Assembly: GCF_026914185.1 (NCBI RefSeq)
Contig: NC_070561.1
Location: 5,828,001 to 5,892,000 of the forward strand
Direction: 5' to 3'
DNA: 64,000 nucleotides
Source of the DNA: Puccinia triticina
Lineage: Eukaryota > Basidiomycota > Pucciniomycetes > Pucciniales > Pucciniaceae
Below, piece after piece: positions 1 to 64,000 of the stretch (within the stretch, counting starts at the first letter, position 1; the number at the start of each line of letters is the position of its first letter). A model generated the notes under the pieces. The model ran no database searches and was not told where the DNA came from. It worked only from the letters and a program-made list of their open reading frames with translations. A program made the translations under genes and the position numbers.

Positions 1-33
1 TTCCTGTTGTCACACAAGAGACACAGGCTCACA
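1..33 (+). repeat. 3' end of the 5' LTR
   Basis: These bases match 8469-8501, the end of the downstream LTR, including the terminal GGCTCACA. The rest of this LTR lies upstream of the window. Confidence 0.85.
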
Positions 34-35
34 AT

Positions 36-51
36 TGGGGGCCTCATCGGG
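36..51 (+). other. Candidate primer-binding site
   Basis: TGGGGGCCTCATCGGG begins two bases after the LTR end, where a reverse-transcription primer site is expected. It resembles the retroviral tRNA-Pro-type site TGGGGGCTCGTCCGGG but is not identical. The actual primer tRNA is not established. Confidence 0.45.
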
Positions 52-475
52 AATTATCCTCCCTTTTTCATTCTTCTAGACAGCTTAAAAACCAAGGACT
101 GATCATCCTGTTTAAATCAAACAAAAAATTCATAAAAATTCGAAAAATTCATAAAAAATTCTTCTACATATACTACTAACGCTGAAATTCTCTCAAAACT
201 TTCCCAAATTGGTTCTATATTGGTTAAATCCCTAACTGAACCCTTGAAAATTTTTTCTTACGTCCCCTCTAACCGTGAAAGTGCAGAATTGCGACTCTTC
301 CGCGGACCTATTTATCCCTTTGTCGGATTTATCCTCCCTTGACTCCTCTATACCTTTAGATCAAGAGGAGATATCAAAAATCGGAGTACGCTCAAAAGAT
401 TCCTTGCCTTCTGAACTATAATTGCCGCAATTGACCGTAAAAAAAAAATTCGCAACGGCGCAGGACAGCGAATAA

Positions 476-763
476 GAAGAAGATTACGAAAATAGGATAA
501 TTGCTACTCCGCAAAACGGAAATCTAATTAGTAGTACATCTTGGACACCCATTGCTACTACTACATATCCCAAAGTCCGCCGCAGGAAAGTCACAGCCGC
601 TGTTAATATAGCCGACTGGACATCTGAAACTCCCGCGAAAACCAAAGCTAAACAAAAAAAGAAGAAAGTCTCTTCTACTACGTGTAAAAGCCGCAGACTT
701 TCCGCTAAAGCTAAGGTTTCAGGTACTTCTTTTTATTTCCTTATTTCTGAAAATAAAACATAA
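476..763 (+). CDS. Short basic open frame in the Ty3 leader
   Basis: A 96-codon frame is open after the TAA at 473-475 and ends at TAA 761-763. It has no clear start codon. Its product would be Lys/Arg/Thr-rich with a KQKKKKVSS-type basic patch. Composition looks protein-like, in contrast to the AT-rich, repetitive leader before it. It may be a degenerate N-terminal part of the upstream ORF or a leader exon: a GT at 723 and the AG at the end of CATCTTAG (about 850) could form an intron. No family is recognised and coding status is uncertain. Confidence 0.25.
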   Translation, partial: EEDYENRIIATPQNGNLISSTSWTPIATTTYPKVRRRKVTAAVNIADWTSETPAKTKAKQKKKKVSSTTCKSRRLSAKAKVSGTSFYFLISENKT

Positions 764-932
764 AAAAATATATATATATATATAGATATACTAATAATAA
801 AACAACAAAAAATTAATTACAACTCGTAAACAAAATGCCCCCCCATCTTAGAAATGGAAGGGACCTCTCAGCAGAACAACGACTCCGCTACCAACTCAGC
901 CCAGCCGCAGAGGAACGGTTTTGACGGGCTAG

Positions 933-2027
933 TTGGCATTACCGCTGTTGGACGAGGATTTTCTTGTGTTCCCTCGAGAGGAACCTTTGCCGCCGGACAC
1001 GGGCATTCCCCCAGCTTTGTACAATCCAAGGGAGACGTCCCTGGCCCTAGCTTCGAACAGGTCGACGCCAGTACCGCGACCAATAGAGAGGGAGCAGATG
1101 AGATCTCATCCCTCCCCCCAGCCTACCAACCCAGAGGGTTTACGACCGGGAGCGCCGCCAGATCTGTCCCTGGTTCCCCCAACTCAGAACCAGGCTCCTC
1201 AAGATTCCTCCGGGCAGATGGAGCTCACGCCGGAGGATCAAGAGATCCTAGATCTAGTCAACCTCCTCAACGAGCAATACGAATTGCACGTCCGCGCTCG
1301 GGAGACGCAGAACACACGAGCTCTGAGGCGCCTCCTCTCTCAAGCCGCTACAATGCAAGAGATGATAGAAGAGATGGTTGGGAGAGACGAAGATATCCGT
1401 CTCAGCCAGGACTGGATCCCCAGAGAGGACCTCAACGCCCTGGAGAGGACGTTATACCAGCAGAATTTAGACGCCAAGCGCAGAGCACCGCCGATAATAA
1501 CCGCGCAGACCAACACCGGCCTAGCCCTAGCCCCACAGCCAGGCCACCAACCTCTGATAGCTACGCCGACACCAGAGCCTCAAACTTCGCGACACCAAGC
1601 GCAAGAGACCGGTTACCAGGGTCCTACTCCCCCTTACGTGCCACAAGCGCCAATGCCACCCCCCTACGACCATCAGGCTCTTCAAATGCCGCCCCCGCCC
1701 CCGCCGCAACAACAACAAATGGCAAGACTCCCACCAGCTTCCACACAGCTAGATGGGACCCAAGCGCCGCGCCATCATCCCTACCAGCGCCCCAACGCAC
1801 ATTACCATCAACCTCAACCCCATTATCAACAGTGGGGAGGTCAGCGCGGGAATTACCACCATCAATCCCATTTTCACGGCTCGAGAGGATCCGGGAGGAA
1901 CTGGAACCCTCCCTTGGGGAATACCCACAGGATCATCAACGTCAGGGAGTTCTTGATGAGATTGACCAGGTCCAACGGGAGAGGCCGCGGCAGAGGGAGA
2001 GGGAGAGGCAGAGGTTTTCACCAATAA
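933..2027 (+). CDS. Extra ORF upstream of gag: coiled-coil, Q/P-rich, RGG-type tail
   Basis: This 364-codon frame lies ahead of gag in the Ty3 element. The first codon is TTG after a TAG at 930-932, so it is probably the remainder of a longer frame; an ATG at 835 opens a compatible sequence that would need a frameshift near 920. About residues 95-165 are charged and helical (repeated Leu with Glu/Arg), followed by a Pro/Gln/His/Tyr-rich stretch. The C-terminus is a run of Arg-Gly pairs ending GRGFHQ, like an RGG RNA-binding tail. The overlapping frame from 854 is also open across the whole region, but there it is only Ser/Pro/Arg-rich. I therefore take the 933 frame as the selected one. Function is unknown; RNA binding or particle assembly is a guess from composition. 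Confidence 0.55.
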   Translation: MALPLLDEDFLVFPREEPLPPDTGIPPALYNPRETSLALASNRSTPVPRPIEREQMRSHPSPQPTNPEGLRPGAPPDLSLVPPTQNQAPQDSSGQMELTPEDQEILDLVNLLNEQYELHVRARETQNTRALRRLLSQAATMQEMIEEMVGRDEDIRLSQDWIPREDLNALERTLYQQNLDAKRRAPPIITAQTNTGLALAPQPGHQPLIATPTPEPQTSRHQAQETGYQGPTPPYVPQAPMPPPYDHQALQMPPPPPPQQQQMARLPPASTQLDGTQAPRHHPYQRPNAHYHQPQPHYQQWGGQRGNYHHQSHFHGSRGSGRNWNPPLGNTHRIINVREFLMRLTRSNGRGRGRGRGRGRGFHQ

Positions 2028-2041
2028 GTTCAGCCTCTCCC

Positions 2042-2464
2042 ATGGGTTTAAGTTTAGATCTTGATAATCTTTCTAGCCAATCCAGCAGAGAAATTTTCTT
2101 TAGTCATCTTAACAATGATTTGTCTAACAATGGTCCCATTTTGTTAGAAGAAAAATTACATTCATTGTTCTCTAAATTTCTTTCTGAACTGTCTGGAACT
2201 GTGGAAACAATCCCTGGTACTCTTTTAGAATCTTGTGTCCAGAATTTCAGAGAAGTCCTCAATGTTTCCATCATTGATATCTTTAGAGAGGAATTTATGC
2301 CCCATTTGCTTGACCAATTCCTGAATCAAATGAGAGACTGCGCCAAAGAGAGACCTGCTGTGAATTCCAATGAGTTTGAACAATTGAGAAAACTCCTTGA
2401 AGAGAAGCTAGGAGGTGTTCAAGAGAAATTAGAAGGAGTACAAGACCTCATTCTAGTAAATTAA
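2042..2464 (+). CDS. Small gag-associated ORF (N-terminal Gag-like module)
   Basis: From ATG 2042 the frame gives 141 residues rich in Leu, Phe and Glu, with predicted helices and a C-terminal heptad-like stretch (EKLGGVQEKLEGVQD). The same frame is open upstream to 854, but composition changes sharply here, so I place the start at 2042. It ends 18 nt before the ATG of gag. No catalytic motif or named domain is visible. The likely role is structural, as a separated first part of Gag; this is inferred from position and helical character only. Confidence 0.5.
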   Translation: MGLSLDLDNLSSQSSREIFFSHLNNDLSNNGPILLEEKLHSLFSKFLSELSGTVETIPGTLLESCVQNFREVLNVSIIDIFREEFMPHLLDQFLNQMRDCAKERPAVNSNEFEQLRKLLEEKLGGVQEKLEGVQDLILVN

Positions 2465-2482
2465 TCCCAACACCATTCCAAT

Positions 2483-4252
2483 ATGGACTCACTTGGTAAG
2501 AATTTGGATGAATTGGAAGATAAAATGTATCACAAACTTTCCTCTTTAGAAAATCAAATGAGTGACCTCCAATCTAATGGCCACAATAGATTTGAGCAGA
2601 CCAAAAGGAGACTCTGTGACATTTCTTCTGTAGTGAATAGTACCAATACCAAGTTAGAGCAATTGATTGGACCTGCTGATAGAGATTGTCCTCCTCATCT
2701 CAACTATAATAATCCAGTGCTTAATGCTCAGAGTGAGGGCCAACACCACCAAGATAATCTGAGAAATCCTGCTCATTTTACTTCCCCCAGACCACCTCCT
2801 GCCATGGATAATACTCCTATACCTGACTCTCACCAATCAGATAAACCCAACTTCTCCAAACCAGCTAACAATCATAACAGTCCATTTTTCAATAATGAAT
2901 TCCCTTACATTGATCATGGACCAATTGACCCTGATATGAGGAAAGAGCTGTGGAAAGGCATACCAAAAAACAGTGATTGGGAGAAGTTCTCAGGAGAATT
3001 ACCTTACAGCCATGAGCTATGGATCAAGAACACTGATATCCTTGTCAGGGACTATTTAATGTTGGACCATATGATACTTAGTAGACTGACAATTATCTTG
3101 ACTGACACTGCTAGAAACTGGTACCTTGGAATCAGAGATAAGTGTGGGAACAAATCTTGGGCTTGGTGGAAGAATGCCATCAGAAATAAATTTGGTACTG
3201 AGAACTGGAAATGGAAAATGCAACAGGAGTTTGAGAGTGATCACTTTACTTATGATGGAAGAAGAATCCATAAATGGTTTGGTAATCAAAGAGAACAACT
3301 GAAAGCCTATCAACCTGAGCTCAGTGAGTATCTCATTTGTGAGAAGATCCTAAAGCAATGCCCCCCAAATCTTGAGCATGCTGTTAAAAGCAGATACAAG
3401 AGAGATGCTACTGAAATGAGCTTTGAGGACATGGTTATAATTGCTGAAGAAGTCATAGACAGAGTAATGAAAAGAAACAAGCCTGTGACAAACAGTTACA
3501 ATGCTCCAAACAGATCCCAATGGAGAAATAATCCTACTCCTGAAAAAGCTGATAAGCCAACTGAGTCCTCCTCAAAAAGGAATCCTGTCCCTGCCCCTGA
3601 TAAGGACAAACTTATATGTCATTTCTGCAAACAAGCTGGCCACTTCTCCAGAGAATGCCCTAAGAAAAAGAACAGGATAAACAATTTGGGAATGGATGAT
3701 GATCATGATACCAAGAGTGACAAAGGAGAAGATCAAGGTGAGCAACCAAAGTCTGAATCTGAGCTAGATGAAGAAGAAGAAAATCATAGAACCAACCACA
3801 TGATACTTGCTATGGACAATGGGAATGGTAGCAATCATGATCCTCTGGTTGACTTTGATTTTGGAACTCATGCTGTAGAATGTGAGATAAATCAAGAATT
3901 CTCCATTCCTGAAATCCAAGCTGAGACTCATCAACCCCAGACTTGGGACAAATCCTGTCAATCTTCCCACATAGAGGATGCCAGACTCATGAAATGTAAG
4001 CCTGATAGAGGAAAAGCTCATCTCACTGGAAAAGCTAATCTGACTACTGTCCTCATTGAATCCAGAGAACACTCATGCCTTCTTGATAGTGGAGCTTCTT
4101 GTTCAATCATCAGCAACAAACTGCTAGATTCTATAATACCAGAATGGGAAAACAAACTCATGCCAATCAATCATGCTAAATTCCACAGCTGTAGTGATCA
4201 ATTACAACCAATGGGCATAATAGAAATGGCTTTAATTTTTTCCTCACACTAA
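2483..4252 (+). CDS. gag: Gag polyprotein with zinc knuckle and aspartic protease
   Basis: The 589-residue product would form the particle and bind element RNA. Residues 1-60 look coiled-coil. About 155-300 form a capsid-like helical region with many Trp ([22 protein letters not shown]). A CCHC zinc knuckle, [14 protein letters not shown], lies near residue 378. The C-terminal part carries the protease signature [11 protein letters not shown] near residue 535, with Asp as the catalytic residue. The frame stops at 4250-4252, about 50 residues after the active site, because a run of six T at 4236-4241 shifts it. With five T the frame would run straight into the RT ORF. This could be an inactivating indel, a sequencing error or a programmed shift. 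Confidence 0.88.
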
Positions 4253-4286
4253 AGGTTCCATTAGAATTCTGGCAGAATTTGTAGTC

Positions 4287-6089
4287 ATGAAAAATGCAAG
4301 AATAAACTACCTTATCCTTGGGAATGATTACATGTCTCTTTATGGTTTTGATATCACAAACAGCAAAGAGAGATTCTTTACCATTGGAAATGAGAACAAG
4401 AGGAAGAAATTCAGTTTTAAGTCTCATCATCTGGAGAAAATGAGTCCTTCCAATGAAATTTCTGCTGTAAAGAAGTCCCATCCTCAACTCCAGCAATTTA
4501 TTGCAGAGGAACTCTGTGAAGCCAAGTTCAGTGATAAGCTAACCATTGAGCAGAAAGAGAAACTGTTTGAAGTCCTCTATAATAACAAACTTGCTTTCTC
4601 TAACACTAACCAGCCCCTTGGTGCCATTAAAGGTCATGAAGTTCATCTCAAACTGACAACTGAAAGGCCTTATCCCCCTCTCCTCAGAAGACCTCCTTAT
4701 CCTGCCAGCCCCAAAAGCAGAGAAGCTCTTGAGCAACATATTGAAGAGCTAGTAAAGCTGAATGTTCTAAGGAAAGTTGGCCATAATGAAGTAGTTGAGA
4801 TTACCACTCCTGTTATCATTGCCTGGCACAATGGGAAGTCCAGAATGGTAGGAGATTTCAGAGCCTTAAACTCCTACACTGCTTCAGAGAGATATCCCAT
4901 TCCAAAAATCAGTGAAACTCTGAACAACCTGGCCAAAGCCAAATTTCTGACCAGCATGGATGTGCTTAAAGGTTTTCATCAGAATGACATTGCAGAAGAT
5001 TCCAGACACCTGCTCAGGATTATTATGCACAAAGGAATCTATGAATACCTGAGGATGCCCTTTGGAATCAAGAATGCCCCATCTCATTTCCAGAGGATGA
5101 TGGACATTGAATTCAGAAAGGAAATTGATGAGAAATGGGTCATTATCTATATTGATGACACTATCATTATGTCCAATACTTGGGAGGAACACCTTACTAG
5201 GATAGACAGGATACTTAAAGTTGTCATCAATATGAACATGAAGATCTCCTTGAAGAAGTTTAACTTTGGATTTGACCAGATCAAAGCTCTAGGCCATCTT
5301 GTTTCTGGAATTGCTATAGGAATAGATCAGAACAAAGTAGCTGCTGTCCTCCAAAAGCCTGTGCCTAGTAGCAGGAAAGAAATGCAATCTTTCCTTGGTT
5401 TTGCTGGTTACTACAGACAGCACATTGAGAAATTTGCTGAGATAGCAAAACCTCTTACTGAGCTCACAAGGATAGATGTCTTATATGAGATGACTCATCA
5501 TAGGATAGTGGCATACAACTTGTTGAAGGAGAAACTGACCACAGCACCTTTGCTACTATTCCCAGACTGGGCCCATCCCTTCACACTATATGTAGATGCT
5601 AGTATGACTGGTCTAGGTGCTGCTTTACATCAAGTCCAAGTCATTAATGGAGTGAGAAAAGAAGGGCCCATTGTCTTCATATCCAGACAACTGAAGGACA
5701 GTGAAACAAGATATGGTGCTAGTCAACTTGAATGCTTATGCCTGGTTTGGGCCCTGGAAAAACTCCATTACTACTTGGATGGCAGTGTCTTTCATGTTGT
5801 AACAGACTGCACAGCTTTGAGATCTCTTCTGAACATGAAAACTCCCAACAGACATATGCTCAGGTGGCAGATTGCCATTCAGGAATACAGAGGCAATATG
5901 ACCATCATCCACAGAGATGGGAATATTCACAAGAATGCTGATGGACTTAGCAGATGGGCTTTACCAAATGATCCAAGTAACCCTGCTTATGACCCAGAAG
6001 ATAAAGATGAAGATATATTCCCCATCATGGGCATACATGTCTCTACCTTCAAGAATGAATTCTTTGACTCAGTAAGAGAAGGTTACTAA
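4287..6089 (+). CDS. pol: Ty3-type reverse transcriptase and RNase H
   Basis: 600 residues, open upstream to about 4240 in the same frame, where it joins the protease. RT motifs in order: [10 protein letters not shown] (first catalytic Asp), [15 protein letters not shown], and YIDD at 5148-5159 (catalytic Asp pair). The LGHLVS and [16 protein letters not shown] motifs are typical of Ty3 RT connection regions. An RNase H domain follows, with [14 protein letters not shown] (Asp), [17 protein letters not shown] (Glu) and TDCTALRSL (Asp). The frame ends at TAA 6087-6089, but the integrase continues in exactly the same frame 22 bases later, so this stop looks like a single nonsense change (for example from GAA) rather than a true gene end. 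Confidence 0.92.
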
Positions 6090-6110
6090 CAAGATAAGAA
6101 CACTACTATC

Positions 6111-7622
6111 TTGTCTGAGCTCCTGCTGAAGGATACCAAGGATTCCCAGCTGAAAAACTCTCTACAGGAACCTTGGAGAAAGCTATATGATGAAGGAAGA
6201 TTTTCTCTATTTGATGGCCTCATCTACTTCAGAGAAAAACACAATTCTGTGCTAGTTCTAGCTGACAAAGCCAGAATCAATACCATCTTGCATGAATGCC
6301 ATGACACTGTCTACTCTGGTCATCTTTCTGAAGACAGGACTTTAGAGAAAGTAGCAGACACTGCCTGGTGGGCTAATTGGAGACAAGACACTGGTGAATA
6401 CTGCTCTTCCTGTGATAGGTGCCAGAAAGCAAATAAAGCCACAGGCAAGAGATTTGGACTGCTCATGAAAATTGAAGAACCTTCTAAGCCATGGGATGTG
6501 ATCAATATGGATTGGGTAACTTCCTTATCTCCTGGAGGAGCTGCTAGTTTCAATGTTTGTCTGGTAATAGTAGACAGATACTCCAAGACTCCAATATTTG
6601 TGCCCTGCTTCAAGGATGACTCTGCAATGGATACTGCCATACTGTTTTGGAACAGAGTGATGCCTAGAACTGGTATCCCAAGGATTATCATCTCTGACAG
6701 AGATCCAAAATTCACATCTGAATTCTGGACTGGCTTGCATAGTATGCTAGGAACAAAACTCTCCTTCTCTACTGCTTACCACCCCCAGACTGATGACCTA
6801 GCTGAAAGAATGATCCAAACACTTGAAGATATGATCAGGAGATTTTGTGTCTATGGGCTAGAATTCAAAGACAATGATGGGTACACCCATGACTGGGTCT
6901 CACTTTTACCAATTCTTGAGCTAGCCTACTGCACCAGTATACACTCAACCACTGGAAAACCTCCTGCCATCCTGGAGAAAGGCTGGATGCCAAACCTTCC
7001 CAGGAATTTCTTGAAACAAGACTCTGTGGATATTCATCCTACTGCTCCTGCCTATGGAAAAATCTTTGAGAAAGCTAGAAAACATGCTGAGCAATGCATA
7101 ACAGAAGCTACATCTTATAACAAAGAAAGATGGGACAAGACTCATAAAGAACCATCCTTTAAAGTTGGTGATCAAGTCCTGATATCCACAGCAAACTTCA
7201 ACAACTTATCTGGCCCCAAGAAGATGAGAGACTCCTTTGCTGGACCATTCCTAGTGAAAGCTTTACATGGAAAGAATGCTGTAGAAGTGATACTGACTGA
7301 AGAATTCAGCAGGAAGCATCCTACATTCCCTGTCAGCTTAGTGAAACCTTACAGAGACCCCAACCCAGACAAGTTCCCCCTGAGACAGAAGGTTAAAGTT
7401 GTCATTCCCCCCATGGATAAGAACCCTCAGAATAAAGTGATACAGAAGATCCTCAGAGAAAAAAGATTGAGAGTGGAGAACAGAGATGTGATGATGTACT
7501 TAGCTAGATACAAAGGCTTGAGTGCTGATCATGATGAATGGCTCCTTGAGAAGGACATTCCAGACTCTGCTATCCTTCTAAGGAATTTCAGAAGTGAGAA
7601 GAGGTCTGCCCCTATGGTTTAA
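6111..7622 (+). CDS. pol: Integrase with chromodomain-like C-terminus
   Basis: 503 residues in frame with the RT ORF. The N-terminal zinc-binding HHCC region is [12 protein letters not shown]...CSSCDRCQ. The catalytic D,D,E residues are visible as [23 protein letters not shown] and [22 protein letters not shown]-like region ([16 protein letters not shown]) follows. The last 60 residues ([14 protein letters not shown]..., then [16 protein letters not shown]) look like a chromodomain, which in chromoviruses directs integration to particular chromatin. The frame ends at TAA 7620-7622, 37 bases before the LTR, with purine-rich GGTGGTAGGGAA between them as the polypurine tract. The integrase itself has no visible break. 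Confidence 0.92.
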
Positions 7623-7658
7623 TTTCCTACAGAAATCCAACCTTTTGGTGGTAGGGAA

Positions 7659-8501
7659 TGTCAGCCTTAGAGTCAACACAGCTGACCTAAAGTCTGCCTC
7701 TTTTCTACTTATTACATATGAAATTACCTCATATCTTTTTCATCTTAAGAGATATCATTGTTTTGACTTCATTTTCTGTTTCCTCATGCAATTTTAACCC
7801 TAGTTACAACTTAACAATTCTTTGTAACTATACTCCTTCCCTGAGTTCTTGAGTTGTGGCGCACATGCGCAGTTGTGACGTGTCAGCGCTACCAGGCGCG
7901 CCAAACCACATGTACATATGTAATTACATAAGCAAACTGTGAAAATTTGCAAAGTCAGGATCCCCCTTGCCTGAGGAGGATCTACAGACTTCAGCCCACC
8001 AGAACCACACCCCAGATAACCCAGGATCACCACCAAGGAGATTACCACACTCCCAGTATACCTACTGTCACAGGCACCTAGGATATTGACAGTAAGTAAA
8101 CTCTTTCTCTGAACCTTGCTTATCCAAAGTGAAACTCTGTAGCTCTTGATTGTTTCTTCTTTTCTTCAACTCTTTCAATCTTAAAAGATCAAAAGGTTAT
8201 CTCTGGTTAAGACCTACAAAACCAGAGCAGAGTAGTAACCCTACTTCTGAATCCCAACAACGTTTCCTTGTTGTGAGTGGAGGCTGTTGCACTCTTTCTT
8301 GGCCTTGCACAGCTGGCATCCAACTTTTCCAGGTTGAGAATAGCCCAGATCAATTAATTAAGACTTAAAGTCTAGGCCTGATCTTCTCTTTCTCTCTTTC
8401 TTTCTTCTCTCTCTGTTTGTATTTCTTTATCCCAAGAAATCCAACCAGAGTCTCCCCATTTTCCTTGTGTCCTGTTGTCACACAAGAGACACAGGCTCAC
8501 A
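7659..8501 (+). repeat. 3' LTR of the Ty3 element (843 bp)
   Basis: The LTR starts TGTCAGCC just after a purine-rich tract and ends GGCTCACA. It matches the solo LTRs at 21283-22462 and, in reverse, 55656-57584. Pyrimidine-rich stretches (8388-8416) and a CTCAGG/CCTGAGG-containing segment lie inside. The following five bases are GCTGA. Confidence 0.9.
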
Positions 8502-8539
8502 GCTGAGCATCACCTGGGCAAGGAATGTTCAAACGGCTT

Positions 8540-8680
8540 TATTCCAATTCTGAGAGTGAGCTGTGTGAAAAGGCTGACTATGAGCTGGGCAGAAAAGCTG
8601 AGTATGAGCTGGGTGCCAAAGCTGAGTATCAGCTGGACAGAACTGAGGATCAGTTGGGCTCATCAAAAACTGAACAGGAC
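8540..8680 (+). repeat. Degenerate 24-bp tandem repeat encoding KAEYELG-type octapeptides
   Basis: Four imperfect units of the pattern aaagctgagtatgagctggg lie in tandem. In the frame starting at 8525 they read KADYELGR, KAEYELGA, KAEYQLDR and a worn TEDQLG unit. Unit length is divisible by three and substitutions are mostly conservative. The stretch lies between the Ty3 LTR and the copia remnant and belongs to no family I recognise. Confidence 0.5.
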
Positions 8681-8744
8681 CTCCTTGGTAAATTTTGGAA
8701 GTTGAGGAGATGGTTGGGAGATTGGAGTAGATAGTGGATAGATA

Positions 8745-10452
8745 TTGGATAGATGGTGGGTAGCTGGCTGGAGCTGGTGTAATGTCACTTGTCATCAACT
8801 GACTATTTTATTTTCCTGGTGTCAGACTCAGATTTGCCACGTTTTGTTCTCCAACGTTCAGGCTCCTTTTGCGCCACTCCCTATCAGTCTTCCTGGTTCC
8901 CCTAACCCACCCATTTCTGTCTCCAGTTCCTTTTTTCCATCTGTTCCGTGTTCTGTTTCCGTTGATAAGTCTCTTTCTCAAAAAATGCCAGGCTCTCCTG
9001 TTCTATGCGGCAATGACATCTCCATGTTGGCTTCCAGAACTAATGTGTCCCACTCTGAGGAGGTTTTTAAGGAACCTCTTGGCCTGGCAACTGATTACCA
9101 GTGGAAATCTGAGGCGCTGACCAAAGATGAGCTGAAATTGCTCTATTATCACCGGGCTTTTGGCCATGCAAGCCTACGCCACATCAGGCGGATAATAAAG
9201 TTAAGCCTTGGCAATGGCTTACCACAAGATATCCCAAGTGGAAAAATTCACTGTCCTGTCTGTGCGATTAGTAAGAGTACAAGAATTAACCCGTTAGCCT
9301 CTACCCTTAGAACAGTAGAACAAGTAGACATTCTAGCAGCCGACCTGATGGGCCCGTTCCAGGTGGACTCGATTGACGGAGGAAAGTACCTACTGACCAT
9401 GCAAGACGTTGCGACAGGCTACACTTTCATCAAGGTGTTGAGACAAAAGTCAGAAGCCAACCAACACATTATCGACACTATCACGCGCCTGGAGCAAGCC
9501 ACTGGAAAGCGTCTTCAAGCCCTTCGCAGCAATCATGGCGGTGAATTCGCCAACAAGAAGCTCAATGATTTCCTGACGTCCAAAGGCATTGTGGCGGAGA
9601 AAGCACTGCCTTATCATCACTACCAAAACGGCGTCATTGAAAGATTCAACCGGACAGTGGCAGACACGGGAAGAACAATTCTCATTGACAGCCCTCTACT
9701 GAACGAGTTCTGAAGCTACGCTTTTGTCTGGGCAACGTATGTGCTTAACAGGTTACCTAACAAGGCAAGCGGTGATAAGACGCCTTATGAAGCACTCTTT
9801 GGCAAGAAACCACAGTACAACAATTTCCGCGTTTTTGGCAGCATGGGCTACGTTCACATACCCAAAGAAAAGCGAAAAAAGCTTGACGAACGCGCGTTGA
9901 AAGGTTTTGCCATAGCCCATCTAGAACAAAGCAAAGGCTGGCTCTTTTGGATCCCGGATCAGAAGCGCTTTGTTTCCTCCACAATGGTGCATTTTCCAGC
10001 GGACCTGGCGAATGTACCTGTGAAAGCAAAAGACAATACTACGAATGCCGCGGATTCTGAGGACCCTCTAGCTACTGGATCGAAATTATCGGTAGATTAC
10101 ATCATGAACCTCCTCCATCTGGGAGATTTCTCACAAGAAATTGAGTTCAAGAATCAGGAGCTAATAGTCGACAAGATCATTGACCTCTGTCAGTTCTACG
10201 CGATCTCGGTGCCAAAGACCTTCAAACAAGCAATGAACTCCCCGGAAAAAGAAGCCTGGTCCAAGGCAATCGCGGTGGAACTGTCAAACCTAGAACAGAT
10301 GCGCGTCTGGATTTTGAAGCTGAACCCAGAGGACAAGAAAGCGCTAGGGGGTTGCTGGGTTTTTGCAACAAAGGCAGACTTGGATGGTTCTGGGGTCCGT
10401 TTCAAGGCTATATACGTGGCAAAAGTCTTTACGCAAGTTGAAGGTGAAGATT
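8745..10452 (+). pseudogene. Copia pol, first part: GAG-pre-integrase, integrase, start of RT
   Basis: The frame carries the zinc-binding region of a copia integrase (YYHRAFGHASLRHIRR, then CPVC). The core follows: DLMGPFQVDS, then SNHGGEFANKKL, where the usual second catalytic Asp (SDNGGEF) is replaced, then HHYQNGVIERFNRT with Glu kept. A TGA at 9711-9713 interrupts LLNEF/SYAFVWATYVLNR in frame, probably from TGG. The sequence then runs through NYEALFGKKP-like and RVFGSMGYVHIP motifs into the RT start (WVFATKADLDGSGVRFKAIYVAKVFTQVEGEDF). There it is cut by the foldback element at 10453. Integrase before RT is the copia order. Gag and protease are missing. Confidence 0.85.
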
Positions 10453-13400
10453 CACTACCAAGATGGATGAATTTGCGATGTCGTATATTGATCAATATAG
10501 CGTATATTGATCAATTTATATTGATCAACTTTTTTTTATTCCTCTTGATACCTTTTTCTGTGTTCCATGTCTCCTTAATACTCTTCTATAATCTATCTCC
10601 TTCCCCTGTATTTGCTTCAAGCCACAGGAATCTTTTTTTTTGTCTGATAACATTCATAAATTTATACATAGACCATTCAATTCTACATGGAAAAATACAC
10701 TGCAAGGTTTAGGATTAATCCAGAGTGGCTGAGGGGGATCAATTCTTTTTTCTTGTTTTTTTTACTTCAACAATTGATGTTATCAGAAGTCTCCAAATCT
10801 ACTTTTTTTCAAAAAAGGAATAACATTGACCCCTGACCTCTATCAGTATCATGATACAATCCTGCACACATTGCTAATTTGGTTGGTTGAACTTCCTGAA
10901 GATATTGCACATCATACTTGAAGTGCTACATGCATAGAAGGCCTTTTTGGAACTAGTTTACCATGGTTTAGCATATTTTTGTCAGGTTTTTTTTTTTGTC
11001 AACTTTTGTTGTCAACCACAGATTAATGAGGAATATTTCCACATAAAATTTCATCGGACAATTTTTCTGCATAAAAAACCCAGAAATATTGTGTTTGGGG
11101 TCACATCCATTATGCAGCAGCTACAGTCTGGTCTGTTCGCAAATATCACTACTTTGGTAGTTTCTTGGTGTTTCTGCCACTATATCTCATCCCAGCGTGA
11201 AAATCCTTCTGCCATATGGTTACCAAAATGTTAGCAGACCCCCAAAGATTCATTATGTACCTTCAGTCACCACAAAACCCCCAAATGTAGCAGCTACAGT
11301 CTGATCAGTTCCCAAATAGCACTACTTTGGTAGTTTCCTTGTGTTTCTGCCACTATATCTCATCCCAGCGTGGGAATCCTTCTGACATATGGTTACCAAA
11401 ATGTTGAGAGGCCCACAAGGCTTCACTATGTACCTTCAGTCACCACAAAACCCCCAAATGTAGCAGCTACAGTCTGATCAGTTCCCAAATAGCACTACTT
11501 TGGTAGTTTCCTTGTGTTTCTGCCACTATATCTCATCCCAGCGTGGGAATCCTTCTGACATATGGTTACCAAAATGTTGAGAGGCCCACAAGGCTTCATT
11601 ATGTACCTTTACTGACCACAAAACGTCCAAATGTAGCAGCTACAATCTGATCAGTTCCCAAATATCACTACTTTGGCAGTTTCTTGGTGTTTCTGCCACT
11701 ATATCTCATCCCAGCATGGGAATACTTATGCCATATGGTTACAAAAAGGTACATAATGAATCTTTGGGGGCTTTTTAACATTTTGGTAACCATATGACAG
11801 AATTATTCCCACGCTGGGATGAGATATAGTGGCAGAAACACCAGGAAACTACCAAAGTAGTCATATTTGCGAACTGGTCAGACTGTAGCTGCTACATTTG
11901 GGGGTTTTGTGGTGACTAAAGGTACATAATGAATTATTGGGGGCCTGTCAAAATCTTGATAACCATATGGCAGAAGGATTCCCACGCTGGGATGAGATAT
12001 AGTGGCAGAAACACCAAGAAACTACCAAAGCAGTGATATTTGGGAACTGATCAGACTGTAGCTGCTGCATTTGGAGTTTTTGTCGTCAGTAAAGGTATAT
12101 AATGAATCTTCAGGGCCTCTCAACATTTTGGTAACCATATGGCAGAAGGATTCCCACGCTGGGCAGAGATATAGTGGCAGAAACACCAAGAAACTACCAA
12201 AGTAGTGATATTTGGGAACTGATCAGACTGTAGCTGCTACATTTGGAGGTTTTGTGGTCAGTCAAGGTATGTAATGAATGTTTGGAGGCTTTTAAACATT
12301 TTGGTAACCATATGGCAGAAGTATTCCTACGCTGGGATGAGATATAGTTGCAGAAACACCAAGAAACTACCAAAGTAGTGATTTTGGGAACTGATCAGAC
12401 TGTGGCTGCTACATTTGGGGGTTTTGTGGTCAGTCAAGGTAAATAATGAGCCTTTGGGGGCCTGTAAACATTTTGGTAACCATATGGCAGAAGGATTTCC
12501 ACGCTGGGATAAGATATAGTGAGAAAAACCAAGAAACTACCAAAGTAGTAATACTTGGGAACTGATCAGACTGTAGCTGCTACATTTGGGGGTTTTGTGG
12601 GGACTAAAGGTACATAATGAATGTTTGGGGGTCTGCCAACATTTTGATAACCATATGGCAGAAGGATTCCCATGCTGGGATGGGATATAGTGGCAGAAAC
12701 ACCAAGAAACTACCATAGTAGGGATACTTGCAAACTGATCAGACTTTAGCTGCTACATTTGGAGGTCTTGTGGTCAGTAAAGGTACATAATGAATCTTTG
12801 GTGGCCTCTAAACATTTTGGTAACCATATGGCAGAAGGATGCCCCTACTGGGATGAGATATAGTGGCAGAAACACCAAGAAACTACCAAAGTAGTGATAT
12901 TTGGGAACTGATCAGACTGTAGCTGCTACATTTGGCGTTCTTGTGGTGACTTAAGGTCCATAATGAATCCTTGGGGGCCCGTAAACATTTTGGTAACCAT
13001 ATGGCAGAAGGATTCCCACACTGGGATGAGATATAGTGGCAGAAACACCAAGAAACTACCAAAGTAGTGATATTTGTGAACTGATCAGACTGTAGCTGCT
13101 ACATTTGGCGGTTTTGTGGTGAGTAAAGGTACACAAAGAATGTTTGGGGGCATTTAAACATTTTGATAACCATATGGCAGAAGAATTCCCACACTGTGAT
13201 GAGATATAGTGGCAGAAACACCAAGAAACTACAAAAGTAGTGATATTTGCCAACTGATCAGATTGTAGCTGCTGCATAATGCATGTGTCCCGAAACACAA
13301 TATCTCTGGGTTTTATATGCAGAACAATTTTTGGATGAAATTTTATGTTGAAATATTCCTCATTAATCTGTGGGTGATAACAAAAGTAGACAAAACAAAG

Positions 13401-13925
13401 AACCCAACAAAAATATGCTAAACCATGGTAAACTAATTTCAAAAAGGCCTTCTGTGCATGTAGCACCTCAAGTATGATGTGCAATATCTTCAAGAAGTTC
13501 AACCAACCAAATTAACAATGTTTGCAGGATGGTATCATGAGAGAGGTCAGGGGTCACTGTTTTTCCTTTTTTGAAAAAAAGTAGATTTGGAGACTTCTGA
13601 AAACATCAATTGTTGAAGTAAAAAAGAAAAAGAAAAAAAATTTGAGACCCCTCAGCCACCCTGGATTAATCCTAAAACTTGCGATGTCTTTTTTTCATGA
13701 AGAATCAAATGGTGTATGTAGAAATTTATGAATGTTATCAGGCAAAAAAAAAAAAAAAAATCCTGTGGCTTGAAGCTAACACAGGGGGAAGGAGAGAGAT
13801 TTTAGAAGACTATTAAGGAGACATGCAACACAGAAAAAGGTATCAAGAGGAATAAAAAAAAAAATGATCAATATCCGCTATATTGATCAATATACGACAT
13901 TGCAAATTCATCCATCTTGGTAGTG
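10453..13925. mobile_element. Foldback transposon with CACTA termini and 3-bp ATT target duplication
   Basis: Both ends carry the same inverted sequence starting CACTACCAAGATGGATGAAT, near-identical for about 50 bp, and the flanks show ATT at 10450-10452 and 13926-13928. CACTA ends with a 3-bp duplication are the signature of the CACTA (EnSpm/CMC) superfamily. Inverted arms extend about 650 bp from each end. The centre is filled with 173-bp repeats pointing in opposite directions either side of about 11745. No transposase is present, so it must be non-autonomous. It sits inside the copia RT: the protein resumes as NATFAPTATF straight after the element. A longer relative occupies 44981-50612. 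Confidence 0.85.
11105..13275. repeat. 173-bp tandem repeats in two head-to-head arrays
   Basis: The landmark CATCCCAGCG recurs at 11188, 11361, 11534 and 11707, a spacing of exactly 173. From about 11746 the same unit appears reverse-complemented for roughly nine further copies. Recurring blocks are CATATGGTTACCAAAATGTT, CCCCCAAATGTAGCAGCTAC and CTGATCAGTTCCCAAATA. Open frames here are by-products of the repeat and not genes. Confidence 0.88.
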
Positions 13926-15170
13926 ATTTCAATGCGACTTTTGCGCCAACAGCAACATTTGTCTCTCTTTGACTGCTACTGGTCGTTGCGGCGGCGCACG
14001 GATGGCCAGTTCAAAGCTTTGATTTTGTGGCGGCATATCTTAACTCACCGATTGACAAGGAGGTTTGGGTGAAACCGCCGGACGGGATGAAAACGCCGCC
14101 TGGTCACGCTCTCCTCCTAAAGAAGGCGCGCCGCCCAATGCTGGTGGCTGCACTTGAAAAATGTCCTGGACAAATTCGGATACTCACCATTGCAGTACAA
14201 CAACAGCCTGTATATTCTGCGTCATCCGGATGAAGCGGGGGTTGTGTGGCTCCATGTCAATGATGGTGTAGTCACTGCTTCCAGTCCAGCCCTCTTGAAG
14301 AAACTGGAGGAAGACTTAAAAGGAATCCTCAAAATCAAGTGGTCCCATAGTCTTGATTCAATTGTGGGACTCAATGTTACGCGGTCAAAGCAAGGTTTTC
14401 AACTGTTTCAGAAGGAGCTCGTGGAGGGAATTCTCTCTGAACACTGGGACGGATTGACAACAGCAACCACTCCTCTCATGGCCGGTTTCAATGCGACAAC
14501 AGACAAAGACGGTGTTCCGGCAGACTCTGGACGGTATCTGTCGGTCATCGGGTCTTTCAGTTATCTGGCGGTGGGGAAGAGGCCAGATATATGCTTCGCT
14601 GTGAACTACTTGGCAAGGTTTGCGGCCAAACCGGGGGCCGCGCACTGGAAGGGAGTCAGGCACCTGGTTAACTATTTGGCAGGGAGCAAAGACCAACATT
14701 TATCTCTGTTTCCTTCCTATGATGCTAAACCTCTTAAGACCTTTGCAGACGCCTCGTGGGGAGGCAAATTTTCTAGGTCCTCATACGGGGTGCTGATCAC
14801 TTTCCTCAACTGCCCAATTCTGTGGGTGTCTCGGCGCCAGCAATCTGTGGCTTCCTCGACGTGCCACGCAGAGTATATGGCTCTGGGTGTGGCGACGCGC
14901 CAGACACTGTGGGTCCGACACCTCCTGAGGGATGTGTTGAAGAAGGATTTTGTAGGTTTTCTGTTCTGTGAAAATCAATCAGCAATAAAAGTATCTACAG
15001 ATGACGCATCAAATGAACGGACTAGGCATACTGACCGTGATTTTCATATTACAAATGAGGCGTTATTTCAGAAAAAGACAGCGCTAAAATGGGTCAGCAC
15101 AAAGGATCAACTTGCTGATATTTTTAATAAGTGCATGCCGGCAGAAAGCTTCACGTTGTTGAGAGGAAAA
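13926..15170 (+). pseudogene. Copia pol, second part: rest of RT and RNase H
   Basis: The RT continues with NATFAPTATF, SFDFVAAYLNSPIDKEVWVKPP, and then (frame change near 14150) the catalytic region WLHVNDGVVTAS at about 14247-14280. The usual YVDD pair reads VND, so one catalytic Asp is lost. Later motifs are intact: YLSVIGSFSYLAVGKRPDICFAVNYLARF and an RNase H of copia type (TFADASWGG, SSTCHAEYMALG, ENQSAIKVS, RTRHTDRDFH). It ends in KWVSTKDQLADIFNK, typical of copia C-termini. Missing residues, the upstream stop, frame changes and the insertion mark it as dead. Confidence 0.87.
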
Positions 15171-15307
15171 ATTATGTCTGCTTGGTTTTTTTTTTTTTCT
15201 AGGCTCTATCATTTGTTTCCTTTTGCACAAATTTTTTGTTGTCTCAATTGTTTTTCTTTTTTCCTTCTTTTCTGTTGTTCTGTGGTGTTTGGGATACCGG
15301 GTCTACA

Positions 15308-15440
15308 GCGAGAGGGGGGGTGTTGTAGCCCAGAGGGCTACGCACTCCAAGACTCGCCGCAGTCGCGGTATCTTCTGCATCCCGGACTTGTGTCCGGGCT
15401 GGTTTGTGGGTGAATCCAGCCATATCTATCACTAGAGTTC
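15308..15440 (+). repeat. Polypurine tract and start of a copia 3' LTR
   Basis: GCGAGAGGGGGGG (15308-15320) is a classic polypurine tract, followed by TGTTGTAGCCCAGAGGGC as LTR start at 15321. It lies about 150 bases after the end of the copia RNase H. The far LTR end cannot be recognised and no second copy is in the window. Confidence 0.55.
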
Positions 15441-16229
15441 CTGAGTCAAATCAATTACCACCCACGGCCACATTACTATATCTGTGATGGAGTACTTCCT
15501 GACCCCGTGTCCTGCAATGAATCTTTTGATGCTGCTTTCGTCCGCACCCGCTAAGTGGTGTTCTATAAAATTGTAATTCTCCACTACTTTCTCTTTGAAA
15601 TGTTTGAGTGTATACATATCCTTTACTCCGCATAACCTATTCATACCATGGTCAGATGCAATTCAGAAACTTCACAACAACTCAGAATGATGTGAATGTG
15701 ACATACAATGATAGTGGATGCACTAGTCAACCATTGGACCAAGATGTGATAAACCTCACATCATCCACTGATCCATTTCAGAGTTTTTGCACACATTGTG
15801 AAAACACAGTTTATTGTGAATGTCTACCACCAAGCATAAATACTTGCCAAATGTATCAAAGGAAAAGAAATGTGAGCATGAGCCCCGTTGGTGAATCGCC
15901 ACTCGCTGCAACTCACTAATATAATAGCTCCTGATTCCATTACACAAAATGGTCTTGATTGTGAATTAACTGCTTTTCTGTTGTTATCAATCAAAAGAGG
16001 AATTTTCCCTGAATATGAAGGAAAAGATCAGCAGTAATAAATTCCGTTGAGCAAGAAAATAGTTCACCATTTGGATTCAACTCAAGGAAAATGCTTGATT
16101 TTTGTGTTCCCCTTTGGACGTCATTTGAATAGTTTTTTTAAGAAGCAATTGGAAATCTCTCATTTTACTTTGGAGAGCGTGAGGTAATCCTAGAACAACA
16201 AACTCTGCAAGGTCAAGATTGTCCATCAT
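15441..16229. other. No recognisable gene
   Basis: This holds a 103-codon open frame at 15608-15919 (+) with a few Cys (CTHCENTVYCEC) but no known motif and no support from context. It may be LTR or degraded transposon sequence. Confidence 0.4.
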
Positions 16230-17170
16230 GTCTTATTCAAAATTTACCAGGCTTTGTAATGTACGTGCATCCGCTACTGTATTTGATAAAGGACTCTGAG
16301 TTTGACATCTCAAGGCAAACAATAGAGCGGCGGAGATCCGATTGCCAGTTTTCTGGCAAGCTGAATTTGAAAAGGCGGTCGCGGAATTCCTCCCAGGTTT
16401 TCCCAGCGTATTTGGGGCTTTCACCTTGGTATAAGGCAACCAAATTAGGATCCGCAATGAGGGAGCCCAGAATGAGACATTAACTTTGGGGTGGGTGACA
16501 GCTTTAGTCAAAAAGAAAATCATGACTGCCTGAATCCAAGTCAGAAAAATTTCCGTGTTTTGAAGCGGACCCTTAAAATGTGGTCCGTCAGACGTCCTGA
16601 ACTTTGGTAGATCCACTTGGTCTGATGGAGGGCCCGGGGTAGTCCCCTGTTTAATTCCATTGGCCATGGCAGCTTTCTCGAGAGCCTTGATGCGCTCCCA
16701 ATCAATCTTTTGTTGTTTGGCAAATCAATCCGCCTCCGCTTTCCGCTGTTCAGCATTGTGTCAATGTTGTTCTGCGTTGATGCAATGTTGCTCCTCTGCT
16801 TGCTGCCAGGCAGCCTGAAACTGGAAGGCGGCGTTCTTGTGAATTGTTAGAACCGCTTTGAGGCAGTCCTGGATTGATAGCTCCTCTTCTGCCTCCTCTG
16901 GCTGGTGGCCAGTTGATGTTGTAGCCGGATTCATGTTTATAGCGATTGGTGGGCCGGAAGAAGAAGGATTGTAGTTCAGGTGATCAGATGGAGTATCTGG
17001 TCAGCTGCCTTCTGGGGCCTGTTTGATTCCAGATAGCGCTTGATTGATTGCAGCGTTATTTGCTGCTGCGAGAACGTCCAGAAGACCTTGTTGATAAGCA
17101 ACACAGAGAATTTCTTCAGGGTTGGAGATGGGAAGCAGAGGGCCCGTGTTGGTGTTTATTGTGGTCATGA
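16230..17170 (-). pseudogene. Decayed retrotransposon Gag-like gene
   Basis: Read on - with several frame changes, the sequence gives a helical N-terminal part rich in Gln/Glu/Ala, then DLPKFRTSDGPHFKGP, LTWIQAVMIFF, and in a second frame WEEFRDRLFKFSLPENWQ. This W..F...L..F.LP.NW pattern is typical of Ty3-type Gag capsid sequences. At least one frameshift (near 16440) and internal stops (for example near 16730) are visible. No zinc knuckle, protease or pol follows. The relation to any named family is uncertain. Confidence 0.5.
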
Positions 17171-18377
17171 ACTGTTGCTCAGCTCAGGGAGTGATGTGGT
17201 GTGAAGATAAAAGGAAAAAACAGGAAAGGGGTCAAACGAATGAAAAGGAGGATTTTGGTGTGAACAATTACACCGATACGAGGTCAATAGGGGCAAGCAG
17301 AGGTTGAGAGCGGAAGACAAAGGCAGAGGTCAATGGTTCTGAGGACGCGGATGAGCAAGAACTAGGTCAGAAGGCAATGACAAAGTCGATAGTCTCAACC
17401 AAAACTTGGAGTGATCGGTTTGTTTGGATCAAGAAAAAAAAGTCCAAGGGTCCGATGGACCCTCACTAAAGGATAGGCTGGAAATGGGGGAACATATACT
17501 AAGTTTAAGGCCCATGTTGACAATTGTCGTTTTTCTTGCAGTGATGGGTATCCTTGTTGTACAACTGGACTGGTTGCCATCTTTGTTGAGTGCGATTGTG
17601 GCAACAGGGCCTAAACGTCTATGGTGGACATGAAATTGAACCGGCTTATAGATTTTGCCTTGGCGAACCACTTGACCAACAAAATGCACTTCGCAGTTGA
17701 AAAACATGTTAGGTTAAAACTCCCTGCTGCACAAGGCAGAGGTTACCAATTAGCAATAGGCTAAGAATAATCAAAACCCTTTTTGGGCACGGGTGCGCTG
17801 GCATCTTTGGATAATTCTAAATCCTAACTTTACGTCTTTTTCAGCACGTTTTTCCTAAGCACGTTTGAACGACTTGGTTCAGCTGTTAAGTGATTTTGTC
17901 CAGTTAGCTCAAGTCAAGGAGAAAGTTTTTTAGACAGAATAAGCTTTGATTTTGGTATTGAGTAGAACCTAAGGCAAGCAGCAGTGAATCCACCTTACAA
18001 CATGCAATGAGTTTTTGATAACATTGAACAACATAAATCTTGGCAAATTTGAAGATTCACATGGGGGGAAAGTTTACTTTTAGGTTTACAATGAGCTGTA
18101 GTCATGGTTGCTGAAACAATAATAATGATATGCTTTATTATAACATTACATTGCACAAGTTTCTTGGAGCCACCTGGACAGTTCTCAAAGCCTTGTCACA
18201 AATGTCAAAAGTTTATGGCGCAATGGTCAAGCTTCTAAGATTTGGATGACTAAATTACCTGTAACAACTCATCTTTTTTTTTGGGCAAGGTGACGTTCTG
18301 TTTATTGCCGGGTTCAATTCAATCTCTAGGAATGATTATGGCATTTGACTTCAGAGAATGTTTGGAATCTAATATCA
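17171..18377. other. Mostly uncharacterised spacer
   Basis: A 92-codon frame on - (17429-17707) has moderately protein-like composition (VGQVVRQGKIYKPVQFHVHH) but no known motif, and may belong to the gag relic. The rest, down to the Helitron helicase end, shows no coding pattern. A Helitron 3' hairpin with CTRR end could lie here but I could not fix one. Confidence 0.35.
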
Positions 18378-20810
18378 TCATAACCAGCGTTGGATAGTGT
18401 TATAGTTAAGTATGGAGAATTGGGCGGGGATAACAAGCAAAGAAGTATTATGAAAACGCATGCAACTTTGAAATATTTCACAATGGAGAACATTAACAAC
18501 ACCATTCCTCTCTGTAGGCTTTGCAATTAACAAATTAGCCACGCTCAATACACGTGAGAGAGCAACATATAATTGCCCATGTGAAAACACATTGGTACTC
18601 AAAAAAACACCCACACGGTTAAATGTTTGTCCTTGGGCCTTGTTGATAGACATTGCGTACGCTGGAGTAGTTGGGAACCAATACCTGAAAAAACTTAAGC
18701 CTGACCGCGGCGAACCTTTGTTGTCTAATTTGACGCAAGGTAACATTATTGTTTGCCCTTTGAAGGGACTAGTCATAAGTTGACCTTGAATATAAACATG
18801 GGAGAATCCTAGAATGAGCATTTGGGTTCCATTACAAATGCCCCCATTTATGTTCATGTTTTGTGTTGCAACAACGGGCATGCCGACCTTCAGAGCAATT
18901 CTATGCTCAGTTAATCCTGGAATTGAGATCCGTCGGGGTCAGGCGTATCAATTGACATGAGTTCAATTGCTTCGCCAGGTAAAGTTTTCATTATCTCCTT
19001 GTTTACTTGCTTCACATCTTGATTCAAAGGGGCAAGAATGCAACGTTGATTTAAGTAGTGTACAAGTTCAGAAGTGTGGGTACAATCAAATGTTGGCATA
19101 TCGTGATCATATAAAAATTCCACGAGCCGCAAGCTCATCTCCCGTGTGGTCAAATATGAATTCATCTGCATGCCGTCAAGGGGTAGAATACTGAAATCAT
19201 TTGCCTGGTCCTTACCTTTGCCTAAGCAAAGGAGCGCCCAAGCAAAAATGCGGTTGTTTTCAGTGGCTTCCCCCTTTAACGCAGCTGCAAGCCGCATGTT
19301 CTGGTGAAGCTTGAATTCAATAACTTGTGTCCACAACAAAGATGATCTGAGGGTCGCTGCATACAATGGAGAAAACTGGTTGTATTTAACCACTGGTAGG
19401 GTTTAGCGGAAATCCCCCAAGAAGATGACGGTCTTTCCTCCAAAGGGCTGAGGAAAATTAGCCAAGCGTTGAAGTTTTTGGTCAACGGCATCAATACAAT
19501 TCTTATGGATTGTTACGACTTTGTCCCAAATGATGAGTTTTGCAGCAACTAATTTCTGAGCAAATGCGGAATCAGAATCAATGGGGCATTCAACATTCAC
19601 TTCTGTATCAATTGGGATCTTGAAAGCATAGTGCGCCGTTTGCCCAAATTTGAGCAGCAAGGCCGCGACACCTGATGAGGCAGTAATGACCTGAGGAATT
19701 CTCTTAGTCAAAGCAAGGTCTATAATTGAGTTCAAGACAAAAGTTTTGCCCGTCCCCCAAGGCCTGTTGAGATAGAAAATTTGTGGAAAATTCCTTGTCA
19801 ATGACTTTTGGACCTGGTTGAAAAATTCTAACTGGGCGGTATTGAAGATCGCTTTGTTTCCGCAGAGGCGGGAATAAATTGCAGAAAGATCTTCATTGCC
19901 GCTTTGTTTGTGTTCAAGTCTTGCTAAAGATTGCCTGTCAGATCGGCTGATATTTATGCCGCAGGTTTCTAAGTTGCTACCCATTTTGCAGAGAATGGCG
20001 TCCAATCAAAATAATGCAAGCACACGTCTTTTTTGGGGCCTGAGAGGCCGGCTAGAGCGGCTTTGCATGTCAAGGCAAGGTGAATCATCTGTGAACAACT
20101 CAAAGTGTTGTTCAAATAGCTTCTTGGGATCTGAAGGAGGCGAATGGATACACATCATGGCATACATTTCAGCCAGTTGATAGCCAGTTTGGGCTGCGGC
20201 AGATTCAAGGACAGTTTGATCATAGAGATAATCATCAACAAGTAACCCAAGCCAATTACATGCAATTTGGTATGTGTTTGCCCACCGTCCTTTGACTGTG
20301 CGCAGTTCTTTGTGTGAGCAAGAGCCTTTGCGATGAAAAAGAAGAACCCGCAGATGGAACTTTTTGCCAGCAAGAAATGAAACGGAATACATTCTGCCAA
20401 GGGCTTCAGACTTTGTTTTGCATGGGAGCCGGGCTTTTTTGCCTTTGAGCCACCAAAAATAGGTCAGGATCTCTTCATACAGTAATTTGCGGGCTTCCTG
20501 GCCTTTGGCTCCAATTGAATTCTTTTGGTTAAGCCAGAAGTAACCGATTAGGTTTGTTTGGGACGCTTTGCCGGATTTAATTTGACCTTCCGCACCTTTG
20601 TTGGAGTCAAAATAGACAAGTTGTTTTCCCGCATCGTGGATTGCGAGTCGAGTTACTGCGGGTGATCGGTCGGAAAGTGGAAACCTGAATAATCTCCAAC
20701 AAGCTGGGTGGAAGTCAGATTGAGTGCCACATGAAGAAAGAGGAGAGTTTGTGACATACCTTCTGGAGTACTTATGTAACAAGCATCAATATAGGCCTGG
20801 ACCTCATTTG
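18378..20810 (-). pseudogene. Helitron helicase (Pif1-like) domain
   Basis: This is the C-terminal half of a Helitron RepHel protein, the DNA-unwinding part of a rolling-circle transposase. On - the order is NEVQAYIDACYIS, the N-terminal helicase region (EQHFELFTDD), then Walker A as RPWGTGKTFVLN near 19760 (usual GPGGTGKTF, one Gly lost). Walker B is IIWDKVVTIHK (usual Glu replaced by Lys), followed by TVIFLGDFR, FKLHQNMRL, NGGICNGTQ, and AYAMSINKAQGQTF with HGQLYVALSRV. Motif order matches Pif1/RecD-type Helitron helicases. Frame breaks occur near 20006, 19400 and 18900, and the altered Walker residues suggest loss of activity. A solo LTR separates it from the Rep part. Confidence 0.9.
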
Positions 20811-21210
20811 TGTTAGATTTCTAGTCACTCTCAGCCTGAAAGTATTTTATTAATTAGTTATAAATGTTATTATCATAAAAATTATCATAGTTTATTATAT
20901 TAAGACTTGTAGCTCTTGATGTTGAGAGGTGTAGATCTAGCAAATTTATTTACTGTTTGAGACATGTAGCTTCTCAAGTGTTAAGACGTGTAGTTCTTTT
21001 CTCAAGTTGTATTGTAGCTGTCACAAGTGTGACATGTTATTCTAGTTTAAGTAGTACTCTGACGTCATAGTAATAAATCCATTGAGTCAGAGCATTATTT
21101 CTTGTTTACCACCTCAAGATCCATCAAGATAATCAAGTCCCAAGAGCTCCTCTTTCAAAATTTCTTCTCCATCCTCTTCTCAATCCAACAACGGGTCTTG
21201 AAAACTAACA
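20811..21210. mobile_element. Solo LTR (400 bp) with ATTTG target duplication
   Basis: TGTTAGATTT...AACTAACA, with ends that are inverted copies of TGTTAG, is flanked by ATTTG at 20806-20810 and 21211-21215. It interrupts the Helitron protein between MAVDV and NEVQAYIDACY. It contains TTGTAGCTCTTGATGTTGAG-like short repeats and AATAAA toward the right end. No second copy is in the window. Confidence 0.88.
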
Positions 21211-21282
21211 ATTTGCAACATCAACAGCCATATAAAACCTATCGTGGCCTTTTTTGATGTATTTATAGAGGTATATGATTGC
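21211..21282 (-). pseudogene. Helitron Rep fragment with the tyrosine motif
   Basis: This 72-base island between two solo LTRs reads on - as AIIYLYKYIKKGHDRFYM. It matches the conserved Helitron Rep motif that holds the catalytic tyrosines (YxxKYxxKG). It shows that one gene ran from the Rep part to the helicase before the LTRs inserted. Confidence 0.9.
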
Positions 21283-22462
21283 TGTTAGCGTTAGAGTCAA
21301 CACAGCTGACCTAAAGTCTGCCTCTTTTCTACTTATTACATATGAAATTACTTCATATCCTTTTCATCTGAAGAGATAGCATTGTTTTGACTTCATATTC
21401 TGTTTCCTCATGCAATTTTAACCCTAGTTACAACCTACCAATTCTTTTTAACTATACTCCTTCCCTGAGTTCTTGAGTTGTGGCGCGCATGCGCAGTTGT
21501 GACGTGTCAGCGCTAACAGGCGCGCCAAACCACATGTACATATGTAATTACATAAGCAAACTGTATAAATTTTTGGAGTCAGGATCCCCCTTGCCTGAGG
21601 AGGATCTACAGACATCAGCACACCAGAACCACACCCCAGATAACCCAGGATCACCACCAAAGAGAACACCACACTCCCAGTATTCCTACCGTCACAGGCG
21701 CCTAGGATATTGACAGTAAGTAAAATCTTTCACTGAAACTTGCTTATCCAGAGTGAAACTCTGTTTCTCTTGATTGTTTCTTCACTTCTTCAACTCTTTC
21801 AATCATAAAAGATCAAAAGGTTATCTCTGTGTAAACCCCCCTCCTCCCTTGGGGTTCACAAGGAGTCACAGATGACTCCCACATGTCACATAGTCAGATA
21901 TAGCCTGGTTCAATTCCTTCCCTGGTTCAGCAGAGAACTGACTAGCAGTCTCTCTGAACCAGGTAAGTCTCTTTCTTTCTTCTCTTGTGTTTCTCTCTTC
22001 TCATCCTTCTAGTAGAGAGAACTGACTAGCAGTTTCTCTGAACCAGTGCAATTCAAACTCCCCCCTTTGTTTGGTCCTAGAATTCATCTTCAGTGCCCTT
22101 CAAGCGCTCCTCTCCGGTTCATCTGTCTCAACCAGTGAAGGGGATTCTCACCCCTTACACTCTGGTTAAGACCTATAAAACCAGAGCAGAGTAGTAACCC
22201 TACTTCTGAATCGCACCAACGTTTCCTTGTTGTGAGTGGAGGCTGTTGCACTCTTTTTGGCCTGGCACAGCTGGCATTCAACTTTTCCAGGTTAAGAATA
22301 GCCCAGATCAATTTATAAAGACTTAAAGTCTAGGCCTGATCTTCTTTTTCTCTCTCTTTCTCTTCCTCTCTCTCAGTTTGTATTTCTTTATCCCAAGAAA
22401 TCCAAACTATTCCTCCTTCATTTCCTTGTGTCCTGCTGTCACATAAGAGACACAGGCTCACA
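21283..22462 (+). mobile_element. Solo LTR of the first Ty3 family, itself carrying a nested LTR
   Basis: The sequence matches the 843-bp LTR at 7659-8501 from TGTTAGCGTTAGAGTC to GGCTCACA, and is flanked by ATTGC at 21278-21282 and 22463-22467. The excess length comes from a 330-bp insertion at 21830-22159 plus its duplication. It interrupts the Helitron Rep gene just upstream of the tyrosine motif. Confidence 0.93.
21830..22159 (+). mobile_element. Nested 330-bp solo LTR (TGTAA...TTACA type), CTCTG duplication
   Basis: TGTAAACCCC...CCCTTACA is flanked by CTCTG at 21825-21829 and 22160-22164; removing it restores the outer LTR. Inside, a hairpin (21922-21962) is followed by GTAAGT, a pyrimidine-rich run and TCTAG at 22012. 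A second, shorter copy of the hairpin then follows (22013-22046). The same layout occurs in the LTRs at 51958, 54815 and 59788. Confidence 0.9.
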
Positions 22463-23936
22463 ATTGCCGTTGTGTTGACAGGAATTTCAAAGTTGATATG
22501 GCATTCGAACATGAGGGTCAGAAATTTGTTATAAGGGACAACATTTGCGTTTGTGAATGTAGTTGTGTGTTTAGTGAATGTTGCTCTGTCATTGCGCCTC
22601 AAGTAAGCGGGGTAAGCACCGTCAATGATGACCATGCAGGGTGTAAAGGTTTTTGAATAGCCAGATTTGCAGTGCTTGCCAGTCCAACAGTATTGGCCGG
22701 CGCACAGGCCGTGGAGCATGAATTGAGTCACCAGCTGATAGAGACGTGGCTTGTAAAATTTGTCAGGTATCTCTGCGGAGACAAACCAATCAACTTCTTC
22801 GGGAGTCAAGGGTTATCATGAAGTGAAGGTGAGGTAAACCTCGCTTTTGGAATTTGATGACGGAAACAAATGCAACTACCTTTCCCAACCACCCCATTTT
22901 AAGCAATTGGAACATTAAAGCCTTCATTTTGAGGTGAAATACACAAGATACAATGGTTGAGTGTTCTATGGCTGATTCTCCCGCAGTGATGATTGCAACA
23001 ATTTATGGCCAGTTAGGATTTGCGGTCATGGTAATGAACAAGGAAGGGGGCCGTATTGCCGCACAATAGCCATTGCATCGTGGTACAAATCTGACATGCT
23101 GCAAGGGCTCCTGATGAAAGTCAATGGGAGTATAACTTTCCTCCCAGTCACCACGTTGCTGTTTTCCAATCCTCTCACGAGTGTGTTATACTTGTTGGCT
23201 TTCAATTTGCTTTTGTTTGATTCAATGAAAGTAGTGCGTGATCTTTCAACGCAGATGTACATATTGCAAACAAGTTCTTGGAGGAGAGCACGGCTGGCGA
23301 GGATAGCGGAGAAGTGGCCGGGGTGTTCTAAGAAGAGGAATGAAAAACATTCCAACGGGCCTACCACAGGACCTTGAACTGTAATGGAGTCAGTTTTGGC
23401 ATTGAACGATAAAGTTGGATGCTTACCACGGGACGTTACGGCTTGATACAAGTTGTCCCACTGTTGTTCCCCCTGTGGAAAGAAGAGTGGGTACTGAAGG
23501 GGGAATACAATGAATGCAATATATCGGATATTGCTTGGAGTTGACCATTAGCCCGGTGAAGGACAATCTGGTGTTCTTCAACAATTTCTCCCGCGCCACG
23601 GACAATGACTGCAACTTTGTCGCAAGTTGGTTGGTTGTAGCGCTTGGGATCGCATCCGGCGCAAGGAACTCCTTGCAATTTGAAGATGAGGGAGTTTGTT
23701 TGTCAGAGTAAATTGCGGGCGGGCTTGAAAACAATGGCGTATGATTTATGATGGTATAGAAAATCTATTAGTTTTTGCACTGTAGAGAGAAGCATCCCAT
23801 GCCCGCAACCCGCATTGCCTCCTAAGCCTTGAGCTTTCTGGATCCTCAAAGCTGCTTCATTAGTCCCGCGATCACCAACTACAAAGATCTGAGAGAACCT
23901 GGGGTTATTGCTATTGAGAGGTTCCACGCTTGAGAC
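22463..23936 (-). pseudogene. Helitron Rep domain with HUH nuclease motif
   Basis: The rolling-circle replication initiator part of the Helitron protein nicks and joins single strands. On - the order is FSQIFVVGDRGTNEAALRIQ, a region ending GRKVILPLTFIRSP..DLYHDAMAIVRQYG, then the first Rep motif FITMTANPNWP (about 23005-23038). The metal-binding HUH motif GLPHLHF follows, with His-Leu-His at 22823-22831, and then HGLCAGQYCWTGKHCKSGYSKTF and PYNKFLTLMFECHINFE. These are the expected Helitron blocks in the expected order. Frame changes occur near 23430 and 22990-22820, and a stop follows NPNWP, so it is not functional as it stands. The downstream end abuts the solo LTR at 22462. Confidence 0.9.
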
Positions 23937-24574
23937 AACAGTGCAAGAGCTACGCTACAAAAAGCAGCAGAGTAGCAAAAGCGTAGCGGTTTTAGCCCCG
24001 CTTTGCTAAGCTTTTTGTAGTGGACTTGGTGCTTTGCTATTTGCTACATTTTTTAAGGGGAAAAAATTAAAGAAAATAGTGCGCTTTTTTTAGCGCAGAG
24101 TAGTGGCAATTCGCTATGCTTCTTGCTATAGTGGCGGAAAAACGCTACTGTAGCGATTTTGCTGCGCTACCATAGCACCATTCATACATCAATACTGCAC
24201 ATCATAAAATGATGGAGGATTGATGTTTGTGTACTATTTCTGGCATTTTCCACCCAAAGGCAGAGATGCCCGCTACCCTTTTGACACAAAAGCGACCCGG
24301 TTCGCTACACTTTTGGCGCTAAAAAGCGCTATTAGCGCCAAAAAGCCCCAAAAAACATCAATTTTTCCGCTGCGCTATACTGTAGCAAAGCGGCAAAAAA
24401 AAGCGCTTTGCTACGCGCAGGCCAAAACTGCAGTAGCGGTTCTGGCGCTTTGCTACCGCTCAAAGTAGCAATTTTCTGCTAGCGCTAACGCTATTCTGGA
24501 TCCAGAGTAGCGTGTTTCCGCTTTGCTACGCAAAAGCACCGCTTTTTGTAGCAAAGTGTAGCTCTTGCAGTGTT
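23937..24574. mobile_element. hAT-like non-autonomous DNA transposon rich in GCTACGC motifs
   Basis: Inverted ends AACAGTGCAAGAGCTAC (left) and AACACTGCAAGAGCTAC (right, reversed) differ at one base. Flanks GCTTGAGAC and GCTTAAGAT match at 7 of 9 positions, suggesting a worn 8-bp duplication of the hAT kind. The interior is packed with GCTACGC, GCGCTA and CTTTGCTA words. It interrupts the Helitron Rep between VHLIL and SVEPLNSNN. Superfamily assignment is tentative; the insertion itself is clear. Confidence 0.65.
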
Positions 24575-25091
24575 GCTTAAGATGAGGTGAACCAACCCGC
24601 CGGACATTCGGAATACATTGATTCCAAATGGTCCTTGCACAGAGGAGTCGATTTTGGCGCCAAGTGAGGTGAATGATACAGTGTTGTTGTACATGCGTAT
24701 AAGTTGAACAAAATTGCCTGAATCCAAGCGCACATGTCAAATATAACTTGCCGCCACTGTAACATTTCAACGCACCTGGGCTTGTGCCGTCAAAGATAAC
24801 TTTGAGTTTGGGTGGGAATGGTAGTGCATTGGGGGCAAAGGAAGGCAATGAAACTTTCTCCTTTTGGCAACAAGTCAAAAAACTGATTTGCATTTTGGAT
24901 GAGTCAACAACAGCGCCCTCTTTGCAAAAATGTAGGGCGCAACATTTGACACATTGAACCGTGCATGAGCCCAAGCGGTGAGGAATTTTGAAGTTGGTCA
25001 AAGCGGAAATTCTTGCTTCGATATTTGATGCAATTGGAGTAACAACGCGGCCAGGGGTATCCACAAAAGTGATGTTTTTAATTGAAGGCAT
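24575..25091 (-). pseudogene. N-terminal part of the Helitron RepHel protein
   Basis: On - from ATG 25091 the frame reads MPSIKNITF... with CVKCCALHFCKEGAV followed by LTCCQKEKVSLP. This Cys-rich pattern, ending in CC..GKVSLP, is usual near the Helitron N-terminus. A frameshift near 24735 leads to YNNTVSFTSLGAKIDSSVQ, then GPFGINVFRMSGGLVHLI, another conserved Helitron block, before the hAT-like insertion. ATG 25091 lies within a longer open frame (to 25196) whose extra residues look non-coding. An upstream intron cannot be excluded. Confidence 0.85.
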
Positions 25092-26575
25092 CCTGACAAA
25101 AAGTAAGGTGAGAAGTACCTTTGAAGCATGATGAGTGGTCAATGAGCAACTGGAAAATGAGTAGATTGAGTGGATAGAGATGATTAGCAAGAACACTCAC
25201 GGGAGATGTGAATCTTTTGCGCAGGGGTTGGTGAGATAGAGAATAGGCCAAATGTGAAGAATGGTCTTGGATTGGGACGGACGTGGTGTGATGAGTGGAA
25301 GGTAAGGAGTTCAAAGCTGTGATGCAGACGAGTTAGGGAGGGAGGGGTGATTTTGACTATGTTTTGGGTTAAATTTGACTTGAAACGGAAGCAGGAGCTA
25401 AGCTTATTGTGTGTTTTGTGGGATGGTTAGAAGGGGATGGGAGGCAATTGGATGATCGTGGTGGGTTGTAGCTGTGTGAGCAAAAGGAGAGTTAATTGAT
25501 GTGATAGTGAGTGTGCAGTCCTCAAGTTAAGCAATAAATTTCAACGGATGTGCCTTGGATAGCTTGAAATAGAATTCAATTTGACGGTTAAAATGAATTG
25601 ATGCAAGCAATGATGTGAGTGGAAAAAAAGGCACAGTTTCACTCAATTGGTATATGAAGCAAATTGCGCATTGTGATGGCAATCGGCGGTCAAACGCTTT
25701 GACATATTACATGAAGGATTAGATTGTCTGATGGTTGATCACCCAAGCGTGTTGGATGATAGGGTAGATAAGAGTGGAGGCTAAATAAGGTGGAAGCTGG
25801 GATTGCTATAGCTGAGGTTGTGGTGGATTGAGTTCATGCAATGGGGACAAGCAAGATAAGGGGGATGTGTGTGACATCCCTTTGGAGTTATGTGGAATCA
25901 TTAGTGGCACAGGGGTATTCGAACGAGGCTAAATGAATGAAATTGGGTCTGTTGAGTTGTTGTGAGTTTCATTTTTGCTAACAAGCAGTGGGAAGTCAGA
26001 ACATGAATGTAGCAGTTCATCTGTTTGAGGAATGTGTTTCAATATCAACAGAATATCATGTAATTGAATGAGTAGTAGAGAGGTCAAGAAAGCATGGGGC
26101 AACTGAAAAGACACAGCTGTGATTTGTTGAAGTTGGGGGCTTTGAGTTACAAAATAATTGCATCAATGCTGGCGTTGAAAAAGGTTGTTCTGTGTGATGT
26201 GGCAAGGTGAGGGATGATGTAAGTGTTCTGTGAACCCTCACTGGAAGGAACGGAGGGACGGAGGGCCAAAGGCCAGAAGTCTATAAAAAGAATGTAATTT
26301 CCTGAGATCAGCTGATAAGAGGAAGAGGAGAGTGAATAACAGCTTGGGGGGAGAAGAGAAGAGGTCAAATGAAAGCTATATAAAACAGGGCTCTATGTAT
26401 AAGCATGGATAATGATGCTTCTACTACAACTTAGCTTATGTAAGGGTGGAGCCTTGGTGAAACCCTTACAGATGAAAGGAAGTGAAAGAACAAAGCTGAG
26501 TAGAAAAAAGAGCTGAGCACAATCAATGCATACAGAAAATGTGAGAAGGATTAACAACGTGGAGTGTTAACCAAA
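25092..26575. other. No gene seen; TATA-like box and a TGTAAGGGT hairpin
   Basis: Composition is even and open frames are short and low-complexity. CTATATAAAACAGG near 26375 (+) resembles a TATA box. At about 26438-26470 TGTAAGGGT and ACCCTTACA form an inverted pair similar to the ends of the TGTAA...TTACA LTR group, so a degraded LTR may be present. The stretch could also be the 5' flank of the Helitron gene. Confidence 0.35.
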
Positions 26576-27762
26576 TCAGGAGCGCTTCATGCGCTTGGTG
26601 GCATCTTTGAGAATGTCTTTGCAAGGGCGGCCTTGGCGTTTAAGGATGACCTCCTCTTTGCTCTTGTTGTCAAACTCATCTTCAGATGCTGTTTCTCCAT
26701 CTTGGGAGGGGTCAGGTGATGTTGCCTTGCTTTTGGCTTTAACTTTTGGTGGTGAAGCGGTGGAAGGTGGTTCGGCATTCTTCGAGTTTCCTGGTGTTTG
26801 TGGCTCATTGCCAAGAATCTTTTTAGGAGTGAATTTGGTACTGCAGGGAGAGTGTGAGTTGAAGGAAAACTTGGGTTGTAAAGTGGTGTGAATGCTTACG
26901 GACTGCGACCTGTTTTTACGGTTGAGAGGTTTGTGCCACTGGTTGATGTGAGGTTAAATGCCATGCCAATTTGATGGCCGGATGTGACAGCAACGTGTGC
27001 AACCTGGAAAGGGGGAGGTGAGTTGAACGGCAATGAATCATGACAAAGAAACAACTGCCATATGGGTATCCATTTCAAAGTCAACCAAGCGTCCAGTGAT
27101 TTTGACCTTGCGGCCAACGACAAATAAGTTGAATGTTTTGAATTTTAACTTGGAGCCGGGTACAATGTACTTCATTGAGAAGCGTTTATGGGCGCGCTCC
27201 TGAAAGTAAACATAGTGAGAATTATGGGTAACAATGAGGTAGAGGGGGACTGACTTGAGGGTCCCAATCACTGTGCAAAACAATGACTTCAAGGTTTGAT
27301 GTGCCTTCTCTGCTCCCAGAAACAAATTCTTGGCGTTCCGTGACAAGGCCAAGGGAATTAACGTTTGCGCAGTTGGTAATTTTAAGGGTGTTTTTGGAAA
27401 TAGGCATAACGGGAGCTACCATCTCTTGAAGATAAGTCAGCTTAGGGGTAGAACCGTTGCTAAGAGGTACAAATTTGGCGCTGAGATAGTAGATTGTTGT
27501 AGGATTGAGTACGTTGTGGAGGGCTGTATTGGTGGTCAAACTTATTTCAAAGTCTTTGGACTTTGTGTTGAAAGGCCCTGCGCACTGAAGATAGCTGAGG
27601 CTGGTGACATTGCCGTACTGGTTTGCCCGGATGGCTTTGGGGACAGACTGGCGGAATAGTCAGCAATCAGCGAGGGGGTGGTAAGATTGTGCTCACTTTG
27701 CTTAAAGGCTCAAATAGGCTGGTCATACTTGCAGGATGGTTAGGAGTACAATTGATGGACAT
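26576..27762 (-). CDS. Cryptic five-exon gene, 309 residues, intact when spliced
   Basis: Exons on -: 27762-27729 (ATG at 27762), 27634-27255, 27199-27053, 27003-26900 and 26840-26576 (TGA). Introns of 94, 55, 49 and 59 nt begin GTATGA, GTCAGT, GTTTCT and GTAAGC and end in AG. The joined length is 930 nt, exactly 310 codons, without an internal stop. Residues about 30-215 form a beta-rich, OB-fold-like region (PTTIYYLSAKFVPLSNG, FVVGRKVKITGRLVDFE). The tail is Lys/Ser/Pro-rich with RQGRPCKDIL, which resembles an AT-hook, and a basic end. It lies upstream of the Helitron gene on the same strand and could be a Helitron accessory single-strand-binding protein or a dispersed rust gene; I do not recognise the family. 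Splice sites are read by eye, and the third donor could be three bases earlier. Confidence 0.6.
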
Positions 27763-28044
27763 GATGAAGTGTTGGGGATGCGGTGTGGAAAGTTGAACGG
27801 ACGGTGAGATGAAGTTGGTGAAAGCTGTGTTGTGGGAGTGGATAGTTGGGGTGGATGGAGGCGACGATTACTGGGGAGTGTTGAGCAGATTTATGTGCAA
27901 TGGGTTGGCTTATAGTGTTGTGATGAAGCGTGTGTAAGGAGAGTGTCACAGTTCGAAGGGCATGGGCAAACCAAAAATAAAGGCAAGTTTAGCTGATTGT
28001 GTGAAATCAATGGGACTGTGTCAAATGCTTTGAACCTGGTCCAG
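27763..28044. other. Presumed upstream region of the spliced gene
   Basis: No coding pattern. The - strand is pyrimidine- and CA-rich, as expected for a fungal promoter or leader. No clear TATA box. Confidence 0.3.
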
Positions 28045-28172
28045 TGTAAACCCCCCTCCTCCTTTGGGGTTTACAAGGAACCAAAACATGTCACAAGGAG
28101 CTATGTAGTCTGGTCCCCCTCTCTTCCCTGGTTCAGTAGAGAACTGACCTGCAGTCTCTCTGGCTGCCGCAA
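28045..28172 (+). repeat. 5' fragment of a TGTAA...TTACA-type LTR
   Basis: TGTAAACCCCCCTCCTCC and the following bases match the start of the LTRs at 21830 and 59788, including the first hairpin (TTCAGTAGAGAACTGACCTG then CAGTCTCTCTGG). Similarity ends at the hairpin, where the others continue into GTAAG. The 3' half is missing. Confidence 0.75.
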
Positions 28173-28196
28173 TGTAATAAGAAAACACAACCTCAA

Positions 28197-28240
28197 GGCA
28201 AGCCTGTTTGAAAGGGCCTAACCTTTCAAACAGGCTTGCC
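28197..28240. repeat. Perfect 19-bp inverted repeat
   Basis: GGCAAGCCTGTTTGAAAGG (28197-28215) and its exact complement (28222-28240) are separated by GCCTAA. It lies about 25 bases after the broken LTR end and would form a strong hairpin on either strand. Confidence 0.85.
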
Positions 28241-28588
28241 GTGGTGAATGTGGTGGTTGGTAGTTGTACACCCGGTGAGTGTGGCTAGTGGGGCGTATCG
28301 GGTTGGAAAAATATTGACCTGGCTTGAGTGATGGTTGCTGTGAAGTTTACTGATCACAAGTTTGGCAGCGGAGTTGTGTACGGTTGGCATGAGATGGTTG
28401 ACCTGGTGATGGAATGGTGGCAAAGCGTGGGGGAGACGGAGTTGAATTGAGGGCAGAAGAGCTTTGGAAGTGGGATATGTAAACAAGGGGTGAAGTGGTG
28501 TGAACTGCTGAGGGGATCTGGTTTTGTCCCACCCCCTCCCTCAGAGCCCCCTGACTGCTTGGGTAGGCCCTCTCTTGACACTTTTAAC
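28241..28588. other. No recognisable gene
   Basis: Host or older repeat sequence between the palindrome and the copia element; only low-complexity open frames. Confidence 0.35.
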
Positions 28589-28688
28589 TGTTGTGGTGAG
28601 GGGTGTGCAAACTCCACATTTGGAGTGTGGAGGTGGTAAGAGTGGGTTGAGGAGGAGCAATGAACATCAAGCATTGATAGCGTCAACA
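28589..28688 (+). repeat. Left LTR of the copia element (100 bp)
   Basis: TGTTGTGGTGAG...GCGTCAACA, preceded by TTAAC. The matching right LTR lacks about 25 bases at its start. 100 bp is at the short extreme for a copia LTR. Confidence 0.85.
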
Positions 28689-28944
28689 GATTAAGAGTTG
28701 AACGCTCCATCAACAACACTAGCCTTAACCACTAGAATTTTGGCTGCATTTGAACCAGTTGATGGTGACAACTAGGCAAGATTGACCTGAACTAGCGGGA
28801 CCTTTACCTCCACCAACAAGAGCAAAACGTCCGAAACAAACCAAGGCATATAAGGCACTACTCAAGCTACCACCGTTACCCCCATCTCCGGTCAAAAAAA
28901 AGCCGGACCCTTTAGAACACAATCGGCCTCCTTCTTCCTTCATA

Positions 28945-29566
28945 TTGGCAATCTCATACATATTCTCCAAGACATTAACCCGGCACATTGACAACGGACT
29001 ATTATCATTGGCCCCATCAACTTCCAACTATTGTGTGGTTCATAATCCTCTTGGACTGTCTATCACAACCACTCTTCCGGAACCCAAATATCGTCCTAAA
29101 GTCAAAGTACCGCGAGGTACTTCACCAGAAAATTCCCCGTCGGACGAATTGTTGACGGAAGATTTATCTAGCACCCTGCAAATATCTCTGACTCCAAAAA
29201 CCCCAAGTCTCTCCATGTCACAAACAAGTTCCAAGGCAACCCCAAGGACAAAATTTTTGCAACAACCAGGCATCTACAAGCAGGATGTTGAAACCCTGGC
29301 GGCTGATGGTTCCAACTTCACAAAGTGGAAAAGAAGTCTCAACCGGGTCTTGTTACTTACGCTCAGCATACCGAACCTCTTTGATGATCCGGCCAACTAC
29401 GCTAAAGTGAAGGGTCAAGAAAATACCAGTATTCTCTATCTCATTCAGATCACAATCCACGATGAGCTGCAGTCAATCACAGATGGTTCACCACCGGTAC
29501 TGAAGCGTTTGATGCTCTTCAAACAAACTTTCAAGGTACGATCCGTTTTTGTCAAATGGAGCTCAT
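28945..29566 (+). pseudogene. Copia Gag, first part
   Basis: The frame gives a Ser/Thr/Pro-rich N-terminus, then LAADGSNFTKWKRSLNRVLL and ILYLIQITIHDELQSITDG, the pattern of copia Gag (L.G.NF..W...L). A one-base shift near 29508 moves the reading frame to TEAFDALQTNFQGTIRF and CQMELID, and the chromovirus inserts at 29567 within this stretch. Protein-level continuity across the insertion (QMEL/IDKLLEFCITGP) confirms the site. The start codon is uncertain because upstream frames contain stops. Confidence 0.75.
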
Positions 29567-29768
29567 TGTTAAGGTCTGTTCTGTGGAGAGGAAGATGGGG
29601 TCTAGGTTCTGGGGTTCTGGGGGTTCTGGATCCAGGATGGTAGATTGCAGGATGAGGAAGAGGCTTGGGTCTCCAGCCTCTTGAACCTTGAGTATGGTCT
29701 GTGACATGTACGTGTAGTCTATGTACATGTGAGTCTGCGCTGCGGAGCCCGCACTACGGCTCATAACA
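29567..29768 (-). repeat. 3' LTR of the chromovirus (202 bp)
   Basis: On -, TGTTATGAGCC...CCTTAACA. It differs from the partner at 35125-35326 at only a small number of positions. A GGGTTCTGGGGGTTCTGG microrepeat (+ strand) lies inside. Confidence 0.92.
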
Positions 29769-29900
29769 TTATCCCCCCTTTAATGCCCAAGCCACCCCCT
29801 TTTCTGGTTGGTCAATGAGAAAAAAAAAATCCTCCTCTTTTGGCTCTGCATTCTGTCCCCGGGCAGCATTAAAAAACCCAGTGGGAAAAAGCTTGCCCTC

Positions 29901-32900
29901 TCACTTTCTTCTCCGCGTCCTCTGATGCCTGGCCGCCGCCTCCGGAAATTTTGAGTTAAACTCCGCCAATAGGTCTCCGCTGTTCTTCAAGTTCGCCTCT
30001 GGCTCCCAAGAATTTTCCGCCGGTCCAAATCCGCGCCAGCTGACAAGGTATTGAGTCGTCCGCCCTCTCCGCTGGCTGTCCAGTATTCCGTCAACCTCCC
30101 ACTCATCTCCGCCGTTGACTGTTACTGGCTCCGGGGTCCGCCGCTGTCGGTGGGCAATCTTGTTGGGCTTGTGTTTGCGGAGTACTGACACGTAGAAAAC
30201 TGGGTGGAATCCCTGCATGGAAAGCGGAAGGGTCAGTTTGTAAGCGGAGGTTGAAATTCTGCTAGCTATTGGGAATGGTCCAAGCCAGCGGTGTTCCAAT
30301 TTGGGGCTGGGGTGTGTTGTCGAGATATTGCACCCATCTAGCCAAACCTTGTCTCCACTGTTCCATTCCGGTGTTTTCCGCACTCCGCAGTCAAACTGGC
30401 TTTTCATGGCCTCCTGCGCCGCTTCTAGACAGTGCTTCAGTTTGTCCTGTACCTCCGCAAGCTGGCGAAGTCGCTCTGCCACTGCCGGTACACACTGTCC
30501 CGCCAATGGAATTCCGCTGTACAATGGGTTGAAACCGTAATTTGCCTTAAATGGTGACACCCCTGTTGACGTGTGATTGTTGTTGTTGTAAGCAAATTCC
30601 GCCGTTGCCAGGAGCGGAGCCCAATCGTCCTGTCAATAGCTCACAAAATGGCGGAGATATTGCTTCACTGCTTTGTTTGCGATTTCAGACTGTCCGTCTG
30701 TCCTTGGATGGTACGCCGTAGATGGTTGGAGGCGGATGCCAAGTCTGTTGTCCAATTCCTGGGTGATTTAGGATACGAAAATGCTCTCTCGGTTGGAAAC
30801 AATAGTCTTCAGAGTGCCGTGGAGTTTCCAAACGTGCTCCGCCATCAGGTCCGCTAACTGCTCCGCATTCATGGACTTCCTGCAGGGGATAAAGTGTGCC
30901 ATCTTTTTCAGACAGTCAACAACAGTCAGTATGCTGTCGTGGGAGCGGGATTCAGGTAGGTCTGTGATGAGGTCATAGCTGATGTCCGTCCACGGCCCCG
31001 CCGGAATTGGCAGCGGCTCCAGTGTCCCAAATGGCTGTTGCGTTGAGGCTTTAACTCTTTGACAAGAATCACATCCATCCACGTATTGGTTGACAAACTT
31101 CTTCTGGCCGTTCCACACAAAACTCCGTTGGACCAGGGCAAGGGTGCGGGATCGGCCTGGGTGGCCCACCGCTTTGGTGTCGTGTCGGCTCTTCAGGATC
31201 TTGGTCCGCAGTGCTGGGTCCGCCGGTACCACTATCCGCCCTTTGTTTTACAAGATGCCATCAGTCTCCGTGTATCTGTTCCAGTTACCTGTGGGGGTTT
31301 TCAAGGATTCTATCCATCCGGTCAGTTGGGCATTGAGTGGGGTCAATTCTCTGATTCTTGCAATGATCTCCGCATCAGCCATTGCCACTCCATTTTCCGC
31401 TCCATGCTCCGCGTCTATCCCCAGTACGTCTACCTAAAACCAGTGCTCCGCCTCCGCCAAGTCAATTGATTCGTCCTCAAACCAGGATTCAAACTCCAAT
31501 ATCTCTGCAAAAGTCCGCTCCGTGATGTTATTGGGCTTCAGCAGCTGTCCAAAGGTCAGTTTTTCACCAGGGGCGGGGGCTAGGTGTGGTCTTCTTGAGA
31601 GGGAATCGGGTTTGGTGGCTTGGCGGCCCGGGCGGAAGATGATTTCAAAATCAAAGCAACCCATGGTCTCCGCCCACCGCGCCTGTCTCCAAGTGAGCTC
31701 ATTGGTGGTCATGAAGCTTTCTAGGTTCCGGTGGTCCGTGTAAACAATGGCGGTCAGGCGGTGCGGGTTTCCTTCCAGGTGCTGCCGCCACTCTTTGAAA
31801 GCGGCAACAATGGCCAATAGTTCCTTGTCAAAGATCTCGTAGTTCTTCTCCTCCTGCACCAATGATCGGGATAGGTAAACAACGGGGTGGAGTTCTTTGT
31901 CTTTGTTGCAGACTTGAGACAAGACTGCTCCAAGCGCGAAGTCAGAGCAGTCACATTCCAGGATAAACGGCTTGTACGGGTCCGCAATCTTAAGTATTGG
32001 AGCGGAGGTGAAGGCGGTCTTTAGGCATTTGAAAGCGGAGTTACATTGGTCGTCCCAGACAAAGGGGGTTTTTGCTTTGGTCAGGTCGTGTAGAGGTCTG
32101 GTCTTCCCCGAGAAGTGGTCAATGAACCGGCGGTAAAAGTTGGAGAATCCGATGAACCGCTGAAGTTCTGTAACGTTACGCGGTGCGGGCCACTCCGTCA
32201 CCGCCTTCACTTTTGCGGGGTCCATTCTAATCCGGTTACACGCAATTAAGAGTCCAAGATATTCCACCTCCGGTTTCGAAAATTCACATTTCTCCGGTTT
32301 CAGCCATAATTGATTCTTGCTCAGGGTCTCCAGGATTCTGTTGACCGCTGCCGTGTGATCGGAGCCTTTCTGTGTGTATACCATAATGTCATCCAGGTAT
32401 GCGGCGGTTTCCTTTCCAATTCGTCCAAGGAGAATGTCCTGCATGAAGTATTGAAAGTATCCCAGCGCTCCTGTGGGTCCAAACGGCATGGTGAGCGGAG
32501 CGAATTGTCCCGCCTTGCAGATGAACGCTAGCTTATCCTCATCTCCCTCCGCCACTCGGAGGTTTCGGTAGGCGTTGCGAAGGTCCAGCTTTGTGAAGGT
32601 GTCGGCGTCTAGCAGGCTTTCAACCAGGTCCATGGTCAGCGAAAGGGGGTAGCGGTTCTTCACTGTCAGTGCGTTGAGTTTTCGGTAGTCAAAACAGGGG
32701 CAAAGGTTTCCGTCCTTCTTTCCGGTGAATAGAACTGGGGCCGCCCATGGTGACGTGGTCCGCCAGATTGTTCCGCTGGCCAGTCCTTCCGCAATCGGTG
32801 TGTCGAGTGCCTGGTTCTCCGCCGGTGAAAGCGGAATGATTTGGCTTGCTTGTGGTGTGGCTCTGGGGACTAGGTCAACACAGAAGTCATACTTTCTTTG

Positions 32901-33971
32901 TGGCGGTAGGCTCTTAGCGCTGTATTTCCGGAACATGTCAATGAATCGATGGTAGCTTTGCGGGACAAGTTCCTCAACGGTCCGTGTTGCAATAGCGGCC
33001 TTTCCCGCCGCTGTTAGCCGGGCGGAGGTCGACCACGATGTCTTGGCGGTGCTAATCTCTGCAGTGTACAGTTCTAGGAGAGAAAGGGGCTTGCCAGCTG
33101 CTTTGGAAAATGATTGCAGAGAAACTTTATTGGACTCACATTGCGGGGGCGGTAAAATACACACCCCCTTGTCACAAATCCTAGCTTTCCCCATCATGGG
33201 CCCTTGGCCCTCTGTTGAGGATGTTTGCGGAGTGGACGATACCGCCAAAGCGGCAGCAAAATTGTTGGCGGGGTTGGCGGGGTTCCATTCCAGCTGCGGG
33301 GGGGCGGGATTCCAGTCGGGGTGCGGAGTACTTTTTACAGGGAGAAAAAGCTTGCCAGCCGTTTCAGGGAGTATGGAAGAGGGTATTCTAACAAACTCAC
33401 ATTGCAGGGGCGGTAAAACACACACACGCTTGTCACAAATCCTAGCTTTCCCCATCATGGGCCCTTGGCCCTCTGTTGAGGATGTTTTTGGAGGGGACGA
33501 AGCTGCGGAGGCAGCTGCACTGTTGGAGTGGTTGGAGCGGAGTGTGCGGGTGGTCCAGTCAATTTGGTGTCCGTGTTTGTGGATCCATGGCATCCCAAGG
33601 ATGCCTTTGTACGTGTCCTTCAGTCGGGTGATGATGAATTTTGAAGGGCGGGGTTCTTCATTCAGGGTCAGGTCAATCTCATATGCCGCTCGGGATGTGG
33701 ATCCATCGACTCCCAACACTGTCCGCCTTGAGGCAGTGGTGTTGCGGAGTAATCCCGCCGCGGCGGCATAGGACTTGCTCAACACATCATGGGTTGCTCC
33801 GGAATCAATCAACAAGGAGGCAGGGGGTAAGGGGTTCAGGGGTGTGGCTCTGGGAGTTGTGATGGTGCAAGAGATGAAACATCTGGGATCAATTTCATTT
33901 CTGGTTAAAGTTTGACTAGCACCAATACCACAAGACAACTCCGCCGCGCTCAGGAAAGGCACAACCTTCAT
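29901..33971 (-). pseudogene. pol: Chromovirus pol: protease, RT, RNase H, integrase, chromodomain
   Basis: One frame runs from ATG 33971 to 29901 (1357 codons) with about four nonsense codons (near 31435, 31250, 30768 and 30635) and no frameshift. Protease LLIDSGATHDVLS lies near residue 55. RT has KLDLRNAYRNLRVAEGDE, LTMPFGPTGALGYFQ and AYLDDIMVYT. RNase H has FILECDCSDFALGAVLSQ and YTDHRNLESF. Integrase has HPGRSRTLALVQRSF...CDSCQR, DISYDLITDLP and HPRTDGQSEIANK. The chromodomain is EWEVDGILDS..TTQYLVSWRGFGPAENSWEP. The first Asn in IVSNRESIF replaces the usual second catalytic Asp of integrase. Its ATG overlaps the gag stop as ATGA. A duplicated segment lies between protease and RT (33160-33490). 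Confidence 0.93.
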
Positions 33972-34954
33972 TCCTGAGCACCTCCATTTTTTGACAAGTT
34001 GGCCCGGCCTTTTCCGCCTTTATCCGCTGGTCCGCCTCCGCCTATTGTTGCCATCCCTTCCACTAATTGTTGGATCTGATCCTCCATTGCCGCAATCTTG
34101 GCGTTTCCGCGGCCTTTCTCCTTCTTGGTCTGACAGTCGCAGGAGATGTGGCCCTGCGCTCCGCATCTGAAACAGAGTCCTTCCCGCATCATCCGGGCCT
34201 TCTTGGAGTTGGATAGTCGTCCATATAACGCCAATAGGTCCATGGCGTCGGGGTCGATCTTCTGTTTAGCCAGCGCTGTTCCGGCCTCCGCTCCGCTCAT
34301 CGCCGTGTCAAGCTCCAGGGCCAAGGTAGCAACCTCATTAACGGGTGTGAATGCGGTGCGGGAAACGATGAGCGCCATCTGGATGTCCCGCTTCAGACCT
34401 TGGCGGTACTGGCTGAGGAGGGTGGGGATTTCCCATCCCGCTGCGGAGGCGTGCTGGACGAAGATGTGGGTGTAGTCTGCCACAGAACCGGTCTGATTCA
34501 GCGCTCAGAGGGCTCATTCCGCCTTTGCCTTCTTTTCCGGGTTGAAAAACATGCCCCGGAAGGCCGCCGTGAACTCCGCCTAGGTCGGGGTGGGTGGTTC
34601 CACTGCTGCCTGGTCAAGGAACGGGGCTGCCCACACGCGCGCGGGTCCAGTCATGTACGAGGACACAAAAAGGATTCGTGTTGTGTCGGTTGGGAACAAG
34701 TGCTTGTTCACAGCTATATAGATGCCAACCTGGCGGGCAAACGTCTCCGCCACCGCTCCGCGTTCTCCATTGAACTTGTTGGGTTGAGCGATCTTGGGGG
34801 TCTTGGTTGCGGTTGGGGGGGGGGGTGGATTTGGAGTGCGGAGTGCGTCCTCCAACTTGACCTCGGCCTGGCGGCGTTTTTCCTCCTTGTTGTTGGCCTT
34901 CTTAGTAATGTCCGCCAGTTGTTGTTGGAGTTTGGCGGCTTCGGAGCCATCCAT
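33968..34954 (-). pseudogene. gag: Chromovirus Gag with zinc knuckle
   Basis: From ATG 34954 (MDGSEAAKLQQQLADITKKA) one frame continues to the TGA at 33968. A coiled-coil N-terminus (KEEKRRQAEVKLEDAL) and Pro-rich linker come first. The capsid region follows (FNGERGAVAETFARQVGIYI, PARVWAAPFL), then LSQYRQGLKRDIQMALIV and the CCHC-type knuckle CFRCGAQGHISCDC. Internal stops near 34580 and 34500-34520 are TAG/TGA codons at places where Trp or Arg is expected. The open frame extends upstream into the LTR, but the Met at 34954 precedes the first protein-like sequence. Confidence 0.85.
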
Positions 34955-35124
34955 CGTATTGCTGTGTGATGTCGGAGCAGGATATTCAAGGTTTCTAGGA
35001 GTGGATTGCGGGATATTCAAGGTTTTGGAGTCGGGATGTTCAAGGTTTTGGAGTCGGAGCGATCTGGTTCTTGTTGGTCTGTTGGGTTCTTGGTCTTCGT
35101 CTACGTTAAGTAGATCCTGCAATA

Positions 35125-35326
35125 TGTTAAGGTCTGTTCTGTGGAAAGGAAGATGGGGTCTGGGTTCTGGGGTTCTGGGGGTTCTGGATCCAAGATGGTA
35201 GATTGTAGGATGAGGAAGAGGCTTGGATCTCCAGCCTCTCAAACCTTGAGTATGGTCCATGACATGTACATGTAGTCTATGTACATGTGAGTCTGCGCTG
35301 CGGAGCCAGCGCTACGGCTCATAACA
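35125..35326 (-). repeat. 5' LTR of the chromovirus (202 bp)
   Basis: Direct repeat of 29567-29768, followed on + by CTCAT. Transcription of the element would start here, toward lower coordinates. Confidence 0.92.
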
Positions 35327-35445
35327 CTCATTGACAAATTACTCGAGTTCTGTATCACGGGCCCCACAATTGATTCATCCCAGGTCCAAGGATTTTTCAA
35401 CAAACTATTCGACACATTTGCGATGTTGTGGAACTACTCTTGGGA
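35327..35445 (+). pseudogene. Copia Gag, middle fragment
   Basis: Directly after the chromovirus the Gag resumes as LIDKLLEFCITGPTIDSSQV and QGFFNKLFDTFAML. Recognisable similarity ends near 35445, where another block intervenes. Confidence 0.7.
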
Positions 35446-36410
35446 TGAATAGAGCTGGAGAGGGAATGGTGCTTTCATGGGCTGCCTCTCTGGGAACAAG
35501 AAAAGATATAAGAGTGTGGACTCTTATGGAAAGGTGTGGCTATAGAGGATTCTTGAGGTATGTCTTGAGGGTTACTTTTCTAATAATCTAATATTTTTTA
35601 CACAGATAACATGCTTGTCCAATCTGATTTATTGGCATGAGCAAGGCTAATGATAGGTGACCAGTGATCTGAATTACTTTGACAGGATCTGATGGGGAAG
35701 AAATGAAGAGGAAAACAACCCAGTTTATATACAGGAGAAAGAGGAGCCATGAGGAAACAAGAATAACCTACAGGGAAGCATAGAACATTCTACTTCTATA
35801 GGATGAAACAGCCATGTGGTCAGATTAGTGGTTCAAGGAGTCACATGATGGTGTAATAGTGGGTGGGGATGATGCCATCTTCTGGGGGCTATGGTGCAAT
35901 CTTCCTAGTTGGAGGAGGGGATATGTGAGACATAAAAGGGGTAGAATATTCTATGATCTAAGATAGGAGGAGTTATGAGTTTCAAGAAGTGTTTCAGGAA
36001 GAAGTAATCTAAGGATCTAAGATAGGAGGAGTCAGTTGTTTCATGAAGTGTTTCAGAAAGTAATAATCTATGTGGGGTTTGGGGCTATGTCTAGTATAAT
36101 GTGTATCATGTTGGGTTTGGAGGGTGAAGGGTTCAAGGGTGCTTATACATCTTTGAGCACATGGTTCTAAGGAAACACTAGAGGAAGGGGGTAACATGTG
36201 ATCTGGGTAGATGTTTGAGACTAGGGAGAGGGTTTATCCAAGAGAGGGAGAGTGTGGGAAGAGGGAATACTATTATCCAGGGTATGACCATTGAGTGGGG
36301 ATGTTGAGGGGCTTGGGCTTTGCTGACAAGGGGGCCAGAGGTATAGGATTTATTCTTGAGGTGTGACAGCCTTGTGATTGATGGTTGCTGGTTTTCTGGG
36401 TAGATCAGGA
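35446..36410. mobile_element. Unassigned ~1-kb insertion in copia gag
   Basis: The Gag reading is lost from about 35446 and returns near 36410 (DWLTTTFKVLSKQFP), so roughly 965 bases are foreign. No coding sequence, clear terminal repeats or target duplication could be fixed. It contains a 59-bp tandem duplication (GATCTAAGATAGGAGGAGT at 35955 and 36014). A solo LTR is the simplest guess. Confidence 0.45.
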
Positions 36411-38156
36411 TTGGCTTACCACAACGTTCAAAGTCTTATCCAAGCAGTTTCCCCGGTGCCCCCGTTGATTTCTTGATTGCAAATGTTTCAGAACATTTCT
36501 CTTCAACTTGGTTCCAAGAAAGAGGTTACTGCACGCAAGGTGAAGACAATCATCACTTTGGCTTACGATGAGAGTCTCCGTTTTGACTCTGCACAACAGT
36601 CTACCGTCTTGGTCTTTTGATCCTTCCCTAGTCAACAACTGCCTACCAATCAATCCTGGACAAACTCACGACAACCGCCTCAACAACAATTGGGAAGCTG
36701 TCCACACAATCAGCAAGGACCTCCCTCCAATCAATTGGCACCCCAGCAGCAAAATGTGAGTACACCTGGCAATCCCACGGTTGACGATGTTGCGGCAGCT
36801 ATTAACAACATTTGCAAGGGTAACCAATGTCCCACCAACTCTTTGGTTTTCTTTGGGAAACCCTGTTCATATTGCAGTGTGCAGGGGCACTGGCATTCCT
36901 CATGTCCAGTTCTACGCAGAGATGCCAAGTTGCCGCCCCCCAACACCATTCTACCTGGTTGCCCCGTCTCCGGTTACGTCCGTCAAGCTGCACCACTGAA
37001 CAACCCAACCACCATCCCAAATCAGAATGTGGCAGTTTGTTTGGCAGTGGGCGCGGATGCGAATGGTGCGGCTGACACAGGCACTGTTTTGGATTCTGGG
37101 GCGACCCACCACGTGAGCGGATCTTTCCTTATGTTTTCTTCTCTCTATCCAATCAAGCCTCCCATGAGAATGAATCTGGCGTCCTCCACCGGTTACATGT
37201 TGGCGACACACAGTGGATCCCTCAAGATGGTCAATGGGGATGGCACCCTCACAATTCCAAAGGTTCTGTACAGCCCAGAAATGACCGGCACTCTTCTTAG
37301 CCTTGGCCAATTGGTCGAGTCCTGTTTTCAACCATTCTTTCTTCCCAATCACGACATCCTCTTAATTTCTGACTTTGCATCAATCACTGCAACGTTCCGT
37401 CAGCGTTCCTGGATAATCACCCCAGAATCTTTTCAATTTTTTCCATCGACAATCCGCGCAGTGGCCACTAGATTGTCTGACAAAATCATTTCTCCGGCTT
37501 ACAAATGGCACTGTCAATTAGGCCACGTCTCAGACTCCATTATAAAAGAATTTCTCAAGCGGTTTGTGCCATCCTTTGATTTGAAAAACTGGACACTGTT
37601 TGTTTGCGAAACCTGCAAGCACACTAAGAGCAAACATTGGCTTCACTCATTACCTGAAGTTATTCCTTGCAAAAACCGTCTTGATCTGCTTGTGTCCAAT
37701 GTCATGGGTCCATTTGATCCCGACGTTTCCAGCAATTGTTTTCTTCTCACCATCCGCAATCATGCCACCACATATTCTTTTGTCTACCCTATGAAATCCC
37801 GATCCGAAGTACCACAGATAACCATTGCACTAGTGAAAAAGATAGTCACACATTTCAACACAGCACCAAAATTAATTTGCGCCAATAATGTGAAGGAATA
37901 CACCGCAAAACCACTGTCAGATTATCTTGAGTCGATCAGATGTCAGCTAATCTTCACGTCACCATACACACTGGAACAAAATGGGGAAGCTGAAAGATTG
38001 AACCAAACATTGGGAGAAATTGCATGGACCACGTTGGCCCACTCTGAACTCCCGTCCAAACTCTGGTCGCATGCGTACCGATGCGCGTGTTATCTAGTTG
38101 ACCGAATTCCTAATCAACGCTGTAAGACAACTCCTCTCGAGCAGTGGTCCCTTTGA
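36411..38156 (+). pseudogene. Copia Gag end, protease and integrase
   Basis: After the Gag tail a frame from 36690 carries a worn zinc knuckle (CSYCSVQGHWHSSC), then protease TVLDSGATHHVSGS with the active-site Asp. The GAG-pre-integrase region is WHCQLGHVSDSIIKEFLK with CETCK. In the integrase core the first Asp region reads LDLLVSNVMGPFDPD. The second reads ICANNVKEYTAK, where Asp is replaced (usual SDNGGEF), while EQNGEAERLNQT keeps the Glu. It continues through KLWSHAYRCACYLVDRIPNQ to a TGA at 38154-38156. Loss of a catalytic residue and upstream frame changes show it is inactive. Confidence 0.87.
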
Positions 38157-39604
38157 CAGCCATGCGCGGACACATTCTATCCCTTTGGATCAAGGGCCAG
38201 TATTCAAATTCTGAAAGACAGGCGCCGCAAACTAAATCAGCGCGGCTGAACAGGCTACCTAGTAGGTTATCAAGACGATGAGCGGGGGTGGTTTTTCTGG
38301 AATCTGATTACTCAGAAGATAATCAACTCTGAGTGTGCCACATTTCTAGACTTTCAAGGAAAAGTTTTTTTCCCCACTCCCACATCTTTAGCTAACAATC
38401 CGATTGCCTGTAGAGTTCTGACACTGGGCAAAGAACGTACCAAGGAAATATGTGAGGATCAGGACAATCAACTCAATCTTCTCCAGGCAACAGCTGATGC
38501 CAACATTCCAACCACACTAAGAAGTGCGCTTCGGTCGCCGGCGGGTGCCAAATGGAAAAAAGCATGCATTGTCAAGTGGGATCAACTCACGGATATTGAC
38601 ACTTTCAACATCTTGGATAAGGAAGACAAGCATTTCATTGGAACGCAGTTCGTCTTTGACATCAAACGCAATGCGGACAATTTGATCAACAAACTGAAAG
38701 CTTGCTTTGTTGTAAGGGGTTTCAAGCAACGTCTTGGAAAGGACGTCCGGTCCGCATTTGCTCCAACCGCTTCACTCTCAACTCTCCAGATTCTCCTGGC
38801 TCTAGCAATAAGGAATAAATTGATCATAAATTCCTTCGACATCACCGGCGCTTTGGTGCACAGTCCGATTGAAGAGACAATTTACGTGGATCCCCCTGTG
38901 TAATTATTTCCACATCTCAAAGGAAAGGTTCTCAAACTCAAGAAGGCTTTGTACGGTATTTGACAAGCCAGCCGATGCTGGTGGAAACATTTCAAGAATC
39001 TGCTACATGGATGGGGGTTTGAGTGTGATGAAGTGGAGGAGTGTCTGTATAGATAAAAGAAAGGAAGCTTAATAATCATTGTCTGGATACACGTCGATGA
39101 TGGGATTGTCTTTGGGAACACCAAACAAGACATTGAGCTACTTTGGCAGAACATGGACAAGAATCTCAGACTCAAATGGGATACGAGACCTGACAAACTT
39201 GTGGGTATTAAAATCAAATACAAGGGTAACACGATCTGTCTCAGTCAACATGCGCTTATCGATCAACTTGTGGAAAAATACAAACAAGAAGTAAATCCAA
39301 ATTTGATCACAACTCACACTCCACTAACGGGTGATAATCTATTGACATCATGGGGGGAACCGGTATCGGCAACGCTCTACCAGTCTCTGATTGGGTCCAT
39401 AAATTATTTGGCCTTGGGCACTCGACCCGATGTAAGCTTTGCGGTAAATTACCTTGCGAGATTCAGCAACAATCCGAATGAATCACACTGGACCGCGCTA
39501 TCACATCTAGTCCAATACATCTACACGACACGATCAAAAAGGTTGACATTATTGGCAACGGGCAATGAGATGGTCACTTGGGTGGAGGCGAATTTCAACA
39601 TTTG
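38157..39604 (+). pseudogene. Copia reverse transcriptase
   Basis: The RT can be followed across several frames: AKWKKACIVKWDQL, DIKRNADNLINKLKACFVV, FAPTASLSTLQILLALA, NSFDITGALVHSPIEETIYV, and KLKKALYGI with stops at the usual Q/R positions. Next comes WIHVDDGIVFG with the catalytic Asp pair intact at 39093-39104, then KIKYKGNTICLSQHALIDQL and YQSLIGSINYLALGTRPD. Stops at about 38900, 38960 and 39057 and frame changes break it. Between 38157 and 38500 the integrase C-terminal region is weakly visible (GYLVGYQDDERGWFFW-like). Confidence 0.83.
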
Positions 39605-40003
39605 ACTTCTTGTTTTATAATCACACTCTTTGGCTCTCCGGTTGCATGGAGATCGCGGCAACAGAAGGTGGTGGCGACTTCAACTTGCACAACAGAATTC
39701 ATCTCTCTGGGACAATCGGTCGATTTCCTCCTTTTTCTTTTACCTATCATCAAATCACTTGACGTGAATCCTAAGCTGTCAATCAAATGTGACAACAAAG
39801 CGGCAGTATTAATTTTGGACAACAACACATTGAAAGGCCAAATGAAAAGTCTTGAACGCAATTTCTTCTTTGTTAACGACGCAGTCCGGGAACATCAAAT
39901 CAATCTCAATTGGGTTTCAACCGACTCCAACATAGCCGATTTCATGACCAAACCCGTCAAGGCAACAATCCACTCAATTTCCATGAAAAAAATGTTCCCT
40001 TAA
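39578..40003 (+). pseudogene. Copia RNase H and C-terminus
   Basis: The RNase H region follows RT in a shifted frame: AWRSRQQKVVATSTCTTEFI, then LSIKCDNKAAVLILDN, KSLERNFFFVNDAV and LNWVSTDSNIADFMTKPV. The last motif is the standard copia C-terminus. The first catalytic Asp region (usual YxDADWAG) reads VEANFNI across the frame break. It ends at TAA 40001-40003, about 140 bases before the right LTR. Confidence 0.82.
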
Positions 40004-40141
40004 ATTTTTTTAATCTATCTCTCTCAGTCTTGTTATTTTTTATTTTATCTCTCACATTTCCCCGTCCAGTTTTTTTTCTCAATTTTTTTTCTTTTTTCCT
40101 TCAAAAAATCTTGTAGTTAGGGTGTGGAGTTTGAGGGGGGG

Positions 40142-40215
40142 TACATTTGGAGTGTGGAAGTGTTAAGAGTGGGTTGAGGAGGAGCAATGAACATCAAGCA
40201 TTGATAGCGTCAACA
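40142..40215 (+). repeat. Right LTR of the copia element (5'-shortened)
   Basis: TACATTTGGAGTGTGGAAGT...GCGTCAACA matches the left LTR but lacks its first ~25 bases. A purine tract TTTGAGGGGGGG sits immediately before it. TTAAC follows. Confidence 0.82.
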
Positions 40216-41260
40216 TTAACAACCAGCCCACTTTTGCTTGTTGCTGCGGCACAACTGGAGGGTCATCCATAGGGCTGCAAGGTCTGTGGGGATTTCAAAA
40301 TGTGTAGAAAAATTGTTTGTGAAGCAATTGGATTTTTTTGGTGAAATTGAATACGCCAAAACTTAGATCTTGAGGTCCAGGATTGTGTGAATTTAAGAAA
40401 GTGGGATAAACTCCCCTCAGCCAATGTACTTCCCCCTCATGCTGGTTTATTTTGGATTACCCCCCCCCCCCCCCCCATAGTATATCTCTCATCACTTGCA
40501 TACTTTGCACTTATCCTCTCATCACTTGCATATTTTGCTCTAACCCTTCTCCTCAGATTGTACTCTTTACTAGACTATCATCACTTGCATATTTTTCTAT
40601 CACCTCCCATATTGAACTCAGAATTGAACCCCATTGCATACTTTGCTCTCAACCTCTCATCCTTTGCATATTTTGCTCATAACCCTCATGCCCTCTCACC
40701 TCATCCTCAATCTTGTGGTATTTCAACTAGACATTGATTGATATACATAAACTCAGTATTCTAGACCTCACTAAGGATTAGTAGAACTCAAGCCACACCC
40801 TTTTCTTTCTTCTTTTTCTTAGTGTAACTCTCACCAACTCCAGCATTAGATAGGAGGGCAGCCTCATCAGCACCCATAGCTTCAACCTAAATTATTACTA
40901 GTGTAGTTGTGTATTTCCCCTCTAAGCTCTATTCTGTTTGTTCAGTAGTTCCACAACAGCAGCAGGTGTTACTGATCAATCAGTGCAGGTTATCAAATTC
41001 ATAAAAATATGATCATAAACAACTTAAAATGTCTCCTGAAGTTTTGTAAATTTCAATGGTGAACCCCCCTATTACAAAACAAGAAATCAGTGTGTGTACC
41101 ATAGGTTTTGGGTTTTTTTGGAATGGATTCCCGCGGGAATCAAAAAAGCACTTTGCTATTATTTTTTTTACTTCTTGAGAAACAAGTTCCCCTAAATTGA
41201 TGTACCACAGAAACCGTTTTCTTGCACAACTTACACATTACTCCTCCCTCCTCACACCTC
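40216..41260. other. Intergenic: poly-C run and CTTGCATATTTTGC repeats
   Basis: No gene. A run of about 18 C lies near 40460-40478. From 40490 to 40690 a degenerate unit of the form CTCATCACTTGCATATTTTGCT recurs six to seven times. The remainder is AT-rich without coding signal. Confidence 0.55.
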
Positions 41261-41269
41261 CCAGCAACC

Positions 41270-41765
41270 TCAATACTCCACTTGATGACCGGTCAACACC
41301 AATCATCAATTGGAGGGTATAAATACTCCACTCAACATTCATTTGAGGGTATACATACTCTTCTCAATGACCGTTCAACACCGGTAATCAATTGGAGGGT
41401 GCAGTGTTGATTGGTCAATCCTTGGAGGGTATACATACTCCGCTTGATGACCAGTCAACACCAGTGATCCATTAGAATATACCCTCCAATTGATGACCAG
41501 TGTTGATTGGTCATCAATTGGAGGGTGTACTTCACTCAATGATCTCTCATCCTGGTCATTGAGTTGACCGGTCATTGAGTGGAGTACACCCCCCAATTGA
41601 TGACCGGGATGAGCGGTCATCAATTTGAGGAAGTACTCTACCCAATGGCTTGGATGAGAGGTCATTGAGTGGAGGACCTGACCAGTCATCCCAGTCATAA
41701 AGTGGAGCGCACACCCTCCAATCAATGATTGGGATGAGTGGTCATCAATTGGAGGGCACTATGAA
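41270..41765. repeat. Minisatellite with GATGACCGGTCAACACC / GGAGGGTATACATACTCC units
   Basis: About ten degenerate copies of a 40-60 bp unit occur on both orientations: TTGATGACCGGTCA, CAATTGGAGGGT and ATACATACTCC. The core GATGACCGGTCATC is nearly self-complementary. It is related to the array at 42200-42935. Confidence 0.75.
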
Positions 41766-42199
41766 AAAAAAACTCAAGAAACCGGTGTCAGTTGACATGC
41801 AATTACTATAATATTAGTTTGAGTTCAACCTGGTTTATTCCCTTGTCATTCCATGCAACTAGCTCAGCATGGTCTGGTAATGTTTGGTGCTAAGCCACAC
41901 CAGATCATTGCATCCAAGTTCTTCATGCTGAGCAATTTCCCCCATGGGTCCTCAGTTGGGACAAGGGGAATACTGGGTGGTTGCTTGGGCTCCCACAACA
42001 TACAGGGTTGCCTAAGACATCATATGCTAAACTGTGCCTGGAGGACCTCCCAGTTGACAACATTATTCAACAGTTGACCAAGAGCAATAGTACAACAGCG
42101 TTGACTGGGAGCAGTCCCTCCCAGGAGACAACAATGGATGGTCAAAAACAACATACAACAGTCAACGGGGAGCAATCACTCCTTTTCAACAATGGGTCA

Positions 42200-42935
42200 A
42201 GGTTGTAGGGTCCCTCTTGATGACCAGTCAATCAGCCACCAAGAGGTTATAAGGTCCTTCTTGATGACCGGGTTGACCGTTCATCAAGAAGATATAAGGT
42301 CCCTCTTGATGACTGGTCAACCGGTCATCAAGAAGGTATAAGGTCTCTCTTGATGCCCTGTAAACCAGTCATCAATAAGGTATAAGGTCCCTCTTGATGA
42401 ACAGTCAACAGGCCATCAAGAGGGTATAATTCTTGATGACCCGTCAACTGGCCATTGTGAGGGTATAAGGTCCCTCTCAATGACTGGTTGACCAGTCATC
42501 AAGAGGGTGAGAGGGTGTAGAACTCTTCTCAATGAACAGTCAACCTGAAATTGAGAAGGTATAAGGTCCCCCTCAATGACCGGTCAACTGGAAGTTGAGA
42601 AGGTATAAGGTCCCTCTCAATGACCATTCAACCGGTCATCAAGAACATATAAGGTCCCTCTCAATGACCGGTCAACCAGCCATCAAGAGGGTATAGGGTC
42701 CCTCTTGATGACCAGCCAAATGGCCATTGAGAGGGTATAAGGTCCTTCTTGATGACCGGTCAACCGGCCATTGAGAGGGTGTAGAGCCCCCCTTGATGAC
42801 CGGTCAACCAGTCATTGAGAGGGTATAAGATCCTTCTCAATCACCGGTTGACTTGTAATTAAGAGGGTGTAGAACTCCTCTTGATGACCAGTTAACTGGT
42901 CATTGAGAGGGTGTAGAACTATTCTCAATGAACGG
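42200..42935. repeat. ~44-bp minisatellite with a palindromic GACCGGTC core
   Basis: Some 16-17 units of the form TATAAGGTCCCTCTTGATGA followed by CCGGTCAACCGGTCATCAAG lie in tandem; one clean spacing is 44 bp. Each unit contains TTGATGACCGGT...ACCGGTCATCAA, an inverted repeat able to form a hairpin. Open frames across it are by-products. Confidence 0.8.
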
Positions 42936-43630
42936 TGTGGTGGCCACACTAGTACACGTTTCAGGATCAAAAATTCAAGCTCAGCCTGAAGATCCCCCTC
43001 CTTCTCACTTTCTCCCCACTCTCACTTCCCTTTCCCTTCCCTTCTCACTCCTTCTCTTTCTTGGTCCCAACACAGAATTCTGTGGGTTTATTTATGATTT
43101 GTCTCCCTTTCCTCTTTTCCTCTTCTTTCTTACCTCTTACTTGTTCTCATGTAGTTCTCATTTTCTTTTGATTCATCCTTGTGTCCGGTTGTCACTTGCT
43201 CTTGTTCCTGTTTCATTCTTGTGTTCTGTTTTTCTTTTGCTTTCTTCTCTGTTGTCTATGGTGGGCACGCGCGCACGGCGTGCGGGGAGATGATGATCTG
43301 TCTGCAACAGGCCTCCAGGAATCCAAGTTCCAGGCAAAATTGGAGGGTGGGAGGCCAAAGCATCCTGTTCTGATCAAAATTCAGGGGGTTATCAATTTTA
43401 TAGATCAGTTTTTTGGAGTCCAAAGAGTCCCAAGTTCCTTCCAAGAATCCGTTCAATATAAAACACAACCGCCGCCAGGGATATAAACCACGGAGAACTC
43501 TCAAAACCACCCCACCAAAATCTATCACTCAAATACAACACCTTGCTTCTTTGGACCATCCAAGAGGGCATTCACATCAACACTTTTCCCCTCCCAGCGC
43601 TGCAACCGGCATAGCTTCAAGTGTAGCTCC
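42936..43630. other. Pyrimidine-rich stretch, possible retroelement remnant
   Basis: CT-rich sequence (43000-43250) gives Leu/Ser/Phe open frames with no motif. GTGTCCGGTTGTCACTTGC at 43180 loosely recalls the Ty3 LTR end, but no TG...CA unit can be fixed. Confidence 0.3.
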
Positions 43631-43638
43631 ATATTTGA

Positions 43639-43720
43639 TCCCTCAGGCCGGGATCAAACCAGAGACCTCAAGATTTACAGTCTGAGACTGTGTTTTTGAG
43701 GCGTTTGGCGGTTATAATTC
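43639..43720 (-). other. tRNA-Tyr-like relic (tRNA pseudogene or SINE head)
   Basis: On - the bases CTGTAAATCTTGAGG, then TCTCTGGTTTGATCCCGG and CCTGAGGGA resemble the anticodon loop (CUGUAAA, anticodon GUA), T arm (TTTGATC loop, B box) and 3' acceptor of tRNA-Tyr. The 5' half and A box do not fold convincingly. I do not call it a functional tRNA. Confidence 0.4.
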
Positions 43721-44457
43721 CTATTTTTTTTTATTTTTTTTACTCACATAGAGCCAAAGCTCAATCATGTTGACGCTCATCTTGCAAGAACAAATCCCCT
43801 GGCTTGATGTGGATCAAGACGCACCAGGATTCTTGTTTGAGGATCAAGGTTGCTTCTGGTTATCTTTCTTTTTTTAAGGTGTTCAGTCGTGGGGCAAAGG
43901 AGCAATAGAAGTAAGTCCCCTCCATTAGTGCACCTCTGGAAACTTAACTAAGTCCCTCCCCTGCCTGAGGCTTTGCGGGAGGGACTTACACCCTATTAGG
44001 AATTCTTGTGTGACAATAGTCTGAGTTTTGGTGGTACTCAACTTTGATTGCCCAGAACTCAACCTAGATGATTAGCTAGCAATTCAAAAATTTAATGAAT
44101 GATAGGCTTACATTTTTTCTTTCTTCTGATACAATTTGGGACCATCTACTCTTCATATTTGTTCTGATTTTATTTCTCAAAAACTTCAAAAAAGGCGATT
44201 TCCCCAGGCTCGGAGCAGATCACAAAACAACAAGTCCATGTGCAATTGTCATCTCTGATGCAATGTGATAAGGGTATGTGCACCGTTCTTTTTTCATGTT
44301 CTCTCAGCCTTTATCAGGCTTGCTAGCCTCAATCAATACTTGAAACAGTTATGTTTTTGGCACCAAGTAATAGGTTGGGATAAATCCCGGTGGTGTGCTG
44401 GGATGTGATAGTTATTTTCCTTTTACTCAACATTTTACAAATATTTTTATAAATAAA
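43721..44457. other. No gene; contains an outer inverted-repeat copy
   Basis: AT-rich, without coding signal. At 43941-44008 lies a segment that reappears inverted at 51311-51372. Inside it TAAGTCCCTCCC and GGGAGGGACTTA (43949-43988) form a 12-bp stem. Confidence 0.6.
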
Positions 44458-44980
44458 GGGTCAATCTAAATGCACGCCACTTTTTGACTAGATGCATGCC
44501 AAAAAAGTGGCGTGCATGCCTGTACGCCAAAATAAATGGCGTACAGGAGCAGTGCACGCCATTTGTTTGGCGTGCGTAGCCCTGCACACCAAAAATACTC
44601 TTCTTTGGGAGAATTTTGGCGTGCACAAACCTTCCACGCCATTTTTTTTGGCGTACAGGCTTTGCACGCCACTTTTTTGGCGTGCATCTAGTCAAAAAGT
44701 GGCGTGCACCATGTTGAATGCAATTTTTTTGGCAGGAAAAGTTGCGCACAACAAAATAGGGTGTTACCACTGCGGCCCAATCACATATTTCATGTACTGT
44801 TCATAGTGCCTCCGCCAAGCTCCGCACTATGAATAGTGCCTGCGCCAAGCTCTGCACTATGAACAGTGCCTCTGCCAAGCTCCGCACTATGAATAGTGCC
44901 TCTGCCAAGCTCTGCCAATGAATAGTGCTTCCGCCAAGCTCCGCCACTATGAATAGTGCCTCCGCCAAGCTCCACCACTA

Positions 44981-47900
44981 CACTACCAAGATGGATGAAT
45001 TTGTGATGTCGTATAATGATCAATTTATATTGATCAATTTTTATTTTATTTTATTATTATTCCTGTTGATACCTTTGTCTGTGTTCCATGTTGCCTTGAT
45101 ACTCTTCTATGACCTCTGTCCTTCCCCCTGTGTTAGCTTCAAGCAACAGGAATCTTTTTTTTTTTTCTTTTTGCCTGATAAAATTCATGAATTCCTACAT
45201 ACACCATTCAATTCTTCCTGAAAATGCAAGTTTTAGGATTAATCCAGGGTAGCTGAGAGGTCTCAATTTTTTCTTTCTTTTTTTTACATCAACAATTGAT
45301 GTTATCAGAAGTCTCCAAATCTACTTTTTTTTCAAAAAAGGAAAAACATTGACCCCTGACCTCTCCCATGATACCATCCTGCACTCATTCTTAACTTGGT
45401 TGGTTGAACATCCTGAATATATTGCATATCATATTGGGAGTATTACATGCATAGAAGGCCTTCTTGAAATTAGTTTACCATGGTTTAGCATATTTTTGTC
45501 GGGTTCTTTTTTTTATCTACTTTTGTTATCAACCACAGATTGATGAGGAATATTTCCTCAGAAAATTTCATTGGGAAATTTTTCTGCATATAAAACCCAG
45601 AAGTATTATATTTGGGGTCACATCCCTTATGCAGCAGCTATAATCTGATCAGTTGCCAAATAGCACTACTTTGGTCGTTTCTTGGTGTTTCTGCGACTAT
45701 ATCTCATCCCAGCCTGGTAATTCTTCCAAAATATTGGTACCAAAATGTTTACAAACACACAAAGTTTCATAATGGACCTTTGCTGACCACAAAACCCCCA
45801 AATGTAGCACCTACAGTCTGATCAGTTTCCAAATATCACTACTTTGGTAGCTTCTTGGTTTTTCTGCCACTATATCTCATCCCAGAGAGGGAATTCTTCT
45901 GTCATATTGTAACAAAAATATTTACAAGCCTCAAAAGTTTCATTATGTACCTTTACTGACCACAAAACCCCCAAATGTTGCAGCTACATTCTGATCAGTT
46001 CCCAAATATCACTACTTTGGTAGTTTCTTGGTGTTTCTGCCACTATATCTCATCCCAGCGTGGGAATTGTTCTGCCATATGGTTACCAACATGTTGACAA
46101 GCGGTCAAAATTTCATCAAGTACCTTTGTTCACCACAAAACCCCCAAATGTAGCAGCTACAGTCTGATAGGTTTCCAAATATCAATAAATGGGTAGTTTC
46201 TGAGTGTTTCTGCGATTATATCTCATCCCAGAATGGGTATTATTCTGCCATATGGTTACCAAATTGTGTACAAGCCCCCAAAGCTTTATTAATTACCTTT
46301 GCTGACCACAAAACCCCCAAATGAAGCAGCTACAGTCTGGTCAGTTTCCAAATATCACTACTTTGGTAGTTTCTGGGTGTTTCTGTTGCTATATCTCATC
46401 CCAGCGTGGGAATTCTTCTGCCATATGGTTACCAAAATGTTTACAAGCGTCCAAAATTTCATTACGTACCTTTTTTCACCACAAAACCCCCAAATGTAGC
46501 AGCTACTGCAGTCTGATCAGTTTCCGAATATCACTACTTTGGCAGTTTCTGGGTATTTCTGCCACTATATCTCATCCCAGCATGGGTATTCTTCTGCCAC
46601 ATGGTTACCAAAATGTTCACAAGCCCCCAAAGTATCATTATGTACCTTGCTGACCACAAAACCCCCAAATGTTGCAGCTACAGTCTGATCAATTTCCACA
46701 TATCACTACTTTGGTAGTTTCTGGGTGTTTCTGCCACTGTATATCATCCCAGCGTGGGAATTGTTCTGCCATATGGTTACCAAAATGTTGAAAAGCATCT
46801 AAGTTTTCATTTAGTACCTTTGTTCACCGCAAAACCCCCAAATGTAGTAGCTACAGTCTGATCAGTTTGCGAATATCACTACTTTGGCAGTTTCTGGGTA
46901 TTTCTGCCACTATATCTCATCCCAGCGTGGGTATTCTTCTGCCATATGGTTACCAAAATGTTTAAAAGCCCTCATAGTTTCATTATGTACCTTTGATGAC
47001 CACAAAAACCCCAAATGTAGCAGCTACAGTCTGATCAGTTTCCAAATATCACTACTTTGGTAGTTTCCGGGTGTTTCTGTTGCTATATCTCATCCCAGCG
47101 TGGGAATTCTTCTGCCATATGGTTACCAAAATGTTAACAATCGTCCAAAATTTCATTATTTACCTTTTTCACCACAAAACTCCCAAATGTAGCAGCAACA
47201 GTCTGATCATTTTCCAAATATCACTACTTTGGTAGTTTCTGGGTGTTTCTGCCACTATATCTCATCCCAGCGTGGGAATTCTTCTGCCATATGGGCCCAA
47301 AATGTTTACAAGCCCTCAAAGTTTCATTAAGTACCTTTACTAACACTCTGGCAGAACAATTCCCACAATTTGGAAACTGATCAGCCTGTAGCTGCTACAT
47401 TTGGGGGTTTTGGGGTGAACAAAGGTACGTAATGAAATTTTGGATGCTTGTCAACATTCTGGTAACCCTGTGGCAGAAGAATACCCAAGGTGGGATGAGA
47501 TACAGTGGCAGAAACACCCAGAAACTACCAAAGTAGTGATATTTGGAAACTGATCAGACTGTAGCTGCTACATTTGGGGGTTTTGTGGTCAGCAAAGGTA
47601 CATAATGAAACTTTGGGGGCTTGTAAAAATTTTGGTAACCATATGGCAGAAGAATACCCACGCTGGGATGAGATATAGTGGCAGAAATACCCTGAAACTG
47701 CCAAAGTAGTGATATTCGGAAACTGATCAGACTGCAGTAGCTGCTACATTTGGGGGTTTTGTGGTGAAAAAAGGTACGTAATGAAATTTTGGACGCTTGT
47801 AAACATTTTGGTAACCATATGGCAGAAGAATTCCCACGCTGGGATGAGATATAGCAACAGAAAGACCCAGAAACTATCAAAGTAGTGATATTTGGAAACT

Positions 47901-50612
47901 GACCAGACTGTAGCTGCTACATTTGGGGGTTTTGTGGTGAACAAAGGTGTGGGTTTTCTGGTGAACAAAGGTACATAATGAAATTTTGGCCGCTTGTAAA
48001 CATGTTGGTAACCATATGGCAGAAGAATACCCACAGTCGGATGAGATATAGTGGCAGAAACACCCAGAAACTGCCACAGTAGTGATATTTGAAACCGATC
48101 AGACAGTAGCTGCTACATTTGGGGGTTTTGTGGTGAAAAAAGGTGTGGGTTTTGTGGTCAGCAAAGGTACACGATGAAAATTTGGCCGCTTGTAAACATT
48201 TTGGTAACCATATGGCAGAAGAATTTCCATGCTGGGATGAGATGTAGTGGCAGAAACACCCAGAAACTACCAAAGTAGTGATATTTGGAAACTGATCAGA
48301 CTGTAGCTGCTACATTTGGGGGTTTTGTGGTCAGCAAAGGTACATAATGAAACTTTGGGGGCTTTTCAACATTTTGGTAACCGTATGGCAGAAGAATACC
48401 CACGTTGGGATGAGATATAGTGGCAGAAACACCCAGAAACTGCCAAAGTAGTGATATTTGGATACTGATCAGACTGTAGCTGCTACATTTGGGGGTTTTG
48501 TGGTCAGCAGAGGTACCTAATGAAACTTTGGGGGCTTGTAAACATTTTGGTGACCATATGGCAGAGGGATACCCACGCTGGGATGAGATACAGTGGCAGA
48601 AACACCCAGAAACTGCCAAAGTAGTGATATTTGGAAACTGATCAGACTGTAGTTGCTTCCTTTGAGGGTTTGTGGTCAGTAAAGGTACATAATGAAATTT
48701 TGGCCGCTTGCCAACATTTTGGTATTAATATGGCAGATGAATTCCCAAGCTGGGATGAGATATAGTGGCAGAAACACCCAGAAACTACCAAAGTAGTGAT
48801 ATTTGGAAACTGATCAGACTGTAGCTGCTAAATTTGGGGGTTTTGTGGTGAACAAAGGGACATAATGAAATTTTGGACGCTTGTAAACATTTTGGTAACC
48901 ATATGGCAGAAGAATACCCACGACTGTAGTTGCTACATTTGGGGGTTTTGTGGTGAACAAAGGTACGGAATGAAATTTTGGACGCTTGTAAACATGTTGG
49001 TAACCATATGGCAGAAGAATACCCATGGTCGGATGAGATATGGTGGTAGAAACACGCAGAAACTGCCAAAGTAGTGATATTTGGAAACTGATCAGACTGT
49101 AGCTGCTACATTTGGGGGTTTTGTGGTGAACAAAGGTACGTATTGAAATTTTGGACGCTTGTACACATTTTGGTAACCATATGGCAGAAGAATTACCACG
49201 CTGGGATGAGATACAATGGCAGAAACACTCAGAGACTACCAAAGTAGTGATATTTGGAAACTGATCAGACTGTAGCTGCTACATTTGGCCGTTTTGTGGT
49301 CATCAGAGGTACATAATGAAACTTTGGGGACTTGTAAACATTTTGGTAACCATATGGCATAAGAATAACCACGCTGGGATGAGATATAGTGGCAGAAACA
49401 CCCAGAAACTCCCAAAGTAGTGATATTTGGAAACTGATAAGACTGTAGCTGCTACATTTTGGGGTTTTGCGGTGAACAAAGGTACTTAATGAAATTTTGG
49501 ACGCTTGTAAACATTTTGGTAACCATATGGCAGAAGAATTCCCACGCTGGGATGAGATATAGCAACAGAAACACCTACAAACTACCAAAGTAGTGATATT
49601 TGGAAACTGATCAGACTGTAGCTGCTAAATTTGGGGGTTTTGTGGTCAGTAAAGGTACATAATGAAACTTTTGAGGCTTGTAAATATTTTTGTTACAATA
49701 TGACAGAAGAATTCCCTCTCTGGGATGAGATATAGTGGCAGAAAAACCAAGAAGCTACCAAAGTAGTGATATTTGGAAACTGATCAGACTGTAGGTGCTA
49801 CATTTGGGGGTTTTGTGGTCAGCAAAGGTACATTATGAAACTTTGTGTGCTTGTTAACATTTTGGTACCAATATTTTGGAAGAATTACCAGGTTGGGATG
49901 AGATATAGTTGCAGAAACACCAAGAAACAACCAAAGTAGTGCTATTTGGCAACCAATCAGATTATAGCTGCTGCATAAGGGATGTGACCCCAAATATAAT
50001 ACTTCTGGGTTTTATATGCAGAAAAATTTCCCAATGAAATTTTCTGAGGAAATAATCCTCATCAATCTGTGGTTGATAACAAAAGTAGATAAAAAAAAGA
50101 ACCTGACAAAAATATGCTAAACCATGGTAAACCAATTTGAAAAAGCCTTCTATGCATGTAGTACTCCCAATGTGATATGCAATATCTTTCAGGAAGTTTA
50201 ACCAACCAAGTTAAGAATGAGTGCAGGATGGTATCATGGGAGAGGTCAGGGGTCAATGTTTTTCTTCCTTTTTTGAAAAAAAGTAGATTTGGAGACTTCT
50301 GATAACATCAATTGTTGATGTAAAAAAAAGAAAAAAAAATTGAGACCCCTCAGCTACCCTGGATTAATCCTAACACTTGCATTTTCAGGAACAATTGAAT
50401 GGGGTATGTAGGAATTCATGAATTTTATCAGGCAAAAAGAAAAAAAAAAGATTCCTGTGGCTTGAAGCTAACACAGGGGGAAGGAGAGAGATCATAGAAG
50501 ATTATTAAGGAGACATGGAACACAGACAAAGGTATCAACAGGAATAATAAAAAAGCAAAAAAACAAAAAATGAACAATATACGACATTGCAAATTCATCC
50601 ATCTTGGTAGTG
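44981..50612. mobile_element. CACTA-ended foldback transposon, second copy, CTA duplication
   Basis: Ends begin CACTACCAAGATGGATGAAT in inverted orientation, and CTA flanks both sides (44978-44980, 50613-50615). Arms of about 650 bp match those of the element at 10453-13925, including the pyrimidine-rich CTTTTTTTTTTTT segment and GATGTTATCAGAAGTCTCCA. The interior is a much longer pair of 173-bp arrays. It inserted into the foldback at 44458-51149. It is non-autonomous. Confidence 0.87.
45640..49975. repeat. Two head-to-head arrays of the 173-bp satellite (~10 and ~15 copies)
   Basis: Forward units run from 45640 to about 47345, reversed units from there to about 49975. CATCCC landmarks at 45705 and 45878 give 173. 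The switch point is abrupt (ACTAACACTCTGGCAG near 47341). Many similar open frames (MVVSGCFCHYISSQ-type) arise from this repeat and are not genes. One reversed unit near 48920 is internally deleted. Confidence 0.9.
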
Positions 50613-51149
50613 CTATGAATAGTGCCCCGCCAAGCTCCACCACTATGAATAGTGCCTTCGCCAAGCTCCACCACTATGAATAGTGCCTCCGCCAAGCTCC
50701 ACCACTATGAATAGTGCCTCCGCCAAGCCCCACCACTATAAATAGTGACTCCGTCAAGCTCGGCCACTACAAAAACTATTCATCCTGGCACTATTCATAG
50801 TGGCGTAGGGACTATTCAAAGTGGCGGAGGCACTATTCATCATGCCGTTGGGGTGCAGTGGCCAACTGTGCTGCCAAAAAAACCGCATGTAAAACGGTGC
50901 ACGCCAACTTTTGACTATATGCACGCCAAAAAAGTGGCGTGCAACGCCTGTACGCCAAAAAAAAATGGCGTGGAGGGTTTGTGCACGCCAAAATTCTTCC
51001 AAAAAGGAGTATTTTTGGCGTTCAGGGCTACGCACGCCGTACAATTGGCCTGCACTGCTCCTGCACCCCATTTATTTTGGCATACAGGCGTGCACGCCAC
51101 CTTTTTGGCATGCATCTAGTCAAAAAGTGGTGTGCATTTAGATTGACCC

Positions 51150-51474
51150 TAAATGGATTGGAGCAAGGATACAAGCAATGGAAAAAAAATAGAAAATAAG
51201 GGGAGAAGGAAGCAAATCAGGAAAAATGAGTTTCAAGAACAGAGGATGAGATCTGCAGGAGTGACAAGTAATATAATGTTTTTACGGATCAAATATCTGA
51301 AAGTCTCATGCAAGAATTCCTGATAGGGCATAAGTCCCTCTGGCAAAGCCTCAGGCGGGACTTAGTTAAGTTCGGAACCTCTGGGCTTTTCTACAAACCC
51401 ATTGAAAGCATTAATTGCCACGCTGTGAGCCACACCCTATCTTTTTTCAAACTTCCCCCCTAAAATCCGCCGCA
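51150..51474. other. Spacer with the inverted partner of the outer hairpin
   Basis: 51311-51372 is an inverted, diverged copy of 43941-44008. TAAGTCCC and GGGACTTA at 51331-51364 form the local stem. No gene. Confidence 0.6.
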
Positions 51475-51957
51475 ATGGTCAAGATCAAGTCGCCAAACAA
51501 GCGGCTATGCTTTAATGGGACCAAGGTTGAAAGTTTCATCAATACCTACAAGATGGTGGCGGGTTTGGACAAAGCAATGAAGCTGGACATGACAGGCTCA
51601 GCAGATCAGGCTGTTTCTTGCAAACAACAAGTTGCTTAACATCCTCAAGACTTTGAAGGGATTCAGTCCCCTGGATTGCCCAAATATCAAGGCGGCCATG
51701 ATTGACTACTGGGGACAGGTGGACACTGCAAGGTTCACAACGTGGGATCTGACATCCTTGGTTCAGGATTGGGCGACAAAGGCCGGGGTGGCTTTGGCTG
51801 TGGAATATCAGGCGTTTGGGCAGTCGTGGGAGCCAATCCAGTCTTATCTTCTCTCTAAAGATCACATCAATTTGGTGGAGGAGATCCAAAACTCTTATTA
51901 TCAATCTCTCTTGCTCACTGTTCAGGAGAAGATCAGAAAAAAACTGATTTGCAATGG
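51475..51957 (+). pseudogene. Ty3-type Gag, first of three pieces
   Basis: From ATG 51475 (MVKIKSPNKRLCFNGTKVES) the frame gives a capsid-like start and then shifts near 51632. It continues as LNILKTLKGFSPLDC, MIDYWGQVDTARFTTWDLTS, WEPIQSYLLSKDHINLVEE and KIRKKLICNG, a helical Gag pattern with conserved Trp residues. The reading is cut at the AATGG where the non-autonomous LTR element inserted. It resumes at 55145. No pol of this element is visible. Confidence 0.75.
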
Positions 51958-52287
51958 TGTAAGCCCACTCCTTTGGGGTCTCACAAAGCTTTCACAAAGA
52001 GTATCACAGACTCTAGTATTTAGCCCATGCCTCCTTCCACATCCTAGCCGGTAGAGATCTTGCCCTCTACATCTCTCCCGGCTAGGTAAGCCTTCTTCCT
52101 TTTCCTCCTTTCTCCCTTGTTTCTAGTTTTACTGACCAGAGAGATCTTGCCCTCTACATCTCTCCTGGCTAGCCCTTCTGCAATCCAAAGCCCCACCGTT
52201 TGGAACTAGAAGCTCAAAAGGCTCCGGCCTCGTCCCACTGGCCCGCTTTCCTCATTGTCTCCAGTGAGGGTCCACCAGACCCTTACA
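51958..52287 (+). repeat. Left LTR of the non-autonomous element
   Basis: 330 bp. A hairpin at 52045-52085 (TAGCCGGTAGAGAT / ATCTCTCCCGGCTA) is followed by GTAAGC at 52086 and TCTAG ending at 52126. A second hairpin-like copy then follows. Differs from the right LTR at few positions. Confidence 0.93.
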
Positions 52288-52656
52288 CTTTTTTTTTCTT
52301 GTTCCAAACACCTCTGAATTGTTGAATCTGCTCAACTTCACATCCTTTTTGGTCAATTGTGACCCTTGAGCTCCACATTTCTCTTTTGCACTCGTATCCC
52401 GGCCGCCGTCTATCATCAGACTCTTGGACTCAACCTCGTTCCCTTGTTGCTCCCCACGCACCCTCAGCGCTTGCCACGGATCTAAGACCGCCACTCAAGG
52501 ACCCTTGACCCTAGCAACCAACCCAGAGAGCCCCTTTGCCCGCAAACCTCGCAACCGCCAAAAGGCCTCCCCGCCCTCAAACCCCGCAAACGGCCCATAA
52601 GGCCCCTTGCCCTTGAACCTTGTAGCTGGCCCACAAGGCCCCTTGCCCTTCGCCCT

Positions 52657-53181
52657 TTGATCCTCGCAAACAGCCTCAACGGCCCCTTTGTCCCCCAAAC
52701 TCCCTGTTTTCCTTACCATTCTGCCCGCCCGCCTTATCTCTTTTGTTCTGTTCCGAATACGCTCTGCCCAGTCTCAACAAACGTGTTCCCTCAATCTCCA
52801 CCACCATTGCATCACATCAACTGGCGGCAAATTCAACATGAAGCAATCACAGTGTTCTTCTTCCTTGGCGGGTCAATGGGGTCCCCCTGGAAAGAAAGAT
52901 CTTGCTTCAACGGGCTTGTTAGCCATACAACAACTGGAAACTACAAAGCCCGCATCCAGCATCTGGAGGGTGTTGTGCGCCTCCTGTTAACTAGAACGGA
53001 GTCTGCCTCGCCCCATCCAACAACTGGAAACTACAAAGCCCGCATCAAGCATCTGGAGGGCGTCCTGCGCCTCCTGTTAACTATAACGGAGTCTGCCTCG
53101 CCGGGCCTTGCCCCTTTGGCTCCCCTGGTCACATCGTTCCGGTACTTGACAAAGCAAGGCCTTGAACCAGTACTGGCCTGA
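52657..53181 (+). pseudogene. Internal ORF with duplicated 28-residue unit
   Basis: A 174-codon frame in the non-autonomous LTR element. Its middle holds two tandem copies of a helical unit, TTGNYKARIQHLEGVVRLLL and TTGNYKARIKHLEGVLRLLL, encoded by an ~85-bp DNA duplication (52927-53015 and 53019-53102). The N-terminal part is Pro/Ser/Phe-rich. The start codon is doubtful, because frames upstream are open but unlike protein. No family is recognised. The duplicated residues differ mostly conservatively, suggesting past coding. Confidence 0.4.
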
Positions 53182-53222
53182 AGGACGGCAGCCTTGCTAT
53201 TCTCGCCCTGGCCTCTCCCTCC

Positions 53223-54190
53223 TTGTGCAACTGTGCACCCCCTAAGCTCTGGAACTACCCAGCCACCAAGGTCGCCGAAGCCATCAACCTCCCGCACTAC
53301 CAGGCGATCTCCATTGCCTTCCAGCCCTGTACAGACTGCAACTCTGACGCTGAGCACTTTGTGCTCAGAGAACTCCGTATCAACGACCTTGCCCCCACCA
53401 TCTGCAACCTCCTCCTTGGCTCCTTGTCTCTACCAACCCTTAAGATCAACGCCTCCACCAAGCAGCTCCCATCAACCCCACCTTCTCCGCTCGCCTCCGC
53501 AGCCGCGCCCTGCACCTCCAGCACCGGCCAAAGCCTCCAACCACCCGGCGCCTGCTTGTCACCGCCACCAACACCCTCCCGTCCCTCCATCTCCACGCTA
53601 GCACAATCTGAGCATCCTACCTGCTCAGCCAGCTTTGCAACAACCTGCGCGCAGCCCCTCCGGCCGCCGAACTCCTTGTTTTAACCCTTGCCTTTGTCAA
53701 GGTACTCATTGCCCTTGCCCAGCTCCCTGGCTTTAAGCAGGCTTTCTCGGCCCTTGTTACCACCCCCATCAACATCCTCATTGGCACCATCTGCGCAATC
53801 TGGTTTACTTTCCCGCTCAATGTCCTCACCGCCTCCAGCATCCACAACCGGGCCCACCTGCCAACCTTCTGGCCTTGACTCATCACACCCATGTCCTTGA
53901 CGCCGAACTAGACTTCTCATCAATCCCAGCTCCACACCTCCAAAACCCAAGCCCGCCCTTGCCAAACGGTTATCTTCTGTCTCTACCCCTAGCTCGCCAA
54001 ACCGCATGGCTACCTGCTCACCGCCTTTGGCCCATCCGCCGCCTACCGTATCGCCCTTGCCAATTTTGCCTTGCTCTTTATCTTCTCCGCCACAATCCGC
54101 TCCATCACCCAAGTCGCCCCCTATCTCTCCAAAAATACCGTCTCCGTCCCCAGCTCCAACTTCCTCAAAATCTTCATTGACACTGTCTAA
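53223..54190 (+). pseudogene. Membrane-protein-like coding fragments carried by the LTR element
   Basis: Across two or three frames on + a protein-like sequence can be followed: LCNCAPPKLWNYPATKVAEA, INDLAPTICNLLLGSL, LHLQHRPKPPTTRRLLVTAT, and ASYLLSQLCNNLRAAPPAAE. Hydrophobic segments follow: LLVLTLAFVKVLIALAQL, NILIGTICAIWFTFPLNVL and, later, RIALANFALLFIFSATIRSI. Three likely transmembrane helices in order suggest a former integral membrane protein, not a retroelement protein. It could be a captured host gene or an unusual element gene. Frameshifts near 53465 and 53880 and stops near 53610 and 53877 are visible. No family is recognised. Confidence 0.45.
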
Positions 54191-54199
54191 CCATCGGGC

Positions 54200-54622
54200 T
54201 TGCTGAGCCTGTCAGATGTCAACTCACAAGACGCACCACCTTCGCCTCGCCCTGCTTACTCCCCTTTGTTGCCCGCTCCTTCTCAAACTATTTATCTAGA
54301 AACAGTTGCCGCGGGAGGCATATCCATAGTGGATGATAATGATAATTCACCAGTTGGAATTGAAACATCTGAAGACGCATGGACAACCCGCTTCTACAAG
54401 GACAACATCACTGAGTATCTCAAACTCCTCAAAGAGTATAATGCTGATGAGTTATGCTATGAAGAAGCCAACGAAGAAATGTTGAAATTTTGCGCTTCAG
54501 ACATCCCCACTTCCCCACCTGCTGGTACCACAAACACTTCAAAGAAAAAAAAGAAGAAGAAGAAGAAGAAGTCACCTAACCCAACTTCAACTCCTGACAA
54601 CCCAGTTTTATTTTATCTTTGA
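54200..54622 (+). CDS. ORF with acidic helical part and poly-Lys tract
   Basis: A 140-codon frame at the 3' end of the non-autonomous LTR element. After a Pro-rich start it reads WTTRFYKDNITEYLKLLKEY and ADELCYEEANEEMLKFCASD (acidic, helical). Ten or so Lys then come from an AAG/AAA run at 54540-54575, and the frame ends with TAA 54620-54622. No domain is recognised. A CCTCAA repeat follows directly. Confidence 0.35.
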   Translation: MLSLSDVNSQDAPPSPRPAYSPLLPAPSQTIYLETVAAGGISIVDDNDNSPVGIETSEDAWTTRFYKDNITEYLKLLKEYNADELCYEEANEEMLKFCASDIPTSPPAGTTNTSKKKKKKKKKKSPNPTSTPDNPVLFYL

Positions 54623-54654
54623 TTCCATCATCCTCTGTCCCCCACACCTACCCC

Positions 54655-54745
54655 ACTACCAACCTTGCCCTTGACCTTGCCCTCAACCTCAGCCTTGACC
54701 TTGATCTCAACTTTAGCCTCAACCTCAACCTCAACCTCAACTCTT
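54655..54745 (+). repeat. CCTCAA/CCTTGA hexamer repeat
   Basis: Some 13-14 degenerate hexamers (CCTTGC, CCTTGA, CCTCAA). In frame they give alternating Leu with Asn/Asp/Ser. Immediately downstream of the ORF and upstream of the polypurine tract. Confidence 0.75.
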
Positions 54746-54814
54746 GCCTCCCTTCCCTATCTTCAGTTATGATTCCCCCTCTCTTAAGCTCTTTTCTTTT
54801 ATAGGAGGGGAGAG

Positions 54815-55144
54815 TGTAAGCCCCCTATTTTGGGGTCTCACAAAGCTTTCACAAAGAGTATCACAGACTCTAGTATTTAGCCCACGCCTCCTTCCACATC
54901 CTAGCCGGTAGAGATCTTGCCCTCTACATCTCTCCCGGCTAGGTAAGCCTTCTTCCTTTTCCTCCTTTCTCCCTTGTTTCTAGTTGTACTGACCAGAGAG
55001 ATCTTGCCCTCTACATCTCTCCTGGCTAGCCCTTCTGCAATCCAAAGCCCCACCGTTTGGAACTAGAAGCTCAAAAGGCTCCGGCCTTGTCCCACTCACC
55101 CGCTTTCCTCATTGTCTCCAGTGAGGGTCCACCAGACCCTTACA
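54815..55144 (+). repeat. Right LTR of the non-autonomous element
   Basis: Direct repeat of 51958-52287. GTAAGC at 54943 and TAG ending at 54983 mark the intron-like segment between two hairpin copies. AATGG follows. Confidence 0.93.
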
Positions 55145-55655
55145 AATGGAACCATGGTGACCACTCTGGACAACTAGTTTAAGTTGCCAACCTTTCAAAT
55201 CCTCAAGGACGCCATGGAAGCCGTGAAGAAGGAACAAACCTCGCTCACCTTCAAAGAGTCAAAGACCGGGAAGACGGTCACCATTGCTACCCCCTCTCAG
55301 GATGGAAACACTGTGATGAAGAAAATGGGCAAGGATTGGTGTCCAAAGGACAATGCTGCTCCTGCAGCTCCGGCAACAACCATAGACAATCTGTCAAGGA
55401 TGTTGGAGGCTTTCAAAAATAAGATTGACAAGAACATTGCGGCCATACCCGGGAAAGCTTTGACACTAGCAGATTGCCCGGCCCTGGTTTGTTACTATTT
55501 TCATTGCAAAAATCACGGGACTTCCCGGTGTCAGGAGCTAGTCAAAGATAAGGAAGCAGGGCTTGTTGAACAAAGAGGTACCAATTTTTTTCCTTCCCAA
55601 GGGGGCACTGATCCTGTCTGATTGTAGCAGGCCAATTTGACATGTTGTGCCTTCC
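55145..55655 (+). pseudogene. Ty3-type Gag, second piece, with degenerate zinc knuckle
   Basis: The Gag resumes as NGTMVTTLDN, a TAG (55175-55177), then FKLPTFQILKDAMEAVKKEQ, LTFKESKTGKTVTIATPS and TIDNLSRMLEAFKNKIDKN. The knuckle reads CYYFHCKNHGTSRC, where the second Cys of CxxC is Phe, so zinc binding is probably lost. It runs on as LVEQRGTNFFPSQGG to a stop and then toward the CTTCC where the solo LTR inserted. Relation to the first and third pieces is shown by sense continuity across both insertions. Confidence 0.75.
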
Positions 55656-57584
55656 TGTGAGCCTGTGTCTCTTATGTGACAGCAGGAAACAAGAAAAATG
55701 GGTGGGCACTGCTTGGATTTCTTGGGATAAAGAAATAACAAACAGTAAGAGAAAAAGAGAGAGAAAGAAAGAGATGATCTGAGAAATGATAATCAAGGTT
55801 ATGTTGACCTGTAGGTGGAACTAACATCCAATAGCAATGCTACTCCTTAAGGGAGTGCTGTCAAGCTTTGCCAGAGATTGCAACAGCCTCTTCTCACAAT
55901 GGAAACGTGGAAGGTATCTGAATTAGACAAGTCTAATCAGCCACAATTTTTTAGACTTCTCTGTGGATAGTTAAGGTTCTTTAAAGGGAAACCTATGTGG
56001 TTTGTTACTGACAAAAACCACGGAAAAAGAAGGATATGAAGTGATTTGATCCTTCAGAGTAGATGTCTAGAGGTATATGAACATGTGATCAAAGAGGAGA
56101 GAAACAAACAAGAGAGGAGAGAAAGCAGTCAAAGAGACAGAGAGGAACTCCTCTGAGATAAGCAAGGTTCAATGAAAAGGGTACTAACTGTCAATATTCC
56201 TGTTGGTGATACTGGGAGTGTAGTGGCCTTGTTCTGGTGGTCCTGGGCTGTCTGGAGGTGTGGTTCTGGTCTGCTGAAGTCTGTAGATCCTCCTCAGGCA
56301 AGGGGGATCCTGACTTCAAAAATTTTTACAGTTTGCTTATGTAATTACATATGTACATGTGGTTTTGGGCTCCTGGTAGCGCTGGCACGTCACAACTGCA
56401 CATGGGCGCTACAACTCAAGAACTCAGGGAAGGAGTAGAGTTACTGTCTGCCTTAGAGATACATCAAGTATCCAAAAAAACTGCAATAACTTAGTGAATA
56501 ATAATAATTAGTGAATTATATTGCAGAATCAGATTCCTCATCATAAATTAAGGGGGGTCACCCACTCAAAGGAACCCCTTATTCCTATTCCTTCATGTAC
56601 TAATTGTATAATTAAGAATTGGCCTCAGAAAGCGCCCAAAAAAGTTCTTACATACACAAATTTAGTAAAACAAACAATGTACATAAAATTAAACTATTGT
56701 GCATTAAAGAGTAATATTAATTGTGTAAAAATACCCCGTGAAAGCATTATGTAGACTTCTACTGAAGCTCTTTCACATGACAATTGGTTATAAACATTTC
56801 ATGTGACAGAAAATTAGTCTATTATACTACAAATAAATAGCCCACAGCCAAGCCTTTTTCACGGCTAAACCTCAGGATACTCCCATAGGGAGAAAAGGAC
56901 TTAGTGGTTGCGCCCACTGAAGTCTCCTCTATAAATAGAGGCCTATTTGGCCCTCAAAAAAAGATCCCCCAGACCATTCACCACCCATAAACCTTAAGTT
57001 TGCCGTGAATATTCTCCTCTCCTACTACTGTAGCCCCTTTTTCCTTTAAATCATCCCCAGCACGCAAAAATCCACTGGATTAAACCCTATAAATTATCAA
57101 AAATCCCTTATTAGCATATTTAAAGCTTTATAATTATAAGTAGTTGCCGTAAGACCTCCGCCTCTGTCAAGCAGCCAATCAGTTTAAGCGCTTACCACCT
57201 ACTTTTCCGCCAAATTAATTCCCTGTAATTAATAATTACATAATTAATCTTTCCTCTGTTACAGAGTGTTTAAACCCTTGTAGTGGCCATATTTGCCACG
57301 TAACAAGCTTGGTAATTTCAATTACCAGTGTTTACATCACCACAGTTATAGTGCTAGGGCCCAAAACCCTTATTTTGACGGGTTTTTTGCTGTAAGCTTC
57401 ATAAACAGAGCTGTCAGTTACAAAGAATTGGTAAGTTGTAACTAGGGTTAAAATTGCATGAGGAAACAGAATATGAAGTCAAAATAAGGATATATCTTAA
57501 TATGAAAAAGATATGAAGTAATTCATATGTAAAAAGTAGAAAAAGGCAGACTTCAGGTCAGCTGTGATGACTCTAAAGCTGACA
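55656..57584 (-). mobile_element. Solo LTR of the first Ty3 family, CTTCC duplication, carrying a nested LTR
   Basis: Reverse complement of the LTR at 7659-8501, from TGTGAGCCTGTGTCTC to AAAGCTGACA, flanked by CTTCC at 55651-55655 and 57585-57589. Its length (1929 bp) is explained mainly by a 972-bp insertion at 56445-57416; the rest is more diverged than the other copies. Confidence 0.92.
56445..57416. mobile_element. Nested LTR-like insertion (972 bp), GTTAC duplication
   Basis: TGTCTGCCTTAG...AGAGCTGTCA is flanked by GTTAC (56440-56444 and 57417-57421). Removing it restores the outer LTR. It has TG...CA ends and CTATAAATAGAGGCC near 56930 (+) as a TATA box. AT-rich, without coding sequence. 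A solo LTR of an otherwise absent family is the best explanation; orientation + is suggested by the TATA box. Confidence 0.82.
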
Positions 57585-58140
57585 CTTCCTTTCAGCCAAA
57601 CCCATCCGCAGGAGCGCCTAGACATTCAAACCTGACTCGGCAGTCATCTAGCGTGTTGTATAAGGCAAGCTGTGGGTTTTTACAGCCCTGGTATCCCCCT
57701 GCTGTCTCCTCCCAGTCCTTTGCGGGAGCTTACCAGTCCAATTTGGCGGGCAGGAAGCGTCACAAAGAGGTACAGCCATTAAAGGCGCCTCTAGTCCCAT
57801 CAGCTCAGTCAAAAAGGCTTTTGCGGACTACACCTGGCGTTACCATGGACCCCACGTGACTTCAAGGAGAGGACAAGTTGGAGCTTTTGGATAGGATCAT
57901 GAACAAGCCAGATACCGTGCTCTCTACACCAAAGGAATCAACAGCACATCCAGCCACTCCCCTAAGGTCACTGAATCTCAGCCTAAGGTCAGGGTTGAGC
58001 GCAAGGTCTCTCACGATCACCCTGACACAGTTGATGGTGTAAGCTCCATCCCTGGTGTCTTACAAGAACATTTCACGCCATTTCCAACAAGTACAGGAGT
58101 AGCTTGAAGATATACAGGGGTGTTTTAAATCCCAGCAAGA
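57585..58140 (+). pseudogene. Ty3-type Gag, third piece
   Basis: After the solo LTR the Gag reading continues as FQPNPSAGAPRHSNLTRQSS, YKASCGFLQPWYPPAVSSQS, FAGAYQSNLAGRKRH and LLRTTPGVTMDPT (57653-57859). It then goes in a changed frame to DKLELLDRIMNKPDTVLSTP. It is Pro/Ser/Arg-rich, like Gag tails. It decays after about 58050 and no protease or RT follows. Confidence 0.65.
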
Positions 58141-59090
58141 AGTGGCGGAGAATCTCAAGAGAAGGGGCTTAAACTTACTAGTATAAGACCCTGGAGTCAC
58201 TTGAGGTTCTTCATGCCTGAATTTGGGCAGTTCAAGGCGCTCAGAGGAGGTAATCTTGAGGGCAGGGTGGTTGCTTCAGGGCGGAAATTAGGGCTAAAAA
58301 TCATGAAAGTAGGTTTTTGCCTGGCAAATCACAGGCTGTTAGAGGCTGTTGAAGGTGGGTAAAATTCTAATAGGTAATTTAAAGCTGGTTAATCTTCTTT
58401 TGGGCAGAGAAAAAGCCCTTTTTATAGCCTAGGCAGGCCTCCAGGGGCGCGCAGGGGACAGGGGGACACTTGTGGGCGCATTCTGAGGCTATTTGGTTGC
58501 GCTAGAAGGCGCTGTTGGTTGTGGAACCCTAAGGCTTGGATACAAGGGTTGCCAAGGACCATTCACAGAGGTTCTGAGTGTTTTTACACATGCTTTACAC
58601 GTCATAGGGGCTGGTTTGGGGGTTCTGTGACACTTATTTCTGTGGAAATTTGTCACAGAAGGTACTAGAACCAGCTTCTGTGCACTTGTACACATTTAAG
58701 CAGTGCTTTATACATGTTCTGGAGGTGCTTATTTAATTCTCCAGGAGTCAATTAATTAATTCCCCTCTTGAGGATGGGAGTCGATACATTAATTTAACAA
58801 AAGATGATGGAATATACAAAAAAAATGTATCTTGTCACTGTTGTACCCAAATGCCCTGAAACCTTTACAGGAATATAAATACACTCTTTAGAAAATATTG
58901 TGAGCTTCAGAGCACTAGTACTCCTCAGGGAGACCCTGTGTAGCCGGGGGCGGATTTGGCGGATTTCCTACTAAGGCAAACCCCCGAAACCTTATCTACG
59001 GTGCTAATCTTTTCTGCCATAAGAATACACTCTGTAGAAAACATTATAATCTCCAAGGAGGTATTACACATCAGGCACACCTTCTATCAA
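58141..59090. other. No recognisable gene
   Basis: Low coding signal on both strands. An AT-rich segment (58700-58900) and the words GCCAATAC/GGCGGATTT give no known feature. It may be remaining retroelement sequence. Confidence 0.35.
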
Positions 59091-59094
59091 CCGT

Positions 59095-59345
59095 GGGTCA
59101 GCTACGCTAACCATAGCTGTCAGCGTAGCGCAGCGCTGCGCAAATGTGCTATTTTTTAGTGTAGTGTTAGTGCACTTGCGCACATTGGCGCTAATGCTAC
59201 GAGCACAGGGTGCAAAGCTATTCTAGGTTTTAGTTTAGCATTAGCGCAGATACGCTCAATTGCACTAACACCGCAAAAGAGAGCGCGCTACGCTGCGCTA
59301 AAGCGCTTTTGGCGGCAAGAAAGACGTTTTTTTTGCCAAAATAGC
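59095..59345. repeat. GCGCTA-rich segment related to the hAT-like element
   Basis: Dense GCTACGC, GCGCTAA and GCGCTTTTGGCG words resemble the interior of 23937-24574. Terminal repeats could not be fixed, so this may be a fragment. Confidence 0.5.
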
Positions 59346-59599
59346 CTTAGCGCAAAAAGGAGCAAAGGAATAAACATTGTAAGAATGTAAAGTGATAAAA
59401 GTTTTAATATTCATGTATACGTATGATGGGCACAATCAAAAGACAACACAAACTAAAAATAATTAACTAAAAAAGATATAAAAATTGGATACAACTAGTA
59501 ACGTGTAACATGTTGCAAGAGCTTCCGGCCTACAATACAATCAAAACAGACAGAAAACCTTTGCTCCCATTGCAGAGCATCAGGAGTAGCTTTGGGAGC
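59346..59599. other. AT-rich 3' flank of the MULE-OTU gene
   Basis: No open frame of note. Located just downstream of the OTU domain end, it could hold the transcription end or terminal repeat of the transposon. Confidence 0.35.
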
Positions 59600-59787
59600 T
59601 CAATCCTTACAAAGAAGTTGGGGAGCAGGAAAGAGGACGGTGGTTTGCATCACAAGGGGAACAAAATGATTGTTGAAAAGGGCAATGAAGATGGGTGGGT
59701 AATTGTTTGGGGGGCAGAAATGTGGTAAGAAAGTCTGAGACCAGCCAGTGGAGAAGAAAAAAACCACTGTCTCAAACGTGTTGGCCA

Positions 59788-60108
59788 TGTAAACCCCCCT
59801 CCTCCTCTGGGGTTCACAAGGTGTCACCAATGGACACCTGCCCTGTCACAGACTTGTAGATAGCCCGTTCCTCCTCCTTCCTTGGCTCAGCAGAGAACTG
59901 ACATGCAGTCTCTCTGAGCCAGGTAAGCTCCCTTCCTTTTGTCTCTCTTCTTTCCTTCTTCTTCCTCTCAGGCAGAGAACTGACATGCAGTCTCTCTGAG
60001 CCAGTCCTAGCAATCAAAGCCCCCTGAGTTTGGTCCTAGAACTCCTCCTCCGCGCCCGTGCCATCGCTCCTCCGTCTCCAGCTCCAGTGAAGGGATTCAA
60101 CCCTTACA
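59788..60108 (+). mobile_element. 321-bp solo LTR (TGTAA...TTACA type), GGCCA duplication
   Basis: TGTAAACCCC...CCCTTACA is flanked by GGCCA at 59783-59787 and 60109-60113. It sits inside the OTU domain, just before ANTFETVVFF. The twin-hairpin layout is present: first copy 59882-59922, GTAAGC at 59923, CTCAG ending 59971, second copy 59972-60004. Confidence 0.93.
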
Positions 60109-61143
60109 GGCCATCACATTGCCCATTGTTGGAAAAGACATCCACTTACTCCTACGTCAATATTGTGAAAGAATTTGTGGTTGATATACCATTGACGGCG
60201 GTTCTTGAGTTTGTCAATCATTTCTTCCCGGATCTGCATATAATTGCCCTGTCCGCGTCCCAAAGCCCAAGCAACTGCTTGGAATCCACAGTGTCCATCT
60301 GCATCAACATTCAAGACCTTCAGGACGCTTTGTTGAATTTAAATCGGAAGGGAAAAAATGAACAAAGGGATTTCTGGAGGTTCTTGCTCAGCGGGGGTAT
60401 CAGGAGCCGGTTCAACTGGTGGTGGAGGAGAGGTTCCGTCTGGTGGTGGAGGAGATGGAGATGGAGGGAGCCTGTGAGCTTTCTTGATTGGGCAAAATTT
60501 CCTCTTGGGTGCCGGTTGTTCTTCATCTTCAGAGACATTGTCCTGGTTTTTTGGTGGTTTGGGCTTTTGCTGGCGGGTTTTTGGAGGGGGCTGTTTTTCT
60601 AGAGATTTCTTTGTTGGAGGCCGCGGCGATGGGTTGTCTAGAGGTTTTCTGGTGGGGGTGGGGATGATTCCGGCTCTTTTGGCAGGGCTGATTTGCTTTT
60701 GCGCTTGGGAAGTACCTTCTTCTTCAATGGTTCTTCTGCAACTGATTTTTGGATGGGGGGGTGTCCTCTCTTTGTTATCTGATCTTCAATCATCTTTTCA
60801 TCATATTTATTCTTTGTGGCGGCCTTCTGTGGTTCAATTTTGGCTTTCTTGTTCTTCTGGACTTCTTTCTCTTCAATTTGTTGCTTTTTTTGACATGTTC
60901 AAAGGCAGACGGGTCCCGGCGAGTTGTTTTGGGGTTTTTTGGCGCCGCTTTGTGTCTTCCGCGCGTTTTTTGGGCTTCAGTTGGCAGCTTGATGTCAATT
61001 ACAGTCCCTGTGCCCTCAAGAATGCGGTTGATTGCGGCCAATTGAAGGTCAAGCTGGGCGGGGTTCATCGCAAGGAGTTTCTCTTTGATGGCGTCAATGG
61101 TTGAGAGGGCCTTGTCCTTTTTGTGTTTTGGGATGGGGGCATG

Positions 61144-61395
61144 CTCTAGATCAGAGGGAGGTAAAGACAGTGAGAGTTAGCTCCAAAATATTCCTGACCC
61201 CCATGATTTTTCACCCAACTCCCAGGATTAATTTCCCGGCTCTCATAATTAAATTCCTGACTCCAAGAATTAAAAATCCAACTCCCAGAATTAAAATGAC
61301 GACGCGCAAGGCAAATGCGCGCTTCCACGCACCAAGACCCCAAATGACCAAAGAAGGAAAAAAGAGCGCAAGATTAAATAAGAAGTGTGGCTCAC
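61144..61395 (-). other. Intron 2 of the MULE-OTU gene
   Basis: GTGAGC at 61395 down to TAGAG at 61144, joining QWHIQ to HAPIPKHKK in frame. Contains four to five copies of a GGGAGTTGG-AATTTAATT-type repeat, about 22 nt each. Confidence 0.6.
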
Positions 61396-62815
61396 CTGAA
61401 TATGCCATTGGGCATGAAACAACCCAGGGCTAAGCCTCTTGCCCGCGGCCACAATTTCAGCTATTTGGTGCTTGCAAGGGATCCCCATGCGATCCAAATA
61501 ATCACCATGGCACCGATCCTTTTCTCCAAGGATTTTGGCTTCCAAGAAATCGTTAAAGGCCTTGCGGAGTCCGTAATTTGTGATAGCACCGCGGCAGTCG
61601 TGGAACCACTTGGGAAGGTAGCGCAGCGTCGTGATCTTCTGCTGATGGAATTTTGCGGCTATTTTGTGGAATTGAGACTCCAGAGCGTTACTGATGAGTG
61701 TAATGAATGAGGAAAAGCTGTGCTGGGGGCCAAGAAGATGAGACTTGATGAATGCATGGGCCGATTCCATTCAAGATGTTGTTTGGTTGTCAAAATGCGC
61801 GAAATTTCAAGTCCAACCGTTTGAATAATGCTCCGCAATAGGGAGCCAGGTTTCTGTGACATATTTTTGGAAAGCTGGACCGTATTTTGATAAGAATCAA
61901 TTAAAAGACAAGCAGAAATCAGCCTCAGTTTGCAATTTTACCAACTTTGACCAATAACCAAGCATTTCCTTCTCTTGAGCTTGATCCTTGATTAATTTTG
62001 AGGCTTTGGCGAGGAGATTCTTCTGGATATGCCACGCGCAGAGCATGAGATCTGCGTTGGGGAAGGTAGCATGGAGGGAGTTCATCAGCGCTTGTTCTCA
62101 GTCAGTAAGGACAACAGCCGGGAGAGGAATATTGTGGGATTCGAAGACCGCTAGCAAAGCTTTGAGAGCCCAATCGTAGAATATTTTGGTTTCCTCAGCC
62201 ATGAAACAGAAAGCCACGCTGAAAGTCTTGTTCACGCCGGTGATTCCTGAGACATGCAGCAAGGGAATCCGGTATTTGTTTGTCTTGTACGTGCAATCAA
62301 GAAGGATGACGTGGTGGTAGGCTGTGAGCAATTCGACAGATCATGTGTGACAAAAGAATAGCGCCTTGAGTGTGCCTTCATTGTTGACTTTTGTGTCCGT
62401 GCTGAAATCCGTGTGACGTAAAGTTTGGGTGAGATGAGCCACGGGGCTGAGACCTTGGAGAGATTCTAGTTGAGTCTTCCTGCAGGCCGCATAGATGGTA
62501 CTGACAGTTGCTAGAATTTTTTCGTTGGGGTTAGTCTTCTTGAGTGCTTCTAGAATAGCTGCAGGTCTTAAGCCAGATTCACCAAGTTTCTTCATTTCTT
62601 TGTACAGTGACGGAGGCAGCTTTCTATTTGAAGTGTGGGTGGCAGCATACAAGGATGGCAGATGGTTGTGACACGGTTTCTTGATGGATAATTTCCAGAC
62701 ATTGGTCTTCTTCTGGAAGTAGGCCGCGGCGGTAAACGGGCAGTTGATTAATCTTGTTGATTCAGTCTTGGCGTGCGCTTTGCCAGGTCGTCTATTTTGA
62801 TCTGGATGCCCGCCC

Positions 62816-63074
62816 CTAAAATTTAAAAAAATAGATGAATAATATCAGCCCACAGCCAAAGCCAATGGGATTCAAAAAAAAATTGTGGGAGTCCAAAAAT
62901 TAAACATGGGAGTTGGAAAATAAAATTTGGGAGTCGGGTAACAAAAAATGGGATTCGGGAAGTAAAAAACCAGAGTTGGGACAAAAATCGTGAAAAATTT
63001 GCAAGGTGGAGTTTTTTGCGGCAAAAGAAAGGTGCACACCGGCACAAGAGATCAAAGAATAACAAAAAACTCAC
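62816..63074 (-). other. Intron 1 of the MULE-OTU gene
   Basis: GTGAGT at 63074 down to TTTTAG at 62816, joining WKCDR to GGHPDQNRR in frame. Carries the same GGGAGTYGG...AAATT repeat as intron 2 but in the opposite orientation. Confidence 0.65.
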
Positions 63075-63200
63075 CTGTCACACTTCCAGGTCTTGCTTTT
63101 CCCTGCTACACTCCTCCTGGTAGCAATGCCATACCCGTGACGGACAGCAACATCTCTTAGCACGGCGGTTACCTCCTCCAGATTTGCCTAATCACCACCA

Positions 63201-64000
63201 GGAGGCACGGGGATTGCCGTTCTCTGGATCAACCTCAAATTTGTCTTCATTGAAATTCACCACAAATTGTGCTGCAGGATCTTTGGCGTCTTCTTCTTCT
63301 GCCTCCGTATGGCACTCCTCATTGTTGTCTCTCTTCTCAGTTTTCTCAGATATATCCTCAGAATTTTTTTGAGCTTTTTCTTTAAGTTTTTTGATCTTTT
63401 TTTGGTTGAGTTTTTCTTTTTCTTGTTTTTTCTTTGGTTTTTCTTCATTTTTTGCGGTTTTTCATTTCTAGCGGGGGTTTCATCTAATGTACAACTTTCA
63501 CTAGTTTTCTCAAGGATAGCTAAACAAGATTCTAATAATATTTCAGCTTTCAACTCATTATGAATTTGATCTTGAGTTTCTTCTTTGTCTTTGTTTTGAT
63601 CATCATCTTCGGAGTCTTCTTTATCTTCATCGTCATTTTTTTTTTGGGCTAGGAGTTCTTGGGTCAGTTTGAGCAGATCTGGGTCCAAGTTTGCATCCAA
63701 GTGCAAGTGAGAGGCCGGGGAGGCTATATCCGTGAGGGGGAGTGCATTTTGCGAAATTCTGAGCGTCTAGATTGTCTAGATAGGCGTGCAGTGAGCGTAC
63801 GTTTGGGGGGATCAATTGATTGAGGCTAGTCGTCTCATCTAGTTGGGTTGGCGGTTTGATCTGGGAGTCTGAGTGCGCAACATCCACCTCGACTCCCCCA
63901 GGATGGTTTTAGGGGGTTGACTCCTGCTTTGGAGCGGAGAATTAGTATTCCGACTCCCTGGTGGGGGGTCCGAAAAAATCATCTTGATTAATTAATGAAA
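63201..64000 (-). pseudogene. Possible N-terminal region of the MULE gene: acidic and Lys-rich
   Basis: On -, frames at 63887-63633 (SLNQLIPPNVRSLHAYLDNL) and 63706-63257 (KNDDEDKEDSEDDDQNKDKE followed by a long Lys-rich run), and then AAQFVVNFNEDKFEVDPENG, lead toward the FAR1-like region, with frame changes near 63640, 63420 and 63190. Charged low-complexity tracts are common at the start of nuclear proteins. Whether this belongs to the MULE gene or is separate is uncertain. The region beyond 63890 shows no coding signal. Confidence 0.4.

What the first reader, a model, noticed from the sequence alone, without database searches (positions are those of the whole stretch)
21830..22159. Twin hairpins around a 41-50 nt intron-like segment conserved in a group of small LTRs
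Seen: LTRs at 21830-22159, 51958-52287, 54815-55144 and 59788-60108 all read TGTAA...TTACA. Each holds a hairpin ending directly at GTAAGY, then a pyrimidine-rich run, then TAG or CAG, then a second copy of the hairpin sequence. The intron-like parts are 21963-22012 (50 nt), 52086-52126 (41), 54943-54983 (41) and 59923-59971 (49). The hairpin sequences differ between subfamilies (CAGAGAACTG...CAGTCTCTCTG versus TAGCCGGTAGAGAT...ATCTCTCCCGGCTA), but the layout is kept, which suggests selection on structure. Known: tandem duplication of an AGGT-containing unit is one proposed way to create introns. Inference: these LTRs may carry a built-in intron, or a splice switch that lets them be removed or exonised when they land in genes.
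Basis: partly seen in the sequence, partly recalled or inferred. Interest (0 to 1): 0.78.

Follow-up and report, generated by a model that had tools for sequence, protein, structure and literature searches.

The report
Jumping genes rebuilding their own intron
Many small jumping genes in this fungal genome carry an intron-like segment inside their end repeats, and the pattern of copying scars suggests that the segment is cut out of the RNA and then put back each time the element copies itself.

Summary
The layout is real. In 83 of 89 related loci fetched from the same genome, a 26-33 nt unit ends exactly at a GTAAG-like donor and is repeated with its end 64-93 nt downstream. The second copy lacks the hairpin's outer 5' arm. 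The copies change together between subfamilies: 52 of 88 identical, 81 of 88 with at most two differences. In near-identical LTRs of different elements the 4 nt left of copy 2 vary about 25 times more than the rest, while the two LTRs of one element agree there (8 of 8 pairs). A TATA-like core lies about 31 nt before copy 1, not before copy 2. Five further sequence families show the same design. Best explanation: the unit is exon 1, from transcription start to splice donor. The RNA is spliced from GTAAG to the CAG/TAG ending copy 2 (median 83 nt). Strong-stop DNA carrying exon 1 then jumps onto copy 2 in the unspliced 3' LTR and remakes the intron each cycle. Layout and scars are shown; start site, splicing and jump are inferred, without RNA data.

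The parts
21830..22159 (+). solo LTR, subfamily A, inside the repeat 21283-22462; target repeats CTCTG at 21825-21829 and 22160-22164
   Evidence: the other copy of that repeat, 7659-8501, is uninterrupted
21899..21903 (+). TATA-like core (TATAG); its TAG starts 31 nt before unit 1
21922..21930 (+). outer 5' arm of hairpin 1, upstream of the proposed transcription start
21932..21962 (+). unit 1 = proposed exon 1 (31 nt, ends CAG|GTAAGT)
21963..22046 (+). proposed intron, 84 nt, GTAAGT to the CAG that ends unit 2
   Evidence: inferred, no RNA data
22012..22015 (+). joint, the 4 nt left of unit 2, variable between elements
22016..22046 (+). unit 2 (copy of exon 1)
51958..55144 (+). two-LTR element of 3.2 kb, target repeats AATGG at 51953-51957 and 55145-55149; its two ORFs of 150 aa or more have no Pfam match
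51958..52287 (+). 5' LTR, subfamily C
52053..52085 (+). unit 1 (33 nt), followed by GTAAGC
52086..52172 (+). proposed intron, 87 nt
52140..52172 (+). unit 2
52288..52299 (+). conserved C-T9-CT directly after the 5' LTR (place of the primer-binding site)
54801..54813 (+). polypurine tract next to the 3' LTR
54815..55144 (+). 3' LTR, subfamily C
54910..54942 (+). unit 1
54943..55029 (+). proposed intron, 87 nt, with unit 2 at 54997-55029
59788..60108 (+). solo LTR, subfamily B, target repeats GGCCA at 59783-59787 and 60109-60113
59892..59922 (+). unit 1
59923..60004 (+). proposed intron, 82 nt, with unit 2 at 59974-60004

Best explanation
[quoted passage not shown] Unit 1 is exon 1: it runs from the transcription start (AGAGA) to the donor (YAG|GTAAG). 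The intron runs from GTAAG to the YAG that ends unit 2, about 83 nt. At the 5' end of the genomic RNA the intron is spliced out, so the RNA begins with exon 1 joined to the sequence after unit 2. Reverse transcription makes minus-strand strong-stop DNA ending in exon 1. This DNA anneals to unit 2 in the unspliced 3' LTR part of an RNA and is extended through the intron, exon 1 and U3. The new LTR again has exon 1, intron and exon 1, and unit 2 has been overwritten by a fresh copy of exon 1, with a few odd bases at the joint. The outer stem of hairpin 1, whose 5' arm lies before the start site and so exists only in 3' LTR RNA, may hide the donor there and keep that copy unspliced. Shown: layout, concerted units, joint shared within elements and often different between them, one-sided TATA-like core, outer arm before unit 1 only, several families. 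Inferred: start site, splicing, the strand jump, the role of the stem.
For: (1) Twin layout in 83 of 89 loci (a few loci are one place found by two queries); 79 exact-pattern twin matches of A/B genome-wide, two of them in one three-unit copy. (2) Units vary in concert: 52 of 88 identical, 17 different unit sequences each found as both copies of one LTR; among 29 pairs from a pattern with a free loop 21 identical, shuffled mean 2.7, maximum 9 (from the 89 of 202 matches that one search printed). (3) Joint: 56 pairs of near-identical LTRs of different elements differ at 0.192 per nt in the 4 nt left of unit 2, 0 left of unit 1, 0.0078 elsewhere (profile). With one LTR for each of 8 subfamily B elements, 22 of 28 pairs differ there. 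The two LTRs of one element agree there in 8 of 8 pairs, all with matching target repeats, despite 42 other differences; 2 of the 8 are of subfamily C2, which does not vary there anyway. (4) TATA-like core 26-43 nt before unit 1 in 78 of 88 (61 at exactly 31), before unit 2 in 1 of 88. (5) The last 9 nt of unit 1 pair 8-9 of 9 with sequence before the unit in 74 of 88; those of unit 2 in 1 of 88; shuffled mean 6.45. (6) CTGA, the start of a yUnAy branch-point match (rule recalled), in 82 of 89 printed A/B units although the pattern left it free. (7) Same design in five more sequence families. Upstream repeats follow 8 of 38 AGGTAAG sites (5 of these 8 are A/B/C relatives) and 6 of 59 AGGTGAG sites (one, L043, set aside), against 512 of 35873 other AG sites. 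One such LTR belongs to a broken element with a Pfam RNase H domain, taken as Ty3/gypsy. Another family has 45 twins among 59 donor sites, and its 10 inferred two-LTR elements have equal spacing in both LTRs.
Against: No RNA evidence of any kind. The joint is not always new: four of the 8 near-identical B elements share one joint, and in subfamily C2 all 13 pairs (4 elements) agree; L051 and L058 of C2 have the same joint too, only L055 differs. Folding gives only weak support for donor hiding: in 77 A/B/C copies YAG is more open when the RNA starts at unit 1 (0.15 to 0.39 unpaired) but GTAAG hardly changes (0.35 to 0.39), and in the 11 other instances (3 of them A/B/C relatives) the 8-nt site does not change (0.21, 0.21). 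In A/B, other AGs lie between CTGA and the proposed acceptor. Single-unit copies (7) and one three-unit copy (L084) also fit plain recombination. Donor and YAG counts are partly set by the search patterns.
Confidence: 0.68

Rival explanations
1. Transcription starts at unit 2. The pyrimidine run is a promoter CT-block, R begins at unit 2, and unit 1 is only a U3 copy. The variable joint is the ordinary U3/R joint; no splicing is needed.
For: Explains the variable joint at unit 2 and its agreement within elements with textbook strand transfer; the run upstream is 79% pyrimidine.
Against: Unit 1 would be inherited through U3 and unit 2 through the RNA 5' end, so they should drift apart; they are identical in 52 of 88. 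The TATA-like core sits before unit 1 in 78 of 88 and before unit 2 in 1 of 88. It gives no reason for a donor motif exactly at the end of unit 1, in several families.
Confidence: 0.15
2. An old tandem duplication kept alike by template switching or gene conversion between the two repeats; the donor-like motif is incidental or used only now and then.
For: One-unit (7) and three-unit (1) copies exist, as expected from unequal exchange between direct repeats.
Against: Does not predict that the joint left of unit 2 is the variable spot, that the repeated unit ends exactly at a splice donor and begins about 31 nt after a TATA-like core, or that several families share this.
Confidence: 0.1
3. One reading: a 41-50 nt intron ending just before unit 2, giving a spliced RNA with two units, and a switch for exonising LTRs in genes.
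For: AG often precedes unit 2.
Against: 0 genome matches to the corresponding A/B junction; no branch-point A in the subfamily B copy of the window; strand transfer of such an RNA would add a unit each cycle, but three units were seen once (L084).
Confidence: 0.04
4. Chance or assembly artefact.
For: None found.
Against: The same layout recurs in LTRs on many contigs and both strands, with target repeats and two-LTR elements.
Confidence: 0.01

Closest known systems
Foamy virus major splice donor in the R region (PMC3694450; abstract and section 11 read)
   Same: A donor inside the LTR, upstream of the poly(A) signal; the RNA fold differs between 5' LTR RNA (from +1) and 3' LTR RNA (with upstream bases), which presumably blocks U1 at the 3' LTR.
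   Different: There the acceptors lie far downstream and spliced RNAs are subgenomic (recalled). Here the whole intron lies in the LTR, exon 1 is repeated at its end, and the spliced RNA is proposed as the template for the new LTR.
TRIM and other small non-autonomous LTR retrotransposons, incl. Helenus of rust fungi (PMC10886601; abstract, section 12 and found passages read)
   Same: Short, LTRs, PBS place and PPT, 5-bp target repeats, many solo LTRs, rust genomes.
   Different: Helenus LTRs hold a tRNA-like sequence; ARAGORN found no tRNA gene in this window. By the coordinates most two-LTR members here are about 2-4 kb, longer than the <1 kb given for TRIMs in that paper.
Ty3/gypsy-type element of the same genome (L011, minus strand)
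   Same: TTACA LTR end, C-T9-CT after the LTR, twin units around GTAAG.
   Different: Carries RNase H (Pfam) and reverse transcriptase-like pieces, broken; the RT-like piece had no Pfam match and its naming is recalled from motifs.
Introns born by tandem duplication of an AGGT unit, and introners (recalled)
   Same: AG|GT at the end of the first repeat, AG at the end of the second.
   Different: Here the repeat appears to be renewed with retrotransposition and lies in the LTR, not in host genes.

Membership tests
LTR retrotransposon | long terminal direct repeats with short terminal inverted repeats and a fixed target duplication | tested here: met
   TGTAA...TTACA; 5-bp target repeats at the three insertions in the window and at 8 two-LTR elements
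LTR retrotransposon | polypurine tract before the 3' LTR and a primer-binding site after the 5' LTR | tested here: inconclusive
   purine tract ending AGGAGGGGAGAC/G before 16 of 16 listed 3' LTRs; after the 5' LTR stands a C-T run-CT, not matched to a tRNA (the listing was selected by these ends)
autonomous Ty3/gypsy element | encodes gag-pol | tested here: not met
   no Pfam match to the two ORFs of 150 aa or more in 52288-54814; a relative, L011, has an RNase H domain
Helenus (tRNA-bearing TRIM) | tRNA-like sequence in the LTR | tested here: not met
   no tRNA gene found by ARAGORN in the window; a decayed tRNA-like piece could escape it
spliceosomal intron | donor, pyrimidine run, branch point, acceptor | tested here: met
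   GTAAG/GTGAG in 83 of 88, 79% pyrimidine, CTGA in 82 of 89 printed A/B units, YAG at the end of unit 2 in 87 of 88. The search pattern imposed YAG and a partial donor at unit 1 in 77 of 88 and AG with a full donor in the other 11. The branch point is a motif match, not tested
spliceosomal intron | it is spliced | not testable with these tools
   no RNA reads available
hammerhead retrozyme or other Rfam RNA | match to a family | tested here: not met
   six matches, none at gathering score, for 51800-60300; only that stretch searched

The most novel reading that the evidence does not exclude
A mode of LTR-element replication in which the spliced RNA is the normal template: an intron inside R is removed from the 5' end and restored at every cycle, because exon 1 is repeated at the intron's end and serves as the landing site for strong-stop DNA. 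It is used by several LTR families of this fungus, including a Ty3/gypsy-type lineage and a family of about 5 kb elements with TGTTG-type LTRs.
Probability: 0.5. Interest if true: 0.88.

Novelty: new variant of a known kind. Interest (0 to 1): 0.74.

Why it matters
Introns are expected to be lost when an element copies itself through spliced RNA; this would be a way to keep one inside the very repeat that reverse transcription rebuilds. It could let an element use splicing for export, translation or suppression of early polyadenylation without losing the intron, and it would mark genome copies with a scar that links or separates insertion events. It also gives a concrete mechanism for an exon-intron-exon repeat that is renewed rather than born once. 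Existing RNA reads could test it at once.

Tried and rejected
Known RNA families near the LTRs: six weak matches in 51800-60300, none at gathering score. Protein domains in two ORFs of the 51958-55144 element: none. Short-intron loss: 0 matches for A/B. Single-unit copies as proof of splicing: rejected as proof, since unequal LTR recombination gives the same product. Of 19 pattern matches, 11 I judged by position to be unit 2 of twins, one is L025, and 7 were fetched; of these 7, 5 are single-unit (L091-L094, L096), L090 is a twin with a mutated unit 1, and L095 has only the right half. The other two of the 7 single-unit copies are L025 and L050. Hairpin hiding the donor: tested by folding, weak. 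Of 17 extra scan hits, two are partner LTRs of family C, L019, L041, L043 and L072 were set aside as tandem repeats or poor donors, and 11 were kept; 3 of the 11 (L016, L054, L074) are A/B/C relatives. For L003 no LTR ends were established. Rows dropped before the counts of 88: L008, L037, L064, L065, L080 (judged duplicates or partners) and L084 (three units). Loci without a twin, 6 of 89: L023, L025, L046, L050, L059, L085.

Papers: full-text searches for an intron inside an LTR, or for spliced RNA with strand transfer in LTR elements, listed nothing that by title and abstract describes this. Beyond listings I saw the parts named for PMC3694450 and PMC10886601, and the abstract and section 9 of PMC6885630.

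Data limits: counts of genome copies are lower bounds (tool statement). Copies are related, so per-pair rates are descriptive, not tests. Which LTRs belong to one element is my judgement from distance; the 8 pairs used were checked by target repeats.

Full report
What is there. The window lies in a 122.8 Mb genome of 18 contigs. From size and contig number I take it for a rust fungus, probably Puccinia triticina; this is recalled and inferred, not tested. Two of them are the ends of one 3.2 kb element, two are solo LTRs, and each of the three insertions has a 5-bp target repeat. One solo LTR lies in a repeat whose other copy, at 7659-8501, is the empty site.

The repeated unit. DNA searches with three of the LTRs brought 89 loci. 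In 83 of 89 a unit ending at a donor-like site recurs downstream; the other six are truncated or have one unit. Among 67 copies with both LTR ends the unit is 31 nt in 44, 32 in 9, 33 in 12 and 26 in 2. For the counts that follow I used 88 instances: 77 of these A, B and C copies after dropping duplicates, and 11 found by scanning flanks. Copy 1 is followed by GTAAG or GTGAG in 83 of 88; copy 2 by GT in 2 of 88, never by GTAAG or GTGAG. The patterns used to find the instances impose part of this. Copy 2 stops short of the outer 5' arm: the last 9 nt of unit 1 pair 8-9 of 9 with sequence before the unit in 74 of 88, those of unit 2 in 1 of 88. The outer stem of A and B keeps pairing through a double change (T-A in 22, C-G in 28 of 52 rows), with a few breaks.

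The two units change together. Of 88 instances 52 have identical units and 81 differ by two bases or fewer; 17 different unit sequences occur as both copies of one LTR; 48 of 53 kinds of difference are private to one element. A pattern with a free loop matched 202 times; from the 89 matches printed I could form 29 pairs, 21 identical against 2.7 expected after shuffling. CTGA is kept in 82 of these 89 units although other loop bases vary.

The scar. I compared LTRs of different elements that are otherwise nearly identical: 56 pairs from 19 LTR copies. The 4 nt directly left of unit 2 carry 43 differences (0.192 per nt), the 4 nt left of unit 1 none, the rest 0.0078 per nt; along the LTR this is the highest 4-nt bin (43, next 21). 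With one LTR for each of 8 subfamily B elements, 22 of 28 pairs differ there. The two LTRs of one element agree there in 8 of 8 pairs, each checked by its target repeat. Reverse transcription makes both LTRs of an element from one strong-stop product (textbook), so this looks like the place where each new element was joined. Against: four of the 8 B elements share one joint, and in subfamily C2 all 13 pairs agree. In 30 of 51 A/B instances a G stands directly left of unit 2, where unit 1 has C or T in 50 of 51; in C it is 9 of 26. One extra base opposite the cap was the main outcome when a reverse transcriptase switched off a capped RNA in vitro (PMC6885630, section 9), so the G would fit; an AG acceptor would give it too, so it is suggestive only.

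Why splicing. If the joint is at unit 2, the RNA 5' end must read unit, then the sequence after unit 2. Either transcription starts at unit 2, or it starts at unit 1 and the stretch from GTAAG through unit 2 is gone. The second fits the TATA-like core before unit 1 (61 of 88 at exactly 31 nt, 78 of 88 within 26-43; 1 of 88 before unit 2), the donor motif, the acceptor-like YAG at the end of unit 2 (87 of 88), and above all the likeness of the units, since unit 2 would be a fresh copy of exon 1. If unspliced RNA were used, a third unit would be added each cycle; one three-unit copy was seen (L084). The proposed intron has median 83 nt (64-119).

Generality. I scanned 175 flank stretches (262.5 kb) and the window with the four LTRs masked. 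A repeat of the upstream 20 nt follows 8 of 38 AGGTAAG, 6 of 59 AGGTGAG and 1 of 19 AGGTATG sites, against 23 of 2061 other AGGT, 512 of 35873 other AG and 0 of 177 YGTAAG sites. Five of the 8 AGGTAAG hits are A, B or C LTRs in flanks, and one AGGTGAG hit (L043) and the AGGTATG hit (L041) look like plain tandem repeats. The remaining 8 instances form five sequence families (L003; L011; L015 with two in L076; L037 with L048; L042). L011 is the 5' LTR of a broken element with the same LTR end, the same C-T9-CT and an RNase H domain. L003 was not shown to be an LTR. The L015/L076 family appears to start TGTTGAGG. An exact piece of its donor occurs 59 times, 45 of them with the second unit at the set distance. 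Ten same-strand pairs 4.8-5.0 kb apart, taken as two-LTR elements, have the same spacing in both members but four different spacings between pairs.

The hairpin. Its 5' arm lies before the proposed start, so the full stem exists only in RNA that runs through U3, i.e. at the 3' LTR. Foamy viruses use this kind of difference, presumably to hide a donor at the 3' LTR (PMC3694450). Folding supports it weakly in A/B/C and not in the other 11 instances. With both units present, one window copy folds with the outer arm of unit 1 on unit 2 instead, another with two hairpins. I treat this part as a guess.

What is not shown. There are no RNA data. Start site, splicing and strand jump are inferred from DNA.

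Novelty. Full-text searches listed no account of an intron inside R renewed by strand transfer; the library misses most subscription papers. I rate it a new variant of LTR retrotransposon, interesting because it can be checked with existing reads.

Noticed in passing
window 10849-13580 and 45326-50145: Two large blocks of 173-bp tandem repeats, with inverted arms within and between the blocks.
   Followed up: no
window 52288-52299 and loci L015, L019, L031, L035, L043, L052, L053, L064, L067, L068, L087, L088: The sequence after the 5' LTR is C, a run of T (5 to 9) and soon CT; an unusual primer-binding site, not matched to a tRNA.
   Followed up: partly
window 7659-8501 and 21283-22462: A repeat pair, 86-97% alike in pieces, the second interrupted by the solo LTR 21830-22159; possibly the LTRs of a Ty1/copia-like element between them.
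   Followed up: partly
window 42222-42928: Tandem array with 44-bp period.
   Followed up: no
window 18378-20782, minus strand: Broken ORFs that look like a PIF1-type helicase (motif recalled).
   Followed up: no
window 29567-35326, minus strand: Ty3/gypsy-like ORFs (recalled motifs) between 202-bp repeats 94% alike; the scan found no twin units there.
   Followed up: partly
window 52923-53102: 90-bp tandem duplication inside the small element.
   Followed up: no
L084: LTR with three units and two GTAAG donors.
   Followed up: partly
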